Notes under the pieces: generated by a model
Database searches by the model: none
Told to the model about the DNA's origin: nothing
Seen by the model: only the letters and a program-made list of their open reading frames with translations
NCBI GenBank assembly: GCA_964019135.1
Contig: OZ025248.1
Span: 37,503,670-37,567,669, forward strand
DNA from: Arenicola marina
Taxonomy: Eukaryota; Annelida; Polychaeta; Arenicolidae
Direction: 5' to 3'
Length of the DNA stretch: 64,000 nucleotides
Shown: positions 1 through 64,000 of the stretch, piece by piece
Layout of the letters: each line of letters starts with the position of its first letter
Numbering within the stretch: position 1 is the stretch's first letter
Translations under genes and position numbers: made by a program

Positions 1-323
1 ATTGGATAGGGAAGGGGCATTCACAAAAGAAGTCCGCAATGAAAATCCTGACATAAACCAGATCGACACCCTGCTATAAATCATCCTATCCTTCTCGATT
101 AACGGCCACTATGAGTTTAAGCAAAATGACCGACAAAGACACGCATGTGGGCGGCGTTTGTGAATTTATCTGTAATGAATAAGCCACCCAGACCCCTATC
201 CCGAGGCATACCCCCAACTCCAGTCTCCAGGTTGAGACTGAGTGAACGCTGACTTGATGGATTATGACGTCCTGTTCTTCTGTGGCGGCACTGGCCGAGT
301 TCCAGTTTGGCCATTCACAATGT
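1..323. other. Intergenic DNA, nothing recognised
   Basis: Single-copy-looking sequence that runs into the 26-bp repeat. The short minus-strand open frames here have no recognisable domain, no compositional bias typical of coding sequence and no start context that stands out. Confidence 0.5.
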
Positions 324-514
324 GATGCCAAATGTCGTCTGCTGTCATAGGCATGAAATGTCGTCTACCGTCAGTGGCATGAAACGTCGTTTGCTGTCAC
401 TGGCATGAAATGTCGTCTGTTGTCACTGGCATGAAATGTCGTCTGCTGTCAGTGTAATGAAATGTCGTCTGCTATCTGTCGCATGAAATATCGTCTGCTT
501 TCTGTGGCATGGAA
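324..514. repeat. 26-bp tandem repeat, about 7 copies
   Basis: Seven degenerate copies of a 26-bp unit containing the words CATGAAATGTCGTCTGCTGT and CACTGG follow each other without spacers. Units differ by point changes and grow more diverged to the right, so the array is not freshly amplified. It is unrelated in sequence to the large 17-bp array that starts 1.2 kb downstream. Confidence 0.85.
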
Positions 515-1763
515 TCGATACCATTGATTTTAAAGTTGCACGTCTTCATGCGAGCGCAAAGACGCTAAAAATTTAACGCCGAAGGCATTTCAATCAATAT
601 GCATTGGCGGCTTTACAATACGCAGGGCTGTTGCAGTCGCCCTTCTGCGGCTTTCCACTTCGGTCACTCCCGTTTTTTTTTGCGTCCCTTCCTCTCTTCT
701 GTCTTCAACATTTTTGCAATTATTATGAGTCCGAGGGAGGTAGACTCCCCTCAACATAAACCCTGACGGCCCTCTCTTCTTCCTCACTCGTCCATCATAC
801 TTTAATCTTTTTTCTAACCTTTTACAATTTTACGATGCATCGATTTGACCATTTCCATTTCCGGTTGGCACACTATATATCTAGCCATGTATTGATTTCC
901 TGAAGTTACTTTCTTAGGCACTCCGCCGCATCTTTGCAACTGGTATCCCACGATAGAATTGCATGATGTTAAGACAACATATACGCGGCGCTATATCTGT
1001 CTGCTGTGACATTATGTCTGCTCTGCCGCGTCTCTCAATCCCCTGTTTCGATCCTCGCTCGCCTATTTCTCTTATTAATAAGTTATTCGCTACAATTGTT
1101 CACAACCCGTCTTTCTGGTTCAGTTCGTGTATGTCTCGAGCGGTCTTTCTATTTAGTTCATGTTTTATCGGTCTACTTTTCTCACATGTTGTTTTTCTCT
1201 GGGGTCTATTTTCGTCTCTCCGTTCGTCTTTTAGGGCGTAGTTTCATCGCAATATCTTCCATGTAGCCCATCTTCTCCCACTCCGTCTTTCTTTGTTCGG
1301 TCCATCTTGGTCCCTCTTGGTCAGTCTGCACCCGTCAGTGTGTGTTATGTTCGCCTGCCCGCCTCCACAGGGTCTCACAATGACTAGACGGCTATCTGTG
1401 TATGTCACGGTTCTTTCTCTCAGACATGTCGGCCGCTCCTCGTTACCCTTATAGGAGCCCCTGCTATGCGGCCCTATTGTTCGCCTTCCCGCTGCCAAAT
1501 TGGCCTGTAGCCTACCCAGGTCGGCTTAAATAAAGAAAATAAAAATCCTGCGATAGCATCGACCTAAATTGACTTACGGGCGGTATTCCCTAATGACCTG
1601 CCTGTCTGTTCGAGACAGGGCAGAGAATGCGGGGCATGACGAGTGGAGGCTGTCATCTATGGTTGACCTACATTCTGTTCTCTTCAGGCGGCCGGGTCAG
1701 TCACGCAGAGTGGGTGGCGGCAAGGTTGTCAAAGGACGAAGATGTGGGGGCAAAGTCCGACAA
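515..1763. other. Intergenic DNA left of the large minisatellite
   Basis: No gene, RNA or mobile element could be supported. The region is pyrimidine-rich on the plus strand around 1000-1300 (many CTGTCT and TTTCTC words). It contains several open frames under 100 codons that overlap on both strands and resemble no known family. Confidence 0.4.
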
Positions 1764-4700
1764 GTCACATTGTGTCTCCGGTCACGGTGTGTCTCCAGTC
1801 ACGGTGTGTCTCCAGTCACGGTGTGTCTCCAGTCACGGTGTGTCTCCAGTCACGGTGATTCTCCAGTCACGGTGTGTCTCCAGTCACGGTGTGTCTCCAG
1901 TCACGGGTTTTTAGTTACGTGCTTTCAGTCACGGTGTGTTTCTAGTCACAATGTGTTTCCAGTCACGGTGTGGCTCTAGTCACGGTGTGTCTCCAGTCAC
2001 GGTATGTCTCCAGTCACGGAGTCTCCAATCACGATATGTCTCCGGTTACTGTGTGTCTCCAGTCACGGTGTGTCTCCAGTCACGGTGTGTCTCCAGTCAC
2101 GGTATGTCTCGAGTCACGGAGTCTCCAATCACGGTATGTCTCCAGTCACGGTGTGTCTCCAGTCATGGTGTGACTCTAGTCACGGTGTCCCCAGTCACGG
2201 TGTGTCTCCAGTCACGGTGTGTCCCTAGTCACGGTGTGTCTCCAATCATGGTGTGTCTCCAGTCACGGTGTGTCTCCAGTCACGGGTTTTTAGTTACGTG
2301 CTTTCAGTCACGGTGTGTCTCTAGTCACAATGTGTCTCCAGTCACGATGTGGCTCTAGTCACGGTGTGTCTCCAGTCACGGTATGTCTCCAGTCACGGAG
2401 TCTCCAATCACGGTATGTCTCCGGTCACGGTGTGTCTCCAGTCACGGTGTGTCTCCAGTCACGGTGTGTCTCCAGTCACGGGTTTTTAGTTACGTGCTTT
2501 CAGTCACGGTGTGTCTCTAGTCTCAATGTGTCTCCAGTCACGGTATGGCTCTAGTCACGGTGTGTCTCCAGTCACGGTATGTCTCCAGTCACGATGTGTC
2601 TCCAGTCACGGTGTCTCCCTAGTCACGGTGTGTTTCCAATCACGGTGTGTCTCCAGTCGCGGTGTGTCTCCAGTCATGGTGTGTCTCCAGTCACGGTGTG
2701 TCTCCAGTCACGGTGTGTCCCTAGTCACGGTGTGTCTCCAATCACGGTGTGTCTCCAGTCGTGGTGTGTCGCCAGTCATGGTGTGTCTCTAGTCACGGTG
2801 TGTCTCCAGTCACGGTGTGTCTCCAGTCACGGGTTTTTAGTTACGTGCTTTCAGTCAGGGTGTGTCTCTAGTCACAATGTGTCTCCAGTCACGGTATGGC
2901 TCTAGTCACGGTGTGTCTCCAGTCACGGTATGTCTCCAGTCACGGAGTCTCCAATCACGGTATGTCTCCAGTCACGGTGTGTCTCCAGTCATGGTGTGAC
3001 TCTAGTCACGGTGTCTCCAGTCACGGTGTGTCTCCAGTCACGGTGTGTCTCCAGTCACGGTGTGTCTCCAGTCATGGTGTGTCTCCAGTCACGGTGTGTC
3101 TCCAGTCACGGTGTGTCCCTAGTCACGGTGTGTCTCCAATCACGGTGTGTCTCCAGTCGTGGTGTGTCTCCAGTCATGGTGTGTCTCTAGTCACGGTGTG
3201 TCTCCAGTCACGGTGTGTCTCCAGTCACGGTGTGTCTCCAGTCATGGTGTGTCTCCAGTCACGGTGTGTCTCCAGTCACGGTGTGTCCCTAGTCACGGTG
3301 TGTCTCCAATCACGGTGTGTCTCCAGTCGTGGTGTGTCTCCAGTCATGGTGTGTCTCTAGTCACGGTGTGTCTCCAGTCACGGTGTGTCTCCAGTCACGG
3401 GTTTTTAGTTACGTGCTTTCAGTCAGGGTGTGTCTCTAGTCACAATGTGTCTCCAGTCACGGTATGGCTCTAGTCACGGTGTGTCTCCAGTCACGGTATG
3501 TCTCCAGTCACGGAGTCTCCAATCACGGTATGTCTCCAGTCACGGCGTGTCTCCAGTCACGGTGTGTCTCCAGTCACGGTATGTCTCCAGTCACGGTGTG
3601 TCTCCAGTCACGGTGTGTCTCTAGTCACGGTGTGTCTCCAGTCACGGTGTGTCTTCAGTCACGGGTTTTTAGTTACGTGCTTTCAGTCACGGTGTGTCTC
3701 TAGTCACGGTGTGACTCCAGTCACGGTATGTCTCCAGTCACGGAGTCTCCAATCACGATATGTCTCCGGTTACTGTGTGCCTCCAGTCACGGTGTGTCTC
3801 CAGTCACGGTGTGTCTCCAGTCACGGTATGTCTCGAGTCACGGAGTCTCCAATCACGGTGTGTCTCCAGTCACGGTGTGTCTCCAGTCACGGTGTGTCCC
3901 TAGTCACGGTGTGTCTCCAATCACGGTGTGTCTCCAGTCGTGGTGTGTCTCCAGTCATGGTGTGTCTCTAGTCACGGTGTGTCTCCAGTCACGGTGTGTC
4001 TCCAGTCACGGGTTTTTAGTTACGTGCTTTCAGTCAGGGTGTGTCTCTAGTCACAATGTGTCTCCAGTCACGGTATGGCTCTAGTTACGGTGTCTCTCCA
4101 GTCACGGTATGTCTCCAGTCACGGAGTCTCCAATCACGGTATGTCTCCAGTCACGGTGTCTCCAGTCATGGTGTGTCTCCAGTCATGGTGTGTCTCCAAT
4201 CACGGTGTGTATCCAGTCACGGTGTGTCTCCAGTCATGGTGTGACTCTAGTCACGGTGTCTCCAGTCACGGTGTGTCTCCAGTCACGGTGTGTCCCTAGT
4301 CACGGTGTGTCTCCAATCATGGTGTGTCTCCAGTCACGGTGTGTCTCCAGTCACGGGTTTTTAGTTACGTGCTTTCAGTCACGGTGTATCTCTAGTCACA
4401 ATGTGTCTCCAGTCACGATGTGGCTCTAGTCACGGTGTGTCTCCAGTCACGGTATGTCTCCAGTCACGGAGTCTCCAATCACGGTATGTCTCCGGTCACG
4501 GTGTGTCTCCAGTCACGGTGTGTCTCCAGTCACGGTGTGTCTCCAGTCACGGTGTGTCTCCAGTCACGGTGTCTCCAGTCACGGTGTGTCTCCAGTCACG
4601 GTGTGTCTCCAGTCACGGTGTGTCTCCAATCACGGTGTGTCTGCAGTCATGGTGTGTCTCTAGTCACGGTGTGTCTCCAGTCACGGTGTGTCTCCAGTCA

Positions 4701-7700
4701 CGGTGTGTCTCCAGTCACGGGTTTGTAGTTACGTGCTTTCAGTCACGGTGTGTCTCCAGTCACGGTGTGTCTCCAGTCACGATGTTTCTCCAGTCACGGG
4801 TTTTTAGTTACGTGATTTCAGTCACGGTGTGTCTCTAGTCACAATGTGTCTCTAGTCACGGTATGGCTCTAGTCACGGTGTGTCTCCAGTCACGGTATGT
4901 CTCCAGTCACGGAGTCTCCAATCACGGTATGTCTCCAGTCACGGTGTGTCTCCAGTCATGGTGTGACTCTCGTCACGGTGTGTCTCCAGTCACAATGTGT
5001 CTCCAGTCACGGTATGGCTCTAGTCACGGTGTGTCTCCAGTCACGGTATGTCTCCAGTCACGGAGTCTCCAATCACGGTATGTCTCCAGTCACGGTGTGT
5101 CTCCAGTCATGGTGTGACTCTAGTCACGGTGTGTCTCCAGTCACAATGTGTCTCCAGTCACGGTATGGCTCTAGTCACGGTGTGTCTCCAGTCACGGTAT
5201 GTCTCCAGTCACGGAGTCTCCAATCACGGTATGTCTCCAGTCACGGTGTGTCTCCAATCATGGTGTGACTCTAGTCACGGTGTCTCCAGACACGGTGTGT
5301 CCCCAGTCACGGTGTGTCTCCAGTCACGGTGTGTCTCCAATCGTGGTGTGACTCTAGTCACGGTGTCTCCAGTCACGGTGTGTCTCCAGTCACGGTGTGT
5401 CTCCAGTCACGGTGTGTCTCCAATCACGGTGTGTCTCCAGTCATGGCGTGTCTCTAGTCACGGTGTGTCTCCAGTCACGGTGTGTCTCCAGTCACGGTTT
5501 TTAGTTACGTGATTTCAGTCACGGTGTGTCTCTAGTCACAATGTGTCTCCAGTCACGGTATGGCTCTAGTCACGGTGTATCTCCAGTCACGGTGTGTCTC
5601 CAATCATGGTGTGACTCTAGTCACGGTGTCTCCAGTCACGGTGTGTCCCCAGTCACGGTGTGTCTCCAGTCACGGAGTCTCCAATCACGGTATGTCTCCA
5701 GTCACGGCGTGTCTCCAGTCACGGTGTGTCTCCAGTCACGGTGTGTCCCTAGTCACGGTGTGTCTCCAATCACGGTGTGTCTCCAGTCAGGGTGTGTCTC
5801 TAGTCACGGTGTCTCCAGTCACGGTGTCTTCAGTCACGGTGTGTCTCTAGTCACGGTGTGTCTCCAGTCACGGTATGTCTCCAGTCACGGAGTCTCCAAT
5901 CACGGTATGTCTCCAGTCACGGTGTGTCTCCAGTCATGGTGTGACTCTCGTCACGGTGTGTCTCCAGTCACAATGTGTCTCCAGTCACGGTATGGCTCTA
6001 GTCACGGTGTGTCTCCAGTCACGGTATGTCTCCAGTCACGGAGTCTCCAATCACGGTATGTCTCCAGTCACGGTGTGTCTCCAGTCATGGTGTGACTCTA
6101 GTCACGGTGTGTCTCCAGTCACAATGTGTCTCCAGTCACGGTATGGCTCTAGTCACAATGTGTCTCCAGTCACGGTATGGCTCTAGTCACGGTGTGTCTC
6201 CAGTCACGGTATGTCTCCAGTCACGGAGTCTCCAATCACGGTATGTCTCCAGTCACGGTGTGTCTCCAGTCATGGTGTGACTCTAGTCACGGTGTGTCTC
6301 CAGTCACAATGTGTCTCCAGTCACGGTATGGCTCTAGTCACGGTGTGTCTCCAGTCACGGTATGTCTCCAGTCACGGAGTCTCCAATCACGGTATGTCTC
6401 CAGTCACGGTGTGTCTCCAATCATGGTGTGACTCTAGTCACGGTGTCTCCAGTCACGGTGTGTCCCCAGTCACGGTGTGTCTCCAGTCACGGTGTGTCTC
6501 CAATCATGGTGTGACTCTAGTCACGGTGTCTCCAGTCACGGTGTGTCTCCAGTCACGGTGTGTCTCCAGTCACGGTGTGTCTCCAATCACGGTGTGTCTC
6601 CAGTCATGGCGTGTCTCTAGTCACGGTGTGTCTCCAGTCACGGTGTGTCTCCAGTCACGGTTTTTAGTTACGTGATTTCAGTCACGGTGTGTCTCTAGTC
6701 ACAATGTGTCTCCAGTCACGGTATGGCTCTAGTCACGGTGTATCTCCAGTCACGGTGTGTCTCCAATCATGGTGTGACTCTAGTCACGGTGTCTCCAGTC
6801 ACGGTGTGTCCCCAGTCACGGTGTGTCTCCAGTCACGGAGTCTCCAATCACGGTATGTCTCCAGTCACGGCGTGTCTCCAGTCACGGTGTGTCTCCAGTC
6901 ACGGTGTGTCCCTAGTCACGGTGTGTCTCCAATCACGGTGTGTCTCCAGTCAGGGTGTGTCTCTAGTCACGGTGTCTCCAGTCACGGTGTCTTCAGTCAC
7001 GGTGTGTCTCTAGTCACGGTGTGTCTCCAGTCACGGTATGTCTCCAGTCACGGAGTCTCCAATCACGGTATGTCTCCAGTCACGGTGTGTCTCCAGTCAT
7101 GGTGTGACTCTCGTCACGGTGTGTCTCCAGTCACAATGTGTCTCCAGTCACGGTATGGCTCTAGTCACGGTGTGTCTCCAGTCACGGTATGTCTCCAGTC
7201 ACGGAGTCTCCAATCACGGTATGTCTCCAGTCACGGTGTGTCTCCAGTCATGGTGTGACTCTAGTCACGGTGTGTCTCCAGTCACAATGTGTCTCCAGTC
7301 ACGGTATGGCTCTAGTCACGGTGTGTCTCCAGTCACGGTATGTCTCCAGTCACGGAGTCTCCAATCACGGTATGTCTCCAGTCACGGTGTGTCTCCAATC
7401 ATGGTGTGACTCTAGTCACGGTGTCTCCAGTCACGGTGTGTCCCCAGTCACGGTGTGTCTCCAGTCACGGTGTGTCTCCAATCACGGTGTGTCTCCAATC
7501 ATGGCGTGTCTCTAGTCACGGTGTGTCTCCAGTCACGGTGTGTCTCCAGTCACGGTTTTTAGTTACGTGATTTCAGTCACGGTGTGTCTCTAGTCACAAT
7601 GTGTCTCCAGTCACGGTATGGCTCTAGTCACGGTGTATCTCCAGTCACGGTGTGTCTCCAATCATGGTGTGACTCTAGTCACGGTGTCTCCAGTCACGGT

Positions 7701-7946
7701 GTGTCCCCAGTCACGGTGTGTCTCCAGTCACGGAGTCTCCAATCACGGTATGTCTCCAGTCACGGCGTGTCTCCAGTCACGGTGTGTCTCCAGTCACGGT
7801 GTGTCCCTAGTCACGGTGTGTCTCCAATCACGGTGTGTCTCCAGTCAGGGTGTGTCTCTAGTCACGGTGTCTCCAGTCACGGTGTCTTCAGTCACGGTGT
7901 GTCTCTAGTCACGGTGTGTCTCCAGTCACAATGTGTCTCTAGTCCC
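1764..7946. repeat. Large minisatellite, 17-bp unit, about 360 copies
   Basis: The unit CCAGTCACGGTGTGTCT is repeated head to tail for about 6.2 kb. Common variants are CTAGTCACGG, CCAATCACGG, CCAGTCATGG and a short form CCAGTCACGGAGTCT. A marker variant containing GGTTTTTAGTTACGTG recurs about a dozen times (for example near 1904, 2284, 2480, 2830, 3400, 4010, 5497, 6660 and 7555), which shows the array grew by copying blocks rather than single units. Because 17 is 2 modulo 3 and the unit has few plus-strand stops, every forward frame translates to the same 17-residue peptide periodicity, so the apparent proteins here are artefacts. It begins after an ordinary sequence ending ACAAGTCACATTGTG and stops abruptly at an A-run near 7948. 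Confidence 0.97.
5526..7946. repeat. Higher-order repeat blocks inside the 17-bp array
   Basis: The 1163-bp block 5526-6688 is followed directly by a second copy starting at 6689. The first 570 bp read as identical. The second copy is 895 bp because it lacks about 268 bp, and a third partial copy begins at 7584 and runs to the array end. Nested inside is a 151-bp sub-block seen in tandem near 4897, 5048, 5875 and 6026. Near identity of the large blocks implies very recent amplification, or alternatively an assembly duplication of one block. Confidence 0.9.
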
Positions 7947-8140
7947 GGTAAAAAAAACGCGTATGACGATTGGTATGTTGTTTTGAGTGTACTGCTTCCA
8001 CTTGTACACCATTAACTTGTCAATGTTGCACGGTTGGATCAAGTCTGACTAAGATACATTATGATGCATTATTTCGTTATTATAATTGTTATCGCAACAT
8101 ATGTACACAGATGAAACAACCAGCTGGCCACTACATGTCA

Positions 8141-8162
8141 TGACGTCATTGCATTGACGTCA
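8141..8162. promoter_or_regulatory. Paired TGACGTCA palindromes
   Basis: Two full cAMP-response-element type palindromes (TGACGTCA) lie at 8141-8148 and 8155-8162 with 6 bp between them, in the 250-bp stretch between the 17-bp and 59-bp arrays. Such sites bind CREB/ATF bZIP dimers in animals. No gene start is recognisable nearby, so a regulatory role is only inferred. The word is common across this window and may be part of dispersed sequence. Confidence 0.3.
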
Positions 8163-8196
8163 CACCAGACGAGACGCACCAGCTTCTTCGGTCGGC

Positions 8197-8384
8197 GGGA
8201 ACCAGCCTGATCAATACATTCTGCTGATTACCCTTGGACCGGAATTGTAGCGACTGGGAACCAGACTGGTCAATACACTGTTCTGATTACCCTAGGACCA
8301 GAGTTGTAGCGACTGGGACCCAGCCTGGTCAATACATCGTGCTGATTACCGTTCGGCCAGTGTTGTAGCGAATGGGAACCAGCT
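8197..8384. repeat. 59-bp tandem repeat, about 3 copies
   Basis: Three successive units each begin GGGAACCAG and contain GTCAATACA and CTGATTACC before ending TTGTAGCGACT. A fourth partial unit ends at about 8384. The spacing between GGGAACCAG starts is 59 bp. Divergence between units is about 10-15% by eye. Confidence 0.85.
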
Positions 8385-8984
8385 AGCCCCATGTGACGTT
8401 GTTGGAAATTTTAAAAGCCACATGTCCGGTCCATCTAATCCTGCATGGCATTTCACAAGCACGCGTGGCGAGATGCGGTGCTGATGGCGAGAACTTTTTG
8501 GGGTATGGCAATAGTTTCTAAAAGTATGTAGCTTACAACTTATCTTGTTATTTTGGTTGAAGTCTCCGTGATTACGACGATATCGTCTGTTGATTTTTCG
8601 AAGCAGCAGACAACTCAGTTCTGTCCGCCACCTTGCCCACCCAGTGGAGAAACTGCGCATGCGTGCATGTCGTTAAAACCGCACCATTCGTTTGGTGGCG
8701 CTTCATACACCCGGCCATTGACCCGCAATAAGCGAAACGCCACCTGGCGAAAGCCGCTGGTGAAGAATGACCAAATACGAAATGGCGCGATAAACAACAA
8801 GAAAGTCTCATTTCAACCGACTTGATAGTAATGCGATACTTTGTTAGTTCATATGCATGTGGGTTTTGTGGTAAATATGAAGTTTAGGTATCAGAGTACA
8901 AAATGACAAGGGTTTGATGGATCGTGCGGTTAACAACACTTAGTCGCCCACAAAAACAAATCTTACACCCTCATTTCTCATTTT
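8385..8984. other. Intergenic DNA, nothing firm
   Basis: Overlapping open frames of 60-104 codons exist on both strands between 8346 and 8825, but none resembles a known protein and they contradict each other. No repeat structure is visible. The sequence leads into a SINE-like element on the minus strand. Confidence 0.35.
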
Positions 8985-9200
8985 CTACATGAGGACATGA
9001 GACTGTTGTGCGGAGCAACAACTGTCTCATATTGGACTAGGAAGCAGCCAACTAGTCAGTCTCAGCACACTATATTCTTCCATTATGGCCGCTCACCGGC
9101 CTGATGGTGTCACACCAAATATGGATTCGTTGGTGTTTAGAGCCCTGTCTCTGAATCTGAGTCTCTAAAGTCCAGCGTGCTACCAGTGAGCTACCGATGT
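8985..9200 (-). mobile_element. tRNA-like SINE (minus strand), probable
   Basis: Read on the minus strand, 9177-9193 gives TAGCTCACTGGTAGCAC, a good match to the internal A box of a tRNA promoter. It is followed by a tRNA-like anticodon-arm stretch (GCTGGACTTTAGA). The B box is weak. The body contains a strong hairpin (8997-9030) with a 13-14 bp stem of TGAGACTGTTGT and AACAACTGTCTCA around a 7-bp loop. I could not find a clear 3' tail or target-site duplication, so the limits are approximate. Confidence 0.45.
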
Positions 9201-9207
9201 GACGTCA

Positions 9208-10686
9208 CAACCATTCGCCGCCGTCAAATGTTAACACATAACGCGAACCCCCAAAAATGAAATCCAAGGTTGGCTACATCGAGCAGGTTATCCGATCGTC
9301 GGTGATACTGGTTCAGGGACCACTGGGAGTTTCATACAGCAAAACGCGCAGCTTCGCCAACGCGAGGGGTAGAGTGGCTGTGTTGGGGGTGGGGGTGGGG
9401 GTGCGTCCTTCCCTGGCGGCTGCTCGCGGGCAACGTGAACTTTTAATGCGGAACTGAAGTGGCTGAGTCGGCGAGGATATGAGATACGTGAGCGGGTGGG
9501 AGTAGGTGGGGAGCGGGGGCCTGTGGGGGTGGGGGGTGGGGGGGGCGGAGGATGGATGGGCACCGGACCCCATTGTTGTAAGGAGTTTATAGCGGAAGTG
9601 CCATAGTGCGCTGGCTGGCTAGGTCGGGACTAGTAGAGGGCAGCCGCCTATCGCAGCCACGGCACCGGGACGTCTCCGCGTGCGTACAACCCACGCACTG
9701 CACCACCCAGCCAGCAAGCCAGCCAGCTAGCCAGCCCGCCCGCCAGCCAGCCAAGACGATCCAAAATGGAGGGGTAGAGCCGGAGAACTGAAGCCAGAGC
9801 CCCCTGCCGGACCTCCCGGATATCACTACAAGCCAGCCAGCTAGCCTGCCCCAGCCGCTGGCCCGCCCGCCCCAGCCAGTGAGCGGCGGGCGGGGGCCTG
9901 TCGCCCCGAGGTTGCGGCGTATGCAGGTTTCCCGCGCTTGCGAAGCGGCGGCAGACGACAGGAGCGGTCCGTAGCTATCGGACGTACAGTGAGGGAAAGC
10001 GAGGACTGGTGGCTGGGCTTCTTCCGGGGCGCCGTCCGCCTCACTGACGCACTGCATACTTAGTCTGCCTCCGTAGACCGCGGTGTTAGCGTGGGTGTTC
10101 GCCGTGGATTACTCACTCACACACCATCGTCGCTTGTCGGGCACAAGTCTGTCGATAGCCGACTTTAAGTTACTGTTCGTTCAATACCCACACAACGTTT
10201 CTATAGATAAAGTGGAGTACACACACTCAAGCGGGGGAGTATGTCAAATTAATCGGCCTGTGGATCAGCTTCTATCGTGTTGACTTCTTCATATAAACGA
10301 CTTCGCCGTCATGAGATGTTTGAGTGCGATTTAACCACGTGACGACAACTGGCTCTGGCTGCTTCCTGTTTATTGCCGGTGTGGTGTCAAAGCCGTATCA
10401 ACAACAACAACAAAGCTGGATATATATTCTGTGTGCTGCTGTCGGTGTGTTTATGGAATAGCCTTGGATTATTTTCACGCTTCCCTTTAATGCTGAGTGG
10501 AGTAGTAACGGGAGTTGATGTCATTCAGCCGTGCACGATACTCCTTACTTAGTCTTTACTCGTCACCCGACGCCCGTTGATTAATTGTTTTAACAAAGGG
10601 AATGTGTCTGCGGATGGCAATTCATTTATTGACTGTTTGCTTGGCCGTAGATTAAGTGAGGTTTTTGTGGTGATACATCAGCTGCG
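9208..10686 (+). promoter_or_regulatory. GC-rich region upstream of the globin gene
   Basis: From about 9350 to 10080 the sequence is GC- and CpG-rich, consistent with a promoter or first non-coding exon of the globin that starts at 10687. It also contains a G-rich stretch (9380-9410 and 9530-9550), a CCAG tetranucleotide repeat, an E-box CACGTGAC at 10336-10343 and an AT stretch GGATATATATTC near 10418. A TATACATCAG-like acceptor just before the ATG would be compatible with an upstream non-coding exon, but no transcription start can be fixed from sequence alone. The short open frames in this stretch look like low-complexity shadows. Confidence 0.4.
9707..9754. repeat. CCAG/CCAGCC short tandem repeat
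   Basis: About a dozen irregular copies of the tetranucleotide CCAG, with AGCC and CCCG variants, lie in the GC-rich region upstream of the globin gene. A second small cluster of the same word occurs at about 9831-9845. Confidence 0.8.
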
Positions 10687-11814
10687 ATGGGTGGAAGCCT
10701 TTCTCTGCGGGACCGGGGTTGCTCCTGGAGGGGTAAGCACTGTTCTCCCCACCGCGGCAAGGGGTACTCCTCCTTGACTATCGACCTGACGGAGCGCGAG
10801 AAGGAGCTGGTGCGAACCACATGGGAGCCCCTCTCCCAATGCCGGATCGAGAAGGCCGTCGAGATCTTCTTGCGGATCTTCGAGCTCGCTCCGGAGACAA
10901 AGGATCTGTTTCCCTTCCGGAACGCCGTCGGGGAAGCCCTGATCAGGCACCCGATGTTTAAAAGCCACGCCACGCGGTTCATCAACGCGGTCCACTCCAC
11001 CGTCATCAACCTGAACGCCTGGGAGGTGATCCTGATCCCGACGCTGATCCAGCTGGGCCGGACGCACACCAAGATTCCGGGATTCAAGCTGGAGCATCTG
11101 GATATCTTCATCCGCGCTATCCTGGACGTGTGGGCGCGCAGTCTGGGCCGGCAATGGACGTCCGAGACCAGGACGGCCTGGAAGAAGATCTTCTGCCTGA
11201 TCGCCGGCAAGGTGGAGTACGGATACAATCAGGAGCTGCGGGATAAGGCGCGTAGGGATTCGCTGGCCGAGCGTGCCTCGCGGGCCGAGACGGTCGCGGT
11301 CAGCCCGGCGAAGGGAGGCGGGCAGGGGGGCGGGGGCGCCGCGACCGACGTTAAGTGCCCCGTCACCGCCACCGTCGCCAAGTGCCCCGTCACCGCCACC
11401 GTCGCCAAGTGCCCCGTCACCGCCACCGTCGCCAAGTGCCCCGTCACCGCCACCGTCGCCAAGTGCCCCGTCACCGCCACCGCCGCCACGGTCCCCGCCA
11501 CCGACCCGGCAGCCCCTGAGGGGCTATGCCCGGCTCCTGAGACCAATGGAGGTCCCACGGCCAAAGCACGAAACGCTGTAGACGGCAGGGATCAGCCGCA
11601 GCCGCAGCCGCAGCCGCAGCCGCAGCCGCAGCCGCCAGAGCCGCCGCACACCAGCGCCGTCGGTAACGGCCTTGGCAACGGCATCGGCAACGGCAACGTG
11701 AACAGCAACGGCGCCTTGCTTGGCAACAGTGCTTGCGTCGGACTTTCATCGGAGTCGCCCCCTGGCGGCAGGGGCGGCGGCCCAGGGTTGGCGCAGGCGA
11801 CGACAGCGACGTAG
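10687..11814 (+). CDS. Globin of neuroglobin/globin-X type, long C-terminal tail
   Basis: The 375-residue product holds a complete globin fold at about residues 34-181. It aligns without a gap to human neuroglobin from helix A to CD: Trp46 (A12), Phe61 (B10) and Phe75 (CD1). The distal His94 (E7) lies in FKSHATRF and the proximal haem-binding His127 (F8) in LGRTHTKI. Such globins bind haem and oxygen or other small ligands; the physiological role is unknown here. The protein starts MGGSLS, a plausible N-myristoylation signal, with Cys12 and Cys19 nearby as possible palmitoylation sites, as known for membrane-bound globin X. Residues 182-375 are a low-complexity tail with five KCPVTATVA repeats (223-267), a PQ run (303-316) and a GN-rich part. 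The ATG has a good context (GCGATGG). No intron interrupts the globin fold, although most animal globins have introns there. A donor-like GGGTAAGC at 10731-10738 is the main caveat for the N-terminus. Confidence 0.88.
   Translation: MGGSLSLRDRGCSWRGKHCSPHRGKGYSSLTIDLTEREKELVRTTWEPLSQCRIEKAVEIFLRIFELAPETKDLFPFRNAVGEALIRHPMFKSHATRFINAVHSTVINLNAWEVILIPTLIQLGRTHTKIPGFKLEHLDIFIRAILDVWARSLGRQWTSETRTAWKKIFCLIAGKVEYGYNQELRDKARRDSLAERASRAETVAVSPAKGGGQGGGGAATDVKCPVTATVAKCPVTATVAKCPVTATVAKCPVTATVAKCPVTATAATVPATDPAAPEGLCPAPETNGGPTAKARNAVDGRDQPQPQPQPQPQPQPPEPPHTSAVGNGLGNGIGNGNVNSNGALLGNSACVGLSSESPPGGRGGGPGLAQATTAT
11353..11487 (+). repeat. 27-bp coding minisatellite in the globin tail
   Basis: Five nearly identical 27-bp units (each starting AAGTGCCCCGTCACCGCCAC) encode five copies of KCPVTATVA. 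Because 27 is a multiple of three, copy-number change would lengthen or shorten the protein without breaking its frame. Each unit supplies one cysteine. The last unit ends in Ala-Ala instead of Val-Ala. Confidence 0.93.
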
Positions 11815-12895
11815 GGCGGCCAACACGTAAACGACGTTGCTCCGTGAAGCAAGCCGCCGGCCGGCTCCCCCGCCCACATCTTTCGCGTTCCTCGAAGGGG
11901 CACGTCTACAGCCAGGTTAGGGTCAAGGAGGGTCGTGCGTGGGGGTGGAGGAGGAGGTGAAGCGCTGTTTACTTCTTATCTCACACGTGTCGCTGTGCTG
12001 AGTGGTGCTACAGAGAGACAACCAAACACTTTCTGCCCAAAATCAATACGAACAGCGACGAAACCGACTCCACCCTGCCACCCCCATCTATTTGGGAGAG
12101 GCGAGAATGCGGGATGTCTGGGGTGGTGTTCGTACCACCCCTCCTCCTCCACCGCTCGGGGCGCCTGGCATGGTCACTTGCCCACCACTTGGACGAGACG
12201 AGAGGCGCGGCCCATGGTGGGGGTAGGCGGTGCGGTGGGGGGGGGATGTCGAGACAGTGATTGAGGCGTCAGACAACATAGGAACCGGCTCATATAAGTG
12301 TCCCCCTGTCACCTCGTACTTACCCTTCCCCTGCCTCCAGACTGCGTCCTTTTATTCTTCCCGCCGGGTAATTTGCCGAGACTTAAGACGCCCGGCAGCT
12401 CTTCAACAATGCTGCTCGTCACCCTACCGCCCGCCCCCCCCCCCCCCCCAATCTCTTCTCCTCCCTCTAAACACCCCCAACCCTGCCCTACCCACCCCTG
12501 ACACTGGCAAATTTCCCTCCGAGAAATAGTGCCTTATAAGAATTCTGTCTACATTGGCCCCCACCGTCAAACCCTCCACCTCCATCCACCTCCTCCACCC
12601 CTGTTCATCATCCAAATCCATTCGCTTTCCTCTCCTACCCCTTTGTACCTCCCTCCCTCCCTCCCCCATCACGCTCCATTACATTATCCCATCCCGCTAG
12701 ACCTACCCCCCCCCCCCCCATTCTCAGCCACCCCTCCCACCCCTCTCAGTCGCATACCCTCGGTTGGCTGATCACCCCAAATACACGTCCCAAGGGTGCC
12801 ATCTTTCCAATTCAGCTGACCCTCTCCCGACCCCGATCGATGGCCGGGATTCAATTGGGGCGCCATCTGGGGCCGAGCGGTTGGCCAGAGTCGAT
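11815..12895. other. Downstream of globin: 3' flank and C-rich DNA
   Basis: No canonical AATAAA was seen close after the globin stop, so the 3' UTR end is undetermined. From 12420 to 12760 the plus strand is C-rich with poly-C runs (about 12427-12449 and near 12707) and CTCC/CACC low complexity, which generates proline-rich open frames I do not consider genes. 12780-12895 is ordinary sequence. Confidence 0.5.
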
Positions 12896-13116
12896 AACTC
12901 CCGGCGAGGGCTATCGCAAGTGTCTGTGAGGGGAGGGCTATCGCAAATGTCTGTGAGGGGGGGAGGGGCGGGGGTTATCACAAGTCTTGGTGGACCTTTT
13001 ATCGCTATCACACTCTCTGCTCTGTAGGGGCGGGGGAGGGGGAGGGGGATAGCACAAGTTGTGGCGAACCTTTTATCGCCATCGCAGTCTCTGCTCTGTG
13101 GGGAAGGAGGGTAGGG
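12896..13116. repeat. Short duplications bordering the 29-bp array
   Basis: A roughly 20-bp unit GAGGGCTATCGCAA occurs twice at 12905-12960. A longer unit of about 80 bp containing CCTTTTATCGC and CTCTCTGCTCTGT occurs twice (about 12970-13030 and 13050-13105). These share the words TATCAC, CTTGG and GGACC with the adjacent 29-bp array and may represent its ancestral, less amplified edge. Confidence 0.6.
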
Positions 13117-13846
13117 TATTACAAGCCGTGTCTTGGCGGACCGTTTATCACAAGCTGTGTCTTGGCGGACCAGTTATCACAAGCCGTGCCTTGGCGGACT
13201 GGTTATCACAAGCCGTGTCTTGGGGGACCGGCTATCACAAGCCGTGTCTTGGCGGACCGGTTATCACAAGTCGTGTCTTGGCTGACAGGTTATCCCAAGC
13301 CGTGTCTTGGCGGACTGGTTATCACAAGCTGTGTCTTGGGGGACCGGTTATCACAAGCCGTGTCTTGGCGGACCGATTATTACAAGCCGTTTCTTGGCGG
13401 ACCGGTTATCACAAGCCGTGTCTTGGCGGACCGGTTATCACAAGCCATGTCTTGTCCGACCGGTTATCACAAGCCGTGTCTTTGCGGACCGGTTATCACA
13501 AGCCATGTCTTGGCGGACCGGTTATCACAAGCCGTGTCTTGGCGGACCGGTTATCACAAGCCGTGTCTTGGTGGACCGGTTATCACACGCCGTTTCTTGG
13601 CGGACCGGTTATCACAAACCGTGTCTTGGCGGACCGGTTATCACAAGCCGTGTCTTGGCGGACCGGTTATCACAAGCCGTGTCTTGGGGGACCGGTTATC
13701 ACAAGCTGTGTCTTGGCGGACCGGTTATCACAAGCCGTGTCTTGGCGGACCGGTTATCACACGCCGTTTCTTGGCGGACCGGTTATCACAAGCCGTGTCA
13801 TGGCGGACTGGCTATCACAAGTCGTATCTTAAGGGACCCTTTATCA
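13117..13846. repeat. 29-bp minisatellite, about 25 copies
   Basis: A 29-bp unit built around GGCGGACCGGTTATCACAAG and followed by CCGTGTCTT is repeated head to tail about 25 times with a few percent variation (CCATG, GGGGG and CACGC variants). The unit length is 2 modulo 3, so all three plus frames stay open and translate to a 29-residue period; the 200-257 codon frames seen here are artefacts. The array decays on the right into AAGGGACCCTTTATCAC. Confidence 0.96.
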
Positions 13847-16194
13847 CCACCACATGTACTTCGGCGCCAACATTCCCGCAGAATTAACGTCATTTCGTTT
13901 TGGGTTGTAAAGTGCAAGAAAAACTGACAGAGAAATGAACAGAGAGGACTTAAAGAAGCCCTGTGACGGAATTACTTTAGAGAAAGTCGAATTGGGCGTC
14001 CAGGGACTGTGCCAATAACGTACGCGGGCGGGAGGGGGGGGGGGGGAGGGCAGAGGACACCCTCCACTTGAAGGGTCGCTGCTGGTGCCTCGTGCTTTTT
14101 TTCCGCTAGAACCCCAAATCGCCGGGCAACTATGACGTGCAGTCCGGGCTAAGTGCACCGTCACAGGATGATCCATGGCCCCATGTCCGCTCCGGTCCTT
14201 CCCCTGGACCGGCCAGGAAGGAGCCCTCGTTTTAGACACATGGTTCATAACTCTCATCCCGGCGACCGTATTAAAAAAATTGCAGTCAGTACCTCCTGAA
14301 TATGACGTCATCATGGCGGATGAAATGTATGGTTACCCATGCCCCCCTTTTTCCCCATTTGAAAACGTTTTGCTTGTCATTCCTGAACCCAGTTATGTTA
14401 TAAATATTGTTGCAGTCATCCTAATGACGTTCTCAGCCATGTGATCGTTTTTATTCATGGACCAACAAAAGGGGATGTTATATCCAGTGTATCTCAACCA
14501 CAATCCACAAGAGGCTATCACCATCAGGTTGTCTCAACCGAAATTCAAAAAGGAACCGTCATCTGCTTCAATATATATCAACCTAAATATACACGACTCG
14601 CCGTCATGTTATCGACCAACAAAAAGTTACGAGGCCGCCATCTTTATACTCTATATTAATATGGGGCGGCCATCTTTAGTTTTTCCCGGCGCATTAAGTC
14701 GCATTACGATTGGCATGGCTTCCAATAATGGCGGCCACCGCTGCCATTCGCCCAGGTCGAAATCAGCCAATGGCTTCTTTTTCGACCGGATTATTATATA
14801 TATTTATGTTGCTCTTTGTTATCAGTACGACCGCTCCATCCGTCAAGGAAACTGTGGGTCGGGATTAGAGTCGCTGTCCCCCCGCCCCCCCCCCCCATAC
14901 CGCCCACAACCACCCCCCACCCCTCACCCCACCCCCCAATCCGCGGGCGTTCGCATAGCCTAAGTAATTGCCCGCACTACGGCAACAGATAACTGACCGC
15001 AAAAGCAGCAGTCTTGGCGGATGGCTTTTAAGATGACTCCTGTAATGAGGGAGCCGCGTTGGCTGTTAGGGACTGAGAAAATGGCGATTTCTATAGACGC
15101 CCCCTTTGATGGGAGAGGTGATGGGGACGGGCATAGGGAGGGGGGCGCGGTCGGTCTGCAGTAGGTTACTTGGACGGGAACAGCGGAATTGTCATTTCAG
15201 AGCGAGATATGGGGGTCGGCTGGGAAAGAAAAGAGAGAGATGAGTATCAGTCTATGACACAGTCCAGACGAATCCCCCCCCCCTCTCCACCCACCACCTC
15301 TGAGACTTGTGGTGGAAGACGATTGATTGGGGTAATTGTAACGGAAATGTATCCGTAAGTACCGCCAACACATTGGATGATCGGTGTCAGTGTCGGTGAC
15401 GGCTGTCGCCGAACTGGATACGTAACACAAACATCAAACTTTATATTTAAGGAAATATAACCCTCTTGTATTGTTTAAGCCTTAGCCGTATGGCCTTCCG
15501 GTGACTTATTCTGCTGTGGATGGTCAGTAATAATGAGACCCATCTGCACCCCCGTTTATTCAGTTGGGTTTTACAGTCGCCATGACCCTTCCCGACATGG
15601 TCTCCCACCCACCCTCACCCCTCACCCCTGCCCACCCGTCGCCCAATTTCATTTTGTCTGGCGGGCACTCATCAAATGTCTCTACCCCATTCCATACAAG
15701 TTGAGCTAGTCGCTGCTCATCGGTTCCCATGGAAGCGAGAGACAGAGCGGGCCCTTGCTCCCCAGCCCTCCCCCCCTCCCCTCCCCCACCAACCAATCAC
15801 CCTTCTTCGTTCCACATTCTCCTCTCCTTCATCTCCGAGCATTCATTCAAATTGTATACCCGCCTTACCCCCCCCCCCCCCCCCCACACCGCCCACTCTA
15901 TTACACCCCTCTCACCTCTCCCTTTTGCCCGCATTGCCATCAATATACTGAAGACGATTGGATTCGGCTTGTGGCCGGAGACACCGAATGTTGAGGCGCC
16001 ACTCCCGATTGGCAGTCCCGTTATGACATAATAGCGGCCCCCGGAATACGGCGCCCACTTCGGGACCTCACTCACTCCCCCCTCCCCCCCCCCTCCCTGC
16101 TACAAGTCTGTAATGACACCCATTGCGGGCGGATTACACTGATCGACACTTCCCATAACGCACCGCTGGATAAACCTGGAGAGACAACGTGCGT
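13847..16194. other. Intergenic DNA with poly-C/G tracts
   Basis: No gene recognised. A G-run lies at about 14030-14047 and C-rich stretches at 14879-14940, 15276-15290, 15600-15640 and 15767-15890, giving spurious proline-rich frames. Two YY1-like words (GCCGCCATCTTTA near 14633 and GCGGCCATCTTTAG near 14665) stand 30 bp apart. A full TGACGTCA is at 14303-14310. I see nothing downstream of them that looks like a first exon. Confidence 0.4.
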
Positions 16195-16243
16195 GTCACG
16201 TGACCGCACCACGTGACCTTGTCTTATGTCTTACGTGACGTCA
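16195..16243. promoter_or_regulatory. Cluster of CACGTGAC and TGACGTCA motifs
   Basis: Within 49 bp lie the 10-bp palindrome GTCACGTGAC (16195-16204), a second CACGTGAC (16210-16217) and ACGTGACGTCA (16233-16243). GTCACGTGAC matches the CLEAR element bound by TFEB/MITF-type bHLH-ZIP factors, and TGACGTCA is the CREB/ATF consensus. The dense, evenly spaced arrangement suggests a proximal promoter or enhancer. No coding exon is recognisable on either side, and a further TGACGTCA lies at 16471-16478. Confidence 0.4.
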
Positions 16244-18700
16244 TTGCGACGCGGACAAATCAAAGCAAAGTTAGATACTATGCAATGTGAAATGAAGGAC
16301 AGATGTATAGTCTAAAAGGTATATAAATATCTATATAATGATATAATCTTAATATATTGGATCTCACTACTGTACAATACTTCATTATCAAACATATATA
16401 TGTATCCATGTGTGTGACCTTTGACCCGACGAGATTAGAGTGATCTGTACGCTGGAAATTCGTATAAGTGTGACGTCATGGCCTTCGCCAGTGAGATGGG
16501 TGGGATGGTCAAGGGATCACCAAAAGTCCTTATACTGGTTCACCTGGCTTAGGTATGCGTCATTCTCCAATTACACACCAATTGACAGCCCTTAGTTAAT
16601 TTACCCCATGGATATTCCGCACCAACTGACCGAATTGTTATGCATTCAGCATGAATCGAAAATAAAAGATTATTTACATCAATATATCCAGACTACCATT
16701 ATCCAGTGAACAATAGATGCGACACCGTGTGTCTGGCTTTGTTGAAAAACAAGACATAAACAAACTTTGTGCGTGACATTTCACTCAATTTGAAGGCACA
16801 CGTTGTATCTATGTGTTATACAGATTAGTGGTGCCCGTGTCAAGACACGTCAAGTTTGAATGCGTGATGGAAGGGTCATTTGGTGCAAACGATGTAGGAA
16901 ATCTCAGCGTTATCTGAATATTAATGTATCCCAGAATGCATTGCGCCGCGGCCTTATTCGCAGCTGAGTGCAGAGTGCAAGCACAATATGTATTCATTGG
17001 ATGATGAATATATATATAAATATATATATATATACATATACATGGGTATACATTTAGATGATGGATATACTCCTAGCTTTATATGAAATGGACAACACGG
17101 GTGTTCGTTTCTAATAGATCTAATAGTTTTCGGCGAAGAAATAAATAGCAAACGCTGTGTTTTAAAGCAACCCATATTTTCTGGACATAGTTTTAGTTTT
17201 CGTGGGAAGTTATTTTCTTGTTATGGCATCAAGAACCGATTGATGTAGATACTGGTGTTATTATGTAATCAACTCTACTTTAACTCGACAAGAAAGTGAA
17301 TGAGGCCTAAGTGCTTCGATTCATCAGACTTAACCGTATCATCCCGACATCATCGTTATTAACATTATCATTATCATGACACCACCAGCACTAGGATTAA
17401 CATCATTATCATGACACGACCAACAAGGATTAACATTATCATCACCATTTTCATGATTAACATACACACAGATTTATTAACACAAATTTAGTTTGTTTAC
17501 GTTTTGATGCGAACGCGTTTATAAACCACTGACAGAATAGCGGGAACTGAATACTGGCTTAATTATCAAGCTTTCATCAGCGTTAATATTCTGTCGGCTG
17601 AGCTTAAGTGTGGTGATCGGAATTGTTTAGATGTACTCTGTTTTGAGCCTGTCGTATCCGTTGAAAAGCCGAAACGACTATCATATCAGTTGAATTCGCT
17701 TCGTCCAGAAATAAATAGTTATTTGAAAGATTTCGATCGAGTCTGAATATGTTGAAGATGGCGTCATATAAGGCGGATGCATGGATACAATCTCATGAGA
17801 GAAAATCACAATCACAATATAACTTCTTGTGCATACATCACGAAAATTAGTGTTGCTGGGCAATACAAATTATTTATTACATTAATTTTCCATCATTACT
17901 GGCAATAGGGCATGTTCATGTTCAACTTATTATTCAAGGTACGCGCATGTGCGTCTATAAAACATGTCACCGTCTGTACCCTTTGACCTAGCAGTATATA
18001 CCCCTATTGTCAACTTCATTGATACGGAAAATTATTTCCTAAAATATGAAAATTGCAATTCAATTCAAGCCCAGTTTTTCTTTAAAATGAAATTATTATG
18101 AGCAATCGGACCACGTTAAAGCACCAAGCTCTCCAGACGAGATGTTCTCAGAACGTCCTATACTAGAGGTAGTTTGTGAGTCAATTACATACCATACACT
18201 CCTATACTATACCTTCCCCTTCACGGAAATTATACTCGATAACCGAATTGTTTAATATCCCGTCTGTACATGACTTGCTACATTATTTACATATCGATTA
18301 TGGCGATGGATGTCATCTATTTTATGTAGTATAAACTATGTGCAAACGCGAATAATACGTGATTAATCTACCCGCAGTTTATATTGATGTATGCAGTTAT
18401 CTAATATAACTAACTGTGAGGGCGAACATAGTGCGAACACATTAGTGCGTGCTACGCTATTTTGGCAGTTTTAAGGATCTCCAAATATATGTTAATACAT
18501 ACATGCGCTGGTGAGTATAACACATGTAATGGGAGCTGAGGAAGATCCACATGCGGGCGACAGAGGTAATAAAACTGATGTCGCCTGCAGCGAATCTACA
18601 TGATTGCGTAGGACCCAGTTGGAAAGGAAAGGTTCATTCAAGTGTGGAATACGTAAACGGTTCACTGTTTTCTTCCCACTGGGTGAGACGTCATTAACCC
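16244..18700. other. AT-rich single-copy DNA, no gene seen
   Basis: The composition shifts sharply to AT-rich. Microsatellites TA/TATATA occur at about 16995-17045, and three loose copies of ATTAACATTATCAT occur around 17350-17455. Open frames are short and lack domains. Confidence 0.45.
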
Positions 18701-19660
18701 GACACACTGTGTCACACAATGACATACCGTGGCACACACTGACACATTGTGTCACAATGACACACTCTGTCACACAATGACACACCGAGTCACCATGACA
18801 CACCGAGTCACACAAGGACACACCGAGTCACACAATGACACACCGAGTCACACAATGACACACCGAGTCACACAATGACACACTGTCACACAATGACACA
18901 CCGATTCACACAATGACACACCGAATCACACAAGGACACACCGAGTCACACAATGACACACCGAGTCACACAATGACACACCGAGTCACACAATGACACA
19001 CCGATTCACACAATGACACACCGAGTCACACAATGACACACTGTCACACAATGACACGCCGAGTCACACAATGACACACCGAGTCACACAATGACACACC
19101 GGGTCACACAATGACACACCGAGTCACACAATGACACACCGAGTCACACAATGACACAATACTGTCACACAATGTCACACAATGACACACCGAGTCACAC
19201 AATGGCACACCGAGTCACACAATGACACACCGAGTCACACAATGACACACTGTCACACAATGACACGCCGATTCACACAATGACACACCGAGTCACACAA
19301 TGAAACACCGAGTCACACAATGAAACACCGAGTCACACAATGGCACACCGAGTCACACAATGACACACCGAGTCACACAATGACACATCGAGTCACACGA
19401 TGACACAATAATGTCACACAATGACACACTGAGTCACATAATGACACACCAAGTGACACAATGACACATCGAGTCACACTATGACACACCGAGTCACACT
19501 ATGACACACCGAGTCACACAATGACACACCGAGTCACACAATGACACCGAGTCACACAATGACACAACACTGTCACACAATGACACAACACGGTCACACA
19601 ATGACACACAGTCACACAATGACACACTGAGTCACACAATGACAAACTGTCTCACAACAC
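18701..19660. repeat. 20-bp minisatellite, about 48 copies
   Basis: The unit AGTCACACAATGACACACCG is repeated head to tail for 960 bp. Some units carry a deleted or altered second half (CTGTCACACAATGACACA). A degenerate fringe of GTCAC/GACAC words continues to about 19770. The plus strand lacks G except in GAG and ATG, so the two strands differ strongly in composition. Confidence 0.96.
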
Positions 19661-22010
19661 AATCACCGTCTCTGAACTAGTCCCGCTTTGTCACACTGTC
19701 ACGTTTAGCCAGTGTCACGTGTCACGCAATGTCGTACCATGTCAACATGTCACAGTCACAGACAGTCCAGAACGACGTGACAGTGGCATGCTGTGCCATG
19801 TTTATGCCAACCATTCGCCGCCATCATCAAGAGGTTTTCCGTGTCAAAAATTGCCTTCGTACCACACTTCCGAGAAATCCTTCCAGTATGGCTGACACTC
19901 GCGCGAAAGATAAAATGTCGCCATGCCCGGTTTTCAGCGGCCACTCTTGCCAACTAACCACGTCAGAGCAGCAAGTACAAAAGCCATACAAACACCCAGC
20001 CTCAAGTTTTCATCAGTCGATCCCTCTCTTGTAATATTATTAATACACAGATCTGGAGTCCCATCATATGTTTACTATGCTTGGAACACTCAGCACAGTC
20101 GAGAAAGACCTCACGTATACCACGAGGAGATGTTTTCATTGTATATCAACAGGCCGACAGCGAAACATTCACCAACCATTGCGCTCATATCTTCCTACCC
20201 ACGCAGGCCTAATCTACAACAGCGCCGTCAGAGCCCGAACTATTGGACAAACAGGGCGTTTTATCAAAGCCCAATTTTGCAATGATGGCAGACGCTGAAT
20301 CCGGCATTGTGACGTCACGACCGCCGACTTTGTCTGGGACGAAGACAGGATGTCACCGCTAGAGACGCCGCGATGGCCGGAGCATTAATTGTAGGCCTAT
20401 GGCGGCGGATGACGTGTTTAAACAAGTAATAGCTTCAAGCACATCGAAAGAGAGGCGCTTCGGACCGGCAGCAGTGTTAATACGGGTTCCAGATCCGGCC
20501 GTGTGGGGGCGCCATCGCCCATCTTTTATCGTGGGCGTCACTCGTACATTCAAGTGAGTTTGTGGCTATAAAGCGTTACCCAAGACGAATGAGCAGCTAA
20601 ATAAATCTTCTTAGCACGTTGACGATATCTTGATAAGCGTTTTTGATTTTTGGAGTGAGACGCATCGTACTTGCTTTCGGCTGTTGAATTCATGAATAGT
20701 GAGTGTTATGTTTCGGCCCCGTCGGCATCTGGATCATGAGTTGTGCATGAGTACCAAAAACACTAATCCTGGTTGCAGGCGGCAACGAGCCATATTTTAC
20801 ATGTTCTCCCTTTGTATTTGTGTTACTCCATCCGAACCTGGTAGACAGTTTTTTCCAGGAAGCGGGTAACGTGACAAATCCAATAAAACAAGCGCTTCTC
20901 CAAGCAGAACAAACCAAAACGGAAAGAAAGCATTTAACGGGTCGCTGGTTCTGCTTGATGATGTGGCAAGGCTAAGCTGGGTTAAGCAACATACAACTAT
21001 CATGAGACAAACCGAGTTTCCCTGATGTCTATTTGGGGTACGACATATAATATATCCGGGTTATGTCGTATGTATATTAGGGATCTGCAAGGGGAGCCCG
21101 GTACCCATAGTCCATTTTTGTTATATGCGGTGTGTCCCCTGTAAATTTTCGAACAACGGTGTTGCTGTCGGATTTGGGAGAATTCAATGTAAAGCGGTTT
21201 CGGTGTCGCAATTTTAATGCCAGACGGGTGTTCAGACTCCATATTTCTTGTCTACCCATCTGTCACTGCACGACAAATCCGAAACTTTTGCGATCTACAT
21301 GACGTAACTTCCTGGGCTGAAGCTGAGAGACGACTTTGCAATTCAATATTCAGAGTATTCCGCTGTGAGGCGCCGCGGCGTGTGCTATGCATTATGGGTA
21401 TTATTTTGGTGTTTGCCCAACGTCGAGATGTTATTATTGCATGACCGGCATTATAACTAATCTATTTAGAAAATGCCATCCTATATTGCCATACATGTAA
21501 AGGAAAAATACATCTGCTGCAAGTAACGTCGACAGGCTCATTATTATTATTATGTTCCACTTCCCAGAACATATTGCTTTTATCTGCGAAGAGGAAGGGT
21601 GACAGCTGAAGGCGGCAGATATTTGCAATACAGACGTGAACGCAATATTAAACCCATAGAACTCCTAGATGCCTTGCATAGCGATGCTATGACGACTCCA
21701 AGATGGCACTGGAGGGAACAGGCTTCTTTGTATTGGGTTATGGATTCATTTCATCTTTATGAGGCAGATAGGACTTGAGGTGATGGATGTGAATCATTTA
21801 TCTATCGTTAATTAAAGTACCTTATTTCCTGTAAGTTGTGTGTTATGGCGTTGTGTATAATTGCCCGATGGGTATCGCCATGTCTTCATCTCACGGGGCC
21901 CGGGTTATATTCAATAATGCATAGACGGCAAATATAATGAAGCCTCTGTTGTGCAATAATAATAAAGTCGGACGGTTTTTCGCCATCTAGCGACATCTTA
22001 TGGTGCCCAT
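19661..22010. other. Intergenic DNA, no gene supported
   Basis: Overlapping open frames of 60-120 codons at 19729-20298 resemble nothing known and lack coding features. A TGACGTCA lies at 20310-20317, and a short TTATTATTATTATTAT run lies at about 21540. No mobile element is recognised. Confidence 0.4.
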
Positions 22011-22330
22011 ACTCCACCCCTGGCCGGATTAGTGTTAGCACCCCCCCCGCCTCCACCAGCACCCCCCACTCCACCCCTGGCCGGATTAGACTTCGAACAC
22101 CCCCCCCCCCTCCACCAGCACCCCCCCCCCCACCCACTCCACCCCCGGCAGGATTAGTCTGCGAACTCCCCCGCCCCCTCCTCCACCGTCACCCCTAGCC
22201 CCATCCCGACCGAATGGCCGGATGGCTGCCGTCACCCACCCCCCACGGCGACGACAACCTCATCTCACATACACCCCCCCCCCCCCTCAATCCCTACCCC
22301 CCCCCCCCCCCGCCCCCACCCCACCAACCT
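22011..22330. repeat. C-rich tandem repeat, 57-68 bp unit, 3 copies
   Basis: Three units begin at about 22011, 22068 and 22136 with ACTCCACCCC followed by a GGCCGGATTAG or GGCAGGATTAG core and then poly-C runs of 7-12. Length differences between units are mainly in the C-runs, as expected for slippage. C-rich low complexity continues to about 22330. Confidence 0.7.
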
Positions 22331-22930
22331 AGTCCAACCTACCAACGCTTTTCTCACTCTCGCATCACAGGTTCCCGTGAAGAGAAAGATCCAGCGTTTT
22401 CCCGCAGTTGTTCAAACATGAGTTGCAGCCTTTTTGCAGTCCCCTGGTCGTATTGCATACTGTGGGCGGACGTTTCGGGGAACTATTCCACGCCGTGCTG
22501 CCGCGTGCCACCGCCAGAGGCACTGGCTGTCAACCGGCTGTTTTCTCACTGCCATTGCCCTGTTTTCTAGTCTTGACCTTAAACTTGACAGTTTTTTGAC
22601 GGGCGCTCGGCTGTTTTGCCGCCTGTCATTTGGTTATTATTCACTGGTTGACATTTTGCATGAGCTCTGAATTTAATTGTTTCTTGTTATTGCAATTTGG
22701 CTTCTTATGGACGGATATTTACTTTTATTGTTGATATTATGTATTCTTGTCTATCGGCAGTTTTTACTCTGATGTTTCGACTGACATATGAGGTGCATTC
22801 CCATTATCATTGTATGATTAGTATAATCTCCCATGTCGCCCTCTGTCTCTGGCTTCCGCTTTATAACGAGGTAGCGCAATGGACTATTATCTGTCAGCCT
22901 ATCCGTTTGACTTACAAAGTACGTATTGCA
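22331..22930. other. Intergenic DNA, nothing recognised
   Basis: Ordinary sequence between two repeats. Open frames at 22408-22670 overlap in three frames with no recognisable domain. Confidence 0.35.
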
Positions 22931-23310
22931 AGTATACATTGCACGGCAGTAGATTGCACGACGGTAGATTGCACGACGGTATATTGCACGACTGTAGATT
23001 GCACGGCGGTATATTGCACGATGATAGATTACACGGTGGTAGATTCGACGACGGTAGAGTGCACGACGATAGATTACACGACGGTAGATTGCACGATGGT
23101 AGATTACACGACGGTAGATTTCACGATGGTAGATTACACGACGGTAGATTGCATGACGCTAGATTGCACGATGATAGATTACACGGTGGTAGATTACACG
23201 ACGGTAGATTGCACGACGATAGATTACACGACGGTAGATTTCACGATGGTAGATTACACGACGGTAGATTGCATGACGCTAGATTGCACGATGATAGATT
23301 ACGCGGTGGT

Positions 23311-23405
23311 TCATTTCATTTATTTAACCAAAACAAATAAATATGTTGTTACATGAATACATACGCATTACAGAGGTATTGCAGGTTGGGAGACACAGGC
23401 TAAGA
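23311..23405 (-). mobile_element. Retroposon 3'-end fragment within the 15-bp array, copy 1
   Basis: On the minus strand this 95-bp insert ends GGTTAAATAAATGAAATGA, the kind of A-rich short-repeat tail seen at LINE/SINE 3' ends. No promoter boxes or coding part remain. It splits the 15-bp array, so the insertion is younger than the start of the array or was captured by it. Confidence 0.4.
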
Positions 23406-23799
23406 AGGTAGATTCGACGACGGTAGATAACACGACGGTAGATTGCACGATGATAGATTACACGATGGTAGATTGCATGACGGTAGATTGCATGATGATA
23501 GATTACACGATGGTAGATTGCATGACGGTAGATTGCATGACGGTAGATTGCACGATGATAGATTACACGATGGTAGATTTTACGATGGTAGATTACACGA
23601 CGGTAGATTGCATGACGCTAGATTGCACGATGATAGATTACACGGTGGTAGATTACACGACGGTAGAGCGCATGACGATAGATTACACGACGGTAGATTG
23701 CACGACGATAGATTATACGACGGTAGATTTCACGATGGTAGATTACACGACGGTTGATTGCATGACGCTAGATTGCACGATGATAGATTACACGGTGGT

Positions 23800-23894
23800 T
23801 CATTTCATTTATTTAACCAAAACAAATAAATATGTTGTTACATGAATACATACGCATTACAGAGGTATTGCAGGTTGGGAGACACAGGCTAAGA
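23800..23894 (-). mobile_element. Retroposon 3'-end fragment within the 15-bp array, copy 2
   Basis: Identical by eye to the insert 489 bp upstream, and the flanking minisatellite units match as well (the first about 145 bp show no difference). It therefore arose by duplication of the array with its insert and not by a second transposition. Confidence 0.45.
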
Positions 23895-24140
23895 AGGTAG
23901 ATTCGACGACGGTAGATAACACGACGGTAGATTGCACGACGATAGATTACACGATGGTAGATTGCATGACGGTAGATTGCATGATGATAGATTATAGAAA
24001 AGTAGATTGCACGACGGTAGCTAATACGACGACAGATTGCAGGACGGTACATTACACGCTGGCAGATGGCAAGAGGATAGATTTGTACGGCGTTAGACCG
24101 CAAGACGGTAGTTTATACGGCAGCAGATTGCCCGCCGAAC

Positions 24141-25807
24141 ACTTTTTGCAATGACAACCAGGCCTTAAATTAAAATATGCGTTATGTAAATTTAACTCAT
24201 CTGAACTGTTCAGCAATTACATTTTTTAAACCAGTAGCCTTTAGGAAGTACTCCCATATTCATGCGCTCATTTTTGTTTTGTTTTAGCTGTGCCGTATTA
24301 TGATAGGATGTCCCATCCAATGTGTCATTTATTGACGTTATATCACAGCGGGGTGGGCGTTACCCTGGTGGATGAAGGCGGACAGGTCAGTGACCGCGTT
24401 GGACGATTTCGATCTCGACAGAACCGTCCCGGTCACTAATATAATCCCTGACAGTCACCATTGCGACACATGAGTCTGAGACGCTGCAGGCATGGGGATT
24501 ACAATGCGCCGCATACAGCCCGCGCCAACTAGCCTACCATGGAGTCGCTGCACGTACCGGATACTGGAGCTGTATGTTTTGTCTACCCGATTGGTGCTTG
24601 CCTTGGCAGTTAGCATTACCGGATGGTTTGTGTCACCAGAATGGTAGGCGACAACAGATTCAGTGAGGCGTACTTCGCTAGTTTTATAAATAGCGTAGGA
24701 AGCCATTACTATGGCGTGGGTGCTTTGCCTAAAAAGTGCTTTTGGTGGTCGAGGGCCAGTTGCTATTTCAAGAAGGGTCGCGGGCATCGAAACGTCGATC
24801 AGGAGTCGAAATGTTAGTCAATTGTGTACATTGTACAGCATCAAGGAACATATATATATACGTATCTATATTTTATATACAACTTATGCCATGTCCATGT
24901 GCGTACACTTGCATATTAACATGGAATAAGACGATGAGGAGTAGACAGTTCGCAAGTTGGAAATACCTCAACGTAAATATAATAAAAAAAAGACGGTTCT
25001 AAATTCGAATATAGCAACGTAAATACGATGAAAAATAGATGGTTAACAAGTCGAAAATAACGTTACATAAATACGACGAAAAATAGATAGTTCACCTGTC
25101 GAAAGTGAAAGTCCATGCAAGCCACCAGCGGATGAGTCAATCAATTATTACTTTCGGCGTTCTCTCCCAGCTGATTGACGCCGATGGACATGACGTCAAT
25201 AAATATGGATTCCATACCCGGTTAGCATCGCCTTATCCATTGTGTTATGCCCCATGATGCTCGGCACTGGTACTGAAAAGCAATGTTGCGGTGGTGTGTC
25301 CTACTTGCATTTGTCATCGTGGAATCTGAAATTATATGTCAACCCAGGTTGGGAGAAAAAATTCGGACCCAGTGAAGCTATTCGTCAATTGGTCACGTGG
25401 GTTGACATAATATCGCGGCCGTTATATGAAGATCAATGTCGGGGTCGTCTTCAAGGTGAAGGTCGTGACCTCGAGCCGCAGCAAGCCGTGGCACGAGGAA
25501 GATAAGGTGCCATCCTTGTCAGATAACGGATGGCTGTAGGGCAACTGACTCACCGTTATGTATGCGTAGATAACATATATATATATACATATATGGATAT
25601 AAGGCTACATCATTATTCACTTGTGACTTAATGGCCAAGGTCAAGTCGAGAGGTTGCATGAGTGATGTTTGGACGGATGAAACAGCATGAGTGGAGACCT
25701 GATGTAAGCCGCATCGATCAATTGTGGTTCCCTGGTGGCCACTGTCGCGTCGTATCAAACAACGACTGGTAGGTTGGCGATAGGGTTCAGCATGATTGGA
25801 CGTGTGG
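24141..25807. other. Intergenic DNA, no gene supported
   Basis: Nothing with a recognisable domain. An AT microsatellite occurs near 24850-24880, the diverged 46-49 bp repeat is listed separately, and a TGACGTCA sits at 25191-25198. Confidence 0.4.
24928..25110. repeat. Diverged 46-49 bp tandem repeat, about 4 copies
   Basis: Four loosely similar units each contain GACGA or ACGATGA, AGATAGTTC-like and AACGTAAAT words at 46-49 bp spacing. Divergence is high, so this is an old array. Confidence 0.5.
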
Positions 25808-25940
25808 TAATGCTTGGTTATATATATATACTGGATTTGTGATATATATATACCGGATTTGGTATATATACAAGATGGATTGGTTAGAGATATAAGCTAG
25901 ATTGGTTAGAGTTATAAGCTGGATTTGTTATATATATAGC
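25808..25940. repeat. Short AT-rich repeats (ATATAAGCTGGATTGGTT family)
   Basis: Five to six irregular copies of a 22-30 bp unit with TATATA, CTGGATT and TTGGTTAGAG words lie in tandem. A second array of the same word family occurs 2 kb downstream at 27918-28012, so the unit is dispersed. Confidence 0.65.
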
Positions 25941-25991
25941 GATGACAAAAATACTCACAACTGCACATAAATATTTGGTCAAAATCATAAC

Positions 25992-26995
25992 AGTACGTGG
26001 CGCTCAGTATAGGGCTATAAAGTCTCGTTCGCTTAGACTTCCGGTTTACTCATTTTGGGGACAAACAAACGAAGCACGTGTTCGGAACGAGTTTAGAATC
26101 TCTGCGCACACTGGTATCTTGACTATCTGTGACGTAGGCGTGATGTTACGCAAAGAGAGAGACTGGGAACCAGACTACCTGCGCAAAAGCCAGGCGCCGA
26201 GGGGTGGGTATATTGCGGAAGACCTAGCGCTATGGTTAAAAATATATAAGAAATATAACTTCACAAAACGGATAGATGACATATTTTTTATTCGTTTGCG
26301 AAATCACAATGATGAATATTTGTTACGACGGGACAATACGACTGAGAAACTAACGTTTTTTTGCATTTCCTACGAAAACGAGGCATTATGACGTCACGCG
26401 GATTCTCCCCGGTGACAACGTTGGCACAACGCTTCAAACAGAAAACTTACAAAAATGAAGAAATTTGGTCTTTTCGTGATCCAAAAGTGATACAAAAACA
26501 TCCAACTGGTCTTATTTTATCTTTACCATGTGGTTTAATGACGCACCCATGTGTTGTTACTCCATGCACTGCACATTTTGACAGCGGAATGGTTAAGTCG
26601 ATCACTTGCTCTCGCCATTTTTGTTACCGCGGGGGCACGCGAAACCCTGTGACGTCACTCGCTGGTTGTTGAACTTACGAAAGCCCGGGTGCACGGCTAA
26701 ATTTAGAACGTTATTTTTAGCTTTCGAGTGTTTTGAAGACGGATCTTTCCTTGTATATTCCCAAAGTTCTGCGCTTCATCGCCTCCAAATATTTTAACGT
26801 ATATCTCTCATAGCCATGTTTAGTGAAATGGTACTCATAGTCTTTAGAATAAACCTGGAAAGAAATTGAGTTATAGCTGCCTATACTTCAACATGGAGCA
26901 CGTGTGTTTGTTTGTCCCCAAAACTGAAGTCTCGCAGCCCAATCGCGATAACTGTATAGCCCTGAAGCACCAGTAACTAAGGGTTGCGCGTGACG
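25992..26995. mobile_element. Possible foldback/inverted-repeat element
   Basis: An 18-bp word TTTTGGGGACAAACAAAC at 26053-26070 reappears exactly inverted at 26906-26923. Both arms continue outward with similar sequence (AGGGCTATA, AGACTTC) and inward with CACGTG, giving imperfect arms of about 75 bp separated by about 0.8 kb. This is the architecture of a non-autonomous DNA element or an inverted duplication. I see no target-site duplication and no transposase. The 149-codon frame at 25942-26391 overlaps the left arm and resembles no known protein. Three TGACGTCA/TGACGTG words lie inside. Confidence 0.35.
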
Positions 26996-27009
26996 TGTTT
27001 CCCTGGAGA

Positions 27010-29213
27010 TATGACGTCGTCAAAGTGATTAGGCCTACGCCTCTGCGGCGGAGGTAGATCTAACGAACATATTGGTTTAGGCAAAATGGTATCTATTTCT
27101 TAAATGAACCTTTTGTTTCGTAAATTGTGTTTCTATAGTTGGAGTTCATATGATTCAGGTCTATAGCTATTAAGTTCGGTTGGTTTGTTGGAACTATTTA
27201 TGTAAATATCAGTTACGCGCATTGACCCCGCGGTGAGCAGTGGGTGACAAGATCTGTAACGTGAATGGCGGCAGCAAAACGACGCACAATTGGAAAACTA
27301 AAATTGATTTTACAAAGTAAGTTTCAGCTTTTAAACCGCCAAACTTCGCCACATAAACGAATTTTTCAAACTGTAACATAATATGATAAAATCTCAATTT
27401 CTGACACGTATACCGAGATGGGTTTTTCCCGGAACTGGTGTCAACATTGGCCACTGACAAGAGAGTGCGAGAATTGTGTTTCTGTGTAACAATATCGCAT
27501 TTAGCGCATCCGTTCCAAATGGCATTCCCTTGGTGTTATGGCCATTGAGTATTCTATACTTGCGTTATGACTACCCGTGTAATAAGATTATTTATATAGT
27601 TTCAATGGGTTCCTTTATCTATCGTTGGGCAGTAGAGGCATAGTTATATGAAGTAATATTGTTGCTTTTTGCACCCTAAGAATCACGATATGCAGATTAA
27701 GTCACCCACCTATCCCAAGGGGGGGAGGTTAGACCACGGGGATCGAGGTTCGACCTTGCAGAAAATGAGCACTCCCCACAAACTGCCTATGTTTTTTTCT
27801 ATGGAAGCATATTATTTGAATACCACTGGATGCTGTTTAAACAAAATGTAGTTCATTTCACATTTTTAAAGAAAATCTACGCTTTTTTGTCTCAAGGGGT
27901 TGCGATTAGCCCAATTGGCCTTAGTTGGAGATATAAGCTCGACTAGTCGGAAATATAAGCTGGATTCGTTGGAGACATAAGCTGGATTGGTTGGACATAT
28001 TTGCAAGATTGGCTTGATATACGACACTGAGTGATATCGGGAACAAAATCGGAGACAAAATAAGCTACGAATGAAATCCATCATGTCTGTCGATTGAGAA
28101 CACATTGTGGGATTACTTCTATTACACTATTGCGTACTGCGATATTGTAATCAGATCGGGTAAGTTCAACATTGCAAGATATTCCGGCGTCACATTGGAT
28201 TTGTTTTCGTTTGTGCGGGGTTTTTCTTCAGTATTAAAAGGCAGCACCGGACAGCCGTGGTAAATCTGCGGCATCTGCATCCGCAGCATAAACAAACCGG
28301 AAATTGAGCCATCCCTACGGACTCTCAACCCGACTCCTCCCTTCGTGCACCGAGACTGCTATGTCTGGAATGAAACGGGCCTAACCGGAGAGCCGCCACA
28401 GGCCGGGCTCACTTCTCCCATACACCGACACACCCACTCACCAGGTGGCAGCACATCTCACGCCAAAGACAAAAACACCATGTTGATATCCCCAGAGGCC
28501 TAAAGCACCTAAAACCCGCCAGTTGCAGGTAAGCTTCAGTTGATGTTTTAAGCCAGCTTTATGCGTACATGGGTAGATGTAGGAGTGGTATAAATATCAC
28601 ATGACATAGCGGTATACTTCAGCTGAATCATTAATGACAAAGGTATTCCCCCAGCCTAAAGCTGACGTGATCATCCTTACAAACCACGACAGCCATGCCA
28701 TCAACAATCCCAGCCCATACATATATATTTCATATACTCGCAGCACCCATCCCCAGACCATGTGTAGTCAAAAGTTGGTGCGTAGTCGATATCTACATTT
28801 AGAAACATCGCATTTTGTGATTTTTATACATCGACATATGACAGATCGACTGTTAAATCGATAAATAAAGTCCGGATATCAATGGCTTTATTCTGTTTCG
28901 TCGATAGTTCAATCAAGAGCTTATTGGCAGGGTAATAATCTACAGACCAGGGATGTACATACCATCAGCCCCGAAGTGAGGTCAACTTTTAGTATCTGTG
29001 CAGCGCGACTCTGTCATCATGGTGGTCTCCTCCAGCAGGGATTATTGTCTTTTCCTTTTTTTGCTGCATGCAGTATTGTATTGTTGCTTTCCTTGTCGAA
29101 ATAAATGATGATTCTCTCTCTCTCTCTGGAAAACTGTTTATGCATCATGTCTTCATACAGAATCGTGTTTATATTTGAATCGAATATCCATACCACACGA
29201 ATTTTTGCACTAC
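27010..29213. other. Intergenic DNA, no gene supported
   Basis: Mixed AT-rich sequence. A GGTTCGACCTT word near 27745 resembles a tRNA B box but has no A box partner. The only repeat seen is the 22-bp family at 27918-28012. Confidence 0.4.
27918..28012. repeat. Second array of the ATATAAGCTGGATTGG repeat
   Basis: Four units of about 22-24 bp containing GGAGATATAAGCTCGACT, GGAAATATAAGCTGGATT, GGAGACATAAGCTGGATT and GGACATATTTGCAAGATT. They are the same family as the array at 25808-25940. Confidence 0.7.
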
Positions 29214-29820
29214 GTCGCCATATCAAAACGTGTTATTGGTCACGTGTCCATATCAAAACGTGTTATCGATCAGGTCTCCATATCAAAACGTTTTATCGAT
29301 CACGTCTCCATATCAAAACGTGTTATTGATCCCGTATCCATATCAAAACGTGTTATTGATCACGTATCCATATCAAAACGTGTTATCGATCACGTCTCTA
29401 TATAAAAAACGTGCTATCGATCACGTCTCCATATCAAAACGTGTTATCGATCACGTCTCCATATCAAAACGTGTTATTGGTCACGTATCCATATCAAAAT
29501 GTGTTATCGATCACGTCTCTGTATCAAAACGTGTTATCGATCACGTCTCCATATCAAAACGTGTTATCGATCACGTCTCCATACCAACACGTGTTATTGG
29601 TCACGTATCCATATCAAAACGTGTTATCGATCACGTCTCCATACCAACACGTGTTATTGGTCACGTATCCATATCAAAACGTGTTATCGATCACGTCTCC
29701 ATATCAAAACGTGTTATTTGTCACGTATCCATATCAAAACGTGTTATGGATCACGTTTCCTTATCAAACGTTTTACCGATCACGTCTCCATATCAATGGG
29801 TGTTATCGAACACGTCCCCA
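29214..29820. repeat. 30-bp minisatellite, about 20 copies
   Basis: A 30-bp unit starting CCATATCAAAACGTGTTATC and ending GATCACGTCT is repeated about 20 times. TTGG/TCGA and GTCT/GTAT variants alternate in places, which suggests a 60-bp sub-structure around 29580-29700. The unit is a multiple of three, so it reads as open frames with periodic peptides (HVSISKRVID); these are not genes. Confidence 0.95.
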
Positions 29821-32430
29821 AAACACGCGCATGTATGACTGTTTTGCTTTTGCTCGTTTGTGTTGAGAAATGCTGTGGCACATGAGACCGAACCAATTGG
29901 GCTTTTCGAACAGTGAATTACGACGAGGTTAATTTATAAATATGAAAAAAAAATGAAAATCATGATACCATCACCGTAAATCGAACTAAAGCCTCATTGT
30001 CACATCTTCGTTCATATAAATTCACCTCGAAATTCACGCCAAAGCCCAATTGATATGCACCATCGCACAATACTTTATACCCATTAACCTCCATATCTTA
30101 CACGTGTATAAATCAATGTTGGTGAATATCACAAGAAGATTGGCTGAGACAGGATAATCCACACTAGGTAGTAAATGAAGGTAACATTAATGCCACTTTG
30201 GATTACTCCATAACACTCTATGCCCTCCTGACCTTCCTCGTATAATGTCAACGATCTAAATGTACATGTATTCTCATACAGCTGGCTTCCAAACCTCTCT
30301 CTATTTTTGTCTCTTGCCCTATGAACATACCCAGCTCGTTGTCCTGTATTATCGACCCGCCCACGTACACCTCAACACACCCTTTCACCCTATACGGACA
30401 CGCTGGAATGTTCATTATTCGGAGGCCAAGGCCATGGGTTTGTGGTCGGGGATCACAGATCATGGGGCTCAGCCAATAAACCTTGACATGGTAAATCCGT
30501 CTTAAATGGATCGAGCGGCACCTATGACCTAACGACACTATATGGGTGCCCATTATCGCCCGTGACGCACGAGCGCTGGTGATGTATCTCCATTAATTAT
30601 GACCCTGACCTCACAATGTCCCCTCGCAACCACCGGACTCGAGAGTTCCGGCTGCAAAACGTGCGTATCTGACTGCATCAAATATGGCTTTGTGCGATCA
30701 ATTTGGATGCGTCTTTTGTGGCTCGGTACTTGCCTCGCGGCATTGGCGCCTATGGTGAATGCGGTTGGCGAATGGCGCCTGTGTACCCCATAGGCCACTC
30801 TGTGGCATCCTTCCGCCACGAGATACCGGAACGGAAGTCGTTAATCACTTCCTCATCGGGCGGTCAACTCGTTGCCAAAATGGTGGTAAACTTCCTAACG
30901 AAGTCCGGGAACGCTGTATCTAACTCCATTTACACATAATGCATAATGTGGTAATGCAAAATGTGGAGATCATATTTTCTTATAATCGTTGTCAAAAAAA
31001 CTATATATTCTCTTGCAAATGTTAGGAAGTAAGACCCAGGTTACAGAATGCTTAACGAACGATACAATACCACTATAATATAGCAAAATTTGTCGTTAAG
31101 CAGAAACGATATTTAATCATAAATGAAAGGAATTTCTTCAATTAATCATGGTCTTTGATGTCGATAGATCCTCGTATTGCGGCGTTTTTGCCTCGTGTAT
31201 GAATATGTTTATGTATCAATGTACTAATAGTAGTATCCAATTTTGTAGCGCATGCTATGCCTTGTCAAAATAAATAACTTAATTTTTTTTTTAAAACAAA
31301 AAGGAACTGAATATTAAGGATTTGGGATAAGATTTTAATCAGTGTTCCAATGATTAAACATGGCTATCTATGTATGATTATCTGACTACGGAGAGTCAGT
31401 CGGTTGCGACGATGCTCAGCGGAAGGACATGCTCACCGGTAGGTATGCATCCACTGATGGCAACATGTGTGTTCATTCTGTAAAAAAAGGTTCCCGTGAG
31501 TCGACAGCGTCATCGATTGCATAAAACGTGACTGTGTGTACCAAGCAATATTCTAAATATAGCCTCAGTCGTGCAGTTATCAATACGCCACCGTACCGAT
31601 TTCACGTTGGTGGAAATTGGATTTATAAAGATGATGGCATTGATCGTACTAGTGGATTGCGCTAAGCAAACAGGCAGTGGCGTTTACATTTCCGGTTTAT
31701 TTCTTGTTTTAGGGCTTGCGAAGCCGTTATAGACATTTTCGGTTGCTCTGCGCCTAGCACGCCGTGAAAGGTAATCCCGAGCGCATGACGTCATCGGGTG
31801 GACGCCATAGATACTTTTCTGACGGTTTGTGTCACAAAACCGACTGTGAGACAAGTTGTCGGCGTGTGAGGGGGGAGGGGGACAAATGAGACTGATCCGA
31901 CCTTTCGATGTGACCTTTTCTCCACATGAGGCATAGGTGTAAGGAGATACACGCTGAATGTAAAGGCACAGAGTGATACCATCGGTATCTAGTCGATCAT
32001 TATTGGAATAAAGTAAACTTATCCATCAATCACAAAAAGGAATTTTGCAATCGTTTCTGATGCAGCTCCACGTCCACTGAAGCACAGTCACACCTGGAGG
32101 TAGAGTTATCTAAAAGTGTTCCTCGGGCAATGATGGTAGGCAGATGGCGTCAACATAAAGGCAGACTTACCTTAGTTAAGGCAGTGGAATAACATTACGG
32201 GGTGTGGAAAGTCGAGCGTGCGCGGCGGTGGGGGGCGGAGGGTGGGGGGCATAGGAAGTACACACAAATAGATCATAATAAAGAGAGGGCGTATATTTAT
32301 TTGTCTCCACTGTGTTGCTGCCTAGTTCCTCGCCTTTGCACAACATTTAGACCAGCCTGGTTCTATCGAAAAGATGCCTGTTACGTCAACGTGGTGACAT
32401 CACGATGGAGCTGTACATGTTTTAGTATCT
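29821..32430. other. Intergenic DNA, no gene supported
   Basis: AT-rich in part (30930-31340). Open frames at 30248-30939 overlap on both strands and are unrecognised. A TGACGTCA lies at 31786-31793. No clear repeat or RNA gene seen. Confidence 0.4.
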
Positions 32431-32648
32431 GAGACCGGACGACCTGACAGCATCAGCCTAACGGCACGTGGGTCAGTGGTTCGAGCCCTGCTGTGGCCAT
32501 GTCTGTGTGGTCGCAGAATAACGTTACCATGTCTTTCTTCGTAAAGAGTAGGGGGTTACCCCCGGGGACATGGCTCCACTCTCACTTCCTTCTCCCATTG
32601 ACCCGATATGAGCAAAAGTGGTTAAAGCGTCCTGAATAACCAATCAAC
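32431..32648 (+). mobile_element. tRNA-derived SINE, family A, older copy
   Basis: It is clearly similar to the minus-strand copy at 41290-41533. Shared words include GCCTAACGGCACGTG, the B box GGTTCGAGCCC, TGTCTGTGTGGTCGCAG, AAGAGTAGGGGG, ACCCCCGGGGACATGGCTCC and AGTGGTTAAAGCGTCCTGAA. The tRNA A box at the 5' end is degraded here. The 3' tail (AATAACCAATCAAC) abuts the 32-bp minisatellite directly. Sequence similarity is about 85% by eye. Confidence 0.82.
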
Positions 32649-33126
32649 TCCAGCCCTGGGATGACCTGGACATTGGACTCTCCAGCCCTGGGATGACCTT
32701 ATCATTAGACTCTCCAGCCCTCTCATGACCTGACGATTGGACTCTCCAGCCCTGAGATGACCTTACCATTGGACTGTCCAGCCCTGGGATGACCTGGCCA
32801 TTGGACTCTCCAGCCCTGGGATGCCCTTATCATTAGACTCTCCAGCCCTCTCATGACCTGACGATTGGACTCTCCAGCTCTGAGATGACCTTACCATTGG
32901 ACTGTCCAGCCCTGCGGTGAACTGACCATTGGACTGTCCAGCCCTGGGATGACCTGACCATTGGACTCTCCAGCCCTTGGATGACCTGACCTTTGGACTC
33001 TCCAGCCCTGGGATGACCTGCGATAACCTGACCATTGGACTCTCCAGCCCTGGGATGACCTGGGATGGCCTTACCTTTGGACTCTCCAGCCATGGGATGA
33101 CCTAGGATGACCTGACCTTCGGACTC
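32649..33126. repeat. 32-bp minisatellite between two SINEs, about 15 copies
   Basis: Units contain CTCCAGCCCTGGGATGACCT and then GACCATTGGA, with a mean length of about 32 bp; two units are shortened or fused near 33015-33110. It starts exactly where the family-A SINE tail ends and stops where the tail of the inverted SINE (33127-33350) begins. Confidence 0.93.
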
Positions 33127-33350
33127 TGAGCCCCGTATTATATCTGTACAACTGTGGTGAAATGAAATAAATTGTGTTTTTGGCCGCTTTTCTGCACGCA
33201 AGGCTAAATTGAGCCAAGGAACCTCCCTGGACGATGAATGATAAATCGTGGAAACACGCTCTATATTAGATGCCCAGGCCCGGATTCGAACCCAGGCAGT
33301 GCCTATTAATCTGCGGGCAAGTGCGCTAGTTTCTACACCGGGGTGGCCCC
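33127..33350 (-). mobile_element. tRNA-derived SINE, family B
   Basis: On the minus strand the B box GGGTTCGAATCCG lies at 33281-33293, and an A-box-like GTGTAGAAACTAGCGC is about 33 bp before it (33325-33340), with the head GGCCACCCCGG. The body contains CCAGGGAGGTTCCTTGGCTC. The 3' part runs through AATTTATTTCATTTCACC toward the minisatellite. The tRNA part differs from family A. No target-site duplication was found because the array adjoins one end. Confidence 0.7.
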
Positions 33351-33542
33351 CTGCCCCTGAGGTAAGTAATTTTCAAGACTCGCCATTACAATATACATTA
33401 GACGGTACCACACAAAGTAATGGTGATAAGAGGCATGCGATGGATGGTTCAGACGCTTTTACCGGTTGCAGGCCAGCTGTACATTGGGACAATTGGGAGT
33501 TCAAGGCCAAACGATCAAGGGATCCGAACAAAATGTGCCATG

Positions 33543-34881
33543 GGAAGGGGGAGGAGGAAGAGGTGAAGGAAGGGAAGGATGGAGGGTGGGGAGGAAGAGG
33601 AGGGGGAGGAGGAGGAGGGGGAGGAGGAGGAGGAGGAGGGGGAGGAGGAGGAGGGGGAGGAGGAAGAGGAGGGGAAGAAGGGAAGGAGTAGCGGGAGGCG
33701 TATGGGCGAGGAAGAGGAGGAGGGGGAGGAGGAGGAGGGGGAGGAGAAAGAGGAGGAGGAGGAGGAGGGGGAGGAGGAAGAGGAAGAGGAAGAGGAAGAG
33801 GAAGGGAAGGATGGAGGGTGGGGAGGAAGAGGAGGGGGAGGAGGAGGAGGAAGAGGAGGAGGAGGAGGAGGAGGGGGAGGAGGAAGAGGTGAAGGAAGGG
33901 AAGGATGGAGGGTGGGGAGGAAGAGGAGGGGGAGGAGGAGGAGGAAGAGGAGGAGGAGGAGGAGGGGGAGGAGGAAGAGGAAGAGGAAGAGGAAGGGAAG
34001 GATGGAGGGTGGGGAGGAAGAGGAAGGGGAGGAGGAGGAGGAAGAGGAGGAGGAGGAGGAGGAGGGGGAGGAGGAAGAGGTGAAGGAAGGGAAGGATGGA
34101 GGGTGGGGAGGAAGAGGAGGGGGAGGAGGAGGAGGAAGAGGAGGAGGAGGAGGAGGGGGAGGAGGAAGAGGAAGAGGAGGAGGAGGAGGAGGGGGAGGAG
34201 GAAGAGGAAGAGGAAGAGGAAGGGAAGGATGGAGGGTGGGGAGGAAGAGGAGGGGGAGGAGGAGGAGGAAGAGGAGGAGGAGGAGGAGGGGGAGGAGGAA
34301 GAGGAAGAGGAAGAGGAAGGGAAGGATGGAGGGTGGGGAGGAAGAGGAGGGGGAGGAGGAGGAGGAAGAGGAGGAGGAGGAGGAGGAGGGGGAGGAGGAA
34401 GAGGAAGAGGAAGAGGAAGGGAAGGATGGAGGGTGGGGAGGAACAGCAGGAGGAGGGGGAGGAGGAGGAGGAGGGGAAGAAGGGAAGGAGTAGCGGGAGG
34501 CGTATGGGCGAGGAAGAGGAGGAGGGGGAGGAGGAGGAGGGGGAGGAGGAGGAGGGGGAGGAGAAAGAGGAAGAGGAAGGGAAGGATGGAGGGTGGGGAG
34601 GAAGAGGAGGGGGAGGAGGAGGAGGAGGGGAAGAAGGGAAGGAGTAGCGGGAGGCGTATGGGCGAGGAAGAGGAGGAGGAGGGAAAGGAGGCGGAGGATG
34701 GAGTGGAGGAGGAGGAGGAGAAGGGGAAGGAGGCGGAGGATGGAGAGGAGGAGGAGGAGGAGGAAGCGGGGGAGGAGGAGGAGGCGGGGGAGGAGGGGGA
34801 AGAAGGGAAGGAGAAGCGGGAGGCGTAGGGGCGAGGAGGAGGAGGAGGGGGAGGAGGAGGGAGAGAAAGAGGCAGAAGAGG
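33543..34881. repeat. Polypurine GGA/GAA array, 1.34 kb
   Basis: The plus strand is almost pure purine (GGAGGA, GGAAGA, GGGGGA). A longer periodicity is marked by GGAAGGATGGAGGGTGGGGA, which recurs about nine times at roughly 90-135 bp spacing (for example near 33570, 33807, 33897, 33996, 34092, 34226, 34320, 34421 and 34579). A second marker, GGAGTAGCGGGAGGCGTATG, recurs three to four times. Mirror-symmetric purine tracts of this kind can form triplex (H-DNA), and the G-runs can form quadruplexes. Open frames of up to 499 codons on either strand are low-complexity artefacts (Pro/Ser/Leu or Glu/Gly/Arg). Confidence 0.96.
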
Positions 34882-37800
34882 CCCCTATGTCCAGGGGAGT
34901 GACCAGGAAAAGCGATGGGTTGGGAGCCTGGGGGCCGTCCCGGGGGAGACCAGTGATGGAGTAACAGTGCCGCCGGACCACCGCCAGAAAACAGCGCCAC
35001 TAATCACGGGGAAAACGGCCACCGCTCCAGTCTTAAACAAGTCCTTGAATAAATTGGATGGATTAGAGCTGTGGTAAGGGAATGACCCCGACGCACGACC
35101 CCCGGGGACATGTAGGGGGGAGGGAGGGGGGGGGGGAGGAGGGTGATTAGAAAAAGAACTGTTGTCTGTTACTGTCTGTGGCGTGCAGTCAAAGGCCATT
35201 GGGAGTCCGCGCGGATGGAAGAGGCAGAGACTGTGCGGCTGGTGGCGCCGCCAGACGGGTGGTGAGCGTGGTAAACAAGGGTGGGGTCTGATCGTGCGCA
35301 AAGGAAAAGGTGGGGCCGGCAATAATAGGTGGCTGGGTAGAGGCGGAACCGGAATTTGCGGGTCAGAGGGGGAGATTCTAAAACTGGAGGCATCGGGCAG
35401 CGGGTGCGGGGGGAGGTGGGTGGCGCAGGTGACGGGTCTTGGCAGGGAACAGGGAAATGGCTCGGCTTGCTTTAACATAGCCTGGCTGGGAGTATTTTCA
35501 GTCGCAATATAACCCAGACTGGACCACCATCTTGTCTGTGTGTGTAAGGTGTAGGAAGAGATGACTCCTGTACGCCCACATATGGGCAGTACACTACAGT
35601 AAACGTGGCAGATCAAGGAGATTAATGAGGCAAGGACTGTGGGCGTTGATGGAGAGGGCAGATATTCGGCATTGAGTGAGCACAAGTTTTTTTGCTCTTT
35701 TTGCCAAATTTGTCGCTGTCATCCCTAAAATACGTTTGGCGGCACGACGTCTCACCGAAGAAAGTAAAAATATAGACTTATAAAGAAGTGAACAGAAAAT
35801 TAATGTCAACAAGATAATTAGGGGACTACCTTTGCATAGGAAACAATGCGAAAACCAAACGAATTATTAGCCGAATGTATGTTATGCCTGTGACATGGCG
35901 AATGAGGTGTATTCTTAATATGCAGAAATAGGCGACAATCAGAAATACATGCCGAGATTTTACATTATAATTGTTCGTCCTTCTTTTTTACAATTCAATT
36001 ATATCGGTGTGAAGCACAATAAAAAGTGAACCTCAAATGTTGATATAAGATAGGGGATCTGGGTTTAAGTGAACGTCGTGAGTGTCTTCTGTTCTCCTCT
36101 CCACCGTCTCCACCTCCCACCTTAATGTTATCTTTGTCTTTTCATTTGGCAGAGGCCTCTGTTTGTAGAGGCCTCTGCAACAGAATGAGATTCCCCGTGC
36201 CTTGAAAGGACGAGAAAGTGGAGAGGCGAAAAAACGCCCCCCTTCGATATTCTGGTCGTCGTTCAGTCGCCATGTTGTAGCCAAATCCCACACGAGATGG
36301 CAGCACAAATCACTATACAACTACAGAATGGCTCGCCAGGTGGCGGCACTGTTTTCCCAGACTTCCCACAGCGAAGTGTGGCGCTGACAGCAAGATTCTT
36401 GGTCGGGGTGGGGGGGGGGCGCAAATCTAGCTGATTAACCCCGTCATTCAATGCCGTGGTAGAAACTCATTTTGAGCCAACAAAAGAATGTCGCTCGGGT
36501 GATGAAAGTAGCGAATAAAGTGGCCATATTTGGGCATCACCCTTTTCCAGAGAGCCCCCCCCCCCCCCCCTTCTCCTCCTCCACCTCCTCCCCAAGCAGC
36601 AGCTCTTATGCAAACAATCACCTCCCCGGGAGGTTTCCCTCCCCTTTGAAGGCGGTGGAACAGGATCTTCACGGCCGATGGCAGTTGGGACGGTAAGGCG
36701 GGACGGCCAGACGCCTACACAAAGAGCAAGGCCCACATATCGCTTGGCAGACGGCCCGGGGTGGGGGGGTGAACTATAGACTGTGACACACGCCGCTGGA
36801 TGTGGATAATCAGAAAGCTATCTTTTGGCGGCGACAGTGTCTCCGAGGAGGCCAGGGATGATGCTCTGTGAATCCCCAAGTTGCCCTTTATGGACTTAAT
36901 GAACCTGTTTGGTGGAGGCCTCCCGGTGGGTGACCGGCCGCGGCTGACGGTGACAGGCGACATGACGCGGCGGCCGACGCCAGCAGGACGCAGCCAGGGT
37001 GGGGCGGATTTGGTGGGGGTGGGGGGGTGAGGTGAGTGTAGTAGGGTCCGCCGTCAAATAGCACATCTGTGCTTTGAATGATATCCAACCCTGGCACACC
37101 AGCGAGTGTTTTATGTTTGTGTATGACAAAGAAACCTACTTCCTAGTAGGAAGTGCTTGGTCTGTACATCTTCACAATATTATTCGTAGGCAATGCGTAA
37201 GCTACATACTATTGAAAAAAAATGATAATAATGTTTTTGAATATGAATTGAATATGCATCAATTATAATTTTATTTTACTGAGTGTTCAAACTAATCGAT
37301 GCTGTACCGTGGTCTTGCACACATCGAAGCGTTTACCCGGGCTATATCTGTGCCGTCCAGATTTGTCATAATGCCAAATCTGTCGGCATAGCTACGAACG
37401 GGAAACAATGTTGAACGCGATTATGTAGCTCGAAGCGCTTTACACTTTACCGTTATTAGATATGCAGATATGCAAACATGATATGCAGAAACAGGCTACC
37501 ATAATATGAAACACTTTTCTTGTTGTTACTGATTGACTACAATGAGTTATAAAGAGCTCAATACTTCCACACCCTTAATGTTGTACTTTATGCAGCGGTT
37601 CTATCATGCTCTATGCAGCGGTTCTATCATGCTCCGTCTGTAGTTAGACTTAAATGCATCATGTTATCCATACCCTCCATCCAGTTCGCTTCACTGTGGT
37701 AGATAACCAAGGAAATACCCAACTCATGACCACGATGCGATTTTATCAATTATCACCTGGCAGTTAGAAGACACCTTTGCTGTAAACATGTTGTTCTCGC

Positions 37801-37960
37801 CTTAGTCGTTCGAGGATTTGGTAACTCCAGAACCTTCAGAGACGTCGCGGTTCATACATGGTGTAATGTAGAGATGGCACCCAACAGAAGAACAAATAGA
37901 GAAGGGGCAAATTGGAAGCGACAAATGCCAATAAAATCATGTGGGGCTCCACAAGAACAG
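34882..37960. other. Intergenic DNA, no gene supported
   Basis: A 266-codon minus-strand frame (34885-35685) is proline/serine-rich in part, overlaps G-rich DNA and shows no domain, so I do not call it. G-runs lie at 35105-35140 and 36405-36418, and C-runs at 36549-36570. A perfect hairpin is listed separately. Confidence 0.4.
36149..36178. other. Perfect 12-bp inverted repeat (hairpin)
   Basis: GCAGAGGCCTCT is followed after the 6-base loop GTTTGT by its exact reverse complement AGAGGCCTCTGC. Each arm is itself largely palindromic (AGAGGCCTCT). It could form a cruciform or RNA hairpin. There is no U-run or coding gene adjacent that would make it a known regulatory element. Confidence 0.85.
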
Positions 37961-38038
37961 AAAGGGGAGGGGAGGGGGAGGCGAGGGGGAGGGGGTGGAG
38001 GGGGAGGGGGAGGGGTAGGGGAGGGGAGGGGAAGGGGG
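37961..38038. repeat. G-rich low-complexity tract
   Basis: At least ten runs of four or five G separated by single A, T or C residues (GGGGAGGGGAGGGGGAGG) make a strong G-quadruplex candidate on the plus strand. Confidence 0.85.
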
Positions 38039-38117
38039 TTCTACGTCCCAGGCTCCCGACATGTGAGGCTACGACATTAACGGAGAATAATTTGACGTTC
38101 ATGTGACCACTGGGATT

Positions 38118-38245
38118 TGGCCCAGGGAGTTAATATCTATAAAATACAGCGAATTCCCAGCCACAGGATCGCTGTTACATCGCCGCCGGCAGTAGCGGAT
38201 CCTAGGTGGGGGGCGGTTTATAGGGCCAAAACAACCTCAAAGTAG
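38118..38245 (+). repeat. Dispersed repeat R1, copy 1
   Basis: It shares an ordered series of words with 40138-40265: GGAGTTAATATC, ACATACAGCGAAT or ATACAGCGAATT, CCAGCCACAG, CGCCGGCAG, GATCCT, GGGGGCGGT and CCAAAACAA. Similarity is about 80% over 125 bp in the same orientation. Ends are not defined and no tRNA boxes or inverted ends are visible. Confidence 0.7.
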
Positions 38246-38483
38246 GGTTGTAGCCTATTGATCAAACAAATGTGCGCCCCCATTAAACTCGACTAAAAGT
38301 AGGGGCAGCGCACCCTCCAAAAAGGGGACGCGACGGAGCACTGGGAAGGGGGGGGGGGGTGGCAAGGGCATAAACCCCAGGAATCTGGAACGCCATAGTC
38401 ATAATGCAACCCAACTGTTTATTTAATTTAAAAATGTACAGATGTACATGGCTAAAAATGTTATCCGACTAAATGTTGCCCAA

Positions 38484-38590
38484 ATTTACCGTTACATTTT
38501 ACCGTTACATTTTACCGTTATATTGTACCCGTTTCACTTGTTACTGTTAAATTTTCCCCGTTACCTTTTTACCATTACATTATACCCAAT
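38484..38590. repeat. Short repeat of TTACCGTTACATT
   Basis: Three clean tandem copies of a 14-bp unit TTTACCGTTACATT are followed by several decayed copies (TTACTGTTAAATT, TTACCATTACATT). Confidence 0.75.
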
Positions 38591-38876
38591 TAAATTTCAA
38601 CCGGTTAAATATTATAATAGGCCTGCTGAATCGGCTGACTTAACCATTTCAGTAGGGTGCAGAATGGAGGATGAAGGGTGACAGGCCGCCGTTCTTTCGC
38701 AAATACCTTTATGCACTAGGCGAGAACCGGAACGCACTTGATAGGTGGACCTCATTGCATTCGTTGCAAAAACCAAAAGCCGTTGTTTTAGGTCGAGTAG
38801 CAATTCTTACCAATGCAACGGTCGCCTTGAGAGGCCATGACCCAGAATAGCAACTCTATCTGCGGTAATCGTGGAG

Positions 38877-39029
38877 TTTGCTTTAGCGACTGCCTCGGGT
38901 TCCTACAGAGAACGTTGACCTGTGGGTGCTTGCTTTGGCCACTGCCTCGGGTCCCTACAGTGAACGTTGACCTGTGGGTGCTTGCTTTGGCGACTGCCTC
39001 GGGTCCCTACAGAGAACGTTGACCTGTGG
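38877..39029. repeat. 52-bp tandem repeat, 3 copies
   Basis: GCCTCGGGT occurs at 38892, 38944 and 38996, exactly 52 bp apart. The units share GAACGTTGACCTGTGG and TTGCTTTGG and differ at only a few positions. Confidence 0.9.
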
Positions 39030-40044
39030 TTCCGTGAGCCACTTGGTGGGACTGAGGAGACTGTCCGGGGACCCAGCTGTCACCCATTATATCTCAACCG
39101 TGAGGTATATGAGCGGCGACACAGCCCGGCCAGACTCATACTGCCCACGCCACTCCACCGGGGCGGTTGTACGGGTTCGCAATCTCCATTTTATTACCTA
39201 TATGGCTCCCTATCCAGTGATCGCAAAACCCATTTCCTGACTCACTCCCTAACCCATCGCATGGCCCATCGCCTGCCCAATTCGGTATTTATCTGCAATA
39301 TACACGACCTTTCTTGCGATAAAACCCGTGTGTGGTCAGGGAGACAAGCTGGGGTCATCTTATCAGCTTGCTCAGGTCGCATTATTCTTTCAACAAAATG
39401 TAGTCAATATAAGAGATATTTTGGAAGCAGGGCTTCAACACCAGGAGCAATTGATATCAAACATGTGCGGAAATGATCAATTTAAATAACTAGAAGAACA
39501 ACATGATTACCTTATTATTTACAAATTTAACAACTAGTCGAGGTTACAAAACTATGTAGGAATTAACTACATTCATTTTTGCATTATACGCTTACAGCTA
39601 ATTTTCACCGAAACAGTGGCGAAACATCATACCATTCTGCTATTTGATATCAAGAGGTGAAGATTTTGGGGACTGACAAAGGTCCTAGTGATATCTCAAA
39701 CACATGTTATACCATTATCTCTTTTATAATGTATCCACAGTAGGTAAGTCGAATACAGATTCCAACATATAACTAGGACGGGCTTGATCATAATTTCTTC
39801 CTAAATCTTGAAAATATTATTCGTAATGTGGCATATTTTGATTTTGAAAAATATCTCAAGGGCTTGGACTTCCAGTCGGCTTTAAAACGCCTCTTCAGAT
39901 GGAGTCGGATATATTTTATTCCGCAAGGGAACGGTCCAGTTTCTCCGCAACACCAGCCATCCGACATTTGTGGACAAGACTCCTAGCTCTTATTGATCTA
40001 GTTTGTTCGCTGATTCGTGTGACAGCACACCAGGTTCATTTTAA
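39030..40044. other. Intergenic DNA, nothing recognised
   Basis: A 169-codon frame begins in the 52-bp repeat and runs to 39476 but shows no domain and no similarity I recognise. The rest is AT-rich single-copy sequence. Confidence 0.35.
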
Positions 40045-40137
40045 TTATTTAAAGGGTACCCCCAAAAGTTAAGGGACGCCCCTTAAATATGAAACGGGTT
40101 TTATTTTATTAAACGTAACGGGCGCCCTTTAAAGCTC

Positions 40138-40265
40138 ACACGGAGTTAATATCCATGACATACAGCGAATCACCAGCCACAGTGTCGCCATAGCATCGTC
40201 GCCGGCAGCAGTCGATCCTGGGGAAGGGGGCGGTGGATGGGACCAAAACAAAGACAGATAAAATA
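40138..40265 (+). repeat. Dispersed repeat R1, copy 2
   Basis: This is the second copy of the 125-bp repeat at 38118-38245, in the same orientation and about 2.0 kb downstream. It lies directly next to the TAAAGGGTACCC cluster at 40045-40135. Confidence 0.7.
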
Positions 40266-40724
40266 CCTTCCAATTTGACAACATTAACGGACATTAACTG
40301 AGTGGACATATTTTGCCCAATACCGCTCCCGCAGGATCGCCTAAATTTGCCTTCTTGATTAGAATTGTATAGGGTTCTTTTTTTGTTATTTTCCTCCATC
40401 TATGTATTACATATATAATTATATAATCCATGGTAACTCCATAACCATGACCGTATTTGCCTTTATCAAAAATCCCAAGATAAACATAATGCGCTCGATT
40501 GAACAATTCCTCTCTCTGACAACCTTATTTTAGACAGAAATACTTACAACCACATATAAAAAATAATGATACAGTTACACAACCTTGACACATTCCATAC
40601 CAAGTAATGGTAATAGTTTCTTCAATATCTACCTAAACTGGTCTCACAAGTAACGTATTAACACTGTTGCCTTATTTGTTTCTTCAATGCTCACAGTCAG
40701 GCAAGTCAAGTTTGGTTTCGAAAA

Positions 40725-40840
40725 GATGTCAAAAGGCTTTTTCATTGCTCCCAGAGAAACGTTCACTGCGAGCCCTACAGTTTTAAAACGACGTACCTCC
40801 ATGTGGTCCAAAGCGGTGCCATACACGTGTGCGCTATGAC
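40725..40840 (+). repeat. Dispersed repeat R2, copy 1
   Basis: It shares GATGTCAAA, TTTTTCATTG, AAACGTTCA, CCCTACAGTTTTAAAACGAC, TGGTCCAAAG, GGTGC and ATACACG with 42040-42158, in the same order and orientation. The offset is about 1.3 kb and similarity about 80%. This may be an old segmental duplication or two copies of a dispersed repeat. Confidence 0.7.
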
Positions 40841-41289
40841 TCGCCCCTATGTCCCTGAGCGCCACAAATAGACCGATCCAGGCTGTCAATCATTCACTGA
40901 CGTCACGGTTGCTTTTATCCAATCATGTGGTGCAAAAAGGTCCTCCACGTGCGTTAGGTCGGACAAACAAGTCGGACAAACAAAGCAGCAGGTCATTTTG
41001 TTGTCCTTTTCAGAGATGAGTACTTCTCACTTGTACCTACCATCCGCCATGATTGTGAATTTTATACTCACGACTAAAGAAAAAGAACTCGAGCGTGGGC
41101 GGGGCTTAGTGTCGGGGTCTGGATCGGTCTATTGTACACTGTACGCTAGAGAGGCTGCCCTAACTTTAAGGGGTACCCTATACATATGTAAAGGGTGCCC
41201 GCTAAGTAATTAAAGGGTACTCGTTAAAATGTCTAAGGAGTATCCATTAAATAATTAAAGATGAGCCTGGTGTTTTGTTATAGATTCGA

Positions 41290-41533
41290 GTTGGTTGGTT
41301 GGTTGGTTGTTTATTCAGGACGCTTTAACCACTTTTGGTCATATCGCGTCAATGAGAGAAGGGAGAAAGAGTGGAGCCATGTCCCCGGGGGTAGCCCCCT
41401 ACTCTTTGCGAAGAACTACATGGGATCTTTATCCTGCGACCACACAGACACGGCCACATCGGGGCTCGAACCATCGATTCACGTGCCGTTAGGCTCCCAG
41501 GTGGCCACAGAACTGAGCTACCGGGTCGGCCAT
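41290..41533 (-). mobile_element. Intact tRNA-derived SINE, family A
   Basis: On the minus strand it begins GGCCGACCCGG. The A box TAGCTCAGTTCTGTGG is at 41505-41520 and the B box GGTTCGAGCCC at 41462-41472, as in RNA polymerase III promoters of tRNA-derived SINEs. The body matches the copy at 32431-32648. It ends in a 3' tail of four to five AACC units (plus-strand GGTTGGTTGG at 41290-41309). A perfect 9-bp target-site duplication TAGATTCGA flanks it (41281-41289 and 41534-41542), so it inserted by LINE-assisted retroposition and its boundaries are intact. Confidence 0.93.
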
Positions 41534-42039
41534 TAGATTCGATGTCCTCACTGGCGAAGACCTTCAACAAACCGACCAATGGCTTCAGATGGTCAGTGGC
41601 CTCAGATGGTCAGTGGCTTCAGATGGTCAGTGTACGTCATGTAATCAGGAGTCAGGAGTGCTAAAGGCGCTTGCGGTCGGAATCGAGAAGCATCATGACG
41701 CCATACAATATGGTTTCAGTTGCACAGAACTAGGAATATATCTATTAACATTTTGTAATCTTTTTTTTTTCACAGCCAGACGTAGTCAAAATGTTTAGAG
41801 TTCAAGAATGAGAAGACTTCCCAAGTCTGTTGTGTATAAAGTGTAATAACAATTAATATTCCTAGTTTTCCAAGACACCATTGGGACGATCCCCTGCAGA
41901 TCGGTGCCACGTTCGCACCCTGGTGAGGTCACATATCCCATGGCAAAGATAACACTAGAGCCCTAAGTGTTGGGCACGAATTATGGTGTTGCAGGCATCA
42001 ATTTATTAGCAGATTATCTATATCCGTTATGTGGAGCTC

Positions 42040-42158
42040 TATGTCAAATGTGTTTTTCATTGTTGCCAGTAAAACGTTCAGACCCTTGAGACCCCTACAG
42101 TTTTAAAACGACGGATTCCATTTGGTCCAAAGAGGTGCAATACACGAGTGCGTTATGA
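42040..42158 (+). repeat. Dispersed repeat R2, copy 2
   Basis: This is the second copy of the R2 repeat at 40725-40840, in the same orientation, about 20% diverged by eye. It is followed by G-rich sequence (42166-42200). Confidence 0.7.
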
Positions 42159-42582
42159 TCCTTTGGGGGCACGGGCGGGGGTGATGGGGAGGGGGGCGAA
42201 CTTTATTTGTCGGACTGGCCAGGACGTGTGCGCAGGAGATGCTCTAAAATAGCTGGGGACTCACTGGCTCACTCTAAATCAAGTGTATGGAGAGTGTTCA
42301 GTCAGAACCGATGAGAAAAATGTCAAATTGAACATTAACGTGCCGTTAATTTCATATGAGCGCGGACCTGTACAGTTACTGTTCCCCGGTTACTTTACTG
42401 ACCTACGACCCATGGGTGCGCAACGCCCGACAATAGGCCTGTATGTTACATTGAATATAATCTGAATATAGTATATATCTGGCTTTATAACACAGGTAAA
42501 ACTGGGCTCCATGCACAACTGTTTGTATGATTATGTGCTATGTCATTTGGGCTTTAAAGGGAACCGCCAGCCTGGCCTCTAA

Positions 42583-43002
42583 AGCCCGGTTCCCACGAGG
42601 CAACTTTTCCACCGCACCCGAGGCAGGCGACAGGGTTTGCCCCAAATCTCTCCGTGTGAACGGGCGCTCAAGACACGATTTAAGACACTTTTACGACCCA
42701 GGCGTCGTTTTCCAAAAATAGGACATGCTCTATATCCAGGCGACATCTTCAAAGAGCCACAGCCGGGTCTGGTCCCGGGTCTGGTTGGTGTCAAGGGACT
42801 GCGTGATTCCCTCGCTTTGAGACCGCTGGGAATATTCCAGAAGGTAGGCCTACCTCAAAAACAGATGGCCAATTTGAAGGTCGTAAAAAATCTCCTGGAC
42901 AAATCTTTCCGTGTGAACGGAGAATTTTCAGCAGACACATTTTCACCAGATATGGTCCAGAAGGCGGGTGTCGTGGAAAAGTTGCCTCGTGGGAACCGGG
43001 CT
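42583..43002. mobile_element. MITE with 30-bp TIRs and TAA target duplication
   Basis: The 420-bp element starts AGCCCGGTTCCCACGAGGCA and ends with the exact reverse complement. The terminal inverted repeat is perfect for 30 bp and continues imperfectly for about 10 more. It is flanked by TAA on both sides (42580-42582 and 43003-43005). A 3-bp TAA/TTA duplication is typical of PIF/Harbinger elements, so this is a likely Tourist-like MITE. Internally, AAATCTCTCCGTGTGAACGG (near 42643) and AAATCTTTCCGTGTGAACGG (near 42902) form a direct repeat. No transposase is encoded. The 122-codon open frame across it is incidental. Confidence 0.92.
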
Positions 43003-43164
43003 TAACGCTGCTTTACCGATTCATATAATACCCAATTGTCTATCCCCCAAATTACAGATTTTTTCGTTCTGTCTGTAGCTCACAATAAAATTTAGAAGTG
43101 ACCGCCAGGCACGATTTCGCCGTCTACCCAGGCGGCAGCCCTTTATGGAGGCGTGTCTGTGATT

Positions 43165-43260
43165 GACCAATCAGGAGGCGATACTCTAATTTATTCAACA
43201 CGGAAATTGCGCCTATTGTGTGAGCAAAACAAGAGCGCGTGATAATCGCTAATATAAATA
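43165..43260 (+). promoter_or_regulatory. CCAAT/TATA promoter-like pair, orphan
   Basis: GACCAATCAG at 43165-43174 is an excellent NF-Y (CCAAT) site; it sits in a palindromic TGATTGACCAATCA. A consensus TATA box TATAAATA follows at 43253-43260, 86 bp downstream, which is a normal promoter spacing. Transcription would start near 43285. The first ATG downstream (43346) opens only 23 codons (MKDYYLALLRGLELPLFICK and three more residues) ending at 43417, and then a SINE-like element follows. The product is unknown; a non-coding RNA or a spliced gene with an unrecognised exon is possible. Confidence 0.4.
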
Positions 43261-43609
43261 GCTGCGGATGTAACTCCAATAATGGCATTGGTGCGGAGTC
43301 AATCGTCGCACCACGTATATCAATTTGTTAGGACGGTACTTTTCCATGAAAGACTACTATCTTGCGCTACTGCGCGGCTTGGAACTGCCGCTGTTCATCT
43401 GTAAATCGCGGCCCTGATCTCTCTCTGCGAGTTATAATGTAAGGCTGCGCCATATGAATAGTCACAATATGCGTCCCTGCCCCCGGCAAAATGGCGCTCT
43501 CCTTGACATTGCTGGGGGCGGGTTGCCTTAATTGTCTTCTGCTTACCAGTTCGCAGTTTGCAGATCGTGATTAAATTCGGTTGGACACCCGCTTTAAGGC
43601 CTTCAAGAC

Positions 43610-43765
43610 AAATAAACAACAAACCAACCACTCGTGTGTAAACATGAGAGGGATTTAGCATTTTAGCAAGGTAAGGCAGATCTTTATCATACACAAAGCA
43701 GTCGCACGATGCGTGGCGAACCCCGGACCTCACTGGGTTCATTGCCGAAAGTGCTACCCACGAAG
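43610..43765 (-). mobile_element. Possible tRNA-like SINE (minus strand)
   Basis: Read on the minus strand, the segment has an A-box-like TCTTCGTGGGTAGCAC, then TTCGGCAATGAACCCAG, and a B-box-like GGGGTTCGCCACGC about 50 bp further on. It ends near a GGTTGGTTTGTTG tail. The boxes are imperfect and no target-site duplication was found. Confidence 0.4.
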
Positions 43766-43841
43766 ACCATTGCGCAATATAAAAGTAACGTTTACATTAC
43801 TGAAGGCATCATTCATTTATTTAGCACCAGCAGTAATTTAT

Positions 43842-43847
43842 TTTATT
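43842..43847 (-). promoter_or_regulatory. Polyadenylation signal AATAAA
   Basis: A canonical AATAAA on the minus strand lies about 120 bp past the stop codon of the MGCGCS protein gene, followed by a second AATAAA-like word near 43813. The distance suits a short 3' UTR, so the stop at 43967 is likely the true end of the gene and not read-through into an intron. Confidence 0.7.
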
Positions 43848-43966
43848 AAACATAGTATCACAGAAGTAGTTCCATCAAAGTAGAAGATGATCTCGAGAAG
43901 CCGCTAGAAGTTTCGTTCCACAGGAGAAGAAGGCAGAAGGCACGTGATAGGATCGATGGTAATTAC

Positions 43967-45535
43967 TCACGAGGTTGGCGAGCCACAGAGCTCCATAAAT
44001 TCCTCCCAGTGCTTAGTCATTATGTCAGCCCAGCCTAAGAATTGCTCGATTTTGATTTCGTCCACATATCTGTATTTCTCCACGAAATAGTGACCCAGGA
44101 TTTGTCTCCTTTGGGTCATGCGAAGTGTGTCATTTAGATGACGTCTTGCTAGTCGTGATCGCGCAACCTTCTCTTGCCGTGACGTCATCACGTCATTAGC
44201 TATGACGTCATTGGGAAGCACGCGCCAAGCGATCTCCCCATCTATCACGTGATCGAACAACTGGCCGTCAGAAAGCCACGGTCGCAGCCCCCCAGTGACG
44301 TCATTGTCAGGATCGTCGCCATTAGTGAGGTAACACATCGGGGGCTCATCAGGCACAGGAAGGGTAAAGTCGAAAGGCCGCCATTTTGTGATCCAGGGTC
44401 TTAGCGTCCTGGGCTTGACGCTCAGCGGGAATGGGATATGGTCGGGATCTCCGGGAGAGGGCGTTCGTGTCCTGCCACAGGTGAAGCTACATCTCGTCAG
44501 GACACCCAGGAAGTCCTTGTGCCCTCGCCTACTCGTGGACGCCTTCACATCCCGGATCAGCATGGCGACCGCCGTGGCGTCCTGAACACCGGCCTTGACC
44601 TTGCAATCGTGGTCTTGCCAGCCGTCGGTTCTCATGCGACCCACGACCAAGTCTGGCGCGGCGAGCTTGGGTTCTACTCCTTGCAGGGACAGACCCAGCC
44701 AGGGTAAGTAGTGAAAGACCAACGGGTACAGCCGCCTCCGCTCGAAACTCTCCTTGTGAGCTCTCCTCATTGCACTTGAGGTGATGATTTGCTGAACATC
44801 CGACTCCAAGATGCGATACACGTGCGAAGCGTCGTACACTAATCCTTTGAACGGGGCCCAGAAATCGAAATCTGAATCTCGCGGCTCGCTGTTATGGGCC
44901 ATAATCTCTTTTCGAGAGAGCAGAGGTAGGTCGTTGAGCTCCGTGCCGCTGCCGCCCGTGTCCCATTGCACTAAGCCATACCCGGCCGCCGGCTCCACAT
45001 CAAGGTCATCATCCACGGGCTCCTCGTCCTCTGCATCCGTTGCAACGCCGTTGGCTTCATACACCAGGGCGTCTAGCTGTCGGATGGCGTCGTGCTCGTC
45101 TTGTCGGGGCGGCGGGCTGGCGGAAAGCGCCCGGCACAGGCGGTCCGGCAGATCCTCTGAGGTCAGGGAGTCCGGGCTGCCCACCAGGATGTGTCCCGAC
45201 GGCAAAATTATCCCGATGGGCGGCGGGGAAGACGGCGACGCATCCCCATCCTCCTCCCTGTCTCCCTCTCCTTCACCCTCACCCCGTAGCCTCTCCCTCT
45301 CCCTCTCCCGGCAGCTCACAGGGGCGTCCAGGGCCCCGCTGTGATGATTGCGACCTTCAGCCCCCAATCCGCGTCTACGGTCGCCGGACGCGTTGTCCGG
45401 GTGGTCCGGGACGACATACTGCAGGGCGCGCTGGTCGGGGGTGAAGTGGTTGTCTGGCGCCTGCCCGTGGCGATGTCGCCTTGGCTTCCTGTCGTCCAGG
45501 ACGATCGAGGCGTTGGTACTACAGCCACACCCCAT
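43967..45535 (-). CDS. Uncharacterised 522-residue protein with MGCGCS N-terminus
   Basis: This long uninterrupted frame begins at an ATG in good context (GCGGGATGG). The product begins MGCGCSTN, a strong candidate for N-myristoylation at Gly2 with palmitoylation at Cys3/Cys5, so membrane attachment is inferred. Residues 1-200 look disordered: a basic stretch (15-23), an RE/GE-rich run (75-95), a Ser/Pro run (99-106) and an acidic run (167-182). Residues 205-522 look folded, with hydrophobic/aromatic segments (DFWAPFKGLVYDASHVYRIL, 224-243; PLVFHYLPWLGLSL, 271-284) and a charged, probably helical C-terminus (450-515). There are no membrane spans and no family I recognise. A splice-acceptor-like TTTCAG|A 42 bp upstream of the ATG (45578) suggests a 5' UTR intron. 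The stop overlaps a donor-like CTCGTGAGT, but a nearby AATAAA supports termination here. Three TGACGTCA words lie in the coding sequence. Confidence 0.8.
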   Translation of the reverse strand: MGCGCSTNASIVLDDRKPRRHRHGQAPDNHFTPDQRALQYVVPDHPDNASGDRRRGLGAEGRNHHSGALDAPVSCRERERERLRGEGEGEGDREEDGDASPSSPPPIGIILPSGHILVGSPDSLTSEDLPDRLCRALSASPPPRQDEHDAIRQLDALVYEANGVATDAEDEEPVDDDLDVEPAAGYGLVQWDTGGSGTELNDLPLLSRKEIMAHNSEPRDSDFDFWAPFKGLVYDASHVYRILESDVQQIITSSAMRRAHKESFERRRLYPLVFHYLPWLGLSLQGVEPKLAAPDLVVGRMRTDGWQDHDCKVKAGVQDATAVAMLIRDVKASTSRRGHKDFLGVLTRCSFTCGRTRTPSPGDPDHIPFPLSVKPRTLRPWITKWRPFDFTLPVPDEPPMCYLTNGDDPDNDVTGGLRPWLSDGQLFDHVIDGEIAWRVLPNDVIANDVMTSRQEKVARSRLARRHLNDTLRMTQRRQILGHYFVEKYRYVDEIKIEQFLGWADIMTKHWEEFMELCGSPTS

Positions 45536-45709
45536 CCCGCGGTCTCCTCTCACCGCACTCAGCCCCACCGTGTCGGTCTGAAACACGAAAACATCAACAC
45601 CGTCATAAACACCGAAAACATACTGATCACGACAAACATCGACCTTTTTTTACGTTCTTTACGTAGAAGTCCGTCCCGAAGCTAAATGCGAAAAAATGTA
45701 TGACTCGTA

Positions 45710-45765
45710 GGCATAGGTTTCAAGTTTCAAGTTTTATTTGGACAAAGTAGTTCAAATTCTATATA
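45710..45765 (-). mobile_element. Possible retroposon 3' tail
   Basis: On the minus strand the sequence reads CCAAATAAAACTTGAAACTT followed by a further GAAAC, that is, an AATAAA-like word followed by two TTGAAAC units. Short tandem tails of this form end many LINEs and SINEs. The body could not be delimited. Confidence 0.3.
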
Positions 45766-48429
45766 TTTGATAGCCGAGATATAATTATTAATTTAAGTAG
45801 GCTGATCGCCGTCCCACAATGCTCTACTGGCAAGTGTAGGTTATATAATAGATTTCTATCAACAACAAAAAACAAAAACAAAAATAGAATAGATTTCTGT
45901 ACTACGTTTGTAGTCTCGTCTCCCCGTCTAATATTGATATTCGTAATCTCACCATGGGTAAGTGGTACCGGCTTCGTTTGCGTTTGCTCGCTAAATAATC
46001 TGAGCTGTAGATTCGGCCAGATCGAATGAACAGCATGGCTTCGGGCTATTTATAGACACGGTGCGCCAACCAGCTTTTCAGTGAATAAACACAACGTAAT
46101 CCACAATATAACTACCGACGTTATAGAAATTCATGTTCGCAGTTTTACAGCAAATCAACGTCAGTTTTGTTTTAGATCCGTGATTTAGTGGGACCAGGCC
46201 ATGGGACCGGGTAGCGGACGTACTCCATTGCGAGCAGGTACCAAGACCATTTTTCTCTTCGGGCTGTTTATTTGGAGGCATGCCTTCAGATCGACAGTCA
46301 CAACATGGCGGCCTGAGCACGTACCGAGCGCATACCGCTAACCTGTGAACCACATATGTAGGCGATTATGGCCAGGTTCTGAGGCAGAATGGCGCAATAT
46401 CATATCCAGGCGGTGATGCCAATGGCACTAGCTACCTAGCTATTGAAGACAGACGTCCCCCGCAGTTCCAGGAAGAGCTTCCGCATATTTTTCCTCAACA
46501 GGAAGTCTCATGCGGTCTGCAGATTGTGATAACGCAGACGCACTCTTCACCCTGGGGGTAGGGTTTGTGTGTCAGTCGTTCACGACCATCGACTTGCTGA
46601 GCTGACGGTCTTTACTGTGACAATAAAGTGGATTTGTTATCAACAAGATATTTAGTAATATTTAACTTCAATGTTCAACGGCAAGCGAACGGACACGGCG
46701 TTTGTAATTTATTATGTGGTAATAACAATTCCCCTCAAAACCCCCTCAAAGGAAACAATGGGACGAAGTTCTGGAGCAACAGTGGGTTATCTACCTGGAT
46801 AATGACCTGGGGGTGGGTGGGTTCAGCCGAGTCAGCGGTCTATAACAACCGTATTCCCTCATGAATTCACCGAATCCAGTTAATCCCCGTTATGATGTAT
46901 GAGTAACGCTTTGTAGCAACCCGAGCGCGCAAAACAAACTCTCGGCCTCCATTTTTCATTCAGCTTAGTGTGGATTGGCTTTCGGGCATGTGACAAAGTG
47001 ACATTTCACAGCGTCGTCTGACCCTCGATCTGCAGTCACAATTGAAGAAAAACATCACATTCTTGGCAGCAAAATGAACGAATAAAAATGGAGGTGTTGA
47101 CATTACAAGGAGAAAGCTGTCAAGATACGAGGCGTCAGGCGATAAGGATGAAACAAAGTGAAGCAAAAAATGGTACCGACATAAATAAATACCACTAGGG
47201 CGAACGCTGTTTGCGGAGGCGCCTAACCACGTTGGCATTTTGACAAGCAGCCGCATCGGCCCAATGAGGTCAAGGTCATGTATGATGGCTTCCCTTCTAA
47301 ACACAACAGAGCTAGCTGGGTAATGTGTGTTCGTACATCTGTGCGGGGGAGGGAAGAGGGGGTGATGGTTGCGTGACAAGTGTTGAATGGACCAACAGAA
47401 CCATCAGACGCCACACCCTTCTGCCAGGCACTCATCGCCCTGCCCTGCAGATCCCTGTAGAGCCCTATTATAACAGGACACCACTTGTCTCCCCTGACTC
47501 AACCTTGCAGCACTAACTATACCGGCAACACCTATACTCTACCAGGCAACGTAGTTCAGACAGACACGCCAAGCTTGTCTCGGCAATGTAGCACAGCTTA
47601 GAGCAACAGGACGGTTCATCAGACAGGGCGGCTATGAAATTAGTCTATGTATCGAGGCTGGTTACCTGCCAAATTATAGATATTTCAGGCTGCATGGTGG
47701 GATAGCTTCGGCACATGTCAAGCGATCATAAGAGGCGTACCACTAGATTCGGTTCGGGGGCTGGAATAAAGGTCTGCTAAAAACCTGTTGAACTGGTTAT
47801 CTTACCCTGAGATCCATGACTTCTTCGGCGATGCTTACGAGCCTGTGTTGAATTTAACTTAAGCGATTTTTTTGCTCATGTCCGTTTTTTGTCCTTTTAA
47901 AGCTGCTCATACAGCACAATTCCACCTTTTCCAGATCTGGTAAGAATGTATGTATGCATATCTATCCATGCATCTAATCATAGCTATTTTCAGGTTAAAA
48001 TTTAAAATAAAAAAATCTATCAAAAACGACAGCGATGTCGGGATTTTGATGACGTAGTACACAAGAAAGCCACACTCTCTCATACAGCCTGGCAAAGAAG
48101 CTTATCGATATGACCATGTGTAACAAATGTTTGAGAACATACCCAGTTGGGCCCGTTTGTCACCATTGGCTCGCACTCTTAGCTTCTATTGTGAGAGCAG
48201 CTAGGTCGGTCAATAACTTCTGAGACTAAATATTGAACATGTGGTTAGATATTAATAGACCCATGCTATAAGTACGACATTAATCGAGAGCGTTGAATCA
48301 CAGACACCAGCATGACGTTGGACAAGGTGTCGGGGTCGAGTTATATATTTTCATATAATTATATTGGAATGTATATATATCTATACAATATGATCTGCTT
48401 TAATCGGCTTCAAATGGATTCAGTCTGTG
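45766..48429. other. Intergenic DNA upstream of the MGCGCS gene
   Basis: It probably contains the promoter of the minus-strand gene, but I could not place it. No other gene, repeat or RNA is recognisable. Open frames are below 140 codons and lack domains. Confidence 0.35.
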
Positions 48430-49206
48430 CGACATTCTGTCAGTTATCAGTATTTGTCATTAAATGGCAGCTGTCAGTAGATGCCATTAATTGACAGCTG
48501 TCACTATATGTCATTAAATGGCAGCTGTCAGTAGGTGTCTTTAAATGGCAGTTATCAGTAGGTGCCTTTAATGGCAGCTGTAAGTAGGTGTTAAAAAATG
48601 TCAGCTGTCAGTATCATTAAATCGCAGCTGTCAGCTAGTGTTATTAAATGGCAGCTGTCAGTAGCCTGTGTCATTAAATGTCAGTTATCAGTAGGTTTCA
48701 TTAAATGTCAGTTATCAGTATGTGTCATCAAATGGCAGCTGTCAGTAGGTATCATTAAATGGCAGCTGGCAACATGTCCCATTAAATTACAGCTGTCAGG
48801 ATGTGCCATTAAATGGCAGCTGTCAGTAGGTGTCATCAAATGGCAGTTATCAGTATGTGTCATCAAATGGCAGCTGTCAGTAGATATCATTAAATGGCAG
48901 CTGGCAACATGTGCCATTAAATTACAGCTGTCAGTATGTGCCATTAAATGGCAGCTGTCAGTAGGTGTCATCAAATGGCAGCTGTCAGTAGGTGTCATTA
49001 TATGGCAGCTATCAGTAGGCGTCATTAAATGGCAGCTGTCAGTAGGTGTCATTAAATGGCAGTGTCAGCAGGTGTCATTAAACGGCAGCTGTCAGTAAGT
49101 GTTATTAAATGGCAGATGTCAGTAGGCGTCAATAAATGGCCGGTGTCAGTAGGTGTCATTAAGTGGCAGTTATCTGTAGCAGCTGTTAGTAGGTGTCATT
49201 AAATTG
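48430..49206. repeat. 27-bp minisatellite rich in CAGCTG E-boxes
   Basis: About 28 copies of a 27-bp unit contain GTCATTAAATGGCAGCTGTC followed by AGTAGG. About 19 units carry an intact CAGCTG, the palindromic E-box bound by bHLH factors. Variants include GGCAACATGTGCCATTAAAT and TTATCAGT. The pair of units with GGCAACATG recurs at an offset of about 135 bp, showing block duplication. The length is a multiple of three, so the reading frames on both strands are artefacts. Confidence 0.95.
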
Positions 49207-49240
49207 TCCGTGGCTGTTATAAAACGATATCAGGGAACTC

Positions 49241-49404
49241 GTGCCACAAACTGATTGCTGTGTGTCACAAACTGGCTGCGACCAGCATGTGTCACAAACA
49301 AACGTTTGTCAGTGTCACAAACAAACTTTTGTCAGTGTCACAAACAAACTTTTGTCAGTGTCACAAACGAACTTGTGTCAGTGTCACAAACAAACTTTGT
49401 CAGT
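49241..49404. repeat. 22-23 bp minisatellite (GTGTCACAAACAAACTTTTG)
   Basis: Six to seven tandem units of GTGTCACAAACAAACTTTTG plus TCA, decaying at the left end into GTGCCACAAACTGATTGCTG. It lies only about 35 bp from the end of the 27-bp array. Confidence 0.9.
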
Positions 49405-51164
49405 AAGTGTGATACATGGATGGCCTTTACTGGAAGTGTAATGAACCGGCTGCTGTCCCCAGGACTGCACATTCTGGTCCCCATCACATACCAGATCATT
49501 GCCAGACTGCGGGGTGCGGAATGTGGATACCAAGGGCGTGTCGCTTGGGGCGAGCCGCAACTCGCTGGGACCTGTCACAGACCCACTTCCCTTTCATGCT
49601 TTCTCTCGCAGCTAAATGATGAAAATGGCTCTCCTCGCGCCACTAAAGAATGACTTCCTACCGTCAAATCAGATAGTGACAAAAGACAACAGTGACTGTT
49701 GCCCCTATACAAAGTATGCCACTTACCGGTTGCTATCCGTTGTTTTTACACGTGGCTGAACCGTCCTTTTAATACTCTATCCAAATAACGCCGCTACGAA
49801 AGGAAAGGGTGTCTTTGAACGAAACCACACACAGCAGCGCTATAAACACAACGTCAAGTCTATCCATGTCGCTTGTGGTGTGTACTCCACTCCCGACGAG
49901 TAAGTAGCTCAGGATCTACGAGAGAGTGGAGTGGTGTGTTTATCATCCGGATCGACGAGTGTTTCATTCCTATTGTTGAATGGAGGGGGTTAGCTGGCGA
50001 TATCTCAGGCGGAGCGAGCGGCATCAGGAGGTCGGAGGCCGACTTGGTGCTTCGGGCGAGAGCGGGCGGGATCTGGACCACCGCCACCAGAGGGAGCCAC
50101 CAGCTGCGGCGGTCGAGTGTTGATGTTGGTTGGCCCACAACGCACCACCTATTGGAATTCCCAGCGACTACACATCTCCCACCAATTTCTACCATCGCCC
50201 AAAAAAACCCTCCAGGAGTTGCATATGGAAGGCCATTCGCATCATAATGTTTTTAAAATTGACTTATTACGTGGATTCTGTGGGTGAGCAGCCTGATAAA
50301 TGCGTTCCGAATGTGAGAAGCCTGGTTTCTCGTCCAGAAAACTTCGTTTGGCGGCAGTAAACCTTTTTTTGCTTCAATTATGGTACAAATGGCCTTCCAT
50401 TGACCTATTTCAAGATCTTGATATTTTGTCGGCTGGTCGGTGGCAGGGGGCGCAGCCTAGCATACGGGGACTCCCTCCAGACAACCTCCTCCTCCTCACT
50501 GATCGTCACTGATGCTGGAACGGAGACTGGGTTAGCTAGACACACAATCCCATTTATACTGACTCCGTTTCCACTATTCTAGTCCACCTTCCTCCCCCCC
50601 CCCACCCTTACTAGCCCCCCCCCCCCACCATCCCCGCCCTACGCGCCCCCCCCCCCCTCCCCGGCCACGTCCCTCTGTGGACAGTGGCCCAAGCAAAGTG
50701 CGCGGATCGCAGGGGGTAGATCGGCAACTATACGGGAGGCAGAGCGTGGGTGGTGGGTGGTGAGTGGTGAGTTGTACAGGGTCGGGTGGGGAGCGGTGGG
50801 GAGCAGCTGGGTAGGGAGTGGGGGGTTTGTGAACATTACTGGCGGCCATAGACGTACACCACAGGTCAGGGTCTTCGCTTTAAAGTGCTGACCAAGCGAG
50901 CTTGTAAACCAAACGGCACGAGGGATGGGAAAATGGTATGTATCACGGCTTCACAATGGGGGGTATTTATTACATGCCTTCCCCCCCCCCCACCCCTCCC
51001 CTATACCCCTACCATCCACCCCCCCCCCCCCAACCAAAACACACATTGTTATGGTAACGCTTGTGTGTATAGTGTTATATCTGGCCATTGACCATGTTAT
51101 GATAGGACTCATATATATATATGGCAGACAATAACACATTTGGCATGCCACAGGTATGACGAAC

Positions 51165-51260
51165 GGGTCAGAGACATCCCCCGTTGGTCGAGATGGTAGC
51201 GTGCTCGTCTTGCGTGGAAACTCGCCTGCCCGACAACCCAGTCACAGTGCTGAGTTCGGG
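51165..51260 (+). mobile_element. Weak tRNA-like sequence, possible SINE head
   Basis: TGGTCGAGATGGTAGCGTG resembles the A-box region of a class II tRNA and GAGTTCGGGTC resembles a B box about 60 bp later. Acceptor and T-arm pairing are poor, so it is not a functional tRNA gene. Confidence 0.3.
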
Positions 51261-52118
51261 TCACTTCTAAGCGTAAAATAATACCCATTATGTCCAGGGT
51301 AATTATGGGTCCAGCATTGCGAGTTACTACGAGTGAGTGGAAGGGGGCGTAGGAGGCCACAGTTCTGCGAGCAGAGCGTGTATTATAAAGGGAAGCATTG
51401 GTGTTGTACACTGGACCAGGAAACCTCACGAGATTTAATGAAATGAGGTCGGGTAAAATATGGCCGAGATGCCACAGTACCAGGGCGCGAACGCACAACC
51501 TGTTGGATCTGCAGCTCGTGCTGGATTTAGGAAACTTGAGTTAGGGATTATAACTGACAGGAATGTGTACGGGGATGGGGTTATCCCCCTTATCCCCCCT
51601 CGTACCCCTAATTTCGGCCCAACCGAGGGAGGAATTAGCCTCATTTCTGGAGAGGAGGTTGAGTAGTGGGCACGAGGCTGGGGTAAGTGGTGTGGGGGGG
51701 GGGGGCTGCGGCACGAGACCCCCCTACCCTTTAGTACCAAATGTGTAACATTGACGTGGAACACACCCGGCGGATAAATGTGTCCATCTACCCAATGCAA
51801 ACGACGTCATCGGGAATCTAAGCTGCGTTATACGGGGCGAGGTGGGTCAGAGAGACAGGCTGGAGGAAGGGGGGTGGAAAGCTGGATAATACGCAATACG
51901 TTCTTTTTACGTTATATAATACCTAGTCAACATGTTTCAGCTGTTTATTTGACAAAACGCTAAGCATTATTGTCCATCTGTCGTTTATTTGACACAACGG
52001 TAATCGTTAGCATCCTTTGTAAATAAGCCAAACCATAACTTTTCATCCGGATGTCATTGTCGGCTAAGTGCTAATGTTACTTTTGTACCGACGTAAAATA
52101 ACATTTTATCTTATCTTA

Positions 52119-52205
52119 CGAGGGAGGGACAGCTGTAGGGAAGAGGGAGGGACAGCCGGGGGAAGATGGGGGGACAGCTGTAGGGAAGAGGGAAGGACAG
52201 GTGAA
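52119..52205. repeat. Short GA-rich tandem repeat
   Basis: Three units of about 25-30 bp with GGGAGGGACAGC and TGTAGGGAAGA (one variant CCGGGGGAAGA) precede a purine-rich stretch to about 52300. Confidence 0.7.
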
Positions 52206-53675
52206 GGGAAAGCGGGGGAGGGAAAGAAGGAATGACGGGGAGAGGCACAGAGAGCGGTAGAGAGAGGGAGAGAGTACGTGGCGGAGAGGAGGAAGACATG
52301 GAGACCGCGCGGACACCCGTACCCAACGGAGGGAGATGGAGAGTGCATGGGGGCAGCGGGTGGGCCAATATGATGCAATAATAGCATATCGCCCCCCCCC
52401 CCACCTCCCCTCTCCGCCACCCCTCCAGCCGTCGTTTTGCCGTGCCGTTCATGTAGCCGGTGAGATGGGGGAGAGAGTAAAGACAGGAGGAAGGAAACCA
52501 ACCAGACAGAAAGCCAGAGATACAGAGAATGGCGCGCCGACAACAGAAGGACGTTAAACAGAGCAGTCTGACAGACACGTCGGCAGACAGATATTAATTA
52601 CCTTGCCAGCTGGTTGCTTTTCCCGGCGCCTCATCCGTCCAGTCGACCATTTGGTTCATCCTCTCTGCTTCCTGGCACCAGTACGCATGCGTGTGGCCTT
52701 CTGCCCAGCTGAGGAGCACGGCTCCCTCGACGGCACAGGGAGCGAGTGCGCCATGCTGTTGTGAGCGTCTACGGTCAATATATCATGGGCGCCACTGACT
52801 AGTACGACGCGGCTCTTGGGCTATAACCACGCCCAGGGCAGCTATTATGTGTGTGTGTTCAGAACATATATGACCATATATATATATACACGTAAGTGTG
52901 ACCAACGTGGCCAGAATATGTCAGCTACACTGAGTCAGCACAAATGCGGTCCAGGCCGATGGCAGACAGGTAATGTCTAAAACGAGTCGGTGGTACGTCA
53001 TGTGGCTCTCGCTGTCCAAGCCAAGGATGAATGTAGCTGGCATATTAGGCCGTGAGTCACCCCCACCGGCCCCGGAGCCTTGTAGCTGCGCCCGAGACCG
53101 AGGCTGAGACCATCCCTGTGTGGTGCGTGGGCCTGTAGTGAGAACAGTGGTCTGGGGTTGGGCTCAGTCCACTCCACCCCCCCCCCACCCCCCCCGCTGT
53201 CCCTGCTCAGCACCCGTCTCAACCCGCAGTGACTCTGGCTAAACAGAGCCTTCGACCCCCTCACGGCACGGCCATAATAATCCAGTCTTGTCGCCGGTTA
53301 AATGCTCAATATTAATTCTCACAAGTGCACTGACGAATTCAGCCAAGACGAGCCTCCTCCGGGTTTACAACAAGATCCTCCGGGTTTACAACAAGACCCC
53401 CCCCCCCCTCCCCTCCCTTTTTCAGCGCCATATCCCTTTCTGCATGCAAATTGCTCTATGTATGGGAGCGGGGGGCGACCTGGCCCCGGCCTCCTCTTTC
53501 AGGGCCGAAATTTATATAATTTATACCATTTTACATATGAAAACCAAAACCTGCCCCCCTATCCAGCATATCTGGATCCGACCCTGAAATCGCCCCCTCC
53601 CCCCCCCCCCCCCCCCCATATCCAGATTTTTGGATCCGCCCCTGGTATGGACCCCTTCCTCTATTTTGTTATGGT

Positions 53676-53792
53676 CAGAGGCGTACACATTGGGCTCTGC
53701 CAATACGTGCAATCTTGTTGGTCGGGAGTATTTGTTTTCATTTCATGTGCAGCAGGTGTGTACACTTGCTCCAGTCCCTGGCTGCGCCCCTG
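53676..53792. mobile_element. Possible miniature hAT-like element
   Basis: The left end CAGAGGCGTACAC and the right end GGCTGCGCCCCTG are imperfect inverted repeats that resemble the CAGGGGCG-type termini common in hAT elements. The interval is only 117 bp. The word ATGGT adjoins both ends, but a clean 8-bp target duplication is not present, so this is tentative. Confidence 0.3.
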
Positions 53793-53818
53793 ATGGTCCT
53801 CTCATATTGTTGATTTTT

Positions 53819-54018
53819 NNNNNNNNNNNNNNNNNNNNNNNNNNNNNNNNNNNNNNNNNNNNNNNNNNNNNNNNNNNNNNNNNNNNNNNNNNNNNNNNNN
53901 NNNNNNNNNNNNNNNNNNNNNNNNNNNNNNNNNNNNNNNNNNNNNNNNNNNNNNNNNNNNNNNNNNNNNNNNNNNNNNNNNNNNNNNNNNNNNNNNNNNN
54001 NNNNNNNNNNNNNNNNNN
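53819..54018. other. Assembly gap, 200 N
   Basis: Exactly 200 unknown bases. It abuts the minisatellite on its right, so the true gap length and array length are probably unknown. Any frame spanning it is meaningless. Confidence 0.99.
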
Positions 54019-54560
54019 GGACACAGTTAAGGGAGGAAAACAGTTAGGGGAGGGACACACTAAAGAGAGGGATACAGGGGAGGGACACAGTTAGGGGAGG
54101 GAGACAGAGGAGGAAGACAGTTAGGGGCGGGGCACAGTTAGGGGAGAGACACAGTTAGGGAAGGGACACAGGGGAGAAAGACAGTTAGGGGCGGGACACA
54201 GTTAGAGGAGGGACACAGGAGAGAGACACAGTTAGGGAAGGGACACAGGGGAGAAAGACAGTTAGGGGCGGGACACAGTTAGGGGAGGGACACAGGGGAG
54301 AGACACAGTTAGGGAAGGGACACAGGGGAGAAAGACAGTTAGGGGAGGGATAGTTAGGGAAGGGACACAGTTAGGGGAGGGACACAGTTAGGGGAGGGAC
54401 ACAGGGGAGAGACACAGTTAGGAAGGGACACAGTGAGGGGAGGAAGACAGTTAGGTGAGGGACACATTTAGGGAAGGGACACAATTAAGGGAGGGAGACA
54501 GTTAGGAGGGAAGCACAGTTAATGAAGGGAGACACATGTTGGGGAGGGATATACAGTTAA
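54019..54560. repeat. GA-rich minisatellite, about 17-bp unit
   Basis: Units of ACACAGTTAGGGGAGGG with variants (GGGGAGAAAGACAG, GTTAGGGAAGGG) run from the gap edge to about 54560. A 57-60 bp sub-block containing GGGGAGAAAGACAGTTAG recurs at about 54175, 54245 and 54325. It resembles TTAGGG only by chance and is not a telomere array. Confidence 0.9.
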
Positions 54561-54589
54561 AGGGGAGGCACTCTTCCTCCCTCTCATAA

Positions 54590-56060
54590 CTCTGGACGTA
54601 AAGAGGAAGAGAGCCAAAGGAAACTCCCATATGGACGTTAGAGGCAAAGGAGGCAATGAGTAAAACCCAGAAGGACGTGTAAGGGGAAGGGAGTCAAAGA
54701 ATAAGCCCAGATGGATGATACAGGAGAAGATAGCAAAAGGGTAAACCCAGATCGAGGTTAAAGGTGAAGAGGGTAAGAAGAAAAACTCAGATGGACGTGA
54801 AAGGGGCAGAGAACGAAGATAACACTCAGATAGACGTTGAAGGAGAAGAGGGCAAAATGGAAAGCCGAGATGGACGTGAAAGAGGAGGGAGGGAGTCACA
54901 GTTAGGGAGGGAGTCACAGTTAGGGGAGTGAGATACAGTCATGAGAGGGAGGCACTCTCGATTTGCTCGTACGTAGCTTTCGGCTTAATTACCTGGAGTG
55001 CGTGAGTGTGGGGGAAGCCTTCACAGAACAGGGCGGCGGGAATACCACCAGATAAAGGTCGCAAGGTATATAGGGACAGTCACAGAAGGACGTAGAAGAG
55101 GGCGAAAGGGGAAAACGCAGACAGTCATTAAAGGAGAGCAAAGTGGGAATCCTAGATGAACATTACACTGGAAAAGGGAAAAGCTCAGACGGACGTGAAA
55201 ATGAACGACAAGGAGACTAGAATGGGCGTGGAAGAGATCCCAAGGGAAAGTTCAATATGGACGCCAAGGGGAAAGAGGGCAAACGGAAAATTCTAGATGG
55301 ACGTTAAAGGGGAAGAGAGCAAACGGGTAAGCTCAGATAAACGTTAAAGGAGAAGAAGGCAAAAGGGAAAGCCGAGAATGATGTTACAGGGAAGGAGGGG
55401 AAGTGGAAACACGAGATGGATGTAAATGGGAAAAGGCAAAAAGGAAAGTTCAGATGGACCTTAGAGGCGAATCTGGCAATGGAAAAGATGAACATGAAAG
55501 GGGAAGAGTGCAAAAGGGTAAGCCAAGATGAACTTTAAAGGGGAAGCAGGCAAAAGGGAAAGCCAAGATGGATGTTACAGGGAAGGAGGGAAAGTAGGAA
55601 CACCAGATGGACGTAAAGAGGGAGAGAGTCAAAGGAAACTCCCAGATGGGCGTTAGAGGCAAAGGAGGCAACGAGGAATAACCCAGATGGACCTGTAAGG
55701 GGAAGGGAGCCAAAGAGCAAGCCGAGATGGATGTTACAGGAGAAGATGTAGCAGCAAAAGGGTCAGCCCAGATGGAGGTTAAGGGGGAAGAGAGTAAAAG
55801 GGAAAACCCAGCTCTACGTGAAAGGGGCAGAGAGCGAAGGTAACGCCCAGATAGACGTTGAAGGAGAAGACAGCAAAATGGAAAGCCGAGATGGACCTGA
55901 AAGAGGAACAGATCACAGGGGAAAAGTAATACGTTTTAATGGGAGACACTAAAAAGGCCGTGAAAGGGCAGAGAGGACACTCACAATAGATATAACGGGT
56001 GCCCAGATAGACGGAAGAGGTGAAGAAATATATGAAAGGGACACATGAAATAGTCTTGCT
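54590..56060. repeat. Diverged 39-42 bp purine-rich minisatellite
   Basis: Units contain AGATGGACGTTAAAGGGGAA followed by AGAGGGCAAAAGGGAAAGCC-like sequence. The array is interrupted by about 200 bp of ordinary DNA at 54930-55080. The roughly 300-bp segment 54597-54895 is repeated with the same order of variants at about 55613-55910, so there is a higher-order duplication offset by about 1.0 kb. Minus-strand frames give repeated Phe/Pro/Leu-rich peptides; these are not genes. Confidence 0.88.
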
Positions 56061-56454
56061 GTTGGAGAGGTGGGGTGAGGTAAGGTGGGAGGGGGGGAGG
56101 GTGGGGGAGGGGGAGGGTGGGGGGCGTGGGATAAAGCGGGGAGGTATCCCAGAAGGGCGGAGAATGGCGTAGGAAGACGGTCGTGGCAACAGGAAGTGAG
56201 GACAATGCTATATGGGCGCGGAATAGCTGGAATGAGATAATTCCATCGGCAAACGGTGGCGTGTGTGTGGCGGGCGGGGCGGGCAGGGAGGGGGTAGAGA
56301 AGAGACAGCACGGAGTTATTTCCAGATGAACGAGGAAGGGATTTTTCCAGATGGCCGTCAAAAGGGAGGGGTCAGGAGACTCCCGCATTAATCAGTTTTA
56401 AGAACACTGGGGGCAGTCTATTCCCGATGGGGCTTAGACTAAGGGGGATGGGGG

Positions 56455-56525
56455 GTGGGGAGCCGTGGGGCGGGGAGCGGAGAATGGGGCGGGGAGCGGG
56501 GGCGGGGAGCGGGGGGCGGGGAAAA
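56455..56525. repeat. GGGGCGGGGAGC low-complexity tract
   Basis: Five to six copies of GGGGCGGGGAGCGG make a dense set of GC-box-like words and a strong G-quadruplex candidate. Confidence 0.8.
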
Positions 56526-56823
56526 AGTATCGGCGCTACAGCCGACCACCCGAGGTGCGAGGGCAGGAGGGAGGGATGGAGGGGGTGTAGAAGGGATGAA
56601 GGGGAGCCAGCAGGTGGGATGAAAACGGTGGGAGTGGGGAGGAAGGTGAGGGGAAGGTGGGGGGGGGGGGGTTATGATGAGACATCAGTCTTCAGGCGAA
56701 TGACCGGGCCTCAGTTGGGGGGGGGGGGGGAGGAGAGTTGGCGGGTGGCAGCCGCTATGCATCCTACAGTCGAGGGACAGGGAGAGGAGGACGAGGAGGA
56801 GGGGGAGGAGGGTGGACGTGGGG

Positions 56824-56920
56824 GAGGTGGTAGGGCGGTTGGGGTGGACCTGAGGGAGGTGGTAGGGCGGTAGGGGTGGCCGTGGGGGAGGTGGCAGGGC
56901 GGTAGGGGCGGCGTCGTCCA
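56824..56920. repeat. 32-bp GC-rich tandem repeat, 3 copies
   Basis: Three units of GGAGGTGGTAGGGCGGT followed by GGGGTGG are spaced 32 bp apart. The third has GGCAGGGCGG. Confidence 0.85.
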
Positions 56921-59900
56921 TTTGGTGACATCAAGTAAGGGACACTTGTCGCGTGAAGCCCTGATGAATCGACCGCCCGGTAATGGATAGCAAACAGATT
57001 GGACGGCGCTGGCCCTATTACACACAGTGATTAGCACGTAACTGTGGACCGAGGTGAGATATGGCGGGTTGTCAGACGCCCGGGCTGGGCTGGGCTGGGC
57101 TGAGATGGGAAGGGTTGGAGGGTGGCGGGGGCGTGTGGTTGTTCTTAAGGGGAGGAAACGGAGAGTATTTTACTCTTAGATTGATAGATGAACACGTTAA
57201 GTATATTTCCCGTCATCCCAAATATCTTTGCCACGATAGAAGGTCTAAATTAAGGGATCTCTGTAGCTACGCTCATGACGATAAAAAATATATAAATCAC
57301 ATCGATATTTAGCGTCAGCAGTTTTGTTTCCTGTCGGAGATAGTACTGTGAAACTTAATCCCCGTCTAAATAACGTCTGGCAGAATGGTGTATCCAGTCG
57401 CTCACACGGCATACGGCCCTACAATAGCTTCCACAACTGTCCGCATTGTGCCCTTTTGCAAGACCGATTAATGTTCCATTCTGAAAAAGGTCATTTTTTT
57501 CCATGAACGACATATTTTTTTTATCTCCCATGACCGAGTATAATAACTTGTTTCTTCCTTGAGGAAAAACAAAGTCCCAGAGCCAGAGGTAGGGCACTGA
57601 CATGATCACGTGGCTTCAAATGGCGTTTATACTTCTTGTTTAGACAATAGGCTCGCTTGCTAATATACTTAAAGTTACATGTGGAGCTGACCGTTGCAAC
57701 GGCTGTACCAAAATAAACATAAACAGGAAATGTTACCTTTGACCACAAGCAGTGTCAACGGAACCGCCAAAGAAACAGTGGCGCTCCGGACGCTTCTATT
57801 GTCTCATATAATTTAGCGCTTGGGCCCCCTGTCGGTGGCACCGGTAAACGACTTGTTTACACACGTTTATGACGTTTCAAATCAGCACAAGTTTTCATTT
57901 TTGTGGCGGACAATTCATGAATTTGAAATGTTTTGCTCATTGGCAGATAATTGGTGAACGATATGGTAGGTGTTTATTGTCTGTTATGTCCCTTAAGGCC
58001 TTAGGTTTGTGTTCTTATACGCAAATTTGGCATTCAAAAACAGCGAAACAACTCCACATGCAACTTTAATATAGCCGGTCGATTGCTCATGCATTGGTCT
58101 GTTGCTCGTGTCTAATTCTACAAGCCCCAATCTCAAAAGGTCTGGTGGACAGTGGCTCCACCGCGTGAGTAACGTACGAGTTATTCGCATGCGTTTGATC
58201 AGTTTGGTGCCGAGAGAGCCAGACGATGTAAGATAAACTAACATGCTAGTAATGACTGGTTAGCTTTCACCTGTCCACATGACGGTCGTCGGCGAGCAGA
58301 CACACACAGACGCATGCTAATGTCCTATTCTAGAGCGAAATGTTATGCCACTGGCGTTTCGAACTTACGGGCCCAGATGGGGCTAGTAAAACTGGGTGGC
58401 CGGAACAGCCCTAGCGGATGTTCCTCAGACGGTGAAGCTTTTTCACTGCGTATTCCGAAGAGGCAGTCAAAATTAACTTTAAAAATTTAGTTTATTTTGA
58501 ATCCCGCGCTGGCTCTTGAATAGCGAGTTGTTCCCATTTTTGTATTTATAAGAATTACAACTTTTATTTTGCCATACTCTGTTATGTCTCAAAATGAAAT
58601 AATGTTGCTAAAATTGGTTGAAAGGATGGTGAATGAAATATGGTACCGAGCAACCAGGCGTTAGAATTCTATGAGACCATACTCTTGGTCACAACTGCCA
58701 TCGGGCAGAATATATATCACAGTGGACTCTTATGAAATAGGGGTGATCATGGGACGTCGACTGGCATGTCGTGTTTCACCAGGCGTCAAGGATGTGGCTG
58801 CGCTGCAGGCTAATGGCTATAGCTGTGGCCATACCCACGGAATATCAATTTCCGCTGAGAACCCGAGGAAGCCGCTGACCGCTTATACAGCTTCTGGGTA
58901 ACTTTTTGCTACGCTGTTTCCTGGCGACCTTTAGTGGTGGTTACCATGGCTCGGACAACCTCACCAGTCGCCCTTCCTTTACCCAACACCCTGTAGGCTG
59001 ACTGCCCTGCCACTCCCTCCCTCCCTCACTCAATCACTCACTCAGTCTTCCATCATCTCCGTCCTCTTACCTGCCCCGGTTTAGCTGGCCTTTGTAACAG
59101 TCAACCAGACGCCGGATGGACCCCCCACCCCCTAACCACCCTCCTTCTCAAGATGGCAGTGAGCTCCATACCATCCGTAGGCCTACCTTTGTCTCTGTCG
59201 TCAAAACAGCGCTTCGCCTATTTAGGCCGCCCCCCGTTGTTCGTTGTCACCAGCAACTTATTTTTGTTGTTGTCATATGACGCATTTCCAGCGTTGCTAC
59301 GTTAGGGTAGTTTGAAAAGAGATTAGTCCATCGATTCCACGGCCATTATCGCTTAACACATCAGGAAGGAACACGTTTTCCACGTCTTTGAAATGCTTCC
59401 ACGCAATATCGATGGTTGTCTGTCATTTTATGTCACCAAAACTAAAACAAGTTCGTTTTATATATGTGTCCATGTGTTCAGTTACCGCTTCAAGGTGTTT
59501 CAACCAGTGGGGCGACAGGGCATGCGGGGTGTACAACTGGTGGTTGCGTTTTGTTTGCTACCCTACTATCAGTCAAATGGGTGCCGGAAGTGTGTGTGTG
59601 GGGTTAGGGGGGGGGCCCTGGTAACCCCTTCCCATTGTTTAAAGTGTACTGTACTACCAAGCGTAAACCTCTTCCATTATGGGTGTGGCATCAGTTACAC
59701 GTGTTAACATCAGCTCTATCATAGTCACAAAGGATTTAATTACGCCATCTGTTAAATAATTTCAACCATCATATGATTGATGATGATCTGTGGCCATGCA
59801 CAGTTCATGAATAAAACCATGATTACATAAACCATATAGATTATACATGTTATAAAAAGTGGCTACCCAGTAGACATATGTCATATTTCGCACCGACAAG

Positions 59901-62009
59901 CATATTGGTCTATGATTTAAAACAAGAAAAAAATGTGTTAATAATTCACGCTGAGCATTGACTGTTTCACTACCTGTTTCTGCTGTTCGGCATTTCTTGC
60001 TTCATTTCCCACAACATGTATTGTAATGTACGGCAACCCATATTGAGCTCTGTCTGGTGGAAGCAATAAAAACCTATGGGAAAGCCACCGACCCATTTCC
60101 TTTCGCCGCCATCCTAGTCATTGCCAGTGGCATACCGGAAGTACTATATCTCGCCTTCGTCCGCTCTCCCGTCGCCAGAGGTCGCTTGTGCCTCGGAATA
60201 CGCATGCTTCACCTGACGCTAGACTCATTTAGGGTGACGATGGAAAATCATTTACAGCATATCTGCATATTTTTTTTATATTTTAAAAAGAAATGCACGT
60301 TACGTACGACCATATGTCTTGTAACCTTTGCCAAAAAAAAACGTTGCGGTAGCACAGTAAAGAGAACATTATATGCAGGAAAGAGAATGAGAGAAACGAG
60401 AACTGTCGTGATATACAACCAAATGTATTTAAGGCAATCCCACTTATCTTGTCATCTTTATTTGTAGATAAGATTAAATATTTTAATATAAATATAAATA
60501 TATGTTCTTTAAACATTTGCACATTGATGGATGTTTTTTTTATGTCACTGAACCAATTGTTACTCGCAATCCGTTTAGAAAAGTCAACATATCATTACAT
60601 TACATACGTGCAAAAAAATACGGATATTGAACGAACTGTATCAATATTTAATGACAGCGTATATTTACTTCACATTAACCGGATGTTGATGTGAAATCAG
60701 CTGCAGGTATATATCGTTTTTCAAATTTAATCAACGTCAGAAGCGTGAGTTCATGGTCGAATTACACGTATGACAAAGTAGTGTTTGAAGTAACCTGTAC
60801 AAATGTGCCGACAGTTTAATAGAAGTTTGTTGATCTTCTTTATTAAATAGTATAATATCATGTCGGGGTCAGTTTATGGGAGTTGAACGAGACATTAAGC
60901 GGTGCGGTGACTCATTACCTGCTAGAAATGTTCGTGATGACCGTCACGTGAGCGGAACCTCTAGTCGGGTGATATGGGATGTCCAATAAGAGCCATGATA
61001 TTTATATATATATATATATATATCAATCTTCGTCATGTTTGATAATGTCAAATTATCGATCGAACAGTCCTTTTTTTAGCATAAAAAGCTATTTGCGCTT
61101 TTCACGTTGGATATTGTTCCATCGTAGCCTCCGACACCAGGATATCAAACACGATTACCGCTCGTACACAAAAGCAGTTTCCGTACATCGTTATATTAGT
61201 ATATATAGCACTTGAGGTCGCGCGGTGATGATGCCAGTGGGCGGCGGGAGGGTCTTTTGTCACAGTGGGAGGGAGGCGGGTTGTTCATTGATTCTGATCT
61301 CTCGGTTTGTATACCTTTATACTTTACCTCCGGCAGACGCCACGCGGCGAAAACCACAGGTTTCCTTGCCCATTGCCACAAAGGAACTCCACCGCCATCT
61401 ATACGTGGCGGCCTGGTGATTTCTTTCCGGACACCATCTCACGGGACCAATTCGATAATCTGGTTCTATTTAGCGGCTAAAATAGGATGCTTCACAACGG
61501 GTCGGTCAGGATCTGGTCGCCAAAAAAAAAGTGAATTTTCATCTAACGCACGCTGTGGTTTGGATCGTTGCCACGTTACCTTGACAAACAAACACCATAT
61601 GATATCATGTCGGCGGCGTTATTCCGGCTTGTACTCAGACTTGCAATAATGGAAGTAAACACTCCCCAGGCTACGCCTGGACACTGCCTGCCAAATCAAT
61701 CCACAATCGTTGAAGTAGAGGTCTGCACTTGACGTCCCCATTGCGTAGAGAAGTGCTGCATAATGCAACCAGTAGTTATAATCAATGGAAACACATATTC
61801 AACGATGCAAAAAAAGTATGCCTGATACATGTATTGTCTTCTAGCGAGGAGAAGATTGCATGTCGTTCAATGAACATCCGTATAAATCGCAACGTATCAT
61901 ACTATGTAAAAGATTCAATTGATAAGAGATGAAACATCCTATATCGGTACATATACTCAAAGCTTGGAACCGCGTGTATAATTTTAGCGAAGCATACAAC
62001 CATATCGCT
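56921..62009. other. Intergenic DNA, no gene supported
   Basis: The longest frames (60057-60467 and 61212-61649, 136-145 codons) show no domain, no repeat and no recognised similarity. AT microsatellites lie near 60470-60505 and 61001-61024. A CACGTGA E-box is at about 60955. A first exon of a gene outside the window cannot be excluded. Confidence 0.35.
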
Positions 62010-63490
62010 CTGATAAGTTGGTTGGCATCCCTCCGTCTACGAAAGACGATGGATTTTGCAGCTTTGTTGGATTTCAAGTAACACTATTTGCGTCGCGACA
62101 TTTGCGCTTATGACTGAACAAGCCTATCTGTGACCGACAGAGCTTCCCGCAGTCGTCGCATCGATGACCCGTCGACAGGTCCTGGTTTGTACTCACTGGG
62201 CGCCTAGATTGGCTTTTCAAATCCAGTTTGTCAAACCAGAGCCCGTCGTGGTGGGCCATTCCCTCACGCACGTGACCATACCCTCTTTTCGGATGCTAGG
62301 TCCTCCTAAGAATGTGTATGGATGCCGAAGGCCCTCATGTCACGCTTGCAAACATCCTTAAACCTGAGCTTTGGCCGTTCAGTTGGCCTTTTGCCATCGG
62401 CAAGCTCACCGTAGAGCACATCCTTTGGAATGCGTTCATATTGCATTCGATGAACGTTTCCAAGCCAACGGAAACGTCGTAGTTTCACAAGAGCAAAAAT
62501 GCTCGGGAGGTTGGCCCTGGTTAACACGTCGGCATTTGTTACCTTGTCTTGCCAAGAAATGCCTAATATATTTCGCAGGCAACGAAGATGGAAGTCGTTT
62601 AACTTTTGTTCTTGGCCACGATATGTAGTCCACGTTTCACTGCCATACAGCAGGCTAATTAGAACACACGCCCTGTAGATTAGCATTGTGGTGCGAATGG
62701 TTAGATTTCAATTGTTCCAAGCACGTTTGTTTAACCGACCAAAGGTGGTGGCTGCCTTCCCAATGCGAGTATTCATTTCTTTGTCCAGGGATAAATTATC
62801 CGTGACGGTACTTCCCAGGTAACACAACTTATTCACCACCTCTAAAGGCATGTTATTTAGGGGAATCACTGGTAATCACCTTGGCTCAGCACGACTGTTT
62901 TCTTAACACTAATAGTCAGAGCGAATAAAGCACACGCGTTTGAGAGTCGATCCATGAGTCTCTGCAGCTGGCTTTCTGAGTGCGCAACCAGTGCTGCGTC
63001 GTCAGTAAATAGCAGTTCCCTTATTAGGAAGCGCCTCCGCTTGGACTCCGCTTGGACTCCGCTTGGACACGCAATCTGGAAAGGTTGTACAATTTGCTCA
63101 TCCGATCTGGTGTGCAGGTAAACCCCCTCCGCATCCTCATCAAATGCGTGCGAAAAGAGCATAAAAAAAAAGATACCAAATAAAGTTGGCGCAAGAAAAC
63201 AACCCTGCTTCACGCCATTTCTGACTTGGAAGCTCTCGGACGTAGCTCCGTCGAACTGTACTGTGCTGAACGAGTGTTCGTGAGAGGGGGGGGGGGGGGG
63301 GTGTTGAATAGTCTGCGGGGGCAGCCAATAGACTCCAAGATTTTGTACAACCCGGATCTGCTGACCGTATCAAAAACTTTGGTGAGATCAACAAAAGCAA
63401 GATAGAGGGGCTTGTGCTGCTCTGTACATTTCTCTTGGAGTTGACGCAACGAGAATATCATGTCGACAGTGGAACCTGAGGCGCCCTGAT
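62010..63490 (-). mobile_element. 5'-truncated LINE (non-LTR retrotransposon)
   Basis: This is the 3' third of a LINE. It contains the reverse transcriptase from about the palm region onward, the C-terminal domain and a 3' UTR ending near GATGGATTTTGCAGCTTTG. The 5' end falls at about 63490, within the RT upstream of MIFSLRQLQEKC, as expected from incomplete reverse transcription. The endonuclease and first half are missing. A 16-base G-run at 63286-63301 and a short triplication (CGCTTGGACTC near 63040-63072) lie inside it. The clade could not be fixed without a tree. Confidence 0.92.
62074..63490 (-). pseudogene. Broken LINE reverse transcriptase ORF
   Basis: Read on the minus strand, in order: MIFSLRQLQEKC and AFVDLTKVFDTVSR (RT motif A, 63461-63340); KQGCFLAPTLFG (63213-63175); RELLFTDDAALVAHSE, the catalytic DD motif with FTDD in place of the usual FADD (63020-62970); YLGSTVTDNLSLD (62820-62770); then LLYGSETWTTY, RWLGNVHRM and IPKDVLYGEL (62650-62390). 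It ends in a CCHC/C2H2-like finger HRCDDCGKLCRSQIGLFSHK (62180-62110). The frame is broken at the poly-C run after RRLFN, by an in-frame TGA between KRAWNN and NLTIRT (about 62705), and again near 62300 before the finger. It is therefore inactive and can no longer make RT. Confidence 0.9.
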
Positions 63491-64000
63491 AAACTGTCTA
63501 AGTAAGCGTAATACTCCAATCATAAGTAACACTATGGCTGGTTGGCTTCTGTTACCTATTGCATTGTATTGTACACAATTATGTAACTGATTTTTGTTGT
63601 ATTAAATTGCTTAATTGGCGAAAGGGTGGACTTTTTATATGGTAGGCTAATTCATATAATAATAGGGAACTTGCAAATATGGAGACGGAGAGAGGAGACT
63701 AGACGGCCTCAAGCATACATTTATTAATGAATCAACAGTAAGACGCCCAGACAATGTGTCCAGCCAATTTCTGTGTTGATATAATCGAATATGTAGCGCT
63801 CTGACGTCATAATGATAGGCTTCATATTAAAAAATTAATGCTTCAGCTGACTATCTATATATATAGTAGGCTTAGTATATACGGTGGCGCCTCTGCCGGG
63901 GACTGCGCCCACCAGACGACCACGTGACAGCCATTCGCCTGAGGGAGATTGTTACGGCTTTCCCTGAGAATTGGCGGGAAGATCGTATCACCGAAACCAT
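63491..64000. other. Intergenic DNA at window end
   Basis: Ordinary AT-rich sequence with a TGACGTCA at 63802-63809, a short TATATATA run at 63855-63865 and CACGTGAC at about 63923. No gene recognised. Confidence 0.4.

Follow-up and report, generated by a model that had tools for sequence, protein, structure and literature searches.

The locus and its surroundings

We analysed a window of 64,000 nucleotides of the Arenicola marina genome (contig OZ025248.1), in which the frame at positions 10687 to 11814 of the forward strand is a real nuclear gene with a complete globin fold. The features of this locus, in window positions, are the following.

10687-11814, + strand: coding frame, from ATG at 10687 to TAG at 11812-11814, 375 residues
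10687-10779, + strand: N-terminal extension, residues 1-31 (MGGSLSLRDRGCSWRGKHCSPHRGKGYSSLT), a putative N-myristoylation start and then a basic stretch
10780-11229, + strand: globin domain, residues 32-181, uninterrupted (Pfam PF00042 and alignments with solved globins)
10909-10911, + strand: Phe75, CD1 (alignment with neuroglobin 5eu2, residue checked)
10966-10968, + strand: His94, distal haem histidine, E7 (same alignment, residue checked)
11065-11067, + strand: His127, proximal haem histidine, F8 (same alignment, residue checked)
11230-11811, + strand: low-complexity tail, residues 182-375, 194 residues (from composition; no splice donor scoring above 2.5)
11339-11503, + strand: 27-bp minisatellite of the tail; its CPVTATVAK-type units begin at residue 224
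11593-11648, + strand: CAGCCG array, Gln-Pro repeats (tandem-array listing)
11660-11712, + strand: GGCAAC-type arrays, Gly-Asn repeats (tandem-array listing)
11812-11814, + strand: stop codon TAG (frame reading)

Upstream of the globin gene there is a GC-rich stretch (9501-10000, 0.68 G+C) with CCAG-type repeats at 9703-9753, possibly a promoter region, and further upstream a 17-bp tandem array of ca. 373 copies extends over 6.2 kb (1763-7949), one of 40 merged arrays outside the tail. Downstream, a 29-bp minisatellite of ca. 25 copies (13117-13830) lies inside three forward frames of 206 to 257 residues, its period not being a multiple of three. The CpG observed/expected ratio of the window was 0.83, which speaks against a typical vertebrate, and 200 undetermined bases at 53819-54018 probably represent an assembly gap. 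No tRNA was detected in the window with the bacterial-code setting, and no Rfam family reached its gathering score there.

A second long frame, on the reverse strand at 43970-45649, has 560 residues from stop to stop, or 522 from an inner start, MGCGCSTNAS, that also resembles an N-terminal acylation motif. It had no match in Pfam (E 0.1), NCBIfam (E 1) or PDB (E 1), and its end (43970) carries a GTGAGT with a poor full donor score (1.5). A broken reverse transcriptase, presumably of the non-LTR type, was found on the reverse strand at 62077-63497; it comprises an RVT_1 match above the cut-off (62869-63369, E 2.3e-8), a second one below it (63213-63497, E 8.2e-5) and a weak C2H2 match, also below the cut-off (62077-62295, E 0.018).

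A complete globin domain in one frame

Within the window, 248 frames of at least 60 residues passed a complexity and tandem-array filter, and 110 of them were searched in Pfam (10 at E 0.1 and 100 at E 0.01, globin frame included), 138 being left out. Of those 110, two exceeded the curated cut-off, namely the globin frame and a reverse transcriptase frame, and a few weak matches stayed below it. The Globin family (PF00042) matched residues 59-174 with an E value of 2.3e-17 and a score of 64 bits (cut-off, 22), and was the sole family found in the protein; NCBIfam, a prokaryotic library, gave no match for this frame. With a profile score above the curated cut-off and the E7 and F8 residues present, the protein belongs to the globin superfamily.

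Searching solved structures with the full protein gave 85 distinct sequences matching at E 0.01 or better, and the matches with solved globins (the best 60 of the 85) jointly covered residues 32-181. With the first 182 residues as the query, 34 sequences matched at 1e-9 or better. The top scores were those of 1hlm (55.9 bits), leghaemoglobin 1gdi (55.1 bits) and 1hlb (54.1 bits), and further scores included non-symbiotic haemoglobin 3zhw (53.9 bits) and neuroglobin 5eu2 (51.8 bits); 1hlm and 1hlb, both labelled haemoglobin, we take to be echinoderm proteins. At this threshold neuroglobins ranged from 44.5 to 51.8 bits and plant globins from 42.1 to 55.1 bits; plant globins score as high as neuroglobin against this part of the protein. 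Such similar scores across distant globin families point to a conservative globin core and do not indicate any single clade.

Homology thus settles that the globin domain is real, and the Pfam match together with the alignments bears out the initial annotation, which had read the whole fold in one frame. The G+C content by codon position in the globin part (0.54/0.39/0.87) is a strong coding pattern, and by codon usage its reading frame scored as the top of all six. A stop-free run of at least 384 codons arose in 2 of 1,000 order-2 Markov copies of positions 9500-12500. Among 40 order-3 copies of the window with its arrays masked there was no such run, the longest having 328 codons; the 560 codons of the frame at 43970-45649 were likewise reached in 0 of the 40 (maximum, 328).

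Two foreign sources were considered as well. A viral collection contained 10 stretches fitting a search pattern and a collection of prokaryote genomes 204, none of which in either case was confirmed as a relative of the globin domain, in scans that used one protein as the query and reach close relatives only; a viral and a bacterial origin were rejected.

Haem site

Phe75, His94 and His127 align with neuroglobin 5eu2 at what we take to be positions CD1, E7 and F8, the helix numbering being read off that alignment, and both haem histidines had been numbered correctly in the initial annotation. Since the E7/F8 histidine pair is present, we infer a hexacoordinate haem, whose iron is predicted to be held on either side by His94 and His127 in the manner of neuroglobin and globin X. 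A haem of this kind would take part in signalling or in redox or ROS/NO chemistry at a membrane, not in oxygen transport. Along these lines, the roles proposed for globin X in PMC3176823 are membrane lipid protection and redox sensing or signalling. GLB-26 of Caenorhabditis elegans is comparable in being N-myristoylated and hexacoordinate (both predicted for the present protein), and a redox function at membranes has been proposed for it; it differs in being a nematode gene, for which, as far as PMC3520999 was consulted, no comparable tail is described.

Absence of introns and origin of the gene

The globin domain had been described as lacking introns, and the continuous frame confirms it, as do alignments without large insertions: across five solved-globin alignments the gaps were of one to three residues only, which indicates a fold without any intron-sized insertion. 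Of the donor-like sites in the frame, the highest-scoring one is at 10733, upstream of the globin domain; its score of 3.9 is within the top 0.9% of GT dinucleotides in the window. Globin X genes have four introns in fish and amphibians (B12.2, E10.2, G7.0 and H10.0, as described in PMC3206486) and typically three in arthropods, whereas the gene described here has none; positions B12.2, E10.2 and G7.0 are uninterrupted in both the frame and the alignments. The account in PMC7457136 has arthropod globin X and globin X-like genes keeping their introns with few losses, and B12.2 and G7.0 present in almost all arthropod globin X-like genes, which sets these apart from the intronless gene here.

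There are precedents for an intronless globin. The Chironomus HbL copies are described as mostly intronless or with a single intron (PMC7457136), and they are alike in being animal genes; they differ, by description, in being variants of midge HbL. In the cryptomonad Guillardia theta, 9 of 13 globin genes are reported to be without introns, and some 3/3 globins of Archaeplastida are also intronless (PMC4101818). The same source describes one G. theta globin with a predicted myristoylation site, in a gene that has introns, and E7 residues that are mostly hydrophobic in this species, E7 being His here. Judged from the DNA alone, a protist or alga as the host, in which an intronless globin would be nothing unusual, is unlikely: besides the His at E7, the non-LTR-type reverse transcriptase remnants and the low number of recognisable genes in the window look like those of an animal. 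Given these cases, an intronless globin as such is not new, but an animal globin that is both intronless and provided with an acylation motif would be unusual against the published descriptions, as far as these sources go.

The introns would have been lost at some point, perhaps when the gene's own mRNA was reverse-transcribed, which may have happened at the original locus or have given rise to an old retrocopy. The initial annotation had suggested an unusual lineage or a retrogene. In its full form, the latter would be a processed copy, inserted here, of a globin gene with introns, which captured a promoter and whose frame was extended into repeat DNA, now the tail, a history that is compatible with our preferred reading (they are not mutually exclusive). 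It agrees with the intronless domain, with a tail made up of simple arrays of the sort present throughout the window, and with the reverse transcriptase fragments within 62869-63497. The intronless part of the suggestion stood, but not the hallmarks of retroposition: no poly(A) tract was found, 8501-18000 being free of A or T runs of at least 9, and none of the 10 families of direct repeats of at least 14 nt in 8000-16500 brackets the frame, a length for which short or decayed target-site duplications are below reach. Neither was a second globin or a parent gene found within the 64-kb window by tblastn. The poly(A) tract and the direct repeats both decay, so that their absence is weak counter-evidence, and we consider a retrogene a possible, if somewhat doubtful, origin.

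N-terminus and probable membrane tethering

The MGGSLS start fits the PROSITE-type N-myristoylation pattern in the form used here (a pattern match). The pattern follows 21 of the 1,731 Met codons in the six frames of the window, and a stricter version with Ser or Thr at position 6 follows 8, the Met of MGGSLS being counted in both. These frequencies put MGGSLS above chance but short of proof. Residues 1-31 carry a net charge of +5 and include Cys12 and Cys19, and over these 31 codons the frame was the best among the forward frames, though not among all six, when scored with codon frequencies taken from the neighbouring frame. An in-frame TGA at 10657-10659, separated from the ATG by nine codons, places the start at 10687 except in the case of an exon boundary somewhere in 10660-10686. 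The ATG has the context GCGATGG, which we judge favourable for initiation.

Myristate tethering is a plausible property of this protein and a common one among animal globins. The initiator Met would be removed and Gly2 then myristoylated; myristate and the basic stretch would hold the globin on the inner face of the membrane, and palmitate on Cys12 or Cys19 perhaps adds to this hold. In our reading, the basic stretch with the two cysteines may be a second membrane signal; a myristoylation site plus a basic motif has been suggested as a means of membrane attachment (PMC7771090). Vertebrate globin X is described as acylated at Gly2 and Cys3, and in zebrafish both residues matter, the C3S mutant being without any membrane association (PMC3176823). 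Residue 3 is Gly here, and the Cys3 that is palmitoylated in vertebrate globin X is absent. A lipidation signal "as in globin X" had been claimed for this N-terminus; the myristoylation pattern holds, but Cys3 is missing and kinship with globin X is unsupported.

The N-terminus could also be without lipid, MGGSLS being either a chance match or internal to a protein whose true start is in an upstream exon. The eight Met codons that satisfy the stricter pattern and the missing Cys3 favour this, and an acceptor-like AG precedes the ATG, which would open an exon at 10682; yet this site is weak (score 0.5, top 12.8% of AG), the ATG context argues against an upstream start, and acylation is common in globins of the acylated kind. 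A myristoylation site is predicted in 8 of 15 amphioxus globins (PMC3087553), and acylated globins are not rare among animals according to PMC7457136, PMC3087553 and PMC7771090. We rate an unlipidated N-terminus as rather unlikely, and keep the myristoylated one as the preferred reading.

A repeat-built C-terminal tail

The low-complexity tail, put at ca. 190 residues in the initial annotation, measured 194. The residues A, G, P, S, T, Q and N make up 67.5% of it versus 32.0% of the globin domain, and F, W, Y, I, L and M only 4.6% versus 32.7%; going only by this composition, the tail would be disordered. The minisatellite encodes five units of the CPVTATVAK type. Units one to four have the same DNA sequence and unit five reads CPVTATAAT, and four identical units with a drifted fifth suggest that it expanded recently. 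All three merged arrays of the tail have periods divisible by three, versus 12 of the 40 arrays elsewhere in the window (arrays were merged by hand from 64 listed rows), for which the chance is about 0.03 if the arrays are independent. Tandem duplication of short units, each a multiple of three in length, may have enlarged the tail into a disordered appendage.

Translation of the tail is probable, because there is no strong splice donor between the globin part and the stop codon: none scored above 2.5 between 10734 and 11915 with a home-made matrix. G+C by codon position was 0.70/0.65/0.84 in the tail, and the 486 bases downstream of the stop gave 0.60/0.65/0.56. The coding signal of the tail is weak: its frame was the best of the three forward frames in all five blocks, although the best of six in only two. 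Codon-usage scores were negative for every tail block, and over the whole tail the score per codon (-0.149) was no better than that of the best frame of the 486-base 3' flank (-0.142); the reference for this test was the neighbouring frame, whose coding status is itself unproven. Markov copies of the tail were free of stops in 13% of 5,000 draws.

These weak figures leave room for a globin that is real and a tail that is not translated as read, through a spliced transcript or a frame-shifting assembly error, to which repeats are prone. For one C. elegans globin, the annotated C-terminal part is described as 3' UTR (PMC2228317). Against this, our matrix gives no donor above 2.5 in 10734-11915, the best donor-like site of the frame, at 10733, precedes the globin domain, and 3 of 3 merged arrays keep the frame. 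On balance we think it improbable that the tail is untranslated, and we continue with the translated one.

Among the open-access papers listed, no title or opening of an abstract mentions a globin that carries a long tail of repeats. Extensions as such are known: for C. elegans globins PMC2228317 gives C-terminal ones of up to 120 residues and N-terminal ones of up to 372, and PMC3087553 gives amphioxus globins of up to 236 residues, in whose genes minisatellite-like duplications occur across exon-intron borders. Globin X is described as having ca. 200 residues in fish and an average of 228 in arthropods, and arthropod globin X-like proteins an average of 199 (PMC7457136), compared with 375 here.

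Comparison with acylated globins

With globin X (clade III of bilaterian globins) the protein shares the globin fold, the CD1 Phe, the E7 and F8 His, an N-terminal extension with a Gly2 acylation motif, and extensions at both ends; it differs, by description, in having Gly3 where vertebrate globin X has Cys3. Fish globin X is also described as having Cys in helices C and G that form a disulphide (PMC3176823). The domain here has only Cys52 and Cys170, which by reading of the alignments are in the A/B and H regions, and the helix C/G pair is absent. With globin X-like proteins (clade II) it shares the single globin domain and an N-terminal acylation motif, but these have both acylation motifs, the vast majority in arthropods being predicted to be both myristoylated and palmitoylated (PMC7457136), and it lacks their Cys3. 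The gill globin of Carcinus maenas (HbL), again compared by description, is alike in having a myristoylation site without a palmitoylation site and is membrane-bound, and it is described as unrelated to globin X (PMC3176823).

Interpretation

The reading that we prefer, with a probability of roughly 0.55, is a single-exon, membrane-held, two-histidine intracellular globin of the putative acylated kind, carrying a repeat-built tail. By the acylated kind we mean globin X, globin X-like and their relatives, to which the protein is assigned putatively. A bolder version would make it a new globin architecture: a haem sensor encoded by one exon and tethered by myristate, with a coding-minisatellite tail in which a Cys recurs every nine residues (224, 233, 242, 251 and 260). 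Such a tail would act as a thiol or palmitoylation array of variable length, tuning membrane redox signalling and differing between individuals; this version we regard as very improbable.

The intronless and repeat-tailed globin of A. marina varies a known protein family in an unusual way. An ancient state of animal globins has been proposed to be the membrane-bound, acylated one (PMC7457136 and PMC7771090), and the function of such globins is unsettled. As arthropod globin X and globin X-like genes are described as largely keeping their introns, the complete loss of introns, combined with a tail that exceeds the fold in length, would amount to a natural experiment that tells which parts of a globin gene matter and, if true, would also provide a case of a coding minisatellite that operates within a haem protein.
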